Shown here: piece after piece, positions 1 to 64,000 of the stretch | How positions within the stretch are numbered: position 1 is the first letter of the stretch | Layout: each line of letters begins with the position of its first letter | Origin: Lunularia cruciata | Lineage: Eukaryota; Streptophyta; Marchantiopsida; Lunulariales; Lunulariaceae | Assembly (NCBI GenBank): GCA_948567375.1 | Contig: OX419756.1 | Span: forward strand, 70,818,333-70,882,332 | DNA: 64,000 nucleotides | Direction: 5' to 3' | Notes under the pieces: model-generated | The model's input: the letters and a program-made list of their open reading frames with translations, nothing else | What the model was told of the DNA's origin: nothing | Database searches by the model: none | Program-made: the position numbers and the translations under genes

Positions 1-3000
1 CCGGAACCAGCATATTGGATGAAGCTTGGGGAGACGAGAATTCGATCCATCCCTGCGCTTGGCTCGGTGTGACATGTTCCAATGACACTGGGGCTGTCAC
101 AGGCCTCGCTCTTCCTGGTCTGCAATTGCACGGGCAAATTTCCCCGGCGCTGGGGCGGCTGAGAAGTTTAGAGTCTCTCGATCTGGGTGACAACAACTTC
201 ACCGGGCTGATCCCTCAGGAGATTGGGGGGTTGTCCCTGCTTCGGGTGTTGAACTTGTACAATAACCAGTTGACAGGCAACATTCCATCGTCTCTTGGAT
301 GGATATCCACGCTGGAGGATCTCTATCTCAACGGGAATTTGCTAAATGGCTCTATGCCGCCGTCTCTCGTGAACTGTACCAGTCTACGACAGTTGCACCT
401 TTACGACAACTTCCTTGTAGGCGACATACCCCACGAATATGGAGGCCTCTACAATTTAGACGCATTCCGAATCGGAGGCAATAAACTCTCCGGTCCGCTT
501 CCAGGGTCCCTTGGCAACTGTGGCAACCTCACTGTGTTGGGAGTTGCATACAATCCTCTGACTGGATTGCTCCCTCCTGAATTGGGAAACCTCCAAAAGC
601 TCAAGTCCATGGTTCTCATAGGCACGCTCATGACTGGACCTATTCCTCCGGAGTATGGGAACCTGACCTCGCTTGTCACCATGGCTCTGTACAGCACTTA
701 CATTTCTGGAACTATTCCACCAGAACTTGGGAGGCTCCAAAATGTGCAGTTCATGTGGCTGTACTTGAATAACATCACAGGCCGTATACCTCCCGAATTG
801 GGTAATTGTAGCTCTCTCCAGAGCTTAGATCTCTCGTACAATCAGCTCACTGGTAGCATTCCTGGAGAGTTGGGGAACGCTCCGATGCTGACCGTGATCA
901 ACCTTTTTGTGAACAAGTTGAATGGCAGCATTCCCGTGGGGCTTTCCAGAGGTCCAAGCCTCACGACGCTGGAGCTGTACGATAACCAGCTGAGCGGCCC
1001 TATACCCCCGGAGCTGGGGCAGACGCCAAACTTAGCTGTTCTCGCAGCTTGGAAGAACCGGCTGTCAGGATCCATTCCTAAGAGTTTGGGAAATTGTAAG
1101 AGCCTCAATATCTTGGACATCTCCTTGAATCGTCTGGAGGGTGAGATACCTGCGGAGATTTTCAAACAAGGGAGCCTGCAGCGACTCTTTCTGTTCTCGA
1201 ATCGGCTGACGGGTCCTATACCCCCAGAGATCAAGTATGCATTCAATTTGACGAGGATACGACTGGCTAGGAATCAGCTGAGTGGCACCATTCCTTCCGA
1301 GCTGGCGCAGCTTTCGAACCTCACCTACTTAGACCTTCAGTCTAACAACATTACTGGTAGTCTTCCAGAAGGCTTTTTGGAAAGCAGATCTCTTCAAGCT
1401 CTCATCCTCGCCAACAATTTTCTCACGGGTGAGGTTCCTGCACAGCTCGGAAATGTGCACTCGCTCATCCAGTTGGACCTCTCAGCCAATAATCTATATG
1501 GTCCCATCCCCGCCGAAATTGGGAATCTCAGGAGGCTCATAAGTCTCAATCTCAGTATGAACCATCTTACTGGTTTCATTCCACCGGAGTTGAGTGATTG
1601 CCAAGCATTGAATGAGCTCGATCTTGGAGGCAATCAACTCAGCGGTAGAATTCCCTTTGAAATCGGTCGACTGAGCAGCTTAGAGATCAGTCTCAATCTA
1701 AGCTGGAACAACTTCTCTGGCCCGATCCCAGCTAGCTTGGGGAATCTGACTAAGCTTTCTAAGTTAGACCTGTCACACAATTTTCTCACCGGGAACGTTC
1801 TCCAACTAGATAACCTGGTCAGTCTCACCTTTGTAAATATATCCAACAACCTGTTCACTGGCCCATTACCAAATATCTTTTTCCGCCCAATGATGACTCT
1901 GTCGTACTTCGGGAACCCTGGCCTATGTGGTGCCACTCTGAGTCATGGTTGCGGTGACGATTCGCCAGACTCGACGGGCCATTCCAAGCGTCATCTTTCC
2001 TCTTCACAAAAGGCGGCAATTTGGGTCACCTTAGCGCTATTTTTTGTTCTAGCAGCTCTGTTTGTTCTACTGGGGATTCTGTGGTACGTAGGGCGCTATG
2101 ATAGAACCTTGCAACACTATGTGGACCCGGCGACGTCATCGCAATGGACACTTATTCCGTTTCAAAAGCTTGAAGTATCCATCGAAGAGATTATATTTTG
2201 CCTCAACGAGGCAAATGTTATAGGTCGTGGTGGATCAGGAACCGTATACAGAGCATTCGTATCAGGTGGGCAAATTATTGCTGTCAAGAAGCTGTGGATG
2301 CCTGGAAAGGGCGAGATAACTCATGACGCTTTCTCTTGCGAGGTGGAAACTCTAGGAAAAATTCGACATGGCAACATTCTTCGACTCCTGGGGAGTTGTT
2401 GCAACAGGGATACTAAACTCCTTCTCTATGATTACATGCCCAATGGAAGCTTGGGTGAGCTTCTTCACGCCAGTGAAGTCAGTTTTCTGGATTGGAATAC
2501 CCGGTACAAGCTTGCTATCGGAGCAGCACATGGTCTGGCGTACCTTCACCACGACTGTGTACCTCAAATTCTACATCGAGATGTAAAATCCAACAATATC
2601 TTGGTCAGTTCCAGGTTTGAAGCTCATGTAGCTGACTTTGGGTTGGCCAAGCTCATCTACGCGGCTGAAGATCACCCTTCGATGTCACGAATTGTCGGAT
2701 CATATGGGTACATCGCCCCAGGTAACCCTTCAAGGACTCATTTCTTTGAGGTGTATGATCTGTATCTGATGCATTGGAAGTATAGAAGCTTTCTTTCCTA
2801 GGGTAAATGTTTAGCTCGTAGTAACTATGATTTTCTTAGTAATTGTTTAGCGAGTTCCCTACATCCTTTTCCACTCATACTCCTAAACTCCTACTGGGCC
2901 CTGGACTTAGTAGCAAACTTGTCTTCTTGACCCGCAAATCAGGATACGCTTCATAGATACGTTACCAACTCAATACTTGACGTAGGATGTGTCACCTGGA

Positions 3001-3960
3001 CAGTTAGAACTCAGGAACATTCCCTGAAGTTTCCGTGAAGTAGATCAGATTCTTTTTCTTTCAACTTATGTGGAGGTCCGCATATAGATTCGTGGATCAA
3101 TTACCCTTGTACCATGCCATAGACAAGATAAGAATGCCGCCAAAACTTTTTCAGCATTAGAATCTATCGATCATATTGGAGACCAATCCACGTATTGTCT
3201 TGAACAGTCCCATACATATTTTGGCATATCCTCTATTCCACAGACTGACATCGTCGGTGCTTATTTGTATGAGCGAATTCCCTGCATTATAGAGCCAGTT
3301 AGTAAGTGTCTTAACCTGGGTGAAGACGCTTACTATAAAGACACATCACTGGGGATGATTTTTTGAATTTCAGTTTGACATATGGGTTACATGCGTGAAC
3401 AGTATGCTCAAAATGATTGTTTGATGGCTACATGTTCTTCTGAAGCCAAAAGATTGTATCTCCAATTTCCTGTCGTTTTGAATGCAAGTTGCCGCATGTC
3501 TGTTTCCTTACCGATCATCTGTATTGCAGAATATGCTTACACTATGAAGATCACGGAGAAGAGCGATGTGTACAGCTTCGGAGTGGTTCTGTTGGAGATT
3601 GTCACCGGTAAGAAACCGGTGGATCCGAGCTTCAGCGATGCAGTGGACTTGGTTGGATGGGTACAACAACAGGTGAAGGCTGGCCGCGGTGATCGCTCAA
3701 TATGTGATCATCGACTGGACGGGTTACCGGACGCCCTGATGTTTGAGATGGAGGAAATGTTGGGTATTGCTCTGCTGTGTGTCAGTCCAAGTCCGAACGA
3801 CCGACCGACAATGAGGGAAGTGGTTGCCATGCTTGTGGCGATTCAGCTAGACAACGGGAGCTGGTCAAAGAGCAAGTCCTTGAGCAATGTTCCCAGCTCC
3901 AAACAGCCCATTCTTTCTATATCCCCAGACTCGGATGACTCCTTTTGGTCAAGGACTTGA
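1..3960 (+). CDS. LRR receptor-like kinase, subfamily XI type (5' partial)
   Basis: This encodes a plasma-membrane receptor serine/threonine kinase. Exon 1 runs from the window edge to 2721 and exon 2 from 3530 to 3960; the 808-bp intron begins GTAACC, ends TTGCAG and splits one Glu codon in the kinase activation segment. The frame is already open at base 3, and the first in-window residues lie inside the N-terminal LRR cap (CAWLGVTC), so the signal peptide and start lie to the left. Counting from codon 15 as residue 1: about 24 LRRs (residues 35-630), one membrane helix (about 667-692), then the kinase with Lys758 (AVKK), HRD Asp856 (RD kinase) and DFG Asp874. Exon 2 supplies the C-lobe and a Ser-rich tail. 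FRIGGN (Arg152) and LTRIRLARN (Arg414, Arg416) match the RxGG and RxR motifs that peptide receptors of LRR subfamily XI use to bind sulfated or C-terminal peptide ends. The exact ligand is unknown. No break is seen. Confidence 0.9.
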
Positions 3961-4481
3961 ACAAGTTTCAGCCTTATGGGGAGTGACCAGTCTTATACTC
4001 TAAAGCCATACTACCGGATACTGTAGTTAATTGTGGACAAAGGGAACAAGAGCAGCAGTTGCTGTACTCAAATTTTGGGGTGGTCAATGTTTGATGTGTT
4101 TCTCCTTCATTATTTGCCCATATTTCATAGCTTTCTACCTGGAAACCCAGTTTAGCCTAGTCTTCACCGCTGCACAAGGTTGTCAATTGATGGTCTCAAA
4201 TTTTCTTTTCCAACCTCAAACCCGGCCATCTGGCTCCAGTGCAACTGGTGGGGCAGTGAGTCGATATTCATTATTCTTTGCGGCTTAGTATTAGATCAAA
4301 ACCTCTGTACATAACAGGGTCCTCCTCTGTATGGACGTCTAAGAAAGCAGTGTTGCTGGTCCGAATAAAGGATATGATGCAGTGTCTTCGACACTGCAGT
4401 TCTAACGGCACAACTTCCGATATCATCGCATCTGCTTTCTTGTCCTGTTCCACAATGGTTAACCTGAATTTGTTTCATTAG

Positions 4482-5159
4482 TAGATGAAGCTCCTCTTGA
4501 CTCAACGGCCAGGCCTCCGGTGAACAAACTGGTTTCCCATGTTGTCCCTCTCGCCAAGTACGACCCCCCGACCAGCCTGTCAACAGATAAGCCCTTCATC
4601 CACAGCAATGTAAGGTTTCTATTGTGTCTTTAATATCTTGCATTTGCACAACGTCTCATGGCAATGGAGGAGTACCCATGTGGCAGTTTTGAATTGGTTT
4701 AGGGGTGCTGGGTCCCACTTCCTTCAAGTAACTAGATTTCTACGCCCACTACCCCGACACTTACCTACTGCACACATAATAACCGACTTTGTGCTTGATG
4801 ATCTAAATTTACTAGTTGATCAGGTGAAACTTGATTCTAAATCAAGTTTCACCTGATCAACTGCGATCGCTGCCGGGAAGTGACCACCATTCTGTCAGCA
4901 CTCCAGGTTTTTGTGTCCAGAAAATGCTATGCAGTTATGGTAAGTTGCCGCACTGAAAACCGAAATATGGAAGTAATTCAACTATGATGGTGCCGTGCTC
5001 TCTTCGGTTTTTTTGCAATGTGCTGTTGTGAACTGAGTATGAGCATATATGTCTCTTTTTCTCTACCGACATGTTGCTTATGGGTAGAATCGCAGAGAGA
5101 CACAAGTGACAATCAACTTGCTTTTAGAAGTTTTCAGGAAAATAACAATCGAGGAGTAA
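4482..5159 (+). CDS. Possible 3'-terminal exons of an unrecognised gene
   Basis: Three short stretches join in phase through GT-AG introns. Exon a, about 4482-4609, reads ...PPVNKLVSHVVPLAKYDPP... with donor GTAAGG. Exon b, 4847-4939, reads ...CREVTTILSALQVFV... with donor GTAAGT. Exon c, 5088-5159, follows a TAG acceptor, reads ...VTINLLLEVFRK... and ends in TAA. The composition looks like real protein and the phases agree, but I do not recognise the family and the upstream exons are unclear. It starts about 500 bp after the receptor kinase stop, so it might also be debris of a degraded gene. The acceptor of exon b lies inside a perfect inverted repeat, which makes that junction less certain. 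Transcript data would settle it. Confidence 0.3.
4814..4862. repeat. Perfect 23-bp inverted repeat with 3-base loop
   Basis: Bases 4814-4836 and 4840-4862 are exact reverse complements, separated by CTA. Transcribed on either strand this would form a long unbroken hairpin. It overlaps the proposed intron/exon b boundary of the gene at 4482-5159. Confidence 0.9.
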
Positions 5160-7296
5160 AGTATCGACATTAGGGGGAATCGTAATAATACCACCACAAC
5201 GTATCCCGAGTCTGAAATTGGTCTTCACTGCAAGCTTTTGCACCAGGGGATATTTGAAGGACGGAAAGACGAGTGCTTGTCTGGTTTTAATGCTTCCGAT
5301 GCGTTGCAGCGCAGCAGGTCAGTGTTTCTGTAGTTGACTACTTCAAGTTCCCTGTGAACTGCCGGGACTCAAAACGAGGTTTTCTTAATGACTGCCACAA
5401 TCTTAAAACCTTCACACAAGTCCACTTCTAACGTTTTTTAGTTCCTCCAAGAACGCAACCATAAGGGGAGACGCCCAGATGTCCATGTGCGCTGGCTTTT
5501 TCTGGGTGAATGTTATTCTTCTTTCTCTTTTACCATCTTCCCCCACATTGAGATGGCCCAATAGGCCAAGGTTTTCAGCGGGACAATCGATTACTCCGAG
5601 CCCTTCAATCCCCTCACAAGATCTCATCCAGATATAGGGGATATAGAGGGAAGGCCATCATTCGCTTGAGCCGTGTACTTTTCTGAGTCTTTCGATCCCG
5701 TTAGAAACTCCTACTTCAGTTGCAAGCAATATTGAGGAAAGGCCAACATTCTTTCAAGCCGTGTACTTTTCGATAGGACGGTTCTATTATCTTTTGGGTA
5801 TGGAATTCTTGTCCGAAGGTTATATTATTGTTTATAGAGAACTAGTTGGTTAGCGTTTCCCATATAACAGATGATGCCTTTAACGTTAATGCTCTGCAAC
5901 CTTGTTTGATTAAAGTGTTTATGATTGACTTGAACTTTTTGAGAATATTTCATGTTTTCACATTGTTAGGATTAAATGCATATATTTTCAAGATAGATGA
6001 AAAATAAATAAATTAATAGTAACTTTGTGGATTTCCAATTTTTATTTTAGAATAATTTAAAATGGGCTCTTGCATCTATGTTGATGAAGACTAATCATAC
6101 AAAGGAAAAGTATCACATTCTTTAATTTATGTAATTGAATTAACTGGCACTGGCACCACTCTTTATTAGATATATGATATAGATTAGTTTACATCAGACC
6201 AATTTATTATAGATTGGTTAGATGTTTTAGATTATTGTCCAGGTTCATATTTTATGTATTTTGTATTATGTTTTTTTATTCTTCATGTTTTCCGGACTTT
6301 ATATTTCATTATTTCATATTAAAAGACAAAGATTGTCATAAAAAAATAATAATTATATCACATTCTTTGACATGAAATACTTGAATGTTTTTAAAACTAG
6401 TTGGTAAGCGGCTCTTGCATCCATATTAAAATACACAAACTTGCTGACAAGAAATAAGTGAGCATATCAAATTCCTTAACATGGGTATTTGAACTTTTGT
6501 AGAGAACTAGTTGGTTAGCGGGTCTCGCCCCCATATTAAAAGACTGAAGAATATCCGGCAAGAAACACGTAAACATATCACATTCCTTATCACGGGTTTG
6601 CACACAAGTTAAATTCACTTTCTTGACTTAGAACAAGATGAACACAAAATTCTCCGTCTCGCTTTTTCTCATCTTCTCGATTTAGTATTCTTCCTGTCCC
6701 TTCCACAGTTTACTTTCTGATTTAAGACAAAAAGAATGTAAATACCTTCCAGTCTCTTCTGCTCTTCCTGAACAATTCTCTTCTCGTGTCTTCCATTCAG
6801 GGTTCACTTTTCGATATAAAAACAAGTACATGAATAGAACGTCTTCTCTTCTCGTGTGTCTTCTTCCTCTCTCTACCCCAATTCACTTGTTGATTCAAAT
6901 CACAAAGAACATAACGAGGCAAGACAAACTGCATCTCACACTACTATCAATTGAGATATTTATTCGTACGATGTACACAAAGACCGTTAATTGATGATCA
7001 TTCTCCGAGCATATGTGGAGAACAAGCTCGGCACGTAATTTACGTTGCCTAATGAATCCAAGAGTACTCACAAGTACGAGTCTAATCTAATGCTCCTTGT
7101 TTATAATTGTTCTATTTACATTACTTACAGAGTCGTGAGGAGCTTGATTTGTACTGGATCCATACAATCGTCTTACATTTGAATGTAGATGTCTGCACGT
7201 GTACAGTGCCTTCAAATCTTCGCGTGCAGGACCATTGGAATTCTTATGATGGAAACAATGCTACTGCTTTACAAGAACAAAGTAGTAGTGTAATGA
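5160..7296. other. AT-rich spacer with diverged repeats
   Basis: No supported gene. A 71-codon frame on the minus strand (5412-5627, containing QKKPAHMDIWASP) has a protein-like composition but no recognised family and no clear splice partners. Two related stretches containing GCCGTGTACTTTTC lie at about 5647-5690 and 5739-5775. From about 6060 to 6600 there are diverged copies of a unit of about 110 bp, marked by AACTAGTTGGT, CTCTTGCATC and CATATCACATTC; the clearest pair is 6396-6503 and 6504-6600. Confidence 0.5.
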
Positions 7297-9543
7297 TCAG
7301 TGACAAGCATAATAAACTTCCATAGTCGGGAGTCTGGAGGCTGCGCGAAGGAAGAGAGGGTGCTTGGATCGAAGAACCATGCCATACTCGTCAGCGTTAC
7401 TTATGTCGAGATGTGTCTTCCCCTTGGGAGGAAGGAGGTCAAACGAGTGCACTAAGCAGGCAAGTGTGCGCTGAACCAGGAGCTGACCCAGGTTGATCCC
7501 AACACATTTTCTTCGACCTGCACCGAACGGTAGGTACTGGTAGTTGTTGCCAATATAGTGCATGGAAGAGTTCAGGAACCGTTCGGGGATGAACTGATCA
7601 GGTTTCTCCCATAGACTCGGATCACGGCCGATTTTGTACACGTTTACGAAGATGGAGCTTCCTTTGGGGATGTCATAGGAACCAAGGGTGGTTTTGGATT
7701 CGTTCATTCGAGGGATCAGTAGTGTGAGAGGAGGATACATTCGAAGTACTTCTTTAACCACAGCCTCAAGATAGGGGAGCTTGGGGAGGTCCATTTCCTC
7801 CACAGCCCTCCTTTTGCCGACCACTTCATCGAGCTCCTGTTGCATCTTGGCCATGACTTCTGGTTTGCGCAAAAGCTCGATCATAGCCCACTCCACTGTT
7901 GTTGCAGTTGTGTCTGAAGCCCCTATCAACATGTCCTGGATGCACCGAGTCACACAACGGATGAGTCATCCTCGTCAACTTAATTTATCAATCCAGGATT
8001 AGATGTGGTCACATTCTCGACTTCTTATTGCAGATTCGTGCGCCAAGTTAACTCTTGGTTAAGACTGTCCCCATGATTTTGCTTCTTCATGGTATGATTG
8101 CAATGTTAAGGAAATTTGAGAAACCAGGCAGTACCGCATATGACCTCAAGAAGGTTGAGAAATAGACTAAGTTTGAAACACCGAAGATATTTATAGTGCT
8201 TGCATTCGACCTCATTCGGAGTACTCCTGACAAGCAGAATAATTACAGATGGTGGGAAATCAAGGCTTTTTAAAATTGAGTCAGATTTCTTACACTTGTG
8301 GTTGCCATAATGTTCTTGTCCGCCAGCTTATTTTCTCCTTCTTGAGAGAGCAGTATGTCGACGAAGTCCTTTTTGTCCTCCTCTTTCTGCACGCCACTCA
8401 TATCTCTCGCCAATCTATGGTCCTCCAACAATTGGCTCAAGATCCGTCTTTGCTTGGCATGAAGCCTTTTGAATTCGGCAGTCAGGCCCTGTGGATCAAG
8501 CCACCGTAGGTAAGGGAGCAAATCTGTGATGTTCAGCTTTCCTGCTGTGTCGACCATCTCGATCATCAAGCTCTTGAAATCTTCCAAATCTTTAGTGACA
8601 GGAATGTTCTTCCCATAGTACCGCTTCCCAAATAGGATCCTGCAAGTGGTGTTCATAGTCATCGTGTGGAGCACTTCCCTCAATTTGAACTCACCCCCGT
8701 CCTTTGTTAGTTCTCTGATCTCTTTCAACAGCTCTCCCTGTTCTTCAAAACGGATCTGGAACACAAATTTACCACGTCCCCATCAACTTCTGTCTGGATA
8801 CTTCTGCATTCGTGTATAATTGGGATAATGGTACTGCTATCGACATCATCATGGTCTAAACATCATGCAAGGGCAGCTTAGCGCAGATCAAAGCGTGTGT
8901 TGTTAGTGCATGGACTATTCAATGTGTGCGGCAAGTTTCTATTCTATGTAAATCAATCCCATTTTCGTCTCCGAATGGACATGATGTAATGGACTGAGGA
9001 ACTCGAATGGCAGTCAAGCCATCAAAGTATATCGAAACAAGTTCCTAACTGTAATTCCATGCATATTTATTTCCATACCTGGTAGGAATTGTTGATTTTT
9101 GAAGCACAAAGAAGCTCAGTGGTGCAGATTTTCCGAGTCTGTCTCAAAGTTGGGGTATTAGGAGCGAAGCCCATATTAGAGGCTCCAAACCCGAAGTACG
9201 TGGCATTTGAGTACAGAATGCCGGAGTGTGCTCGAGATGCGAACTCGGCGTCTTTCTCCCTCATAAGCTCTTCGGCTAGTTCAGCTGAGGAGACGACGAC
9301 CACAGGCAGTACACCAAGTCTCAGATAAATCAGAGGCCCATACTTGTCCGCCATTTTGGCAAATAAAGTATGCAGCTCAGTTCCCATAGAAAGCATGGCT
9401 CCGATGACCGGCAAGTTGACAGGACCTGGGGGAAGCCTCAAGGGACGACCAAAAATGATTCTGCGCATTATGAACAAGAAGCCTATGCTCGCAACTGCGA
9501 CGGTCACCCACATTGCTCCTGGGGGAATGGAGTTTGCCTCCAT
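7297..9543 (-). CDS. Cytochrome P450 monooxygenase, A-type (CYP71 clan)
   Basis: This encodes an ER-anchored haem-thiolate monooxygenase; the substrate cannot be read from sequence. There are three exons on the minus strand: 9079-9543, 8294-8755 and 7297-7935. All junctions are phase 0 with GT-AG introns of 323 and 358 bp (donors GTATGG and GTAAGA), giving 521 residues, normal for the family. I chose the ATG at 9543 because it puts a single membrane helix (residues 10-26) just before the proline-rich hinge (PPGP, 38-41). An in-frame ATG at 9555 is nearly equivalent, and one at 9648 would add a 35-residue polar extension. Key motifs are present: I-helix GASDTT (314-319), ExxR as EVLR (371-374), PERF (426-429) and the haem loop FGAGRRKCVG with Cys453. 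The FxxGxRxCxG form and PERF place it among plant A-type P450s. I cannot assign a CYP family number. It looks intact. Confidence 0.9.
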
Positions 9544-9789
9544 CTTCAAATTCATTACTTCAATAATAGGATGAATTTTCTCGTTTAAAAGGGTACGCAT
9601 CCTGAAGTAGCCAATCTCCATGCTCGCCCCCACGCTTTGAAGATTCATCTCTTTCTGCAGGTCTGAATATCACTGTTCTCTCTTTTAGTAAATAGGTGAT
9701 AGCACTACCTAATGTGAGATAACATTCCTGTTCTCTTGCCTCCTGGAGCTACTTGAGCTTGTGAGTGTGCATAATTTGGGATCCGCACG

Positions 9790-9797
9790 TTATATAC
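9790..9797 (-). promoter_or_regulatory. TATA-like box upstream of the P450 gene
   Basis: The minus strand reads AAGTATATAACG here, about 250 bp upstream of the chosen P450 start. The sequence and distance suit a core promoter, but no transcript start is known. Confidence 0.3.
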
Positions 9798-11320
9798 TTG
9801 TGCAGCTAATGGCACTTTGGGCCTGCAGTTCAAGCTTTTGGACGGATGTGTGTAGACCAGTATCGTATCTCTTATGGAAGAGTCTCCACGCGTGGATCCC
9901 TCCGAAATGCTTTTTCATCTTTGAGCTTCTTCCAGTCGTCGTTTCCCAAGGTACTAGATTGACCACTAGTGCTGTAGCTCTACAGTCAGCCAACAGCAAT
10001 CTACGACCATCTCGCCTTGAAATGCGTTTTGAGAAGCTAACATATTCTCGTTTCAACTCTTAGTCTTTGCAAGCAACTACTACGAATCTTCGGATTGCTC
10101 GTTGATGGAGAGGATGTGAATTGTTCTACAATTTGGAGCTGGCCACAAGTACGATACTTGCCTATTTTTATACTAGAGTGTTATTTATCGTATAATAGAG
10201 TATTTCCCTGTAGATTAGTGAATAGTTAATTTTCTTTATGTAATTTGTCTTAGAAGTGTCTAAGACAATTACCTCCTTACCTCTTTATGAAATAGGTAAG
10301 AAGTGTCTAAGGCAGATTTCATAAAGAGGTATGGGCATTAGGCCCAGGTCCTCTGGAGCATAATTCGCCAAAACTTGCGAGTTATTATTTATTTGTAGGA
10401 GAGAGAATGCAATAAAGATGTATTATATGAAATAAGAAATTTGCATGAAAATTACATCTTTTCGAGAAATTATTGGTACTTAATTTCATTAGGACTCCAA
10501 GTTGTCACTCTTTAATCTATTACCTTTGTATCTTCATATGACCTCGTACTTTTCAAGAGCAAAAGGATGTGAAGAACAACTCTTGGAATGCAAAACTCAA
10601 AAAACTACCGGTGCAAATCCCAAAACCCAAGATAGAAGGTTAAAGGGCATGAAAGAAGGGGAGATGGAACAAGAAGAGTTGCAGCATATAGAGCCTGATA
10701 TTGCTGGTACATCATTTTCTCCTCCCTTCATCCTCTAGTGCGACAAATACTAGAGAGGAAGAAGAACAATATCGATGGATTTCAGATGAATCTATCTAAG
10801 AGTAGATCCGCAAATTCTATTCTAAACTAAAAATACTATAGCTAACTTCTTTGTAGTTGACATGAGTTGAGATTACTCAGTGAGCTTACACCTTGGAACT
10901 TATAAACATTCCAGTGCAATGCAAAGGCATGCAAGCACATTGACCCCAAGTCATTCTCGAAGGAGTACATCTAGTACAGGCAAATTAGTATATCAACTTA
11001 TTGGACTATTTTGATATTACACTCATCACAATCGTTTAGAATGGTTAAGAATTGTGACAAGAGTTATGCCGGGAATAGAATACATGATTTGGTGAGTTCA
11101 TTTAATTATAAAATTTTGATATCATTTCAGCATATTCTTTCTAAAATCTTTTCACATCTCATTTTAAGTATAGTCTAACTTTCTTATTAATATGTTCTGA
11201 CCTGACCTAATGTGCAGGAATAAGCCAAACGTACAAAACTCCAGGGATCTTGAATCAACCACACTCACAAACATGTCATGATCCTGTATTGGATAAGGAA
11301 AGGAACCCTATTCATGAAAT
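9798..11320. other. Spacer upstream of the P450 gene
   Basis: No supported gene; the short frames are uninformative. There is a 15-bp perfect inverted repeat (10279-10293 with 10316-10330), and AGAAGTGTCTAAG occurs twice nearby, at about 10252 and 10299. Confidence 0.5.
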
Positions 11321-11329
11321 ACTTTGTCA

Positions 11330-13040
11330 CGCCATTTGTAGTTCCGCATCTAGATGCTCGGACACTGGAGTTCCAGTGATGGTAGTTAGAGTTATTCTAG
11401 CTGTTTCTCAGGGACTACTTTCCGACGGTTAGATTTCGTGTTCGGGGTACTGACTTCACGGTGGGGCCCACCGTCACTTTGCACCGTTTGCACCGTTTGC
11501 ACCGTCGAGTGTGCCGTCAGCGGGACCGTTAGGGTTTCAGGGCTAGCTCGAGTCCAGGGGGTATAGTTTCGAAGTGAGCTCCAGAGAGCTCACTTCTCTG
11601 ATGTTGAGCCTTCGAGTTCCTGGCTATGGTGGACAGAGGCCGGCGAGCGTCACCTGGATTCTCTATGCTTGAGTGGGTGTGGCTTGACTGTAATCAGTGC
11701 CCAGTTGTTGGCAGTTTATAGAGTGACAGATCAAGTACTGATCTGAGTTGAGTTGAGTTGAGAATGTTAAGCAATCTGATTACATCAGAGAAGTGAAGTC
11801 AAGGGGAAATCGGGTGCAGGAACGTTGAGTGTTGGTGGTATCTCCAAGCTCGGTGGATCGTGGTAGCTCGATTCAGGTTCTGTGTTTCCCTAGTGTGCAG
11901 AAGCTCGTGTAGTTGATGCAAATCTGGCAGTTAGGCGGACGGTGTGCGGAAGCGCTGGCCAAATTTCGAGCAAACAAGGAGCAATTTTCGAGCAGTGTTG
12001 TGATTTTGAGCTCAGGAGGTGAAGGCAGGACCAATTTGCTGCGAGTTGGGCTCAGAAAGTGAAATTGAAGGTGGAGTTGGAAAGCTCTTCTCATGAAATT
12101 GTGATTTGGAAAAACCCGTTTTGTCAATTTGGCTCGAGTGGAAAGTTAGCGGGGGATTTGGCGGACATCCATCTTTAGGGTTTACGTCAGATGTTACGTC
12201 AGATTTACGTCAGATTTTGGGCCAGAATTGGAGGAGTTTCGCTGTTTGGCCAGATTTGGAGAACTTTCGCTAGTTTGGAGGAGTTTCGCAGATTTGGAGA
12301 AGTTTCGCCAATTTTGGAGGAGGTTCGAAGTGGCAACAAGAAAGGCCTCATTTGGCTGAATTTCGGCATTTAGAGGCTTCGAGGCATAGGGCTGTGGGCT
12401 ATGAAGGCCTAGAAGGGCCAGAAGGGCCAGCAAGCCAGCTTGCTGGCGTGAGGCTAGCTAGTTTAGTGTAGATCTTGGTCATTGGTTGGCAAAATCTGCC
12501 TTTCTTGCTAGATTGTGCGCAACAGGGTTTGACCCCTAGATCTCTTGTTCCTAGACTGGTGCCCTAGCCAACTGGTCCACCCTCACTTGTTGTCATAGTG
12601 ACTGTGCCACTGTTATCTATACACATGTAGCTTTGGCTAGGAGAGGCAGTTTGATCCCATTCTTGGTGATCCTGGTAGCTTAGGACTTAGATACGAACTA
12701 CTCTTATGTCAAATGCCAAATGGTGGTAGAGTCAGTCCCGTGTTGTGTTATGAGATGGAGGGTTTTCGTTTAGATTTCTTGTGATTGGATCCCCTCCATT
12801 CTCTGCTTCCTGTTTGTGCACCACGTTTGTGTGAGGTGCCTTGACTTTTGAGCGTTGGTGCTCTGGTGTGCTCTCGGTGGTGAGGCTGGAGTGATGACCA
12901 GTCAGACTACCTTTGTTTCTCTCCGGTGAGGCAGGAAGTGATGACCTGCAGACCGTGAGAGTGCGTGTTATGATGGCAGGTTACAGGTTGCCCTTCCCCT
13001 AGTGTAGTTATCTCGGTTAGAGTTACATTAGTGGGTGGTG
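11330..13040 (+). repeat. LTR-like and leader region of element M
   Basis: This non-coding stretch precedes gag. It includes a threefold GCACCGTTT-type repeat near 11480, a (GAGTT)n run near 11745 and long G+C-rich segments. Position suggests 5' LTR plus leader, but no second copy and no clear primer-binding site were found, so the LTR/leader boundary is unresolved. Confidence 0.45.
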
Positions 13041-13049
13041 TTTTAGTTG

Positions 13050-14450
13050 GTGTTGGCACGCGGTGGTGTTGGCACTTGGTGGGGCACTTGCGGTTGCGAC
13101 TTGCTGTTGCAGTTGGTGGTTCGGGTTTGTTGGTGTGGTTACTTTGTCACGACGGAGTTCTTTGGAGATTCCAGAGGAGTTAGCCCTGCAGTACGCAGTG
13201 GGTTTACTCGGAGTGGTGCTCGGTATCAGCCTGTATCTCAGGTCCCAATGAGGGAGGAGATTGACTCTGAGTTGGAGTTCGACACAGGAGCTGATTCAGT
13301 TGAGAGTGCACTTGGTGTGTCCGCACCGTTGTTGTGGGACATGGACGAGATTTATGGGGCCTCCAAAGGCCCTAGGCGTTACTCTGGTACAGTGGGTACC
13401 ATTGAGTTGGATGACTTCATCTAGGAGTTTGATAGTTGGTGTGATCTGCAACAGATGCGGAACCCGACTTTGTTCACACCCTTCATGGCATGGAAGGGGT
13501 TGTTTCAGCACTTGGAGGGTCCACCGATGGACGACTACCATGAGTTCAGGAGAGCTCATTTGGAGGAGATTGAGTTATGGAGACAGTATTGGTCTCCACA
13601 CTATGTCTCCATCACTTCAGGTTCGGTGGCCAGGAGTAGGTCGGCTGTACCTACGCGTTCTAGCTCGAGTAGTGTTGGTGGAGCTAGTGGAGGTGCACTA
13701 GCTGGAGATAGTGCTACTACGAGTGGAGGTACCGCTGCAGGAGGTGGTGTGGTACCGGGGTTTAACCCCATGGTTGAGTTCTTCCTATGTTTGAGGCAGA
13801 ACTACCAGGGAGTGCGGACTGACAAGCTGAGGAGCTTGCAGGAGTTCCAGCGGAAGGCTGGAGAGAGCCTACGCGAGGCATACACTCGCATGAGGCGGCT
13901 GATCAGTTTCACTCAGGGAGTTACTGAGGCCCAGGCAGTCCAGTTTTGGTATGGGATACTGGACAGGGAGTTGCGACGTAGAGTTCGTGATGCTACGTTG
14001 TTGCAGGCTACTTCGCCCACTTTGGCAGTAGTCTTTGGTTTGGCTGAGCGTATTGAGCTCAACATGGTGGAGGAGAGAGTGGTGACATCTGGATTTGGTA
14101 GAGAGACCTCATCCATGGTTGTGACTTCTTCTAGAGTGCAGCAGAGTGCACCACGCCCAGTTGGGTTTCGAGGACAGGGTGGACAGCCCAGATCCTATGG
14201 AGCGAGTGGAGGGCCTAGTGGAGTTAGACCCTTACCCTCATTTTCGGGTCAGCAGCAGCCAGTGAGTGGTGGTGTTGCTTGTTGGACTTGTGGTGGACCT
14301 CACCATAGGAGAGAGTGTACTCAGGGCAGCGGACCTGATACCTCTGGTGCATCACAGCCAGCACAGAGGCAATGTGAGCACTGCCATAGATTTGGTCATA
14401 CTAGTGACCGGTGTTTTGACCTACACCCGGAGTTACGGAGTGGTAGGGCT
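13050..14450 (+). other. Element M gag region with CCHC zinc knuckle
   Basis: A retrotransposon gag-type core (about 13.75-14.08 kb; ...SLQEFQRKAGESLREAYTRM...) is followed by a Gly/Arg-rich stretch and two Cys-rich motifs. The second, CEHCHRFGHTSDRC near 14.37 kb, is a canonical CX2CX4HX4C knuckle used for RNA packaging. The following 0.8 kb is a Gly/Ser/Ala-rich linker with a short coiled-coil-like segment (IEQLEQRLASMA). Confidence 0.75.
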
Positions 14451-15239
14451 GCTATGGCAGGTAGTAGAGGAGCTCCAGTTCATGGAGGACGAGGTGGTAG
14501 AGGTGGTGGTAGAGGATCTACACCTAGTAGGGGTGCAGTACCTGCCCTTACTTCTGACACAGCTATGGCTACTCGGATTGAGCAGTTGGAGCAGAGATTG
14601 GCTAGTATGGCTATTGCTCATAGGAGATCAGATTCGGGTGCTGAGGCTTCCACCTCATATGCTGGTGATAGAGATGCTTTGGACTTCATGTGCGGAGCAG
14701 CACAGGTGGATGCATCTGCAGCAGTGACTAGGAGTGCAGTACGTGCTCCAGAGCCTAGAGGAGCATCAGTGGAGTTGGACCCACAGAGAGGAGAGGTTGG
14801 GAGACAGGTCAGACTTCCCCAATCTTTCACGCTATCTGAGGCATTGCAGACGACATCCATGGTTCCTAGACGTCCCAGTGCAGGTGTGGTAGGTGGTGAT
14901 GGAGTACTTGATGGAGTACCTGCTAGTCAGCCACTTGCTACTACACAGACTGAGTCTAGCATGATGTTGGGGGCGGCTCAGCTGATTATGCGGCATCCTT
15001 TATTTTCAGCCAGTGACATGTTTACATTGGGAGTGGACCCAGCCCCAGTGTTCCGGTTGGCTGCCATGTTGTGTGAGAGTAGGGATGGTGCAGTTCCCAC
15101 TACTAGAGCAGAGGTGGTTGGTAGTGGAGCTGACTTGGTTGAGGAGCATGGGATCCGTTCAGCGACCAGTGGTTTATGGCAGGCAGCAGCGGCTAGACTG
15201 GAGGAGTTGCCAGCTAGACCGGCCTTTGAGAGAGCGCGG

Positions 15240-15640
15240 TTTACACCTGGTGTTGTCCTATTGGATAACCAGAGGGGGATCTTTTGTTTGGTAGGACCTT
15301 CAGGGAAGGTCTATACACCACAGAGAGTCTTGTTAGACTCTGGTGTGCAGCCCCTTATGTTGGGGAAGGCTGCAGTTGTTGGTCTGGAGTTACGGAAGAC
15401 CGATGTGGAGAGGTGTCCATTTCAGATCCAGACATCTCTTGGTGGTGGTTCGACACAGTACATCACATGTGGAGAGCTTGTTGTCCAGGTTCAGCCTGGT
15501 CATCCAACTGATAGCTCGGTGGTGAGAGCTCAGGCTATTGCGACGATAGCTGAGTCCTATGATGTGCTAGTTGGGGGAGCAGTGTTATACCTTATGGGTT
15601 TCAGTATTGACTATTGGGAGGAGACAGCCTCTTATAGACC
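15240..15640 (+). other. Element M aspartic protease (retropepsin-like)
   Basis: VLLDSG near 15.33 kb is the catalytic Asp-Ser-Gly signature, followed by a beta-rich region ending in DVLVGGAVL, as in Gypsy proteases. It lies directly before the methyltransferase. Confidence 0.65.
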
Positions 15641-16040
15641 TGGTTGGCAGTCTGGTGAGGGACGGGTATGTCGCCTACAAGTACGCTTTAGTAGTGGCAG
15701 TCTTGGCTCACTACAGTCCGGGACCATGGCAGCATCAGTTTTAGCTTTCAGCGGTGCAGTTACTTGGCCTGGTGACTTGTTGGAGGGGAACGCCCATGCA
15801 GAGGATACTCCAATACCAGAGGAGATCACTCGGCTATGGAGTACGAGTGGGATTGTTCCATCCACCTTGGATGTTCCATTGTGGAGTTCAGAGGAGGCAT
15901 TGCAGCAGCATGCAGATCAGTTGGTGCAGCAGGCTTGGAGTGGAGCCTTCGTACCATCAGGGGATGAGTGTGAGGATGAGCCTCCAGAGGCGATTGCTTT
16001 GACACCTCTGGATACCACACTCATTGCTTGGCAGTATCCA

Positions 16041-17010
16041 GTAGAGGGGATATGCCTATTGGAGTTGTTTGGTGGGATCAGCACCGGACTAGCTGCGGTA
16101 TTACAGGCGGGTATCCGAGTACAGAGGTACTTGTATGTAGAGAGAGATGAGACTGCTAGGCGAGTCTCTCTACATCATGTGGCACACTTGGCCTATCGGT
16201 ATCCGGAGTTATTACCGATGTCAGCAGTCAGAGGTTACCAGAAGGCCTTACCAGGAGACATTTCCTTACTGGGGGCGCATGACCTAGAGAGACATGGGCC
16301 TGTTCACTTGGTGATTTCTGGATGGCCATGTCAGGGACATACACGTGCGGGCCGCGGTTTGGGTCTTCAGGATCCTCGTTCTGGTGTGTTTTGGGAGATG
16401 TTACGGATACTACGACATCTCCAGGTTCATCAGTCTGTTTCTCCAGCTTACCTTTTGGAGAACGTTCCATTGATGGGTGATTCTCGCACTAGAGTGGTGG
16501 CGAGTACACATCAGGTCCATTCATGGATGGGACCTGCTGTATTGTTAGATGCAGCCAGAGTGGGATCACGGGCTCATCGTCTTCGTCTTTGGTGGACAAA
16601 CCTCTTACCCAGAGAGGTTCTACAGCGTGCTTATGATGGGATTCAGCGACTGGACCACATTCTTGTTGATGATATCTTGGATGTTGGGCGTCAGTCTCAG
16701 ACAGTGGTAGTGGCTGATAGGTCACCCATGGCAGTGGTGAACCTAGTTGGACAGCCTAGAGCTGCATTTCCCACACTCATGAGTTTCCCAGGCTCTCATG
16801 CTTTTCGAGAGGGAGGACCTGGACTTGTTTGGGACTCACAGTTACAGCAGTTGGTGGAGCCCAATGCTGATGAGAGAGAGCGGGCGATGGGTTTTTGCAC
16901 CGGTATTACTGCTATTCCAGCAGTGTCAGAGGCATCCAGGCGTCAGGTGTTAGGTCAGGCTATGGACCTAAACTGTTTGACCTGGATTGTGAGCCTTGGT
17001 TTGGCAGAGC
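16041..17010 (+). other. DNMT3-like C5-cytosine methyltransferase domain inside element M
   Basis: Motifs appear in the standard, non-permuted order. Motif I is LLELFGGISTGL (near 16.06 kb, SAM binding). Motif IV is SGWPCQG, with the catalytic Cys codon at 16329-16331. Motif VI is LLENVPLMG, with Glu at 16458-16460. Motif VIII is SRAHRLRLWWTN (near 16.56-16.60 kb), a motif IX-type helix is ERAMGF (near 16.88 kb), and motif X is RRQVLGQAMD (near 16.94 kb). Spacing and details (FGGISTGL, AAR.GSRAHRLRLWW, RERAMGF, RQVLG) resemble DNMT3 (FDGIATGL, AKEVSAAHRARYFW, MERVFGF, RQRLLG) more than DNMT1, CMT or permuted DRM enzymes. The reading is continuous with the protease side of the same coding region, so this is a domain of the element, not a separate host gene. 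Function (methylating element or host DNA, or recruiting silencing) is inference. Confidence 0.88.
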
Positions 17011-17499
17011 AGCGTAGGATGCGCTTGATAGGCATCACCACTCGGACACTTGTGAGCCCTGTGCCTATCGAGACGATTCAGGCACATGCTAGGGGCGATG
17101 GACCGAGTGGACATGGTATTCTTGGGACACATCCAGTAGCTACTAGGGAGAGTGGTCTACTTGGAGTCCATCCAGGTGAGCGTGGGCTACTTGGATTACA
17201 CCCTTGGTCCACATGGGATGCAGCCAAAGGACGTATGGAGCTTGCAGCCAGAGTGGAGGGAGTTTTTCACACAGAGGTTGGGACCTCTAGTGGTCGGGAG
17301 CATGACACCATTGCTCCCAAGGGCCCAATATAGCAGCCAGTCAGTACGTCTTCCACTCCTACTACAGTTACAGAGGATACTTGGGAGCCAGATCTTGGAC
17401 CCAAGCTTACTGGAGAGGAAAGACGGAGGGTTTGGAGGTTCTTGAGGAGTCACACGAGTTGTTTTGCCTTCAGTATGAAGGATTTGGGTGCTCTGAAGG

Positions 17500-18800
17500 G
17501 ACCTGGTATACGGATTGAGCTGACTAGCGACACACCTGTTTTCCGACGTCCTTATCGATATAGTGAGATGGAGAGGACATTGATTCAGAGCCGGAGTAGT
17601 GACCTTTTTGAGGCTGGTTTGGTGGAGATTTCACATGGAGAGTATGCATCAGCGACAGTGATGCCAGCCAAGAAGGATATGCATGGCAACTATACAGATA
17701 GGCGGATGTGTGGAGATTACCGTCCTATCAACCGACAGACCAGGGCTGATCGGTATGCCATGCCTACACCGGAGGAGATTTTTGATGTGATTGGGCATGC
17801 AAAGGTCTTCAGTACTTTGGATCTTCGAGCGGGATATCATCAGTTGCCGATCAGGGAGGAAGATAAGTCCAAGACAGCATTTTGGGCTATTGATCCTCAC
17901 GGCAAGGATGTGTTATATCAGTGGAGATTCTTACCATTTGGGTTGAAGAATGCTCCTGCTGAGTTCTAGAGGGTCATGGATAGGATCCTAGCTGGACTGG
18001 ATTTTGCTCGGTGCTATATTGATGACATTTTGGTGTATAGCACTACTGTGGAGGAGCATGAGAGACAGTTGTTGGAGGTGTTTGAGAGGTTGAGATCTCA
18101 TGGACTCAAATTACATCATGGGAAGTGTAGGTTCTTCCATGAGCAGGTTGAGTATTTGGGTCACACTATCTACCCCGGAGGACTTGGTGTTCAACAGACC
18201 AAGGTGGAGGCTATTGCACGTATTCCTCGGCCTACGGATGTGAGCAGAGTGCGAGCATTCCTTGGGTTGGCAAACTTCTATCGCCGCTATGTTAGAGGAT
18301 TTAGTGCCATTGCCAAGGCCTTGACGAAGCTGACGAAGCTTACACAGGAGTGGTGTTGGGGAGATGAGCAGGAGAGAGCTTTTGTAGAGCTCAAGGAGAG
18401 GTTGACATCTGCTCCTATTTTGAGGAGACCGATCAGGGGACGACCATTTCAGGTTCACACTGATTGGAGTATGTTGGGGCTTGGAGCGGTGCTCACCCAG
18501 CATGATGATGAGGAGAAGGAGTTTGTGGTGGCCTATGCTAGTCGCTCCAACAATTCAGCGGAGGCGAAGTATAGTTCATATGAGGGAGAGTGCTTGGCAG
18601 CAGTTTGGGCAGTAGCACATTTCCGATGTTACCTATTTGGTAACCCCTTCACTCTCATCACTGATCATCAGCCGCTGAAGTGGTTGATGGAGTCCGACAA
18701 GCTTTCAGGGAAGCTTGCACGATGGGCTCTGATTTTACAAGAGTATGATTTCACGGTTGTTCACAGACCTGGAGTGGTGAACCATGATGCAGATGGGTTG
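17500..18800 (+). other. Element M reverse transcriptase and RNase H
   Basis: The RT fingers and palm include MCGDYRPIN, FSTLDLRAGYHQ, LPFGLKNAP and the catalytic YIDD box near 18.02 kb. The Gypsy connection (FLGLANFYRRYV) and RNase H (VHTDWS..., ITDHQPLKWL) follow. Domain types and order identify Ty3/Gypsy. Confidence 0.85.
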
Positions 18801-19089
18801 AGTAGAAACCCATGTCCCAGCCAGCAGGATCAGACCGGAGCACGTTGGCATGGTGAGACAGATGAGGAGATGGTGCCAGGTTGGCATGCATCGGCCTTTC
18901 TGTGTATATTTGCAGAGACTTTGGTGGTATCTCTCTCAGCGCATACAGGAGGAGTTATTGAGGTGACAGATCCAGAGAGTGAAGATATTGGTACAGTTCA
19001 GTGAGACATTCATGATGATGTCTTAGTGATGGACTATCTTCGCACTGGTGTTGTGGGTGGCACAGTTGGGGCCAAGGAGAGAGACCGTG

Positions 19090-19950
19090 TTCTTCAGCGA
19101 GCCAGACGGTTCAGATTGGAGGGTAGACACCTTTTGCGTGTATGGGAGGATGGTAGAGTGCGAGTAGTACCACTTCCATCACAGAGACCACAGTTGGTCC
19201 GTCATGCTCATGAGGAGCTAGGACATTTTGGAGTAAAGCGTACATATAGCTTACTCCAGAGTCATTATTGGTGGCGCGGTATGCAGACCGAGGTACAGTA
19301 GTTTGTTGCCAGATGTGTGGTTTGTGACCGAGTTAGAGCATCATTCAATGCTCCTACGCCACAGTTACACCCATTACCTATCATGGGATTGGGTTACCAT
19401 TGGAGTTTGGACTTTGCCGGACCTTTACCGCTGACTGTGAGACATCATCGGTATGTTTTGGTGATGGTGGAGCACTTCTCCAAGTGGATTGAGTTGGTGG
19501 CACTTCCTGACAAGTCTAGTGAAGGGACAGCTTACTCGTTCCTGGATCGAGTTCTTAGTCATTTTGGTGCACCAGCTGAGGTTTTGACTGATCAGGGTAC
19601 AGAGTTCTTGGGAGAGTTTCAGGTCTTGTGTGACAAGGCTTTGATTGATCATCGTACTACATCCCGAGATCACCCTGAGGCAGATGGCTTAGCAGAGAGA
19701 GTGGTTCAGACGGTGAAGAGAGGATTGCGAAAGTATGGTTTGCAGAGAGGCCACTTGGGAGATTGGGATCTCCAGTTACCTTGGTTGGCCATGGGCTATC
19801 GGTTCAGCCGGCAAGCCTCCTTAGCATCCTTCTCTCCATACTTTCTACTCTATGGACGAGATCCAGATTTACCTGTAGCCATTCGTCGAGATGCTACTGT
19901 AGTTTTGGACTTGGATGACCCTGATGTATGGATGAGCGCATGTTCTCAGC
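19090..19950 (+). other. Element M integrase
   Basis: An HHCC zinc-binding region (HAHEELGHFG ... CVVCDR) is followed by the DDE core: LDFAGP, LTDQGTEFLG and DGLAERVVQTVKR. A basic C-terminal region continues to about 20.25 kb. Confidence 0.85.
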
Positions 19951-20306
19951 GGGCAGAGATCTTTCAGAGAGTGATGCCGATGGCCTTCGAGAACTTGGCG
20001 ATTGCTCAGCATAGAGATACTTTACGCTATGCTACCATTCGAGGAGGAGGTTATAGACCCTCGATCCGTTGATTTCATCCAGGCGACTATGTATATCTAC
20101 AGCAGACAGCACCGACAACACTTGATGTTTCTACAGGCCGCACTATCTTGAGAGTGCGCGAGGTTTTGCCATCTGGAGTCTTTGTGTTAGAAGGACGTGA
20201 TGGTGTTGTTTGGAAGGATCATGTGCGCAATTGTGCGCCATGCCACCTTCCAAACATTGATGGTACTATGGACCCAAGCTTGGCACTTGTACGTGCAGGC
20301 TTGAGG

Positions 20307-20441
20307 TGTATGTTATGTGGCTCTTCTGGTGGAGCTGCTACTATGTTAGTGTGTGATAGCTGTTCGAGAGGATGGCATATGGCATGTATGACTCCTCCCC
20401 TCATGGTGGTTCCTCAGGGACAGTGGTTATGTCCTAGATGT
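20307..20441 (+). other. PHD finger at the C-terminus of element M integrase
   Basis: The spacing is the C4HC3 pattern of a PHD finger: CMLC, then CDSC, then GWHMAC, and finally WLCPRC at the end. PHD fingers usually bind histone H3 tails. It sits where chromoviruses carry a chromodomain, after the integrase C-terminal region, so a role in choosing chromatin for insertion is a reasonable inference. Confidence 0.85.
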
Positions 20442-21960
20442 ACTTGACCTATAGCTAGTTCATTCTTTATATGGTATAGATTGCAGACAGGCGACTAACG
20501 ATGGGGCTCCATAGCACCCGGCCTCCTGATCTTTGCCCATTAGAGGGTATACCATATACTTAGAGTAGATGGCTATCTGGAGTTAGAGGGACCTAACCGC
20601 CAGCTAGGGGGGCGATTGTGGCACTTTAGAGTCTATGTATGACTTATGTGTGAGTTGTGCTTTTATAGTGTATGATGTTGACAGCGATGTATGTTGTGTA
20701 GCGATGTATATACGCACGACAACTTCACTTTGGTGCAAAATAAGAATGAAGTATAGCAGATCCTCAGTCAGTGCCGAGATATTGAACTCTGGCGTAACAC
20801 CTGAAGCATCCAAGTGATTTCTCAATCGATATACATATCTTAAAAGCCTCACGCTTTAATGTACTATTTGATAACGATATTTTTGAGCGTACGAATTGGA
20901 TATGGAAAATTTTTTTATGTATGTATGTATGGATAAGTAATTTATGTGCAAGTAGTGAAAATACTTTGTTTGGCTTGGATTAGCTAAGTTGGGATGGAGT
21001 TGTGGAGTTGCACAAGCATTATAGTAGCGAGATTAAGTAACAATAGTTGTTTGCGTAGGAGATACTGACAGTTGCAACTGGGGTTACTTTTACTACTGGT
21101 TCCTCCACAAGGAACTAGGTTTAAATGGGGAGATTTCGTGGAACCCAAGTCCAAATGGAGATATTGTATATTGTGATTGCATCTCCACTAGGGTACGGTA
21201 CCACGCAGAGCTTGTTTTCACGCTGACAAATGGGGAAATAGGAAGGAACTTGATCCAGCAAGTTGGACAAAATTGGATCACTCACACGGCATTATAGTAG
21301 CTAGATTTAGTGGCACTAGTTTGCTAAGGAGATACCTACAGTTGCAACTGGGATTACTTTTACTACTGGTTCCTCCTCAAGGAACTAGATAGTGTGGAAC
21401 CCAAGTCCAGATGGGGAGATGTATATTAGGGGGTTTCAATTTTATCCTTTTCGAGGTTCCAAAGGAATTCATAAAAAGTTTTATGGGTAACCCACAAATA
21501 AAAATTGTACGGGTACTTTTCCGTACAGATTTCACAGGTCATCAAATATTTACGGGTGCTTCGGGGTGTTCTGTACAACTTAAACGCTCATTAATAACAT
21601 CACTAATTGATTTTGAAATTTGGAAGCGCAAATGCTTTGGCAAACACGTTCATTATACCAAAAAGAAAACCACCATTCGAACAAACTTGCACCATTCACC
21701 ACAGGAAGGGAAAGGAGAGGGAAGACTTAGAAAAACTCAAATTTGCATGATACTTCATTGCCTTCCTCTCTCGAGTCCACTTGGCACATCTGTTTAGTTA
21801 AACGTTGATTAAACATTGACATCTCATCTAATCTAATCCAAGACACCAGTAAGCGATCATTGATGACCCACCAAACGTATGAATTGAGCTCTCCTGCTCG
21901 CAAATGACTTTTCACTACTTGTAACTTGAGTTACGGGGAGCATTCATTTCTTGAATACAA

Positions 21961-22450
21961 AGTTTTATGCGATGGAGTGATTACTCATCCTCCTCTTGGC
22001 GGAGATCATAGCAGCAGCAAGCAAGGTCTCCAAGTATAGGAGTATGCAGTGAGGTCACCTCTTTGTTCCTCTAGCCTTGGAGTTATATGGAGTGATGGAC
22101 ATTGTGTTTGATACATTTGTCAAGGAGTGTACGAGAGCTTATCATATTAGACACCAATGGTACCACTCTCACTCTCATACTTTGTAGCATACTTTAGACA
22201 ACATGTGTCCATTGGTCTATAGAGAACATTGGTTGGTGCAATCTATAGCAAAGCAATCACTCTAGGTGATGCTTCTTTGGATGCTCCAATAGTTTGTAGA
22301 CCTTACGACTTGCATAGCTTGGATATCTTAGGTGCTGTACTGCAAATTTCTCATCAATACTATTGGGGCCTAGCTCCATTATACCTCTTTTGTCTCTCCT
22401 TTGTATGGCTTCATGGGGTCTTCCCATACTTCTTGTGTTCTATGTGGTCC
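21961..22450 (+). repeat. Dispersed repeat R1, copy 1
   Basis: This contains CTTTGTTCCTCTAGCCTTGG, TCTATAGAGA and AATACTATTGGGGCCTAGC. Related diverged copies lie at 23420-23870 (+), 41030-41600 (+) and 57370-57600 (-). The class is unknown; it may be LTR or non-coding sequence of a Copia-like family. Confidence 0.6.
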
Positions 22451-23419
22451 CTTCTCTTGAAATTTAATGGATACTAGCAGATTTTTATACGAATCTCAAT
22501 GCTCTACCCGGAAAAATCTGAACCCTTGTTGTGATTGCATCTCCACTAGGATAGTACTATGTAGAGCTTGGTTTCACATTGACACATTGGGAAATAGAGA
22601 GGAACTTGATCTAGCAAGTTGGACAAAATTAGGTCACTAAAATGGCTTACATACCCTTCATGTCCCGGACTTTGTTTGGTCAAACACCACAAAACAAAGG
22701 GCCGGGGCTGTCTAAGAAAAAAGGAAAAAAGAAACCGACAGAATTGGTAGGAGAAGGAAATCATCTGGTTGTCCTTTTTTTAACAATGAGAATCACTTCT
22801 CACATCATTATATATATATATGTGGAGCCAGACCGTCTTTCATGCCTTACTAAGTACACAAATTCATCATGTTTGACTTGTAAATTTATGCTTTTAGTAC
22901 CACCAAAATCTTTTTGTTTATTAATGGATTTGTGGGATCCTTGAGGACTGTTTAATTTATTTTACAATAGCATTGCATAGAATTACATAATATAGAGTTG
23001 TATATCCCAAGACCGCAACTTGTGGAAGAGCAAATAACATGGGAGAGAAGCAGATAACCAATCTAGGACTGGATATGGATTTAGTATTGCCAACTAACCA
23101 GTAAATCTCAAGACCTACTTACTGCAAGTTCCTCAATCACTGTGGAGTTGGACTGCAAGCTATATGTGTCTTAAGATCTGCTAACTTTGAGGAATTGAAA
23201 ACATGCAGGAGCTGAAGAGTCTTGCAAATATTCAGTTTTTAGGTTATGATGATCCCATTCTCTCTTCTAATTGACCTTTCAAAGAAAAATTGAAGTTGTC
23301 ATTGTCTTTACACTTACTAGGCATCATGTATTGGACTAATATAGTAGTTGTGTAGAGGTTTAGAAGCATCAGATCTTTTTGATGTATGTAACAACCCTAG
23401 AGTATAGATAGAGTTGACT

Positions 23420-23870
23420 CCCTTGATATTTGCAATATAGAAGTATACAACAAGGTCACTTCTTTGTTCCTCTAGCCTTGGAGTGATATTGAGCAATATA
23501 TTTGGTGATCAACACTTTTGTCATGGAGTGCACAAGAGCATATCATATTAGATGTAAGGAGATATGAATCTCATTCTAATACTTTGTAGCATATTTCAGA
23601 CAACATGTGTTCATTTCTCTATAGAGAGCACTAGCTAGTGCAATCCATAAGAGAGCAATCATACTAGGGGATGTTTTTCTGGATGCTCTAATAGTTTTTA
23701 GACCTTACAACTTGCATAGATTGGATATCTTAGATGCAATAGGGAAGATTGCTCATATTGATACTATTGGGGCTAAGCCTGATTTTACCTCTTTTATATC
23801 ATCCTTGTGCAGCTTGATGAGCTCTTCCCATCCTTTTTGTTTTCTACATGGTCTCATGTCTCTTTGATGT
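23420..23870 (+). repeat. Dispersed repeat R1, copy 2
   Basis: This has the same order of landmarks as copy 1 (GTTCCTCTAGCCTTGGAG, ACAACATGTGT, CTATAGAGAG, GATACTATTGGGGC), clearly diverged. Confidence 0.6.
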
Positions 23871-24133
23871 TTGTTGTAAAAAGCAATCTAATAGGCCTTT
23901 GACGTTGATGTCTAGGAGATTCTACAAAAAAAAGCAAGCTTCACTTCTTTATATGTTTTGTGGTTATTTCTCTAACCTCCAACAGCTTGAGCTATCTATA
24001 CAATCTGCATTGGTATCTTGAATATATTACTAGGATGTCAAATACCAAGGAGACATGTTTCTTTTCCACAAGAGCAAGTGATCTAAAAACCCAAGCTCTC
24101 AAGCTGATAGCAATCAAGCAAACAATAACTATT

Positions 24134-24355
24134 TGTTGTAAAATATCTTTATTCAACTTTCAAGTATCTAATCAAAAACTTTACTATAGTGTGTCTTCAC
24201 CAAAACTTTATGAAACTAATGCCCTTTCCGAAGATGTAGCCCCAAGCTGCTTATGTGTTACATTTGACCCCATAGGAGCTCTCATTATTCTGACCACTAC
24301 CTATGTCATATTTTGTCCAAAGCTTAAGTTCTCTCACTTTCTTTCATTTCTCATA
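24134..24355 (+). repeat. Left LTR of the Copia element
   Basis: It begins TGTTG and is matched along its length by 40582-40805. The following bases resemble the initiator-tRNA primer site. Confidence 0.75.
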
Positions 24356-25124
24356 GTGTATCAGACCATGATTAGACTAGGATAGTATCTAGAGTACAAT
24401 AGAAGAGCACTAATCATAAAACCATTATCTAAAATTTGGCCTTATGCCCAGGCCAAAAGTTTTAGCCCATCCACTTTGTTTCTACCACCCATGAAATTGT
24501 ACATCCTTCATATGCACAAAGAACACAATGCAATATCAATGCAAATCTTGGTGGAGAACCTAAAAAATTTCATAAGTTACTATGAGTACTTACACTTGTA
24601 TACAAGCAAGTTACAATCATTGTTAAGAAAATGTCTAGTTGTATAGACACATGCTTTTGGCCAAAGTACAATGGACATCACTACAATGATTGGGTCACAC
24701 AAATCTAATTGAAATTGCAAATTAAAAATTGTGGAAAATTATTGATGGAACTACCACCAAGCATGCTACCATTGGCACTCCATTTAGCAGCCAAAATAAC
24801 AAAGATACATAGGTTGAACAAGATCAAAGAGCACACTCTGCCCTATTTGATGTGTGTGACAAAAGGATTTATTCCCACATATGTGCTTGTGTCACCACAC
24901 ATGTTTCATGGCAAACATTAAAGTCTACCTTTTAAGCCACAAACATAGTAATTTAGATGTATCTCAAAGATAAATTTCACAAATTGAAAATGAAGGTAGG
25001 AAAAATAGTTACCTAGCACTTGCACTTGTTAAAAAAATCTAGTGCAACAAATCAAACTTGCAAGGGTGATAATATCATCCAAGGAGGAGGTCATGGCTAT
25101 GATGAGGTCAATGCTTCCCCAATT

Positions 25125-25545
25125 TGTAAAAGACCAAGACTGAGGAGAGAAAGACCAAGACTGAGGAGAGAAATAGGAGAATGGAAGCTCACATTGAGAC
25201 ACTTGAATGAGTGAAAACTCCAAATGCCTAGCATGAGCTTTGGCTTTGGTATTTATAAGTAGCATACAAGGCCTTTGAGAAGTTCCTCAAGAAGCTTCTT
25301 CAAGCCACTTTCTTAGAGTGCAAGCCAAGTTAACTAGGAAGCTTCTCAAGAAGATTCCTTCTAGAATCTGCCTACTTGGCATGCAAGCTAAGCTAGTAGG
25401 AAGCTTCTAGAAGCTACTTACTTGAGGTGCAAGCTAAGCTAACCAAAAAGCTTCTTGAGAAGCTTCCTAGCTACTTCCAGAATATTCTAGGCTAATTTGT
25501 CTTTGTTAGCCCTACTAACTTTGTTGCTAAACTCCATATTGTTAC
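25125..25545 (-). repeat. LTR of Gypsy-A (3' LTR)
   Basis: It reads TGTAAAAGACC at its low end and TTGTTACA at its high end. It carries a TATA box (minus strand, 25250-25257) and heat-shock-element pentamers upstream of it, including three contiguous perfect ones at 25399-25413. Confidence 0.85.
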
Positions 25546-28500
25546 ATATTTCTCCACTGCTTGTTGGTGACGTCCTCGTCGCCAGTGAAGCTTCAAACTC
25601 TTGGATGGCCGTTTGTGCATTCTGGAGGTGAGAAAGAGGTTCCCATGTGGCATCATGAAGGGGATACCCTTTCCAAAGGACCTTGTACTCCGTGTGTTGT
25701 CAACGGCCTTGTTGAATATGGCGACGTGCAAGGATATGATCAACTTTGTACTACTTATGATCAGTGATAGGGACAAGAGGAGGGGGAGGTTGGACTCGAG
25801 AGAAAAAGGAAGAGGGCTTAAGAACAAAGGGTTTCAACTTGGAAACATGAAAGACAGGATGGATATGCATATGACAAGGCAAGGCAAGTCGATAAGCAAC
25901 AGGAGAGACAACTTGGGTGACATCAAAAGGTCCTATCTAATTAGGGGCAAGTTTACAAACTTGGGTATCAAGTGGGAGAGGGAGATTACTAGAGGATAGC
26001 ATGACTTTATCACCAACTTCAAAGGTGAGATCATGACAATGGTGGTCCGCATATTGTTTTTGACAATTTTGAGCAACAAGGAGGTGAGATTTGGCTTGTT
26101 GGAGAGATTGGGATATAGTGGTCAAGAATGTTGAAGTATGAGGAACCTGAGATGGAGGCGGAATAAGAAGAGAATCTAGAACAAGCTGATCTTGGCCAAA
26201 ATTAAGAAAGAAAGGAGAAAATCCGGTGCTTGCCTGTTTGGAATTGTTATAGGCAAATTCTACAACTACAAGACATTCATCCCAATTGGTATGGTGGACA
26301 TTGACGAAGGCACACAACATATCCTCCAATGTATGATTTGCATGTTCGATTTGTCCATCAATTTGAGGATGATAGGCCATGGACAAAGCAAGCTTGGTGC
26401 CGAGTATCTAGAAGAGTGCTTGCCAAAACTTCTTGATAAATCGAGGATCACGGTCGGAGATGAGTACACATGGCATCCAATGATGCTTGAAGACATTGTC
26501 GAAGTAGATGTGCGCTAAGGTTGGAGCATCCACGATATCACAGGTTGGTGCCAAGTGGATTTGCTTACTAAGCTTATCTACAAACACCACGATTGTTGTG
26601 TATCCTTGCTTTGTCTTGGGCAAGGAGGTGATGAGATCCAAGCACACATGCTCCCATCGAGCGGATGGAATAGCGAGTGGTTGAAGGAGTCTACTCGGCT
26701 TCTAATTGTTGGCCTTGTTACGTTGGCAGCTCTCACACAATCAGAAAAATTCTCAAACATCTCGTGTCATGTTGGGCCACCACCATCGACATTAGAGGGT
26801 ACCCAAGGTCTTGTCCACACCCATGTGACCAACTATGGGCAAATCATGAGCTTCTTGAAGGCGCACAAGTTGAAGATCTCCTTTGGTTGGAACATAGATC
26901 ATGGAATAGAAGGCCCTCCTTGATGGAGAAGGTGTTGTACTCCTTGTTGCATGCTGTAAGGCAACCATGTACCATTTGGAAGAAGGGATCTTGTTGTAAA
27001 GTTGACTGAAACTCATTTTGTACCTTGGAGTCAATTGACATGATTGTAATTGCCACTATGATGAGAGGAAGAGACTTCAAATCAAGTCGTCATGATAAGG
27101 CATCAAGGATGACATAGAATCAACTTGGTTTGTACTCAAGTTTGATGTCAAAAAGTTGGAGTTGTTCCTCCCATTGATGATGTTGACTCTTCATGTGTTC
27201 CAAGTGTAAGGTCTGCAACAATGGTTTGTGATCAATTTGCATGATCACTTGTTTCCCCAAGAGGTAATGCCTCCATACCTTAGTGGCATATACCATTGCA
27301 AGTTATTCTCGATCTCAAGATAAGTAGTTTCTTTTGGCTGTATTGAGTCGGTGAGACACAAAGGCGATGGGATGTAGTCCATCTGGGAATTCTTGTTGCA
27401 ACACGGCTCCAATTGCAAAGTTAGAAGCATCAAAATCAACCACACATGGTAGATGAGGATCATACGGTTGAAGAATGGGCCTTGAAGACACCATATGTTT
27501 CAACTTTTGGAATGCTTCTTTGTGCTTGGTGGTCCACTAGAAGCTCGAGTCCTTCCCCAAGAGGTCAGTCAATGGTGCAGCCACATGAGCATAATAATGG
27601 ATGAACTATCGGTAAAAGCTAGCCAATCCATTAAATGCCCGTACTTCTATAGCATCCTTTGGAGTAGGCCAATCAATAATGGCCTTGATTTTCTCCTCTT
27701 CCATCTTGATCTCCTCTGATGAGATCTTGTCTCCCAAGAAGGTAACTTCCTTTTGCCAAAAGGTACACTTTGTCTTCTTGCAGTAAAATTTCCATTGTCA
27801 TAGTCATCTCAGGACTTCTCGTACATGATTCACGTGTTCTGCCTCTGTCTTACTAGAGATTAAAATATCATCCAAGAACACCACCACGTACCAATCCAAT
27901 AGTCCATCCAACACCCAATGCGTCTGATCCATGAAGATTGTTGGAGGATTAGTGAGCCAAAATGGTAGAACTCTCCACTCAAAATGCCCATACCTTGTGC
28001 AACATGCTGTCTTTTGCACATCCTCCCTATCAATGGGGATTTGCTAATAGCCGCTGCAAAGATCCAGCTTGGAACATATCGTGCTCCACTCAATTGATCA
28101 AGCAAGTCATCAATCTGAGGCAAGAGATATGCATTCTTCACTGTTTGCTTATTGAGCCCATGATAATCAATACAGAAATGAAGTCCTCCATCTTTCTTTG
28201 GAACAAATAGTACCGGTGCTCCCCAAGGAGAGGTACTATGTCGTATGAAGTCCTTCTCCAACAACTCCGTAAGTGTTGTTTGCAACTCCTCCAACTCCTT
28301 TGGTGAGAGCCGATAGATTGGTCTACTCACTGGAGTACTCCCTAGCAATAACTCAATCTTGAAGGGCATACCATGATCGGAGGGTAATCCCTTTGGCAGA
28401 TCATCCAGAAACACATCTGTAAATTCTTGAACTATTTGATCAACCATTGCTTGATGAGGCTCTTGGCTCTCCTCAGATTATCCTTGTGCAATCGACTTGA

Positions 28501-30150
28501 TTCATATTGCGAAAATAGACTTATCTTCCTTCAAAGCTTGCTCTTTGGCTATTTCACTAACAAACTTCCCATCTAGGGACTCATCTCTCTTCAAAGTTTG
28601 CTCCAGGTTGCCTTCCTAGCAAAATTCCCATCTTGGAGCTCCTTTCTCTTCAAGGCATGCTCTATGGCTACCTTCTCAACAAACTTCCCATTTTGAGACT
28701 GACTATTCTTAGGTGTCTTACTCAAAGGTGCCAGACAACCTAATATGAAATTCCTACCTTGGTGTTGTACTTGAATTTTTTGTCAGGTCCAATCAAATTG
28801 AACCTTATGATGTTCAAGCCAAGGTAGTCCTAGAATGACGTCATAGTGTAGAGGTGCCCCTACAAACCTCATACACTCCAAATACTCCTTCCCAATCTTA
28901 AAAGTAACAGGATGTGCAATACAAAATGCAGAACCCTATCTACCATCTGCCATCATCAATCTACTTCCAATCACTGGCTTGAAAAGAAAACCCAATTCCT
29001 TTCCTACTTGCATAGACATGCAATTCTTTGAACTTCTAGAATCAACCAAAATCCTACAACCCCGATTAGATATCGTACATTGCAAGTGAAGCAAACTTGC
29101 ATAGGTCGAGCCTTCTATCCCATTGGAACTAATCATGCTCCTTATAGGCGGCTCAAAATCTCCTATTGGGATTCTTTGTTTCCCTGATCATTCTGTTCCA
29201 CAAACTCCATATGGGCAACTTGTAGAGGTCGCCCATTCCTAAGTGGACATTTAGCAATGTGATGTCTAACTTGGCAACAATAAAAAAAATCTCCACTTTG
29301 TCATAGTCTTTCTCTATCCATTGTACCAAGTGGTCTCCATTGGATAACATCAATCTCCATTGGTGCCGATTCGTCCACCCGTGCATAGTGTACTGGTAGG
29401 CTTTGTGTAGGTTGAGGTCAAGACCAAGTTGTTGCAACCAAGGAATCAAACCGTTCAGCCAATTGCATGGCTTCTTCTATGTTTTGTGGCTCCCGCATGG
29501 TCATCTCCAATTTATTTTGTGACTTCAATCCTTGCACAAATCGATCCAGAACTTCACCTTCTTGGATATCTAGAATTTGCATGATGATATTCTAAAATTG
29601 TTTGATGTAGCCCCTTATTGAGCCAATTTGCTTCAACTCCGCCAATTTATCTCGTGCGGCTCGGGTGGCATTTATAGTTTGAAATTGACCAAGTATTGCA
29701 TCCTTGAATTCTGCCCATGTCAAAATTGGTGCAACAATCTGTCGTTCAGCTCACTCCACTCGGAATTGCCACCAAAGTTTTGCCACATCATCCAATTGGC
29801 TAGAAGCCAAGAGGATTTGTTTCCGTTCATCTGGAAGATTGGTGGCTTCAAAGTAACGTTTGTAGTCAAACACAAAATTCTCCATTGTGCTCAAAAGATT
29901 CTTGCCTTCAAACACCTTGGGTTTTGGAAATCAAATGTGATCTTCTCCATCTCAAACTAGCGCTCTCTCTATACGCTCTCTATACGTCGTTGTTAGTCTT
30001 GTTCATCCAACAATTGATTAAGGTGCTTGATTTGTTGCTACATTGCAAGGATAACGTCTGGTATTGCCGCCATAGCTACTACTCTATTCCACTACTCTCA
30101 ATTTATCTAATTGATTAACACATAGATGCAACACATCCACCGTTCTCCAT

Positions 30151-30461
30151 AAGGCCTTTGAGAAGCTTCTTAAGGAGCTTGCTCAAGCCGCTTTCTTAGA
30201 GTGCAAGCCAAGTTAACTAGGAAGCTTCTCAAGAAACTTCTTTCTAGAAGCCACCTACTTGGCGTGCAAGCTAAGCTAGTTAGAAGCTATTTACTTGAGG
30301 TGCAAGTTAAGCTAGCCGGAAAGCTTCTTGAGAAGCTTCCTAGCTACTTCCAGAATATTCTAGACTAATTTGTCTTTGTTATTTAGGCTAATTTGTCTTT
30401 GTCGTTAAGACAAAATTAGTAGGGCTTTACTAACTTTGTTGCTAAACTCCATATTGCTACA
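30151..30461 (-). repeat. LTR of Gypsy-A (5' LTR)
   Basis: It is homologous to the 25125-25545 LTR and ends at the CAATT target duplication. It shares the repeated AAGCTTCTTGAGAAGCTTCC-type palindromes. Confidence 0.75.
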
Positions 30462-30709
30462 CAATTTGACAATAATAAAAATCATTTGGTTTGAATAGAC
30501 CACCACATTGCAAGCTGTTATCATTATTTTTGTGCAAGAAAAAATATGCATGAAGGGCTTTTTGTTTGAGCTCCATGCTGGATGAACCAAGAAGTGAGGC
30601 ATCCAAAACAAAAAGGGAAACTCACAAATTCAAACCAAGAAACCAAAAGGACAAAAAGAACATGAATCCAAATATCCAAACAAGTTAAAGAAGCCCTTAG
30701 ATTGGTGCC

Positions 30710-31132
30710 TGTAAAAGACCGAAACCGAGGAGAGAAATAGGAGAATGGAAGCTCACATTGGGACACTTGAATGAGGGAAAACTCCAAATGCCTAGCATGA
30801 GCTTCGGCTTTGGTATTTATAGGTAGCATACAAGTCCCTTGAAGCTTCTCAAGAAGCTTCCTTGAGCCGCTTTCTTGGAGTGCAAGCCAAGTTAACTAGG
30901 AAGCTTCTCAAGAAGCTTCCTTCTAGAAGCCGCCTACTTGGCGTGCAAGCTAAGCTAGTTAGAAGCTTCTAGAAGCTTCCTTCTAGAAGCTACCTGCTTA
31001 GGGCGCAGGTTAACTAGTTAGGAAGCTTCCCAAGAAGCTTCTTAGATGCTTCTAGAATATTTTATGCTATTTTGTCTTATTATCTACTTCATAAGCTCGA
31101 CTAACTTTGTCGCTAAACTCCATATTGTTACA
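30710..31132 (-). repeat. 3' LTR of Gypsy-B
   Basis: 423 bp, TG...CA, near-identical to 35929-36351. TATA box (minus strand) at 30814-30821; heat-shock-element runs between about 30839 and 31066. Confidence 0.9.
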
Positions 31133-34100
31133 TATTCCCCCGCCGCTAGTTGGTGACGTCCTCGTCGCCAGTGAAGCTTCAAATTCCTTGATGGCCATCT
31201 GTGCATTCTGGAGGTGAGAAAGAGGTTCCCATGTAGCATCATGAAGGGGATACCCTTTCAAAGGACCTTGTACTCCGTATGTTGGTGACGGCCTCGTTGA
31301 ATATGGCGACGCGCAAGGATACGATCAACTTTGTACTCCTCATGATCATTGATAGGGACAGGAAGAGGGGGAGGTTGGACTCGAGAGGAAAAGGAAGAAG
31401 GGTTAGGAACAAAGGGTTTCAACTTGGAAATATGAAAGACAGGATGGATACGCATGTGACAAGGTAAGGCAAGACGATAAGCAACAGGAGAGATAATGTG
31501 GGTGATATCAAAGGGTCCTATCCAATTAGGAGCAAGTTTACGAACTTGGGTATCAAGTGGGAGAGGGAGGTTACTAGAAGATAGCATGACTTTATCACCA
31601 ACTTCAAAGGTGAGATCACGACGATGATGGTCTGCATATTGTTTTTGGCGATTCTGAGCAACAAGGAGGTGAGATTTGGCTTGTTGGAGAGATTGGGATA
31701 TAGTGGTCAAGAATGTAGAAGTATGAGGAACCTAAGAGGGAGGGGGAGCAAGAAGAGAATCTGGAACAAGCGGATCTTGGCCAAAATTGAGAAAGAAGGG
31801 AGAAAATCCAGTGCTTGCCTGTTTGGAATTGTTGTAGGCAAATTCTGCAACTGCAAGACATTCATCCCAATTGGTATGGTGGACATTGACAAAGGCCCGC
31901 AACATATCCTCCAATGTACGATTGGCGTGTTCGGTTTGTCCATCAGTTTGAGGATGATAGGCCGTGGACAAAGCAAGCTTGGTGCCGAGTATCTGGAAGA
32001 GTGCTTGCCAAAACTTCCCGGTAAATTGAGGATCACTGTCGGAGATGAGTACACGTGGCATCCCATGATGCTTGAAGACATTGTCGAAGTAGATTTGCGC
32101 TAAGGTTGGAGCATCCATGGTATCACAGGTTGGTGCCAAGTGGATTTGCTTACTAAGCTTATCCACAAACACCACAATTGCGGTGTGTCCTTGTTTTGTC
32201 TTTGGCAAGGATGTGATGAGATCCAAGCTCACATGCTCCCAACGAGCGGATGGAATGGCGAGTGGTTGAAGGAGTCCACTCGGCTTCTGGTTGCTGGCCT
32301 TGTTCCGTTGGCAACTCTCACATGATCGGACAAAGTCTCAAACATCTCGTGTCATATTGGGCCACCACCATTGGCGTTGGAGGGTGCCCAAGGTCTTGTC
32401 CACTCCCATGTGACCAGCTATTGGTAAATCATGGGCTTCTTGAAGGCGCACAAGTTGAAGATCACCTTTGGTTGGAACATAGATCTGGTCTGCATGGAAT
32501 AAAAGGCCTTCCTTGAAGGAGAAGGTGTTGTACTCCTTGTCGCGTGCTGTTAGACAACCGTGTACCATTTGGAAGAAGGGATCTTGTTGTAGGGCTAACC
32601 GAAACTCGATATGAATCTTGGGATCAATTGACACCGTCGTAATTGCTGCCGCGATGAGAGGAAGAGACTTCAAATCAGGTTGTCGTGATAGAGCATCAGG
32701 GATGACATGGAACCGACCTGGTTTGTACTCAAGTTTGATGTCGAACAATTGGAGTTGCTCTTCCCATTGATGATGTCGACTCTTCATGTGCTCTAGGTGT
32801 AAGGTCTGCAACAATGGCTTGTGATCAGTTTGCATGATCACTTGTTTCCCCAAGAGATAATGCCTCCATACCTTGGTGGCATATACCATTGCAAGTTGTT
32901 CCCGATCTCGAGCAGAGTAATTTCTTTCAGCTGTATTTAGTCGGCGAGACACAAAGGCAATAGGATGTAGTCCATCTGGAAATTCTTGTTGCAACACAGC
33001 TCCAATTGCAAAGTTAGAAGCATCAAAATCAACCACACAAGGTAGTTGAGGATCATATGGTTGAAGAATAGGTCTTGAAGACACCATATGCTTTAACTTC
33101 TGGAATGCTTCTTCATGCTTGGTGGTCCATTGGAAGCTCAAGTTCTTTCCCAAGAGGTCAGTCAATGGTGCAGCCATGTGAGCATAATAGTGGATGAACC
33201 GTTGGTAAAAACTGGCCAATCCGTTGAACGCTCGTACTTCGGTAGCATCCTTCGGGGTAGGCCAATCAGTAATGGCCTTGATCTTCTCTTCTTCCATCTT
33301 GATCCCCTCTGATGAGATCTTATGACCCAAGAAGGTAACCTCCTTCTGCCAAAAAGCACACTTTGACTTCTTGCAGTAAAATTTCCAATGTCGTTGTCGT
33401 CTTAGGACTTCTCACACATGATTCATGTGTTCTGCCTCTGTCCTACTATAGATTAAGATATCATCTAAGAACACTACCACAGACTGATCCAATAGCCCCT
33501 CCAACACCCGATGCATCTGATCCATGAAGACTGCTGGAGCATTAGTGAGTCCGAAAGGTAGAACTCTCCACTCAAAATGTCCATACCTTGTACGAAAGGT
33601 AGTCTTTTTCACGTCCTCTCCTTCAATAGGAATTTGCCAATAGCCGCTACGAAGATCTAGCTTGGAAAAGTATCGTGCTCCACTTAATTGATCAAGCAAG
33701 TCATCGATCCGAGGCAAGGGATATGCATTCTTCACGGTTTGCTTATTGAGCCCACGGTAATCAATACAAAAACGAAGTCCTCCATCCTTCTTTGGAACAA
33801 ATAGTACCGGTGCTCCCCAAGGAGAGGTACTATGTCGTATGAAATCCTTCTCCAACAACTCTGTAAGTGTTGTTCGCAACTCCTCCAACTCCTTTGGTGA
33901 GAGCCGATAGATTGGTCTACTCACTGGAGTACTCCCTGGCAATAACTTGATCTTGAAGGGCATACCTCGATCAGAGGGTAATCCCTTTGGCAGATCATCC
34001 AGAAACACATCTGCAAACTCTTGAACTATCCGATCAACCGTCGCTTGATGCGGCACTTGGCCCTCCTCAGATTGTTCTTGTGCAATCGGCTTGATCCACA

Positions 34101-36032
34101 CCGCAAATACAGACTTATCTTCCTCCAAAGCTTGCTCTATGGTTGCTTCATTAACAAACTTCCCTTCTAGGGACTCATCTCTCTTCCGAGCTTGCTCCAT
34201 GGTTGCCTTCCTGGCAAACTTCCCATCTTGGGACTCATCTCCCTTCCAGATTCGCTCTATGGCTACCTTCTCGACAAACTTCCCATCTTGGGACTGACTA
34301 TTCTTAGGTGTCTTACTCAGAGGTGCCAGACAGCCTAATCGGAAATTCCTACCTTGGTGTTGTACTTGAATTTGGTGTCGGGTCCAATCAAATTGAACCT
34401 TATGACATTCAAGCCAAGGTAGACCCAGAATGATATCATAGTGTAGAGGTGCCACTACAAACCTCATACACTCCAAATACTCCTTCCCAATCTTGAAGGT
34501 AACAGGATGCAAGGTGCAGAATGCAGAACCCTTTCTACCATCCGCCATCATCAAACTACTTCTAATCACTGGCTTGATAGGAATACCCAATTCCTTTGCT
34601 ACTTGCATAGACATGCAATTCTCTGAACTTCCAGAATCAACCAAAATTCTACAACCCCGATTAGATATCATACCTTGCAAGTGAAGCAAACTTGCATAGG
34701 TCGAGCCTTCAATCCCATTGGAACTAATCAAGCTCCCAGTAGGCGGCTCGAAATCTCCTACTGGGATTCCTCGTTTCCTTGATCATTCCGCTCCACAACC
34801 TCCACTTGGGCAACTTGTCGAGGTCGTCCATTCTTGAGTGGACATTCAGCAATGCGAGGCCCCAACTGGCGACAATAAAAACAACCTCCATTTTGTCGTA
34901 ATCTTTCTCTATCTGCTGTGCCAAGTGGTCTTCGTTGGATAGCATCAATCTCCATTGGTACCGGTTCTTCCACTCGTGGTACTGGTGGGTTTTGTGTAGG
35001 TCGAGGTCGAGACCGAGTTGTCGCAACTAAGGAATCAAAATGCTCAGCCAATTGCATGGCTTGTTCTACATTCTGTGGCTCTCGCATGGTCACCTCCAAT
35101 CTGGTTTGTGACTTCAATCCTCGCACAAATCGATCCAGAACTTCACCTTCTTGGATATCTGGAATTTGCATGATGATATTCTGAAATTGTGTGATGTAGC
35201 TTCTCACTAAGCCAATCTGCCTCAACTCCGCCAATTTATCTCGTGCAGCTCGGGTGGCATTTATAGTCTGAAATCGACCAAGTATTGCATCCTTGAATTC
35301 TGCCCATGTAAAAATTGGTGTAACAATTTGTCGTTCAGCTCTTTCTACTCGGAATCGCCACCAAAGTTTTGCCACTCCATCCAATTGGCTAGAAGCCAAG
35401 AGAATTTGTTTCCATTCGTCTTGAAGATTGGTGGCTTCAAAGTAACGTTCACAGTCAAACACAAAATTCTCCACTGTGCCTGGAAGATTCTTGCCTTCAA
35501 ACACCTTGGGTTTTGGAAATCGAATGCGATCTTCTCCATCTCGAACTGGCGCTCTGTCTATCTGTTCTTGTCGTTGCTGGTCTTGTTCATCCAACAATCG
35601 AGTAAGATGCTCGATTTGTTGTTGCATTGCAAGGATAACATCCGGTATTGCCGCCATCGCTACTACTCTATTCCACTACCTGCAATTTATCTAGTTGATT
35701 AACACGTAGATACAACACGTCCACCGTTCTCCATAAGTTACAACTGGAAGTATCAAGGGTTCCTCTGACATAGTGATCATATGTAGAAAATCCTGCCCAA
35801 AGCGTGAGGTGATGAATTGTGTGAAATGATGCTTTGGTAATATTTGGACATGAAAGTCCCAATGGTTTGGCGGAAGTGGATTTGGTGGTCCATAAATTCC
35901 ATCCATCCCATTCCTGCTCTGATACCAATGTAAAAGACCAAAACCGAGGAGAGAAATAGGAGAATGGAAGCTCACATTGGGACACTTGAATGAGGGAAAA
36001 CTCCGAATGCCTAGCATGAGCTTCGGCCTTGG

Positions 36033-36040
36033 TATTTATA
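36033..36040 (-). promoter_or_regulatory. TATA box of the Gypsy-B 5' LTR
   Basis: The minus strand reads CTATAAATACC. It lies 20-30 bp downstream of the nearest GAAnnTTC motifs and is conserved in the Gypsy-A LTR at 25250-25257. Confidence 0.7.
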
Positions 36041-36179
36041 GGTAGCATACAAGTCCCTTGAAGCTTCTCAAGAAGCTTCCTTGAGCCGCTTTCTTGGAGT
36101 GCAAGCCAAGTTAACTAGGAAGCTTCTCAAGAAGCTTCCTTCTAGAAGCCGCCTACTTGGTGTGCAAGCTAAGCTAGTT

Positions 36180-36208
36180 AGAAGCTTCTAGAAGCTTCCT
36201 TCTAGAAG
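36180..36208. promoter_or_regulatory. Heat-shock-element cluster in the Gypsy-B LTR
   Basis: Bases 36180-36199 are four contiguous perfect nGAAn/nTTCn pentamers (AGAAG CTTCT AGAAG CTTCC), the binding pattern of heat-shock factors. Two more follow at 36199-36208. A separate run of three perfect pentamers lies at 36268-36282 (CTTCT AGAAT ATTCT), and gapped GAAnnTTC pairs lie at about 36060-36080. The sister LTR has the four-pentamer run at 30961-30980. Confidence 0.75.
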
Positions 36209-39200
36209 CTACCTGCTTAGGGCGCAAGTTAACTAGTTAGGAAGCTTCCCAAGAAGCTTCTTAGATGCTTCTAGAATATTCTAGGCTATTTTGTCTTATT
36301 ATCTACTTCATAAGCTCAACTAACTTCGTCGCTAAACTCCATATTGTTACAATGCCCAAGGTTTAAGAAATTTGGCCATTGTGCCTTTGATTGCCTTAAG
36401 AGCAAAAAGGTTGCCAACTTGTTCAAATTGCACAAGTCCAAATAATTCAACATGTAAGGAGAATGATAGTCACCTAAACTAGCAAGGTTATGTATTTATT
36501 ACCCGTGCCTTTTGTTCAACTAAATTACCTGATCAAGATGAAACAACCAACTTGTGATGGTTTGTGGACATAGGAGGTACTTAACACCTTGCATTTTCAT
36601 GTTAGGATTTCTTGGATTATCAACTCTTGGGGGAATCCTTTCACAATGCAAAAAAACTATGTATATCTAGGAGATTACACATTGCTTCCCATTGTGGAAA
36701 AAGGGACTTTGCAAATAAGACTACAAAAAAATTAGATCTAAATACTATCAAAAGACCTTCATGTCCCCTCATACAAAAATCTGTTCAACATTAGTTGATT
36801 TGACAAACTTAGAGGCAATATACTCATTCAAGATCAAACCTATAGACTAGTAAACAAAGATAATATTGTTATAGCTAATGTTATAGCTAAATACCTAATA
36901 AATTTTTTTATATATACTTGGTTAATCCTACAAGCTCAAGATTCCCAAGCATGGTCATACACTCACCAATGATAGCCATATGAGCAACACATGCTAGCAT
37001 AATGTAACAATACCTGATAGTAAGCATGGCATCCCATGCAATGACATCCACTTATAAACACTCTCATTGTGATGCCACTCACTAGCCTTATACATACTAT
37101 CTCCGACACAATTGAAAATTGCATAAAACCTTGTAAGATAGATTCAACATTGTCCTAAGCCCCAATGACAATCACTGTGGATCATTACAAGGCCACAAAT
37201 GCAATTGATCAGCCAACAAACCAAAACATAGAATTATCATACAATCATGCAACTCTAACTTTTCAATCAAACAAGCAAATTGGAGCAAGAGCAATCATAA
37301 AACCTCCCCAAATTGACAAAAAACTATCTTCATTCAGATGATTGCAACAAAAATTCCTAGATTTTTGCCCTTGTAACGTTGCTCAATCCTCACTCCAATA
37401 CAGATCAACCACCAACCAAGCCATATAAGGTCTGTTGGGCATAACCTTAAACCCTTCTCTCAATGAACTCCTGTCTGATAGACAAAATGCAATGATAGAT
37501 AGTCGTGGTAACTACCATGTCCTTTGATGTGAGCCAAACCTATCATACAATTATTTCAAGGTGGAAAAGTGGAACTAGTTACTTGATTTGATTCAAACCA
37601 ATCCCAATATAGTCAGAATCAACCTCTACCTGCACGAGACCATGTTGGATCTATCATTTCCTTACATGCATACCATGGTCCATAGTTCAAATATTTATTA
37701 TTAGCGATATATTGCATTTAACACATCTAGGCAAAATGGTTCACTTGTGGCATAGACAATTAGGTCATATTGGCCTAACTGGCTCAAGGAGTTAACTCCT
37801 TGGCACAATTCATGCACTTAATATTTTCAATGTACCATTACATACTTGTTCTACTTGTTTACATGGTAATAATTGCAAACCAGATATCCATGAAAAGCCA
37901 CATTTTGTGCTACTTGTCCCCTAGAACTCATACACAACAATCTCTATGGTTGCATACCCATACCTATATTCACTAGATTTGAGTATTTCATTACATTCAT
38001 TGACAACTACTCTTGATATATAGCAATCCAACTCTTATGTAAGAAGAGTGATACAATCAAAAGTACCATATTTGAGCAAAATTCTAAATAGGATAGAAAA
38101 TCAAGACTCTTTGCCCAGATAGAGGAAGAGAGTACCTATGAAGTGACTTTGATGCATATCTTGTAGATCATGGCATTCAATGGCAGCTGACCATTTCTTA
38201 TACACCGTAGCAAAATGGAGATGCTAAGCATAAAACTTGTACATCTTATGATGTTGCATATTGCATGCTTTATGAAGCAAAATTGACCAAGCCCTATTGG
38301 GGTGAGGCAATTTATTGAGATACTTACTTGCAAAATATATGTTTGACAAAATCCATCCTTTAAGGCACTACATCATTTGAGTTAGGGTGTAATCAAAAGC
38401 CTAATCTCAAGGCCCTAAAAGTTTTTGACTACAAGGCATTTACATAGAGCCTTGCCAAACTCCAAACAAAGTTTAATGATTGGTCTAATGACTGCACTAT
38501 GCTTGGGTATGACCTTGAAATCAAATGCTATAAGCTACAAAGAATATATGATGGCTTGACCTTTGCCTCTAGAGGTCTTTGGTTTGAGGAGTTATTTCTC
38601 AATTCAATTTTACTTTCTCACACAAGTGGTCCAACTAACAAAGCACTTCAAGTGGAACCAATATTTTAACACACAATAAGTTTCCCTTCTCAATGAGCAA
38701 AAACTCCACTACACATGTCCCTCATGAGTCAAGATAACCATCATTGTCCTCCTAGATTTGCCCTTCCTCCCAAGCTGTTCTATTTTATCCCATCACTCAA
38801 GGAACTCCACAACCACTACAATCTCCCACCACACCACTAACTATACTAATTACCACCCAATATCTAGCAATTACCTCATTACTATCTCAGGTTTACAAGG
38901 CATTTCACAGCTTGATGCTCAGACCTATTTCACACACTAGTCGTAATGATTTTCCACCCCATGGATAATATTGGGATTGAGGAATCTTGTTCTCCAATAT
39001 CACCTATTGCAACTTGATATTATGACACTAAGTATGGACTCAAATTAATGTGCCATCTATGAAGCCACTCAAGGTCCCCTAGGACTTCAAGAATGTCACC
39101 TTTTTCTAAGAAATTGATTTCCACAGTTCTTCTCTTAGAAACCATGTTTAGAAATTTTCAATTACATTTGTGTAGAGAAGTGAGTTTTGTCCTTCTTCCA

Positions 39201-40581
39201 TGCCTCAAGATGAATGGGAAGAGGAAGAGGACAATCTTGTAGAGTTCTTAGAATGAACTCCTCATCCACTACCAACACCAAGGCAATATGCTTGCCTCAT
39301 CAAAGGAGTATTGCTACCACAAACACTTGGCAAAGGATATAGTCCCTCTATCCTACTCCACAAAGAGTGAAAGAATAAGAAATTTTTTTTATATACCAAC
39401 ACTAATTTCCCTATAATTGATATTCCTTTGCAACCCCAAATGTACATCCAAGCACTCAAGTTCCTTGAAGCAGCTCATTGGCTTATTGATGATGAAATTA
39501 ACCCTCATACTGTCAATAGTATGTGAGTGTTCACCACCTTACCCGCTAAACATTGGCCTATACCATGTAAATGGTTGTTTAAGCTCAAAATGAACCTAAT
39601 GGAAGGATTGACATGTACAAATCTCTTCTTGTTACTAGCTTGCCTATGCTTGAAAGCATTAAATCCAAACTGTATGTTTGCTTTGCTATGACTGGTTTTG
39701 GTGAAGTACATCATTGCCTAAGCTACAATTCACCATATTTGTGCAAGAAGGCCAGATCAGAATTACTCAAAGTCTTTATGTGTAGCAAAAGCTTGTAGAA
39801 TTTGGTTTTTAGTCTTGTTGTGCGGTTTCCACTGGTCTCAAGAACATAATTATCAGCTCAAGATTGTCCCACCACACCTGAAGATAAAGCCAAGTGTGAA
39901 AATTATTCTTATGCTAATGTCTTGGGCTCACTTTTTTGTGCATTTGGCAGTTCATGACCTAACTTGTCCTTTATTGTAAGCATGCTTGCTCCATTTATGG
40001 AAAATCTAAGCCTTCCTCATCTTAAAGCTATTAATAACACTTTTTAATACCTTAAGGGTACCACTACATAGTATTTTAAATATCATAGATTTCACATCAC
40101 AATACCCTCTTTTGGCTACAATCATGTTGATTGGGTAGGTGAGGTTGACCAATGACAATTTACATTTGGCTATTGTTTTATTCCTTTGCAAGGAGCTATC
40201 ACATGGAGCTCCACCCAATAGAAAACCTCAGCCTTTTCATCCATCAAAGCTGAATATATTCCATTGGTGATTGCCTCTTGGAGAGCATAAAGATTGATAA
40301 TTCAGATCCTACATTTATATCTTGTGATAATCAGAGTGCCCTTACTCTGGTTGACACTACTAAGCACCACAAGCACCTTAAACATATATCAATGTGTTAT
40401 TATTGTATCAAAAAATTAGCTCAAGACAACATTGAATGTTTTTAGTATTGTCCTTTAGACATGGCAATAGATTTACTCACAAGATGGCCTTTTTGGCCAA
40501 AAATTAGCCTTGTACTTACCCATGCTAGGCTTATTAGGAGGATAACATGAAGTTAATTTGAGTTTATCACTTGAGAGGGAG

Positions 40582-40805
40582 TGTTGGAAAATAGCTTTAT
40601 TCATGCTTTCAAGTATCCAAATCAGAAACTTTACTATAACGCCTCTTCACCAAACATTTTTAGAACTAGTGCCCTTTCCCAAGGTGTAGTTCCAAGCTGC
40701 TTATGTATTACATTTGACCTTGTAAGGACTCTCATTATGCTAACCTCTACCTATGGCACATTTTGTCCAAAGCTTGAGTTCTCTCACTTTCTCTCATTTT
40801 TCACA
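40582..40805 (+). repeat. Right LTR of the Copia element
   Basis: It begins TGTTGG immediately after a polypurine tract and ends TTTTTCACA. It pairs with 24134-24355. Confidence 0.75.
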
Positions 40806-41029
40806 CTCCACTCTTCAAATCTCTTTTGTGGCAACCTTTCAAATGGGTATAATTTTATGTGAAAATTTTACTTGCATTACTTATGGTCTTTATGAGTAAT
40901 TTTTATACAATAGATATATTAGGCTTTTTAGGAGAGTGCAGTGGTTGTAGACTATACAAGTCACAAAATGAGAAATCTTTTGTTAAAAATAATGTATTTG
41001 TAGTGCTTGACACAATATATAGACCTTGT

Positions 41030-41600
41030 ACGTGATGCAGTTTTGGAAGGAGTGATTACTCACCCACTCAGGAGTATGAGCAACAAGCAACAAGCAAGGT
41101 GTAGCAACAAGCAAGGTCTTTAAGTATAAAAGGTATGCAACTTGATTACCACTTTGTTCTTCTAGCCTTGGGAATTATATGGAGCAATGGATGCAAAGTT
41201 TGACCAAAACAAATTGGCAGCGTGCAAGGGTATATCATTTTAGATCTCAAGAGTACCACTTTCACTCTCATATATTAGACTTTGGACATACATGTATCAA
41301 TTGGACATACTTTGGACAACATGTATCAATTGCTCTATAGAGAGAATTGGCTTGTGCAATTCATAAGAGTGCAATCCCACTAGGTGATACTTCTTTGGAT
41401 GCTCTAATAGTTTATAGAACATGCAATTTGCATAGCTCAGATCTCTTAAGTGTTATAAGGCATATTCCTCTTATACTCTTACAAATACTATTGGGTCTTA
41501 GCATCATTTTACTCCTTATATCTTTTCCTTGTATGGTTTAATAGGGTCTTCACATCCTTCTAGTTATCTCACGTAGTCATCATTTGCTCAACTTAATGAT
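41030..41600 (+). repeat. Dispersed repeat R1, copy 3
   Basis: This shares GGAGTGATTACTCA, GTTCTTCTAGCCTTGG, CTCTATAGAGAG and GGATGCTCTAATAGTTT with copies 1 and 2. Confidence 0.6.
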
Positions 41601-41813
41601 AAGATGGTAGAGAATACATGTCATCTATTGTTTGGCAATGATTTTATGGTAAAAATATGTTAGTATCTTTTTTGGTTAGGTTTGACCAGAAACCTTGTAT
41701 TTCAATAGACTAGACTATTGACACCAACATCTGTAATTTAAGGAGGTTTCAAAAATCCAAAAAGTTGTGTTGTAGGAGCTTTACTAGAGATCCCATAACC
41801 TATTGCAAGATGT

Positions 41814-42405
41814 TGTAATGTTCCTAGGATAGGAGAACTTCTAAGAGAAACATAAGAGAAGAAACACAAAGCTTCACACTCAATATTATGATGCCCCCAA
41901 AAGAGCACTTTGTCTTTATTACATAGCAAAGAGGATCTCCTCAAAAGAAGCTCTACTCTTGGATCAAATACATGGATTGGTGATGTGTTAGTGAGTTCCA
42001 TCCTTATATTAGTTGCCTACATGGGTGACATGTTGATTCTTGTCCTTTCTGGTTGGTCAACCAATTTTGACTAGAGAGAATATTTAGGGAATATTTTAGT
42101 AGATTGTGTGGATGAGATGCCGTTAGAAAGCTCTTGATGAGAAAAAAAGAGGGAAGGAAGGCCAATCTTTTCTTACCTTGGGAGAGAATAATTTTCTTAT
42201 TTTTGAGGTCTTATTCATCCATTTAGGCTTCTAAAATTAGCTGTGAAGTTTTCAGGTTGTTTTAGACTCTTGCATTGTTAGTAGAAGTACTCTTTTGGTG
42301 ACATCTTCATCTAATCTACTTAGTCCATCATATATAACATTTTTCCAGATGTCACCAAACCAATTTTCACCTCTAGATAATATGTCTTAACTATTGGTAG
42401 TATAG
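41814..42405 (-). repeat. Solo LTR, Gypsy-C family (old)
   Basis: Landmarks run in reverse order relative to the Gypsy-C LTR: TGTAATGTTCCTAGGA, CATGGATTGGTGATGTG, GTAGAAGTACTCTTTTGGTG, CCAATTTTCACCTCTAGAT. No internal part is attached. It is more diverged than the copy at 54024. Confidence 0.65.
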
Positions 42406-44950
42406 ATGTAGAGGAAAGGTACTTGAGTTTTATGGGGTAAACTCTTGGCGCCCCACCAAATTTTAGGGATCATGGGTCATGTCTTTTTACATGTTATGGG
42501 TATGTCATATAACTTTATGACAAAAGAAGTCAGCCAAAATTTACAATTCATAAAGGAAATAATCAAAACCATAAAAGATTAGTGTCATGTTCATAAATGA
42601 GTTAGATTTGGTTTATGTGACTCGGTAATAAATATATGGGAATGCCTAATTCTAGTAAAATTCAAATTTTAATCCTCATTGGATCAATAGGGGGTCTTCC
42701 TATTGATCCAATGAGGACATGATCAACAAAAACCATCTAAATCCCATGTCAAAAGGATATGTAAAGATTCTCCAGAGCTTCTTTCTTACTCCAAGTTTGG
42801 AATGCTTGTTCTGGTTGTGATAAGTATAGAGATATATATTGTAATTGGTGATGAGATAGTAATACAGTCTATCTTCATGGTAGGTGATTCATATATGCTT
42901 GAGGTAGAGGCAAAAGATGAGGTATATGTACAAGTAGAGGAGGTCAAGGATGAAGACTGCTATGGTATATTCAAGATGAGAGTGAGGTAGCATATATGGA
43001 ACATTTAGGAATAATTGGAAGAGAGTGTCATAGTCATAGGAAGAGTGATTATATGTACAAAACCTTATATACACACTTCTTGTAACATACAACTTCTCTT
43101 CCATTTTCTCCTCACTTGCATGGTCATTTGTTTGACAAACATTTAGAGTATTAATGGGAGATCCATAAGGATACCATAATTTCTCATTCATAATTAAATG
43201 ATTACAAACTATACTCTAAACCCTTGAATATGGATAAAAGATTGATTTTAAAGAAAATTGAAGAAAGTAAAACATTTCTAAGATCTTTAGGATTATATAT
43301 AATAGCCAATATTTGAAATGTGTGTTGACACTTTTTTTCCAAAATGTCATTCATAAAATTTTATCCAAATGCATTGTCAATAAATAAATAATAAATAAAT
43401 TTATATGTATAAATATAAATAGAAATAATATTTAATATATAATTAAATGGATATTTATATCTATTTTTCTTATGATAGTTGAAACACTATAAAGTAGATA
43501 TCTAACTTGATTAATTAGAAGTTGTATTATCAAACTTGATTTATGGTTACAAGTGTATAAATTAATGAGCATCCATAAGATTGCATTAACTTAATGCATA
43601 AAGATATGCATTATGGGTCCATAATTAAACTTAAGGTGAGAAACTTAAGGTCCATTATTTTCTAATACAATTAAATTACATTGGATTTTTAGGTATACGC
43701 TTTATATATGCAAGCTTTTAACAAGAGGAACTACTCTAAACTAAACTAATCTATTATGTTAACCCAACCTCATCATGAAGTCTTTCCTCTATATCTTGAT
43801 CCTCCTCTCCACCGTCCTAGGCAAATGCTGATATAATTATATAATATAAATGATTAGATGCTTATTCTAGTTAGATATTCATCTACTAGAATAATTTGCC
43901 AATTATTTTACCAGTTAGTCCATTCAATATCTCAACCACCCATGCGACTTTAGATATAGGATAGTATGTGAAATTATTATAACCTACATTTCCCTATGTG
44001 ATTTGGGCTATCTATGGAACCAGCCATAGATGTCATTTCTTTTCCCAATGAAAGCAAGTCCTTGGTTTTCAATAGCCGCTACCAAATGTAACTTGTGCAA
44101 GGCCTATCTAACTCCACCATTTGACCAAGCTAAACATAAAAAATGGCTTATACCACTACCTAAAGAGGTCCAATACCTAATAGTCCTATTCTTGATAGTA
44201 GTGTGATCAAGTAATATATCATGGCATGGGGTTTTTGGTACACATGAGAGTTTCCAAGAGTTCTTTACTAAGAAATGAGAGTAAATGATTAGAATGGGAG
44301 CATAAGAGTCCTCAAAGGAAGCATCAACTTGATTTCACTAAGAACTAATCTAACTATCAAAGGACTACAACCTCAATCTAACAAGTTTAAAATTTTATAT
44401 ACTTAAGACAAACAAAGGAGTTATTTCATAGAGAATAAGCATGATTAAATTTATGTATTAAGAATGCTGCTTATAGTGCTTCTGATGGTTTTAAAAACAA
44501 TTGTAGTCATGGGAAGCAAACTTCTTGGCTTCTTGTTCAACGAATGAATCTTTGCTTACATCTATCACCAGAATTGTTGGATCTAATACCTCTCATAAGG
44601 AATCTAGTAAATTTGTAACATTATCTGAATGTCCACCTCAAAGCACTATTGTAGGAATATTTGCTGGCTATTTCCCTCCAAGAATTTGTTGACTAAAATT
44701 TATCTCTCTAATAGATGTTCACAAATATGATGATTTTGTAATTGATATGCTAGATGCAAGCATGAAGTATTGAATTCTTAGCAAGATTAATAGAACTTGA
44801 TTATTGTAATACAACTGAAGCTTTTATTTTTGTTGCAAATCTAGAGTAGATGCAATAGATAGATCAAAGAAAACATCATAGTTTTAACAACATAATGCAA
44901 TACCAAGAGCTGAAATAAAATGGAATTCAATGGGCAATACACATAGAAAA
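42406..44950. other. AT-rich stretch without supported genes
   Basis: An 18-bp perfect inverted repeat (42674-42691 with 42699-42716) can form a hairpin with a 7-base loop. A 63-codon acidic frame at 42802-42990 has no recognised family. A (TAAA)n-rich tract lies at about 43380-43410. Nothing else is supported. Confidence 0.5.
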
Positions 44951-47352
44951 ACTCATTTTCAAGGGCAATTTGATAATGTGCAATAGTTAGCTTCAATAGT
45001 ATTTTGAGAAACTAGGGAATAACATTTTCTCAAGTAGGTGATGTTGCCACTAGCAAAGTGGAAAAGTGAGCACAAATAGATTGATAAGCTTTCTTGTAGG
45101 CTGCATGTCTAGGGTCTTTATAGGAACTATCTCCAACATCACTCTCATTTGGAAACCCACCTCCCGCATGTTCAAGTAGGGGGTTGATCCATATGTTGCC
45201 TTTTTCAACATACACCAATAATTGCAGAGGTTTATACAATTGGCTTCCACTTGGTCCCCATGTCACTCACTTCTCCCATACCAATAGAGCACCCTACAAG
45301 AGGGGACTCTCCTATGGAAGATGCACCACCAATTGTCCCTCCTTTTCTTCACCATCGTGCCATGGACACTCCACACCTTCCTTCCACCATAGACTCTCCT
45401 CTCACCTCTATTGCTCTGCTACCTCCACAAGACTATTTGGAGCTTCCTCTCACTCCTCTCACTCTGCCACCTCCAAATGATCAATCTCTTTTGCTTGGGC
45501 CTTTGGCATATCATTTTAATCCATTGCATCAACATCCCACACAATCTTGTCTAGATTATTTATGAGTAAGGATCAGCCTGCCCAACATAGAGAGAGATCT
45601 CAAGTTTTACATATGCAAGTGGAGGCCATCTTTGTTCCTACCTCCCATACTCCTCCCATACTCTATTAGTATCTCTATAGGCTCCCCCAAACTCATACAC
45701 TTGGTTACACTCTTTAGACCCTATCAAGTATTCTTATGAGGTTTGCTATGACCATGGATATATTGTGGGATTCTTATACCTCTCGTGGGATCCACACTCT
45801 TCCTTCTACTATGTGCTATTTTGGCTAGTGACAATGGAAGAGATGTTTCCATCTGGATATTATTGGACCTTTTTCCACAATGGGGATTATTGCTTCTAGC
45901 CCATGGAGGTGCTTCAAGCCATCAAGATACTATCTCTAGGATTCATAGGTTCTTGAGAGGAGAGTACACCATTAGGGCCCAAGCCATAGCCAAGTCGATT
46001 GCCGAGTCTCCATAGCCCCACTCCCTACCTCCAGAGCATTGTTACCTTTGTTGATCCTTGATGTTAGGTCAAGTAGGAGAGTATAGGTGGGCAGCCCAAG
46101 TGCTCTTGTCCTCCCAAAAATCACTCTACTCCTTTGAGACTTTATCATTCCTATGGACCATACATTGATCCTCCTCTAGGACCTTCCTTCCTTCCTCCAT
46201 GATTATCAACCAGATGAGGAGTTACAACTAACAAAGTCCTACTTTGCCCATGTTCTACTTCACTTTCCATGTTCCTCAACACGTAGGCTATTTGGGCTAG
46301 TTTTCAAACACCTTTGGGATTGCCTCTCCCAAGATGTTCAAGATTCAAGTTTTCCTATTCTCTTTGTATTTTATCAGTGCATTGCCTTTAGTCATGTGCC
46401 CTTTGGAGTAGCTAGTCTGTTTGGAGCCTCTCATCTTGTAGCTCTTACAAAGGAGACCTCAAGTGTGTGCTCCTATTGCCATTGGGGATGTTTTTGCATT
46501 TGGTATCTTGGATTATTTGCTTACAATTGAGGCAATCTTTTTCTTCCTTCTTGTCTCCCCATCAGTTTGCTATGGCTAATCCAAGGGGCTGTGATATGGT
46601 TATTAGAGACATTCAAGCATCCTTGGATATTTATCAAATTGGGTGGTGGTCCAAGTTGATATCTCCAATGTCTTTTTACCATCTCTCATCTAGTGTTATT
46701 TTGTGCTCTTCACTTAGCTACAAATCAGATTCCTTGCTTGACCTCCTTTGTTTGTAATTTCTAAGGTTTAGAGATACCATTATTGTATAACCTTCATACC
46801 ACTAAAGGAGAGTTCTCACAATTGATATTAGTTGAGTGCATATGACACAAGAATCCACTAGGAAGCCTTGATCTGCATAACATATTTCATGGCTTTACAA
46901 AGTGGCAAAAGCCTTTCGGTCTAGTCTATTCCCATCCATCTTGGATGACACTCATATTATGAGCCCTTTGGAAGACGTAGTTAGCATGGTAATTACTTTC
47001 ATGCTCAACTTAGAGACCTAGGGTTTATTCATCCAAACTTGTAAATACAAGGTCTAGAGCCCATGCACAATCCTCACTCCATTTGACTTCCCACAAGGAT
47101 TCCAATTACATGTAGGTGGATTGAGAGTTTTGGGTTCTCCTTTGGGTAAGAAAGGTTTCCATAGTTCATTCATATCAAACACTATAGTATAGACCATAAC
47201 CCATTCTCACCTCCTCCTCCACTTGGGGAATACCCAAGTAACCTATTCCATTCTTAGTTGGTGTTACCCTAGGGCCTCATATTTAGCATGAACATTCCCA
47301 CATATGGAGTCACTGTTGCCACATTTGTGGATATTTGATAGTACTATCCGCC
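44950..47352 (+). mobile_element. LINE-like non-LTR retroelement, 5' part (decayed)
   Basis: A reverse transcriptase palm motif LDDTHI, of the xDD type, is encoded at 46941-46958, preceded by LFPSI in the same frame (FPSILDDTHI). A downstream motif GLRVLGSPLG lies at about 47115-47147. Upstream, 45.8-46.0 kb encodes GLLLLAHGGASSHQDTISRI in one frame, probably earlier ORF sequence. Many stops and frame changes separate these pieces, so it is a dead copy. It resembles a family of LINE-type reverse transcriptases whose xDD box reads like this, but I cannot name the clade. Gypsy-C interrupts it; the 3' part continues after 53961. Confidence 0.55.
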
Positions 47353-48096
47353 TGTAATACCAAGGGTTAGCCATATGATCTAGATGTGAAATTCGGTTTG
47401 GTAACATCTAGAATAATGGTATACATGATGGTCAAAATAGATCAGATAGAAGTATCACCAAAAGAGTACTTCTACTAATAGGGCAGAAACCAAAATAGAC
47501 TTGAGAACCTTAGAACCAATAGCTAGACATATGATTTAAAGGTGAGAATTGGTTTGGTAACATCTGGAAGGATGTTACACATGATGGACAAAACAGATCA
47601 GAAAGAGGTATCACCAAAAGGGGACTTCTACTAATAGAGTAGGAACCGAAATATGCCTGAAAACTTTGAAGGCAATTTTGGAGGCCTAAACGGATGAATT
47701 AGGCCTCGAAAATGTGCAGATTCCCCCCCCCCCCCAATGCAAGAAAGGCTGGCCTTCCCTCCCCCCTGGTTTGTCTCGTTGAGAGCTTTCCAACGGTACC
47801 TTACTCATGTGATTTTGAGATTCCTACAGGAAGATTCCCTAAAAGATTCCCTCCCATCAAAGCTCGTTTGACCAACCAGATAGGACCTAGACCAGACAGG
47901 TCACCCACCCAAGTAAGTAATCCAAGGGTGGAGCTTGTTGACATGTCACCTATCTGTGTCCTTAATCCTATGGTGGAGCTTCCTTGGAGGAGATCCTCTT
48001 TGTCTATATAATAAAGAGAAGGTGCTCCCTTGGGGCATCGAATGTTTGAGTGTGCAATCTGCGTTTTCTCTCTTCTCTTGTCCTCGGAGTATTACA
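47353..48096 (+). repeat. 5' LTR of Gypsy-C
   Basis: Begins TGTAATACC, ends GGAGTATTACA. It contains a poly-C tract near 47725 and a TATA-like TCTATATAATAAAG near its 3' third. Confidence 0.9.
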
Positions 48097-51000
48097 ATGG
48101 TATCAGAGCGAGTGTTCTAGTCCAGGAGAGTGGATCACCCCTCTTGGAATAGCATGAACTATTGAAACTGAGTAATTTGAGGTGGAGAACATAGAGTAAT
48201 TGCTAGACTTAGGAAGGACTTTAGAGAGCGGATGGGATGGATGCACCGGGGAGACAATTTCTCGCACCTAGCTTTCCATTCTCAAACCCATTCCACATCA
48301 AGGTTATGTACATCCAGCGTGAGCAGATGAGAGTATTGCTAGTTTATCACTTTGGTGCGGAATTCATGGACAGAGTGATGAACTCACCAAACCCGGTGAT
48401 TCTACCTGTGGTGATATATGACAGAGAGTGCGATTTGACGATCTACATTCTATTATGATAATATGGATATGAATGTCCCAAATCCTCTCCCTTTCAATAC
48501 TCAAGTAGAAATCCATTATGTAGTGAGGCCGAAATTAATGTTTAGAGATTTTGTGGTTAGGAATTTTGGTGAGGAGTATTATCAACGAGTGATAGCTTTT
48601 GAGGTCCCAATGGTAGTTCCGATAGTTTGTGCGCCTTCCAGAGTGATTATATTGACTCTGTATTGAAGTAGACGTTATCAATTGGGTGTTGCAGGAACCA
48701 TGGATCCGCAATTGCAAGAGCTGGTGCAAGGAATGCAAGGGATGTTGAATGAGGAGATTAAGATGACCATGGAGACATTGCAAAGTCAAGTGCAGATCCT
48801 CAGGAACGATCAAGCCATGCAAGAAGAAGAGCCGTCTCAAAACCCAGTACTTGCAACTGAAGTACTTGGAGAGGCACCCGTGCCTACGAACCCTATCAAC
48901 AATGAAGCCACATTGCTACTCCGGATGAAGAAGACCTGCAACATCGAGCCTTACAAGGGGCAGCATACGATGGGAGTAGTGGAGAATTGGATCTCAAGAA
49001 TGAATCGATATTTTTGATTGTTCTCAACAGAGATCACAGAGCATGATGCAGGCGTGTTTGCATGTGGGTACTTGACCAATAAAGCCCTCACATGGTATGA
49101 TGCTTGGGAACAATCCATGCTGGCAGAGAGAAGGGAGGTCACATGGACAGCAATGCAAGAAGGACTGCTCAAGAATTTCCAATCGGTGGATTCTGTGCAG
49201 ATGGCTCTAACCCGACTATGGGGATTGAGACAGAAGAATAGCGTACAAGAGTATGTGGAGGCATTTTTGGATCTACAAGTCGCAATTACCGACATGAGTC
49301 CAGCAAAGGCTCTTGACAATTTCAAATGAGGGTTGAAAGAGCGGATTCGCCAAGAAGTCATGGTGTAAAACCCTCGCACGGTATTTGAAGCTATTGCTTG
49401 TGTGCAGAGAATAGCCGGAGCATTAGGTGGAGGTGAAGCAGTAGTTCCACCTCAACATTATCGGGCAGAAATGCCACACATGGGTGGACCAGTACCGATG
49501 GAATTGGGCAACCTTCGATTCCGGGATCGAGGAGCGCGGCCGCTTCAAGGAGAGCGAGGACGGGTAGAAGAACGAAGAGATGGAGTCCCACGAGGAGAAG
49601 GGACTCAAGGAGAACAACGCCGTTGTTACAATTGTAGCCGTATTGGGCACATATCTACCAATTGTTGCACTTGTTTCCCTAGAGGCCCTCGGCCTTTGTA
49701 CAGGCGATCTTTGAACAACATGGAGAGGCACACTGAAGAGGAGGAGGTGGAAACCACTTCGGAAAACAAAGATCGCCAATAAATGTACCTCGCGGCCTTA
49801 CTGGCTCAATAAGGAAGCAGAGAAGCAAGGGAATGAAGAAGAATAATGCGCAAAGATCCCGAAAGGCAACCTCACAATTGATTGTTGTGAATGGAATCCT
49901 AGAAGGTAATCAAGTGAGAGTATTAATAGATCCGGGAGCAACAGAGAATTTCTTGTCTCGCTCTGTTGCAATAAGTTTGGGAATGGATCTAGAGAGAGAT
50001 GGAAGTGAAGAAGTAGAGTTACCAAATGGGCAAACAGAGAGGATTGAATCATTACCTAGACGGGTAACCCTCTCTGTAGGAGAATATCAGGAAGCAATTG
50101 AGTGGCGAGTGATATAGTTAGCCCGTTATGATGCAATTTTAGGCATGCCATGGATGGAGCAGTACAACCCAATGGTGGATTGGAGGAAGAAAGTAGTGAG
50201 AACCCACCAATGGTCAATCATTGGGGTTAAAGAAAAATCACACAGGCAGAAACTGCCTCTATATGTCGTAGGGACAACAACTGTCTGTAAGACCGATAGA
50301 TGTTTTCTAGGTCTAATAAGAGAAGTCCAGAGTGCACAACTTGCTGGACAAATTCTTGAGAAATTGAAGGATGTGGTGGATGAGTTTCAAGATGTCTTTC
50401 CCGATGATCTACCCTCAGGATTACCACCTAAAAGGCGAGTAGATCACAAAATAGAGACACTCCCGGGGAAGACACCTCCTTGTAAGGCCCCATATCGCCT
50501 ATCACCTCATGAGTTGGAGGAGTGTAAGACTCAAATTGAGGAGATGCTACAGAAAGGGTTCATCCAACCTAGCGTATCACCATATGGGCCCCTGTCTTGT
50601 TTGTGAAGAAGAAGGATGGTACAATGCGCATGTGCATTGACTATCGGGGTCTCAATCAGCAAACAGTGAAGAACAAATACCCCTTACCTTGCATGGATGA
50701 CCTGTTTGATCAACTCCATGGAGCGAGATACTTCACCAAACTGGACTTGCGGAGCGGTTACAATCAAATCCAAATTGCAGAGGAGGATGTGTACAAAACT
50801 CCCTTTCGAACTAGGTATGGCCACTTTGAGTATCTTGTGATGCCTTTTGGCCTCACCAATGCGCCTGCCACTTTCATGAGCCTAATGAATGACATATTTT
50901 GTCCATACTTGGATAAGTCTGTTATCGTCTTCTTGGATGATATCTTAGTATATAGTAGCACGATGATAGAACACAAACAACATCTATGAGAGGTCCTCCA

Positions 51001-53219
51001 GATTCTAAGACAAAATCAGTTGTACGCCAAAATCTCAAAGTGTGAGTTTGGCAAGTCTGAAGTAGACTACTTAGGGCATAGAGTAAGTGCAGAGGGCATT
51101 CAAGTATTGACAGATAAAATAGAGGTCATTCAAAAATGGAGTGCCCCAGAAGATCAGACTCAACTTAAGAGCTTCTTGGGGTTGACGGGATTCTATCGTA
51201 GATTTGTCAAGGACTTCTCCAAGGTTGCACAGCCTTTAACGGCACTACTTGGCAAGGGGAAGAAGTGGACATGGGGAACTGCACAAGAGTTGGCCTTTCA
51301 AGAATTGAAGGCCGCCTTGCTACATGCACCAATCTTGAAGTGGTATGACCCAAAACGTCCAATCAAGTTGGCTACGGATGCATCAGGCGTAGCAATAGGA
51401 GCAGTCCTACAACAAGAGTGGCATGACGGATGGCATCCAATTGCATATTTCTTTCGAAAGTTGTTACCGGCAGAGCGCAACTACCACACCACAGAACGAG
51501 AAGAGCTGGCCATCGTTCTAGCAACCAAGCATTGGAAGCACTACCTGGGCGAGAAGGCATTTGTAGTAGAGACAGACCACAAACCTCTAGTCTACCTCGA
51601 GACGCAGAAGGATCTATCTCGTTGCCAAATTTGGTGGGCAGAGTGGCGACAACGCTTCAACATGACAATCACCTACGTGGAAGATAAGAAGCAACTTGTA
51701 GATGCATTCACCCGCATGCCAATGGCCAACAACTTGGCGGCAGAGGTGAAGATTAACCCTGAATTCTGGCAAGAGATTCTAGCTACTACAAAAACTGATC
51801 CACAGATTGTAGAAGCGCAATCGTCCAAAGGTGTCACCAGCACCCAAGGACTCACCTTTCGGGAGGGCCAATTGTGGATCCCAAATGTCCCAGAATTATG
51901 CACCACCATTCTAGCGGAATGTCATGATTCGGCCATTGCAGCTCATGTCGGAGTGGACAAGACCTTGGAGGCAGTCAAGCGCCATTACTATTGGCCCAAG
52001 ATGAGCAATGACATGATGGACTATGTGCGTAGCTGCCTACTTTGTCAACAGAACAAAGCTTCTAATCAAGCTCCTGTAGGGCTCCTTCAACCTCTTCCCA
52101 CTCCTACCCAACGTTGGGAACAAGTGAGTATGGATCTCGTCTGTGAATTACCCAAGACCACCTCAGGGTTTGACTCCATTGTTGTCTTTGTGGACCGGCT
52201 CAGCAAAATGATTCATGTACGCCCTACCACCAAGGAGGTGACTGCTCCACAACTAGCTCAACTATACTTAGATGCAGTCTTTGCTCACCATGGCTTGTCT
52301 AGAGTACTCATCACCGATAGAGGCACCCAATTCACCAGTTTGTTTTGGCAAACACTCTTTGGTTTCTTCAAAACCAAGTTGGCCATGTCTACAGCTTACC
52401 ACCCACAAACAGATGGCCAAATAGAGTGGGCTAATTGCACGATTGAAGACATGTTACGCGGCTTCACCTTAGAAGAGCAAGAGAGGTGGGACACCCTACT
52501 ACCGTTGGTGGAATTCGCTTACAACAATTCAATGAATGCCTCCACCCAGGTCACTCCGTTCTTCCTCATGTATGGTGAGCATCCCTTCACACCTTCTAGC
52601 TTGATGAAGATCCGTCCAGTGACTACCAAGGTTGATGCAGTCAACACATTTGTTTCTAGAATCCAACAAGGTGTGGAGAGCGCCAAGCACATGTTACAGA
52701 TTGCGCAAAATCAACAAAAGCAGTATGCTGATGCACACCGTAGGCACATGGAGTTCAATGTTGGGGATCAAGTGTGGCTATTGACAACCAACCTCACATT
52801 AGTTGGATCTCGTAAGCTCAAACCTCGTTTTATTGGGCCTTTCTCAATTCTTCGTCGCATCGGCGCGGTGGCCTATCACCTTGAGCTACCACCACACATG
52901 AAGATCCATCCAGTGTTCCATGTCTCCCTATTACGCAGGTATGCTCCCCGATCAGGCCAAGGTACTTCCACACAGGACATTCGACCTTGTCCAACAGTCA
53001 TTGATGGCACTGAGGAATATGAAGTGGAGCGGATTCTCCAAAAGCGCATGCGTGGTACTCGCCATCCGCGGGTGGAATATCTAGTACAATGGAAAGGTTA
53101 CCCCCTCTATGAAGCAACCTGTGAACCCACTGCCAATTTGGCACATGCACCGGTGTTGGTGCAAGCATTTGAGCAACAATTGCACAATGAGGACGTTGCG
53201 TCTTAAAAGGAGGGAGGTC

Positions 53220-53961
53220 TGTAATACCAAGGGTTAGCCATATGATCTAGATGTGAAATTCGGTTTGGTAACATCTAGAATGATGTTATACATGATGGTA
53301 AAAATAGATCAGATAGAAGTATCACCAAAAGAGTACTTCTACTAATAGGGCAGAAACCGAAATAGACTTGAGAACCTTAGAACCAATAGCTAGACATATG
53401 ATTTAAAGGTGAGAATTGGTTTGGTAACATTTGGAAGGATGTTACACATGATGGACTAAACAGATCAGAAAGAGGTATCACCAAAAGGGGACTTCTACTA
53501 ATAGCATAGGAACCGAAATATGCCTGAAAACTTTAAAGGCAATTTCGGAGGCCTAAACGGATGAATTAGGCCTCAAAAATGTGCAGATCCCCCCCCCCCC
53601 AATAGAGGAAAGACTGGCCATCCTTCCCCCTTGGTTTGTCTCATCGAGAGCTTTCCAACGGTACCTTACTCATGTGATTCTGAGATTTCTACAGGAAGAT
53701 TCCCTAAAAGATTCCCTCTGATCAAAGCTCGTTTGACCAACCAGATAGGACCTAGACCAGACAGGTCACCCACCCAAGTAAGTAATCCAAGGGTGGAGCT
53801 TGCTGACATGTCACCTATCTGTGTCCTTAATCCTATGGTGGAGCTTCCTTGGAGGAGATCCTCTTTGTCTATATAATAAAGAGAAGGTGCTCCCTTGGGG
53901 CATCGAATGTTTGAGTGTGCAATCTGTGTTTTCTCTCTTCTCTTGTCCTTGGAGTATTACA
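53220..53961 (+). repeat. 3' LTR of Gypsy-C
   Basis: Same ends as the 5' LTR and directly preceded by the polypurine tract. It also carries the poly-C tract, near 53590. Confidence 0.9.
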
Positions 53962-54023
53962 CCGCCATACTTTCTCTACTCTATTAGGTTCATGCATGCT
54001 CCCATAACTATTAAATGAGTCAT

Positions 54024-54615
54024 TGTAATACTCCGAGGACAAGAGAACTCTCCAAGAGAGATAAAAGAGAGAAAACATAGGTTTCACACTCAATCCTCCA
54101 ATGCCCCAAAGGAGCACCTTCTCTTTATTATATAGCAAAGAGGATCCACTCAAAGGAAGCTCTATCCTTGGATTAGATACATGGATTGGTGACCTGTTAG
54201 TGAGCTCCATCCTTGGATTATTTGTTTGGATGGGTGACATGTCAATCCTTGTCCTATCTAGTTGGTCAAACGGGTTTGACCAAAGGGAATCTTTAGGGAA
54301 TCTTCCTATAGGGAAATCATGTGGGTGAGGTACCATTGGAAAGCTCTTGATAAGACAAATCATAAAGGGGAGAAGGCAAACCGTTTTTCCTTGAGGGAGG
54401 GAATCTTTTCATTTCTGAGGCCTAATTCATCCGGTGAGGCCTTCGAAATTGGCTCTAAAGTTTTTAGGCTATTTTCAGCTTCTGCCCTATTAGTAGAAGT
54501 ACTCTTTTGGTGACACCTTTGTCTGATCTACCTAGCTCATTGTACACAACATCCTTCTAGATGTTACCAAGCCAATTTTCACCTCCAAATAATATGTCTA
54601 GTTGTTTGTATTACA
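54024..54615 (-). repeat. Solo LTR of the Gypsy-C family, inverted
   Basis: Starts TGTAATACTCCGAGGACAAG and ends TGTATTACA, the reverse complement of the Gypsy-C LTR ends. Flanking 5-mers GTCAT and ATCAT match at four of five bases, fitting an old target duplication. It lies 62 bp from Gypsy-C in opposite orientation. Confidence 0.8.
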
Positions 54616-55700
54616 ATCATGTAGGCAACAAATAGCTCTCTCATAGTCATGGGTGGATGCGGTCTCATAGAGTAGGAGGCCACTACACCAATAGCATATA
54701 TTAGACCATGGGCTCTAGTGTTCCTCCATTTAGCAAACCAATTCTTACATAAGGGTTGTACTTTTTTGTTAGTACCTATCACAAAAGTGGATTCAAGCAA
54801 TTGTACTTTCCAAGCATATCTTTAATTAGCTCATGATTGGGATCTTCAACTAGCATTGCATACACATGACTCTTTGAGTTTATTGACTTTTTATCCCTAG
54901 ACTCTATGAAGCTCTAGGTGGATCTCAATGCACGTATGCACTCTTACACACTTACTAGCATCTACACTAATGTGCATATACTTGATAAGCTTAGGATCCT
55001 CTCTTGTAGGGAGAAAGGCTTAAGGGCTTGGCTCCAAGCTTCAACCTTGAGTGATGACTTATATTTCACTTCTGAGTTTTCTACAACACTTCAATTGAGG
55101 TTAGGTCTCCCTCATCTAGCTCTCATAGGAGGTGCAAGACCAATGCGCATGTGGTTCCCCTTATGCATGCATGTGATGCACTTTATATGATGTGTAGTAG
55201 GTGGGGAGCCGACCAGAATCTATGATGCACTTTGTGAGACAGTTGTTCAAATCTTATGAGCTACATGAGCCCAAGTTTAAATTGAGTGATGGTTGGATCT
55301 ACTAGAACCAAGTATTCGTTGGGTACAAGCAGATACAGTTACTTTCATGGATGGCAGCTGCATCTTCCATGACATGGTGGTGATAAACCCTCTACAAGAA
55401 AAGTCCTTGACTCATGCAAGCATATAGGCGACCATTGCCACTAGGGGCAAGGAGGACCACTATGTGCCTCATCTATCCTTAGATACTTTTGTTCCTCTAA
55501 TAATATAGATTTTTGGGCTCCTAAACTACCATTTTGATAGTCTCTTCAAGGATGCAACACAAGGTTCTTTGTAGAGGAGAGGGACATTGGCTATCTCTCC
55601 AGCCATGCTCATATTGTATTATCAATATTGCATATCAATCACTTTGCAACGTACTTAGGTGTTGAGTCTTCATTGACACATAGTTGTAGTTGGTACAACC
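54616..55700 (+). mobile_element. LINE-like non-LTR retroelement, 3' part
   Basis: This continues the element at 44950-47352 after the Gypsy-C and solo-LTR insertions. A frame at about 55020-55190 encodes LQLRLGLPHLALIGGARP. Another stretch at about 55390-55660 encodes VPHLSLDTFVPL in one frame and, in another, ISPAMLILYYQYCISITLQR, resembling the C-terminal region of the same kind of polyprotein. It is heavily decayed. Confidence 0.5.
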
Positions 55701-57078
55701 AACACAACAATGATCCTCCCTCCCCACTTACCAAACATACCATTGGAGAACTTCTACCACAAAATTGAGTACACAATCTATTATTGAGTTTCTTTGGTAC
55801 TTGTTTTTGGAGCACTTTTCCCCCTCGGGTTCGTTCAGGCATTACTAAGGCCCAAGGCTTGTCTTTGTTTATGGTCGTTTAGGGTGTTGGACCTTGTGCT
55901 CTTCTTTCCTTTTTCACTTGTTTGTGCCTTGTTCTCCTTTCTCCTTTCTTTTCATCAGGGTACTCTATATATATATAGTCAGTCCTCAAGAATGAAATAA
56001 GTAGAATATGAAAAGAAATGCTGATAGTCAAGAGTGGATTCGATGCACTTAAAAGCATGACAAGCAACATCAAGATATAGCTTTGTTGCAGTTTAGACAT
56101 GACCTACTCAAGATGCAAAGAACATAAGCTAGGAAGGGTCATATGTTGGTTATACAAGATACATTTGGGTAGCAAAAAGTAAGGTTTATTATAGGTGTAA
56201 CAATTCAGAAACAAGGACAATATCATTTGGCAAAGGTGTTGTTCTAGCATGTAGTCTTTCATATTGAACTCCACCCATGGGTTTTGGTAGTGGTTAGTTT
56301 GATGTATAAATATAGGAAATCGTTAAATAAGCATCCAATTCCCTTGAAAAAACATCCAAGTTTTAATAACAATTAATGAAGGACATTGATAACACTTGGA
56401 AGCTAAATTCTGCCGGTCGATGGGTGATCTGAAAATGCAGTTTATGTCACCAACTAGGACTGCCTACATAACCAAGTGATTGAGGGTACAAGTATCTGAT
56501 ATAACATAAATATTTAAAACATAGCTTTTTAAGGAAATTGGATGTTTATTTAAGGATTCCCTAAATATATTGGTAATAGTATCTTGATTTTAATATCCAA
56601 GGTATTTTTTAGCAAACCTAGGATCCTTATTTGAAATTTGATGCTTTTCATTTCTTTGACTTTTAAGATATTATTGCATCATCAAAAAATACATTTTTTT
56701 AATCCATGTTCGTTGATAAAATCTACATCATGGTTTTATCACTACAAGTCATCCATTTGATTGGAAAAACTGATCTAGTTCTTTGTACCAACCTCTAGAG
56801 TATTGCTTGAGCCCATAAATTGAGCAATTATAACTTGTAAATAAGGAACTAGCAAGATCTTTGCTAATGTGACATTTCATGGATTAGAGTAGGGCATAGT
56901 GCATGCAAAAAGAAAAATCAAATTCCCAAGTTTCTTTTGGATCCCAATTCCAATATGAACTCTGCTGCAGCATTGTTCAAAATCTCCCATTGCCCCTCAA
57001 TTGTAACTCGTGGGTGCAAAAATTGTAAACCCATTTCCGATGTTGATTCGAAACATTTTCTTTGTTAATTACTTTAGA
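55700..57078 (-). mobile_element. Copia remnant, minus strand (fragment)
   Basis: The minus strand near 56.75-56.82 kb encodes IYGLKQYSRGWYKELDQF, the Copia reverse-transcriptase motif normally written YGLKQSPRAWY. Flanking sequence is too decayed to define ends; no LTR pair was found. Broken at many points. Confidence 0.5.
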
Positions 57079-57382
57079 TTCTTTCATAAATTCTTCTTCC
57101 ATGTAAGATCATTTCCTTCACAAATTCATTCGCCTACTCCTCCAAACCTAGACTCATTACAATTACCACTTCAAGACACAAATTTAACATAGATAACCTT
57201 GTTTTTATCATGATGGAAAAGTGCAGCAACTTCTTTCATAAATTCTTCTTCCATGTAAGATCATTTCCTTCACAAGTTAGTTTCCCTACTCCTCCAAACC
57301 TAGACTCATTACAATTACCACTCCAAGACACAAATTTAATAGAGATAACCTTGTTTTTATCATGATGGAAAAGTGCAGCCAC
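57079..57382. repeat. 152-bp direct tandem duplication
   Basis: Units 57079-57230 and 57231-57382 begin TTCTTTCATAAATTCTTC and end with GTGCAGC-type sequence. They differ at only a few sites, suggesting a recent local duplication. Confidence 0.8.
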
Positions 57383-57600
57383 ATTGAACACATGAAGGAT
57401 AGGAAGACCCCATCAAGCCATACAAGGGAGAGACAAAAGAAGTAAAATGGAGCTAGGCCCCAATAGTATCGATACGAGAACTCTACCATACCGTACCTAA
57501 GATATCCAAACTATGTACATCATGAGGTCTACAAACTATTGGAGCATCCGAATGCACATCTGCTAGAGTGATTGTTCTCTTATGGATTGTTTGGAGCGGG
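57370..57600 (-). repeat. Dispersed repeat R1, copy 4 (inverted)
   Basis: The reverse complement matches copy 1 closely (GATGCTCCAATAGTTTGTAG, GATACTATTGGGGCCTAGC). A shorter related stretch lies at about 57965-58050. Confidence 0.65.
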
Positions 57601-58799
57601 CAACATTTTGCCATCTCTTCGGAGCAGTAATTTATTCCAAGAGTTGACTCATATGGGACTGTTCCATGTAAGGAATTTCACAATGAGAAACCTTAAACCG
57701 ACCTTACCCATCTTATTCTAACACTTCCATCCAATCAGAATGGTTATTCGTGTGAGATTGATAGGTGCCGGACATGGTCATAGGATTTCTAAATCATATT
57801 CTATCATTTTAACCAAGTTTGATTGGCTTATTTGCACTCTGTATAGTTCCCTAGACGGGTGAGGTGGATGAGAAAAAAAGTGACATGGGTTTATAATTCC
57901 TTTTTACAATCCAAAAAAAACAGACCTCATAGAACATAAGAAGGAGTAAGGCGACCGCGTAGAAAAAACGAAGGATGGGAAGACCCCATCATGCCGTATA
58001 AGGACGAGACAAAAAAAAGGTAAAATGGAGCTAAACCCCAAGAAAGATAGAAAAGATAGCAATACAAGGGGGAGACAAAAAAGATAGAATGGGGCGGGTC
58101 CCTAATACCAATACCTTACAGCAAATTTCTTCTTGATGTAACATAGTACGTATTTCGATCCCTGTATGTATATTCTACTTCCTTGAGCTGTTCACCGCTA
58201 ATTGGGTGACACGTCCAGCTCACGATCTGAATGTCAGAGAGTTGCACGATGTATGGAGGGCGAGGTACGACATCTTCCTACAGGGCATCCAGTAGAGCGG
58301 ACATATTTGCTCAGAAAAGTTAACAGTTCAACACGTGAGCCTCCTACATCAACGTGGCATAGCTCTGATGAACAAAGAGTGAAACAAATCATGCGTTGGT
58401 AAATTCGGTTTCTGCGGGTTTACAGTTTTACAAACGCATTTTCAAGAAAGACAAGATGATTTAGGACCCAAAATAAACAATGTCTTTGAGTACTTCGTGA
58501 TCATAAGCAGAGTTGCCTTGTCAAGAGGAGTACATTTATTATGTACAGATGATGAGACAAATTTATAATTGGAGGAAATTCCATAAAAGACCTGGCTTTT
58601 GATATTTAATTTATAGGTAAGTGTATTTTAGAGAAATCCTGAATTGAGGTAAGTAGTGCTTTGATCTACGTTCACAAGAATTTATGGTGTATGATTACAA
58701 TCCATTGTGCATCTGAATCAATTGGATGCTTGGATAAGACGAGAAGATTGGTGCAAATCACAACCAATATGCAAATAAGTGCGAAGCCGCTGGCAGCCA

Positions 58800-58843
<44 letters not shown>

Positions 58844-60620
58844 CAAGTAAGCGGTAATTAGTGCTTTGGTATTGAATGTTCCATTAGACTTGATTGTATT
58901 AATTAACCTCCACCTAGTAGATTCAATACATTTGTAAATTCCTAAGAACTTGACCTATCTTCTCACCAAAAACTTGTCTACTACAACTAATCTTATTTTC
59001 TCTTATCAATAATTACATTCCTTCAACAATAAATTTGGATTTTCCATTTTACAGACATAATTACAAATCCAGAAGAATCACCGTCTACGCAAACAAGAAA
59101 GTGTTGCAGATTTGGCAAAACATATCACATTATTGTGCAAAGACAGGCGCGAGGGTACCTCTATTCCACTTTTACTCATCTCATGGTCAAATGTAATTAT
59201 TTTTTTGTCAAAATTGAAAAATTTGAACAAAAATAGACTTTTTGTTTTGAGCTTTCTGTACCGATTTCAACATGTGGGTACACACAGAAAGATACATATA
59301 AGATATAAGTATATCTCGGAGCTGTGGCCCAAACGAGAACTTTCCTTCAGGACCCATTTAAACCATCAGCTGTTAATTTATTTCTCTCCTCTTATCGCGA
59401 GACGTGTTATTCATCTTACCTTATCATATCATACGGTGTGGAATTCAGAAATAACGTCGTTTCGAGAGTGTCTGGCTTAACAAATAAAATACGAACGTCC
59501 TAGGATCCCGGAGGTTTTATACCATATCCTCTTGGATATATCCCCATGCAACTCTTGTTACACCAAACACAAGTACATATAGAATACACCTGTGCTACAT
59601 GTTTATACAACTGCGTAAATGCAAATCACAATATTAACTTTCTACTTAACGACCTTAAAAGGTGGTCGCCTTTTCTTCTTAACGACCTTAAAAGGTTCAT
59701 AGTTATCGGAAAGAGTTTCAAACCGAGCATGAAGATGATTCCGTCTTGTTAGCTTGTGGAAGTAGCTTGAAGTTTCGTCACCCTTCGTTGCAAGGTTCGT
59801 TGCTGCAAGCAATGGCTTCTCGTACGACTCAATTTTGAAGTAAAAACACGAAAATGCAGGCTCGTAGTATAGTACAATCTGAAGGAAGAATCCAAACATA
59901 CAGGAACGCAAACAAACATGTCAAAAGTAGACTTTCAAAACATAGCAAGGATTCTCAGAAATCCAAGCAGAAAGGACCTTCATGCGGTGCAGTACGAATT
60001 ACTGCCGGGGCTTTAGGGGTATCACATGTGCAAAGCTGTCATAGACTGCCGTGCCGCATCATGAAAATTTCTTAGTTCCCTACACTTGGATTTAGTAGGG
60101 GCCACTTACTGGCGATATAGATGATGATTTTATGAGCATTAGACAACACAATTCTGGAATAAAAACACGCTTCTGGGTTGCGTATCTAATCTGAGAAATG
60201 TGTCAACGTTCGTTCTGAGAGAGATTGTGAAGTTGTTTTCCAGTGTAATAATGTGTACTAATGTTTTATACTAATCACATTTGTAGAAAAGCATGCAAGA
60301 TTGTCTGTCTAGTTTATAATATCTTCAATAAAACGTACTACTCTGCTTCGTAAATAAATTCGATTGGACTTCGTTGTTTCAAGATTTGAGGATCAATCTT
60401 TGCAACCTCTGATATAATTTCTGTGCTGTTGCTAAGAAGTATCTTGAATCTGAGTGATACGTTGTCGTCATTTCCAAAGATGCCATTTCAAGTTACTTCC
60501 TATTTGACAAGTTCCGACGGGGATCCACATGTGTGAAGATACTACAAAAGAAACCAGAAACGACAGGATGAAGGTCAGATGCAAACAGTCCAGTGTCACT
60601 ACAAGTCGTTCTGTTGAAAG
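57601..60620. other. Spacer downstream of the photolyase gene
   Basis: No supported gene. It contains a (GTAA)n microsatellite of about 12 units, and a short duplication of CTTAACGACCTTAAAAGGT at about 59645 and 59677. A 122-codon frame at 59112-59480 has no recognised family and is probably chance. Confidence 0.5.
58803..58851. repeat. (GTAA)n microsatellite
   Basis: About twelve tandem tetranucleotides, with one interrupting C near the 3' end. Confidence 0.9.
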
Positions 60621-60623
60621 TCT

Positions 60624-60629
60624 TTATTG
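60624..60629 (-). terminator. Poly(A) signal of the photolyase gene
   Basis: AATAAA on the minus strand starts 4 bases after the photolyase stop codon. It is an exact match to the canonical signal, but it is very close to the stop, so the real signal may lie further on. Confidence 0.4.
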
Positions 60630-60633
60630 GGTT

Positions 60634-63600
60634 TCACAGCAACTTGTGAGCAGCTGCAATCTTGACGGAATCTTTGGCTTTTTTTTTCTCTAGACTGACT
60701 AATCTATCGACGTAAGCTACGTATCCGTCTACGTTGAACTTTCTCTTGCAGCCTGCAAGGTTCATGTAGCGGATTTTCCCGAAAACAGGACGCTCTTTCC
60801 AGCCCTGTAGAAGTCCAAAACTCAAAGTTAAGCTCATTGCTCGACTTTTTGAGTATGCATAAAACTTCAATTAGTTGGGAGAGAGAATTCAGTTCGCTCG
60901 ACACCCAGCAGACGACTAATTGATGCGTATGATTCCAAAGAAGTGTGATGCCAAGAATCTGCGTGGGGATTCAAGCTTGCTCTCGGGCACATTAAAATCA
61001 TCAGCAACGGCAATTTTTAGTGGGGATGGGGTGTTGCAAAGGTGCGCACCTCACTCACCTGATCATGGATGCCGCAAATGGACCACATGCAGCCCACATA
61101 CCCGTTAGGATCTCTGCCGTCGAGCTCATACTGCACAGAGAGAAGCCACTTTTGTCACTTGATTGATTAATTGTACCCACTTACAAAGCTTTTTGTTCGA
61201 TTCTGTTTAAGACGCAGGGAATGATCTGCACTTGGACGCAGACTAATTGCAAGCACTCGGGCTTCCTTAATTTTCAGAATACACTTGCCGAAGAGAGCCG
61301 CATTCCCACAGTTGTTGCGCAGAAGGCGAAGGGAACGAGTGTCGGAACGACTGTGGTGGCTACAGCTGGTATTAGAGAGATAATGAGAACGAGCGACCAG
61401 GAAAGTTATTGACCTTATCATTAAGGTATATGGCAATACGCAGCGCTTCCTGCGGGCTTTCCGTCCACTCAAGGATTTTTTTCGCCCAATACATTCTCAT
61501 AAAGCCGTGCATCTTCCCGTAGTGAACCATTTCCAGCTGTGCAGCGTTCCATAGCTGCATAAAGAAGGCAAGGAATTGGCTGCGTTACTCTTATTTTGTT
61601 AGGTCTTGCCAACGTATCCAAGTGATCATTTAGCAAGATTATTCGAATGAACTAAAGCCTATCATTTGGGAACAAAGGAACTAACAGTTTACCGATAGAA
61701 TTAAATTACAGAAACGAAACGATGCCGATGACTCTCCGAGCAAGAGAAATGGTCAGGTTATCAACTCACGGAGTCATGTGTTTTGCCCTTCTCAAGTTGT
61801 TCCTGCCTGCAGATTAAACAATATCATCAGGAGTTGATAATATAGTCGAGAGGTTTTGTTATAGCTGCAAATCATCAGCAACGCGGGATACTCCTACGAG
61901 TCTACATTCTAAGGTTGTTCGAAGTTGTTTACTGTCAAGCAAGTTTTGTCCTTGATAATCATACCACAAATACTTACGTGTACAAAAATTCCCTCTTGTC
62001 AGATGCATGTGACAATAACGACGTTCGGGCCCAGTCCCAAGCGCCCTTGATGTTGTCATAATCTGGCTGGTAGTAACAATAATTCTCTGATAGTTCCCGC
62101 CTCACTACCAGTTCTTCAAAGAAAGCATCAACTGTCTGCAATCAATTGCCATGGACATTCGTGTGTTAGCGAATTTAACCCCAACCTACTGTACGTACCT
62201 ACTCATGAAACCACTGTAAGTACCGTTTCTTATCTCCCTCTCCCAGGCGAAGGAAATGACTCGATGATCTGGATAAAACTTATGTTATTGAAGGCTGCAT
62301 GGACTATCGCCAGTCTACTGAATTACTCCAGCTTAAAAATCAACAAGTCATCCACATTTGGAACTTGTGAATCCTCAAGGTCAGCCCCTCAGACAGAGCC
62401 ATGATCTTTAACATAATCTAGATTCACAGGTTTTCTTCTTCTTGAAAAGTAACTTTGAAATGTTTTGGACGTAACCAACAGCAACAAACAGCTCGACCAT
62501 ATACAGCATGATATACGTGCCTTGGTATTCTGTTTTCGAAATTTTCGAGCTTCTAGTGCAGCTCGCTGTGGAGCAATATGACCATAATGTAAATAGGGCG
62601 AGATGTTGGACAAAGAACTCGTCTTAGTCGGGTCATTGCGAAACTCGTACTTCGCAAGTCGTTTAGTGAGGAAACCATTTTTGGATCCTAGAAGAAGCTC
62701 CACAGCAGCATCCTCCCCAGGCTCACACCAGTCAATTTCTGGAACTTCTGCACCAGTACTTTTTCCCAGAAAAGCCGACAAGAAATTGATAAGGCCCGAG
62801 CTAAATTGAATGCAGTGACAACTGTTTCCTCCACCCAGTACGAGTGAGAAAAGTCCGACATTTTACACACTTTAGTAGTCCCTTGCAGATAAGACCCAAT
62901 TAAGTTCATCTTGGCACAACTGATCAAGTAGACAGCGGCAAACTCCTGAAACTTCGGTTGCAGAGTCACAACAAGTAGCTCACCTTAGAACGTCGCTAAT
63001 AAGAGCATCCCATTTTATACCTGAAGGAGGAGTATGAGTCCAAGCCTCACCAGAATTCTTGAGTAGAGGAAAATCTGTCAGGTACTCTGATAAAACCTTA
63101 TGTATCTTTGTCCTGATTGTGCGTGCTCCATACTCCAACTTAGGAGAAGCTTCCCAAACTGGTACAACATTGTGTGCATCTACTTCGTGCACCGCAATTG
63201 ACGGTCCAACATTGGCACATAACGCCTCCCGCCATAAACGGCCTATTCTCAATGGGGAAAAATCCATCACTACTAACGATGCCCCGCATTCCTCCACAAA
63301 CGCTGGTATTGTTTCCTCAGCTTTACCCTATCAATATTTACCATCATCAGAACACAATTCTCGCATCCATTATACCTTCACTCTTTATTGGTGGTAACAA
63401 TAGGAAGTGGAGTCAGCTTTCACAATAAAGATGTGCGAAAACTGAAGAGAAGGTTGAAATCTTTGACAAACATTTTCTTTCCTCGTGGTACAGACTTCAA
63501 AACCTTCAAAACCTTCCAGGTGCTTAACAGCAGACTGAGATATGCATGCTTACCCGGAAGAGGAAAAATGGAATGTCAGCTTTTTGAAGATTCTTCTCTA

Positions 63601-64000
63601 CAACACGAAGCCCGCGAAGCATGAAACCAAAGTGACGAGCTTTAGCATCCAAGAAGTTCTCCACTAAATTGAAAACAACCGCCACAGGCACTCCCTTCGT
63701 TTTTGCCATCTCTACCGCGTGAAGAAGGGCCCAGTTGTCCCGAGATCGCTGGTCCCTAGACATCCAATACAAAACAGGCCCATCCACGCCAAAATCACCC
63801 TCTTTCAGAACCCTAACTCTACTCTTGTGCACTTCTCCGCTAAAACCTGTGGGATTTACAAACTCAGGATCGGGTTTAGCAGTTTTCTTCACTTCTTTCA
63901 CTTCTTTCTTCAATTTCTTAATTGCCGGCTCGAGCTCTTCCACTTCCTTCTTCGTTTTCTTCAATGAGGACTCAATGGAAGGCTGAACAATCCTCTTCAT
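60634..64000 (-). CDS. PHR: Class II CPD photolyase, eight exons
   Basis: This flavoprotein uses blue/UV-A light to split cyclobutane pyrimidine dimers in DNA (plant UVR2/PHR1 type). Minus-strand exons: 63554-64000, 62984-63327, 62517-62758, 61978-62131, 61770-61806, 61414-61554, 61059-61130 and 60634-60804. All introns are GT-AG and phases agree, totalling 1608 nt and 535 residues, slightly longer than the usual 450-500. The extra length is mostly a Lys/Glu-rich N-terminus ([18 protein letters not shown]), possibly a nuclear signal. Class II landmarks include [109 protein letters not shown] and [14 protein letters not shown], which form the FAD and dimer pocket. The 37-nt exon 5 is the smallest. 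The start ATG is the last codon of the window, so the promoter is outside. It is not a cryptochrome, since the fold signature is class II. It looks intact. Confidence 0.95.

Follow-up and report, generated by a model that had tools for sequence, protein, structure and literature searches.

A DNMT3-superfamily cytosine methyltransferase encoded within an abundant Ty3/Gypsy retrotransposon family of Lunularia cruciata

The analyzed stretch of Lunularia cruciata DNA (64,000 nucleotides, hereafter the window) contains, at 11325-20721, a single damaged member of an abundant Ty3/Gypsy family, whose domain order is Gag, retropepsin (PR), C5-cytosine methyltransferase (MTase), a UAG CARYYA stop context, reverse transcriptase (RT), RNase H (RH), integrase (IN) and PHD finger (Table 1). 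The ORF1 frame carrying Gag, PR and the MTase is open for 1428 aa in copies L009, L023 and L028. Four additional in-frame stops were found in Pol of the window copy (17967, 19002, 19299 and 20070), and this copy is therefore defective. In addition, it lacks a duplicated terminal repeat, and its 4-bp target duplication is intact.

Table 1. Features of the MTase-bearing element, in window positions
Feature	Position	Strand	Basis or remark
Ty3/Gypsy copy, ends TGTC...GACA	11325-20721	+	alignment to other genomic copies; 4-bp flanks ACTT identical
5' target-site duplication ACTT	11321-11324	+	copy alignment
3' target-site duplication ACTT	20722-20725	+	copy alignment
Repeat A (A1)	11325-11782	+	second A after B1 in other copies
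ORF1 frame, Gag-retropepsin-MTase	13425-17333	+	stop-to-stop, 1302 aa open, TAG end
Two Gag CCHC-like zinc knuckles	14280-14318, 14373-14414	+	pattern match
Retropepsin catalytic LDSG	15333-15344	+	PR segment alignable to relatives from Marchantia and metagenomes
C5-cytosine methyltransferase domain	16041-17009	+	Pfam, phmmer, profile, fold search, motifs
MTase motif I, LELFGG	16059-16076	+	
MTase motif IV, WPCQG	16323-16337	+	Cys codon 16329-16331
MTase motif VI, ENV	16458-16466	+	
MTase motif VIII, HRLR	16575-16586	+	
MTase motif X, GQAMDLN	16953-16973	+	
In-frame stop context TAG-CAG-CCA between MTase and RT	17331-17339	+	comparison of copies
Reverse transcriptase	17514-18149	+	YIDD 18015-18026; Pfam RVT_1 in both halves; in-frame stop 17967
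RNase H	18330-18779	+	Pfam RT_RNaseH 4.4e-37
Integrase, HHCC-like zinc site and rve DDE core	19203-19901	+	Pfam rve 5e-14; in-frame stop 19299
PHD finger, Pol C-terminal end	20307-20441	+	Pfam PHD 3e-11
Polypurine-tract-like AGGGGGGCG	20606-20614	+	immediately 5' of B
Repeat B (B1)	20615-20721	+	adjoins polypurine tract; GC-A2-B2 then in other copies

Assignment to Ty3/Gypsy was based on the domain order, in which PR is followed by RT-RH ahead of IN, and on the short target duplication, which is exact in the window and, by eye, in 12 of the 14 copies with both flanks readable (three of four bases agree in L016, none in L015). The identical full LTRs of such elements are not present directly at both ends, and inspection by eye of the junction after A1, where a tRNA primer-binding site would be expected, showed no TGG start. 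Split direct repeats (A-coding-B-A-B), a DIRS feature, were found in 17 of the 20 fetched copies, and A2-B2 are missing from the window copy. A Pfam scan of six reading-frame pieces gave no tyrosine recombinase, a further DIRS feature, and detected an rve integrase core instead.

The 323 codons at 16041-17009 contain no stop and encode a C5-cytosine MTase. The profile check proposed in the initial annotation, which had been made from the letters of the window, returned a Pfam DNA_methylase match that passes the Pfam cut-off (6e-8), and the C5-MTase motifs that it had read here were located in the order I, IV, VI, VIII, X at 16059-16973. Its placement of the MTase between PR and RT was confirmed as to position, but not as a single uninterrupted frame, as the TAG at 17331-17333 intervenes. 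The motif order is unrearranged, as the DNMT3 type requires; the rearranged DRM order is absent, with motif I preceding VI and VIII, and neither of the CMT-type domains, BAH and chromo, was among the Pfam matches of the element frame. In a profile comparison with solved structures, DNMT3A (1.5e-20) and DNMT3B (4.7e-19) ranked on top, followed by plant-type DNA methyltransferase and DRM2 (2.7e-10 to 3e-8), HhaI (2e-6) and a DNMT2-type tRNA MTase (8e-6), and neither a CMT nor a DNMT1 chain was among the 55 matches at E<=0.01. Matching of the window MTase to DNMT3A by phmmer gave 1.6e-11, with the best DNMT3A matches spanning residues 4-189 only. The AlphaFold model had a mean pLDDT of 71.6, falling below 50 at residues 207-260, after motif VIII, and DNMT3A entries ranked first in the fold search (TM about 0.6). 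Moreover, N141 of ENV is invariant over 33 sequences and C97 and E140 are conserved in at least 90% of them, and the catalytic Cys and the Glu and Asn of ENV are kept in relatives at 46-75% identity. Judged from its sequence, the domain is a C5-MTase of the DNMT3 superfamily with complete catalytic motifs, and is predicted to be active.

Bursts of Ty3/Gypsy elements have been described for L. cruciata in the report of its 580 Mb assembly (PMC9985172). Our search of the 566-Mb genome (74 contigs) revealed at least 124 MTase copies on nine contigs with 97-100% protein identity, a lower bound because only 124 of the 13,397 first-look candidates were scored. The matches cover query residues 1-323 (1-322 in one), and roughly two thirds, by eye, have no stop inside the MTase. 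The MTase occupies an identical offset in 20 of 20 fetched copies, which are the best matches to the window and not a random sample; nine fetched copies aligned to the window in long collinear stretches, L012, L022 and L025 only partly. These collinear copies with their target duplications supply the further genomic PR-MTase-RT copies that the initial annotation had asked for, and bear out its reading of an MTase-bearing Gypsy element as opposed to a one-off chimera. Fragments of the family, some inverted, were also observed in or beside L022, L014, L015 and L028, which suggests nested insertion of the family into itself at these loci.

Variant counts were used to assess selection. In the MTase, variants seen once comprised 56 changing (50 missense and 6 stop) and 26 silent, and those in at least three copies comprised 6 changing and 13 silent (p=0.004; variants in exactly two copies, 10 changing and 5 silent, are omitted from the test). 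This set held 26 of 31 sequences, five of the ten extra loci having failed the gap-free full-length filter. For RT-RH (19 of 21 copies), the changing-to-silent counts were 79:38 among once-seen and 3:11 among shared variants (p=0.002, again omitting two-copy variants, 10:7). These ratios indicate that selection has kept the MTase and RT protein sequences. No sign of selection was seen in IN (18 of 21 copies), with three shared changing and no shared silent variants.

Single-copy C-to-T variants per site reached 9.0-16.1e-3 at CG, 7.3-15.6e-3 at CHG and 1.9-2.2e-3 at CHH, with A/T transitions at 0.2-0.9e-3 for comparison (each piece was counted in 18 to 21 of the 21 copies, after removal of those covering 90% or less of it). 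Decay at CG and CHG is thus some 4 to 8 times as fast as at CHH, and by this deamination test the copies are heavily methylated at CG and CHG, a pattern that host plant enzymes leave. CG depletion was rejected as a sign of self-methylation, since the observed/expected ratio is 0.48 in both the element and the rest of the window.

The TAG at 17331-17333 was found at the same position of the MTase frame in all 21 copies (the window and 20 fetched), followed by the CAR-YYA hexamer in 20 of them (L022 is the exception), and in three of the 21 it is the only stop of that frame between the MTase and the PHD region. Conservation among these copies is weak evidence by itself because they are recent relatives. 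In an independent element with 53% MTase identity (L062/L073), TAG-CAA-TCA closes ORF1, with RT continuing in the same frame. In L073, PR, MTase, RT, RH, IN and PHD share one frame. Read from the contig start, this frame contains no stop but the TAG at 3489 up to 6633, a position downstream of the PHD finger. Random decay as the source of the TAG was therefore rejected, as the stop is common to 21 copies, albeit of recent descent, and to an independent relative with the same hexamer class. Among 21 relatives listed, 15 terminate between the MTase and any RT match, although some of these ends may be contig or gene-model ends, and six read on towards RT without a stop (P0126, P0127, P0131, P0135, P0155 and P0161), five of them being gene models from which splicing may have removed it.

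In plant viruses, UAG-CARYYA is described as the signal for type I readthrough (PMC5382211), and in the element family the frame downstream of it is open in three of 21 copies and in L073. The element resembles the tobamoviruses of that account in having UAG, the same hexamer class and then an open polymerase frame. In plant RNA viruses, however, the stop sits in the replicase gene, whereas here it separates Gag-PR-MTase from RT, and readthrough is predicted. Because of this separation the MTase lies on the Gag side, and is probably made at the Gag level. Internal initiation downstream of the TAG may be an alternative to readthrough.

L062/L073 (CADCWO010000201.1) is complete from PR to PHD, with the MTase on the PR side (type I, below), and its contig is binned as an uncultured cyanobacterium. 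Further contigs of this bin match RT too, so the bin probably holds eukaryotic DNA, and a eukaryotic origin of the contig is more likely. The same probably applies to P0023 (named Obscuribacterales) and to P0204 (named Minisyncoccia).

In a first repeat scan, no direct repeat of at least 100 bp flanked the element, and the two families found lie outside it, at 22-24 kb. Extension of the other copies revealed the split repeats, and an ordinary LTR structure was rejected. These copies read A1 (about 455 bp), coding region, B1 (107 bp), GC, A2 and B2, and A2 is joined to B2 at the same place in 17 of the 20 fetched (one adjacent base differs in L009 and L023); in L010 other sequence follows A2, L012 is rearranged, and no A2 was found in L027. 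The integrated ends are TGTC, the start of A, and GACA, the end of B, with the 4-bp duplications flanking them. Of the 17 copies readable at the B1-A2 junction (all fetched copies but L012, L021 and L027), 14 carry the palindrome GACAGCTGTC unchanged, whereas L010, L013 and L017 each depart from it by a single base; CACGACAGCTGTCACG is identical in the independent element L073. Because B1 directly follows the polypurine tract, the LTR expected from reverse transcription is B-GC-A. Cutting both strands of a circle after CA would yield the observed ends, with GC lost at the outer ends and kept at the inner one. The split repeats around a palindrome suggest integration from a circle; the 127-bp end overlap of L073 may stem from repeat assembly and is no evidence of circular DNA.

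Foamy-virus integrase is reported to cut a palindrome at 2-LTR junctions, on both strands and just after CA (PMC1180852). The element shares with that system, as described there, the palindromic junction, the cut after CA and a 2-base 5' overhang, the last two predicted for the element. In contrast to the foamy-virus palindrome, which is formed by joined LTR ends, that of the element lies inside the RT-defined repeat and is inherited. For the absence of A2-B2 from the window copy, recombination between B1 and B2 after insertion and insertion of a 1-LTR circle stand about level. B1 and B2 are direct repeats of ~107 bp lying ~560 bp apart and both occur in 17 of 20 other copies, which favors recombination, but the ACTT duplication is intact under either course and the two are indistinguishable here.

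Relatives were found in Calypogeia fissa, Sphagnum troendelagicum, S. tenellum, Marchantia polymorpha, M. paleacea and Riccia sorocarpa (best 120 of 255 protein matches), and a second protein search (all 62 matches) added further Marchantia proteins together with Closterium and Sphagnum fallax. The chlorophytes Haematococcus, Monoraphidium and Scenedesmus appeared in this 62-match search and among the best 120 of 140 matches in another. No vascular plant was among the named matches listed, about a quarter of the proteins carrying names, and viral contigs gave a single weak match (33%). In a survey of 169 proteins of at least 600 aa, the MTase followed PR or preceded RT in 36 (type I: bryophytes, Closterium and relatives near 50% identity) and followed RH or preceded IN in 131 (type II), including all nine chlorophyte-named proteins; P0161 and P0178 were untypable. 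The complete order RT-RH-MTase-IN-PHD was seen in 90 of the 169 and PR-MTase alone in 29, the rest being partial. P0183 has the order MTase-RT-RH-IN at 31% identity and sits on a very long branch. P0161 has an MTase that groups with type II, but the RT behind it looks different (by eye), possibly a third arrangement or a nested insertion.

In the MTase tree (39 rows, 14 of them unlabelled as to type), one branch splits type I (9) from type II (16) (88/98; 96% of 200 bootstraps), and the window MTase groups with Marchantia, Calypogeia and one further protein (100/100). The 31-row RT-RH tree unites type II in one clade (86/96) and sets the 29 MTase-bearing rows apart from two MTase-less Gypsy elements of the window (100/100); its type I side consists of three bryophyte rows and P0183, and its two outgroups come from a single host. 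The simplest reading of both trees, moderately supported, would be one capture and one relocation of the MTase.

The term "DNMT3-like" here denotes fold and superfamily, because phage C5-MTases match the element MTase as well as or better than human DNMT3A does. Among nine references scored, four phage enzymes exceeded human DNMT3A by profile and five by the window sequence alone, and the phage family PHROG 116 covers MTase residues 3-317, nearly the whole domain (1.6e-17). The host DNMT3-like gene (two exons) gave 25.1 bits with the window MTase and host DRM 26.3 bits; by profile the values were 42.6 and 34.8 bits, the DNMT3-like gene lying far below the phage enzymes. Acquisition from a phage or bacterium instead of the host DNMT3 gene is thus a serious candidate, which we rate as somewhat short of probable. 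The six phage enzymes had been chosen from the best 20 of 343 phage matches, whereas the eukaryotic references were only three, two of them partial host genes, and bacterial MTases of known structure score below DNMT3 by profile. Moreover, in the accompanying tree the MTases of the elements fall into a single long-branched clade (100/100) with no firmly placed point of attachment. Host-DNMT3 origin as a proven fact was withdrawn, as phage enzymes score equally well; the earlier statement that DNMT3, and not DRM or CMT, is closest thus holds among solved structures but not as a claim of lineage. The candidate host genes are L049 (G000:C7 near 31989816) for DNMT3 and L052 (G000:C6 near 13140243) for DRM, the latter with its VI-VIII exon preceding the I-IV exon, as in DRM.

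The best joint explanation of the element, which we regard as fairly probable, combines MTase dose, cDNA methylation, circle integration and PHD targeting. Ribosomes would mostly stop at the UAG, leaving Gag-PR-MTase in excess over RT and IN, and the MTase would be packaged in the particle at a Gag-like dose. There it may methylate new double-stranded cDNA before or during insertion, such that the incoming copy would resemble methylated host DNA. The cDNA with its B-GC-A LTR would be closed into a circle, and IN would cut both strands after CA in GACAGCTGTC, so that a single step would leave two 3'-processed ends, each with a 2-base overhang. A 2-LTR circle would then give A-coding-B-GC-A-B, and a 1-LTR circle A-coding-B as in the window. 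Furthermore, the PHD finger after IN may steer insertion to chromatin. For the Klebsormidium element discussed below, no methylation was detected upon MTase expression in yeast, a result its authors call inconclusive (PMC5890265).

Alternatively, an active MTase might act on the host genome or on old copies, by self-limitation or by marking of insertion sites, and not on cDNA. The methylation footprint of the integrated copies and a PHD finger that could bring Pol to chromatin are in line with this, and slower retrotransposition to the benefit of the host is one role proposed in PMC5890265. However, the MTase is on the Gag side of the stop, away from IN and PHD, and the host, with DNMT3-like and DRM-like genes of its own, can leave the CG and CHG pattern itself; we consider such a role unlikely. 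Still less probable is that the domain serves mainly as a nucleic-acid-binding part of Gag with catalysis dispensable: its fusion to Gag-PR upstream of the stop, the poorly predicted region after motif VIII and the limited span of the DNMT3A matches would fit, but a binding-only role would not need the catalytic residues (Cys, and Glu and Asn of ENV) that divergent relatives keep. A chimera, contamination or assembly join as the source of the MTase-Gypsy fusion is contradicted by the copies on nine contigs, the intact target duplications and annotated bryophyte proteins with the same domain order, and was ruled out with near certainty.

The closest published case, close in kind, is KnitGypsy-Dnmt3 of Klebsormidium nitens, a Gypsy element whose polyprotein includes a DNMT3-related MTase without introns (de Mendoza et al., 2018, PMC5890265), which bears out the charophyte precedent mentioned in the initial annotation. 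Compared by description, it shares with the window family a streptophyte Gypsy setting, a DNMT3-related MTase within the polyprotein, purifying selection and DIRS-structured repeats, and differs in its host, a charophyte alga as opposed to a bryophyte. No Klebsormidium-named protein was among the matches listed in three protein searches. The dinoflagellate SymbioDIRS-Dnmt3 and SymbioLINE-Dnmt of the same paper likewise carry C5-MTases within retrotransposons, and SymbioDIRS-Dnmt3 is described with two domain orders and split repeats, as in the window lineage; these are DIRS (tyrosine recombinase) and LINE elements, whereas the window family uses a DDE integrase and is flanked by target duplications of 4 bp. 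The words PHD, Marchantia, liverwort, circular and split are absent from the main text of PMC5890265. With reference to the 2018 work, a 2025 paper notes that retrotransposons of streptophytes and dinoflagellates include DNMT3, and bryophyte or chlorophyte hosts are not named in the passage concerned (PMC12344493). A literature search of open-licence PMC papers found no published MTase-bearing retrotransposon of a bryophyte or chlorophyte. As far as this literature reaches, the members in bryophytes and chlorophytes, the two positions of the MTase domain and the PHD finger are new, as are the conserved UAG-CARYYA, the conserved palindrome and the link between split repeats and a DDE integrase that the target duplications provide.

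On a broader reading, put forward tentatively as possible but rather doubtful in its entirety, one MTase-Gypsy-PHD lineage would extend from chlorophytes to bryophytes after a single capture. In streptophytes, the MTase would have moved from Pol, between RH and IN, to the Gag side of a leaky stop, gaining a Gag-like excess; the DDE integrase would cut a circle at an inherited palindrome, and particle-borne MTase would methylate cDNA before insertion. If true, a single retroelement would unite a DIRS-like topology with a programmed stop and with a DNA methylase carried in its particle. Because cytosine methylation is the means by which plants silence retrotransposons, a high-copy element whose own methylase is maintained by selection presents a testable paradox. 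Marchantia is a genetic model with transformation and methylome data, and its annotated relatives of the element would open the question beyond dinoflagellates and charophytes. The conserved stop yields a concrete prediction on MTase dose, and split repeats combined with a DDE integrase reopen the old question of circles as integration substrates.

The window also contains MTase-less Gypsy polymerase regions at 26189-28348 (-), 31762-33942 (-) and 50627-52609 (+), two of which served as the RT-RH outgroups. The adjacent 5-kb repeats at 25150-30153 and 30714-35737, 88% identical, are probably two copies of an MTase-less Gypsy element. In addition, a 745-bp repeat pair (96% identical) was observed at 47352-48096 and 53219-53961.
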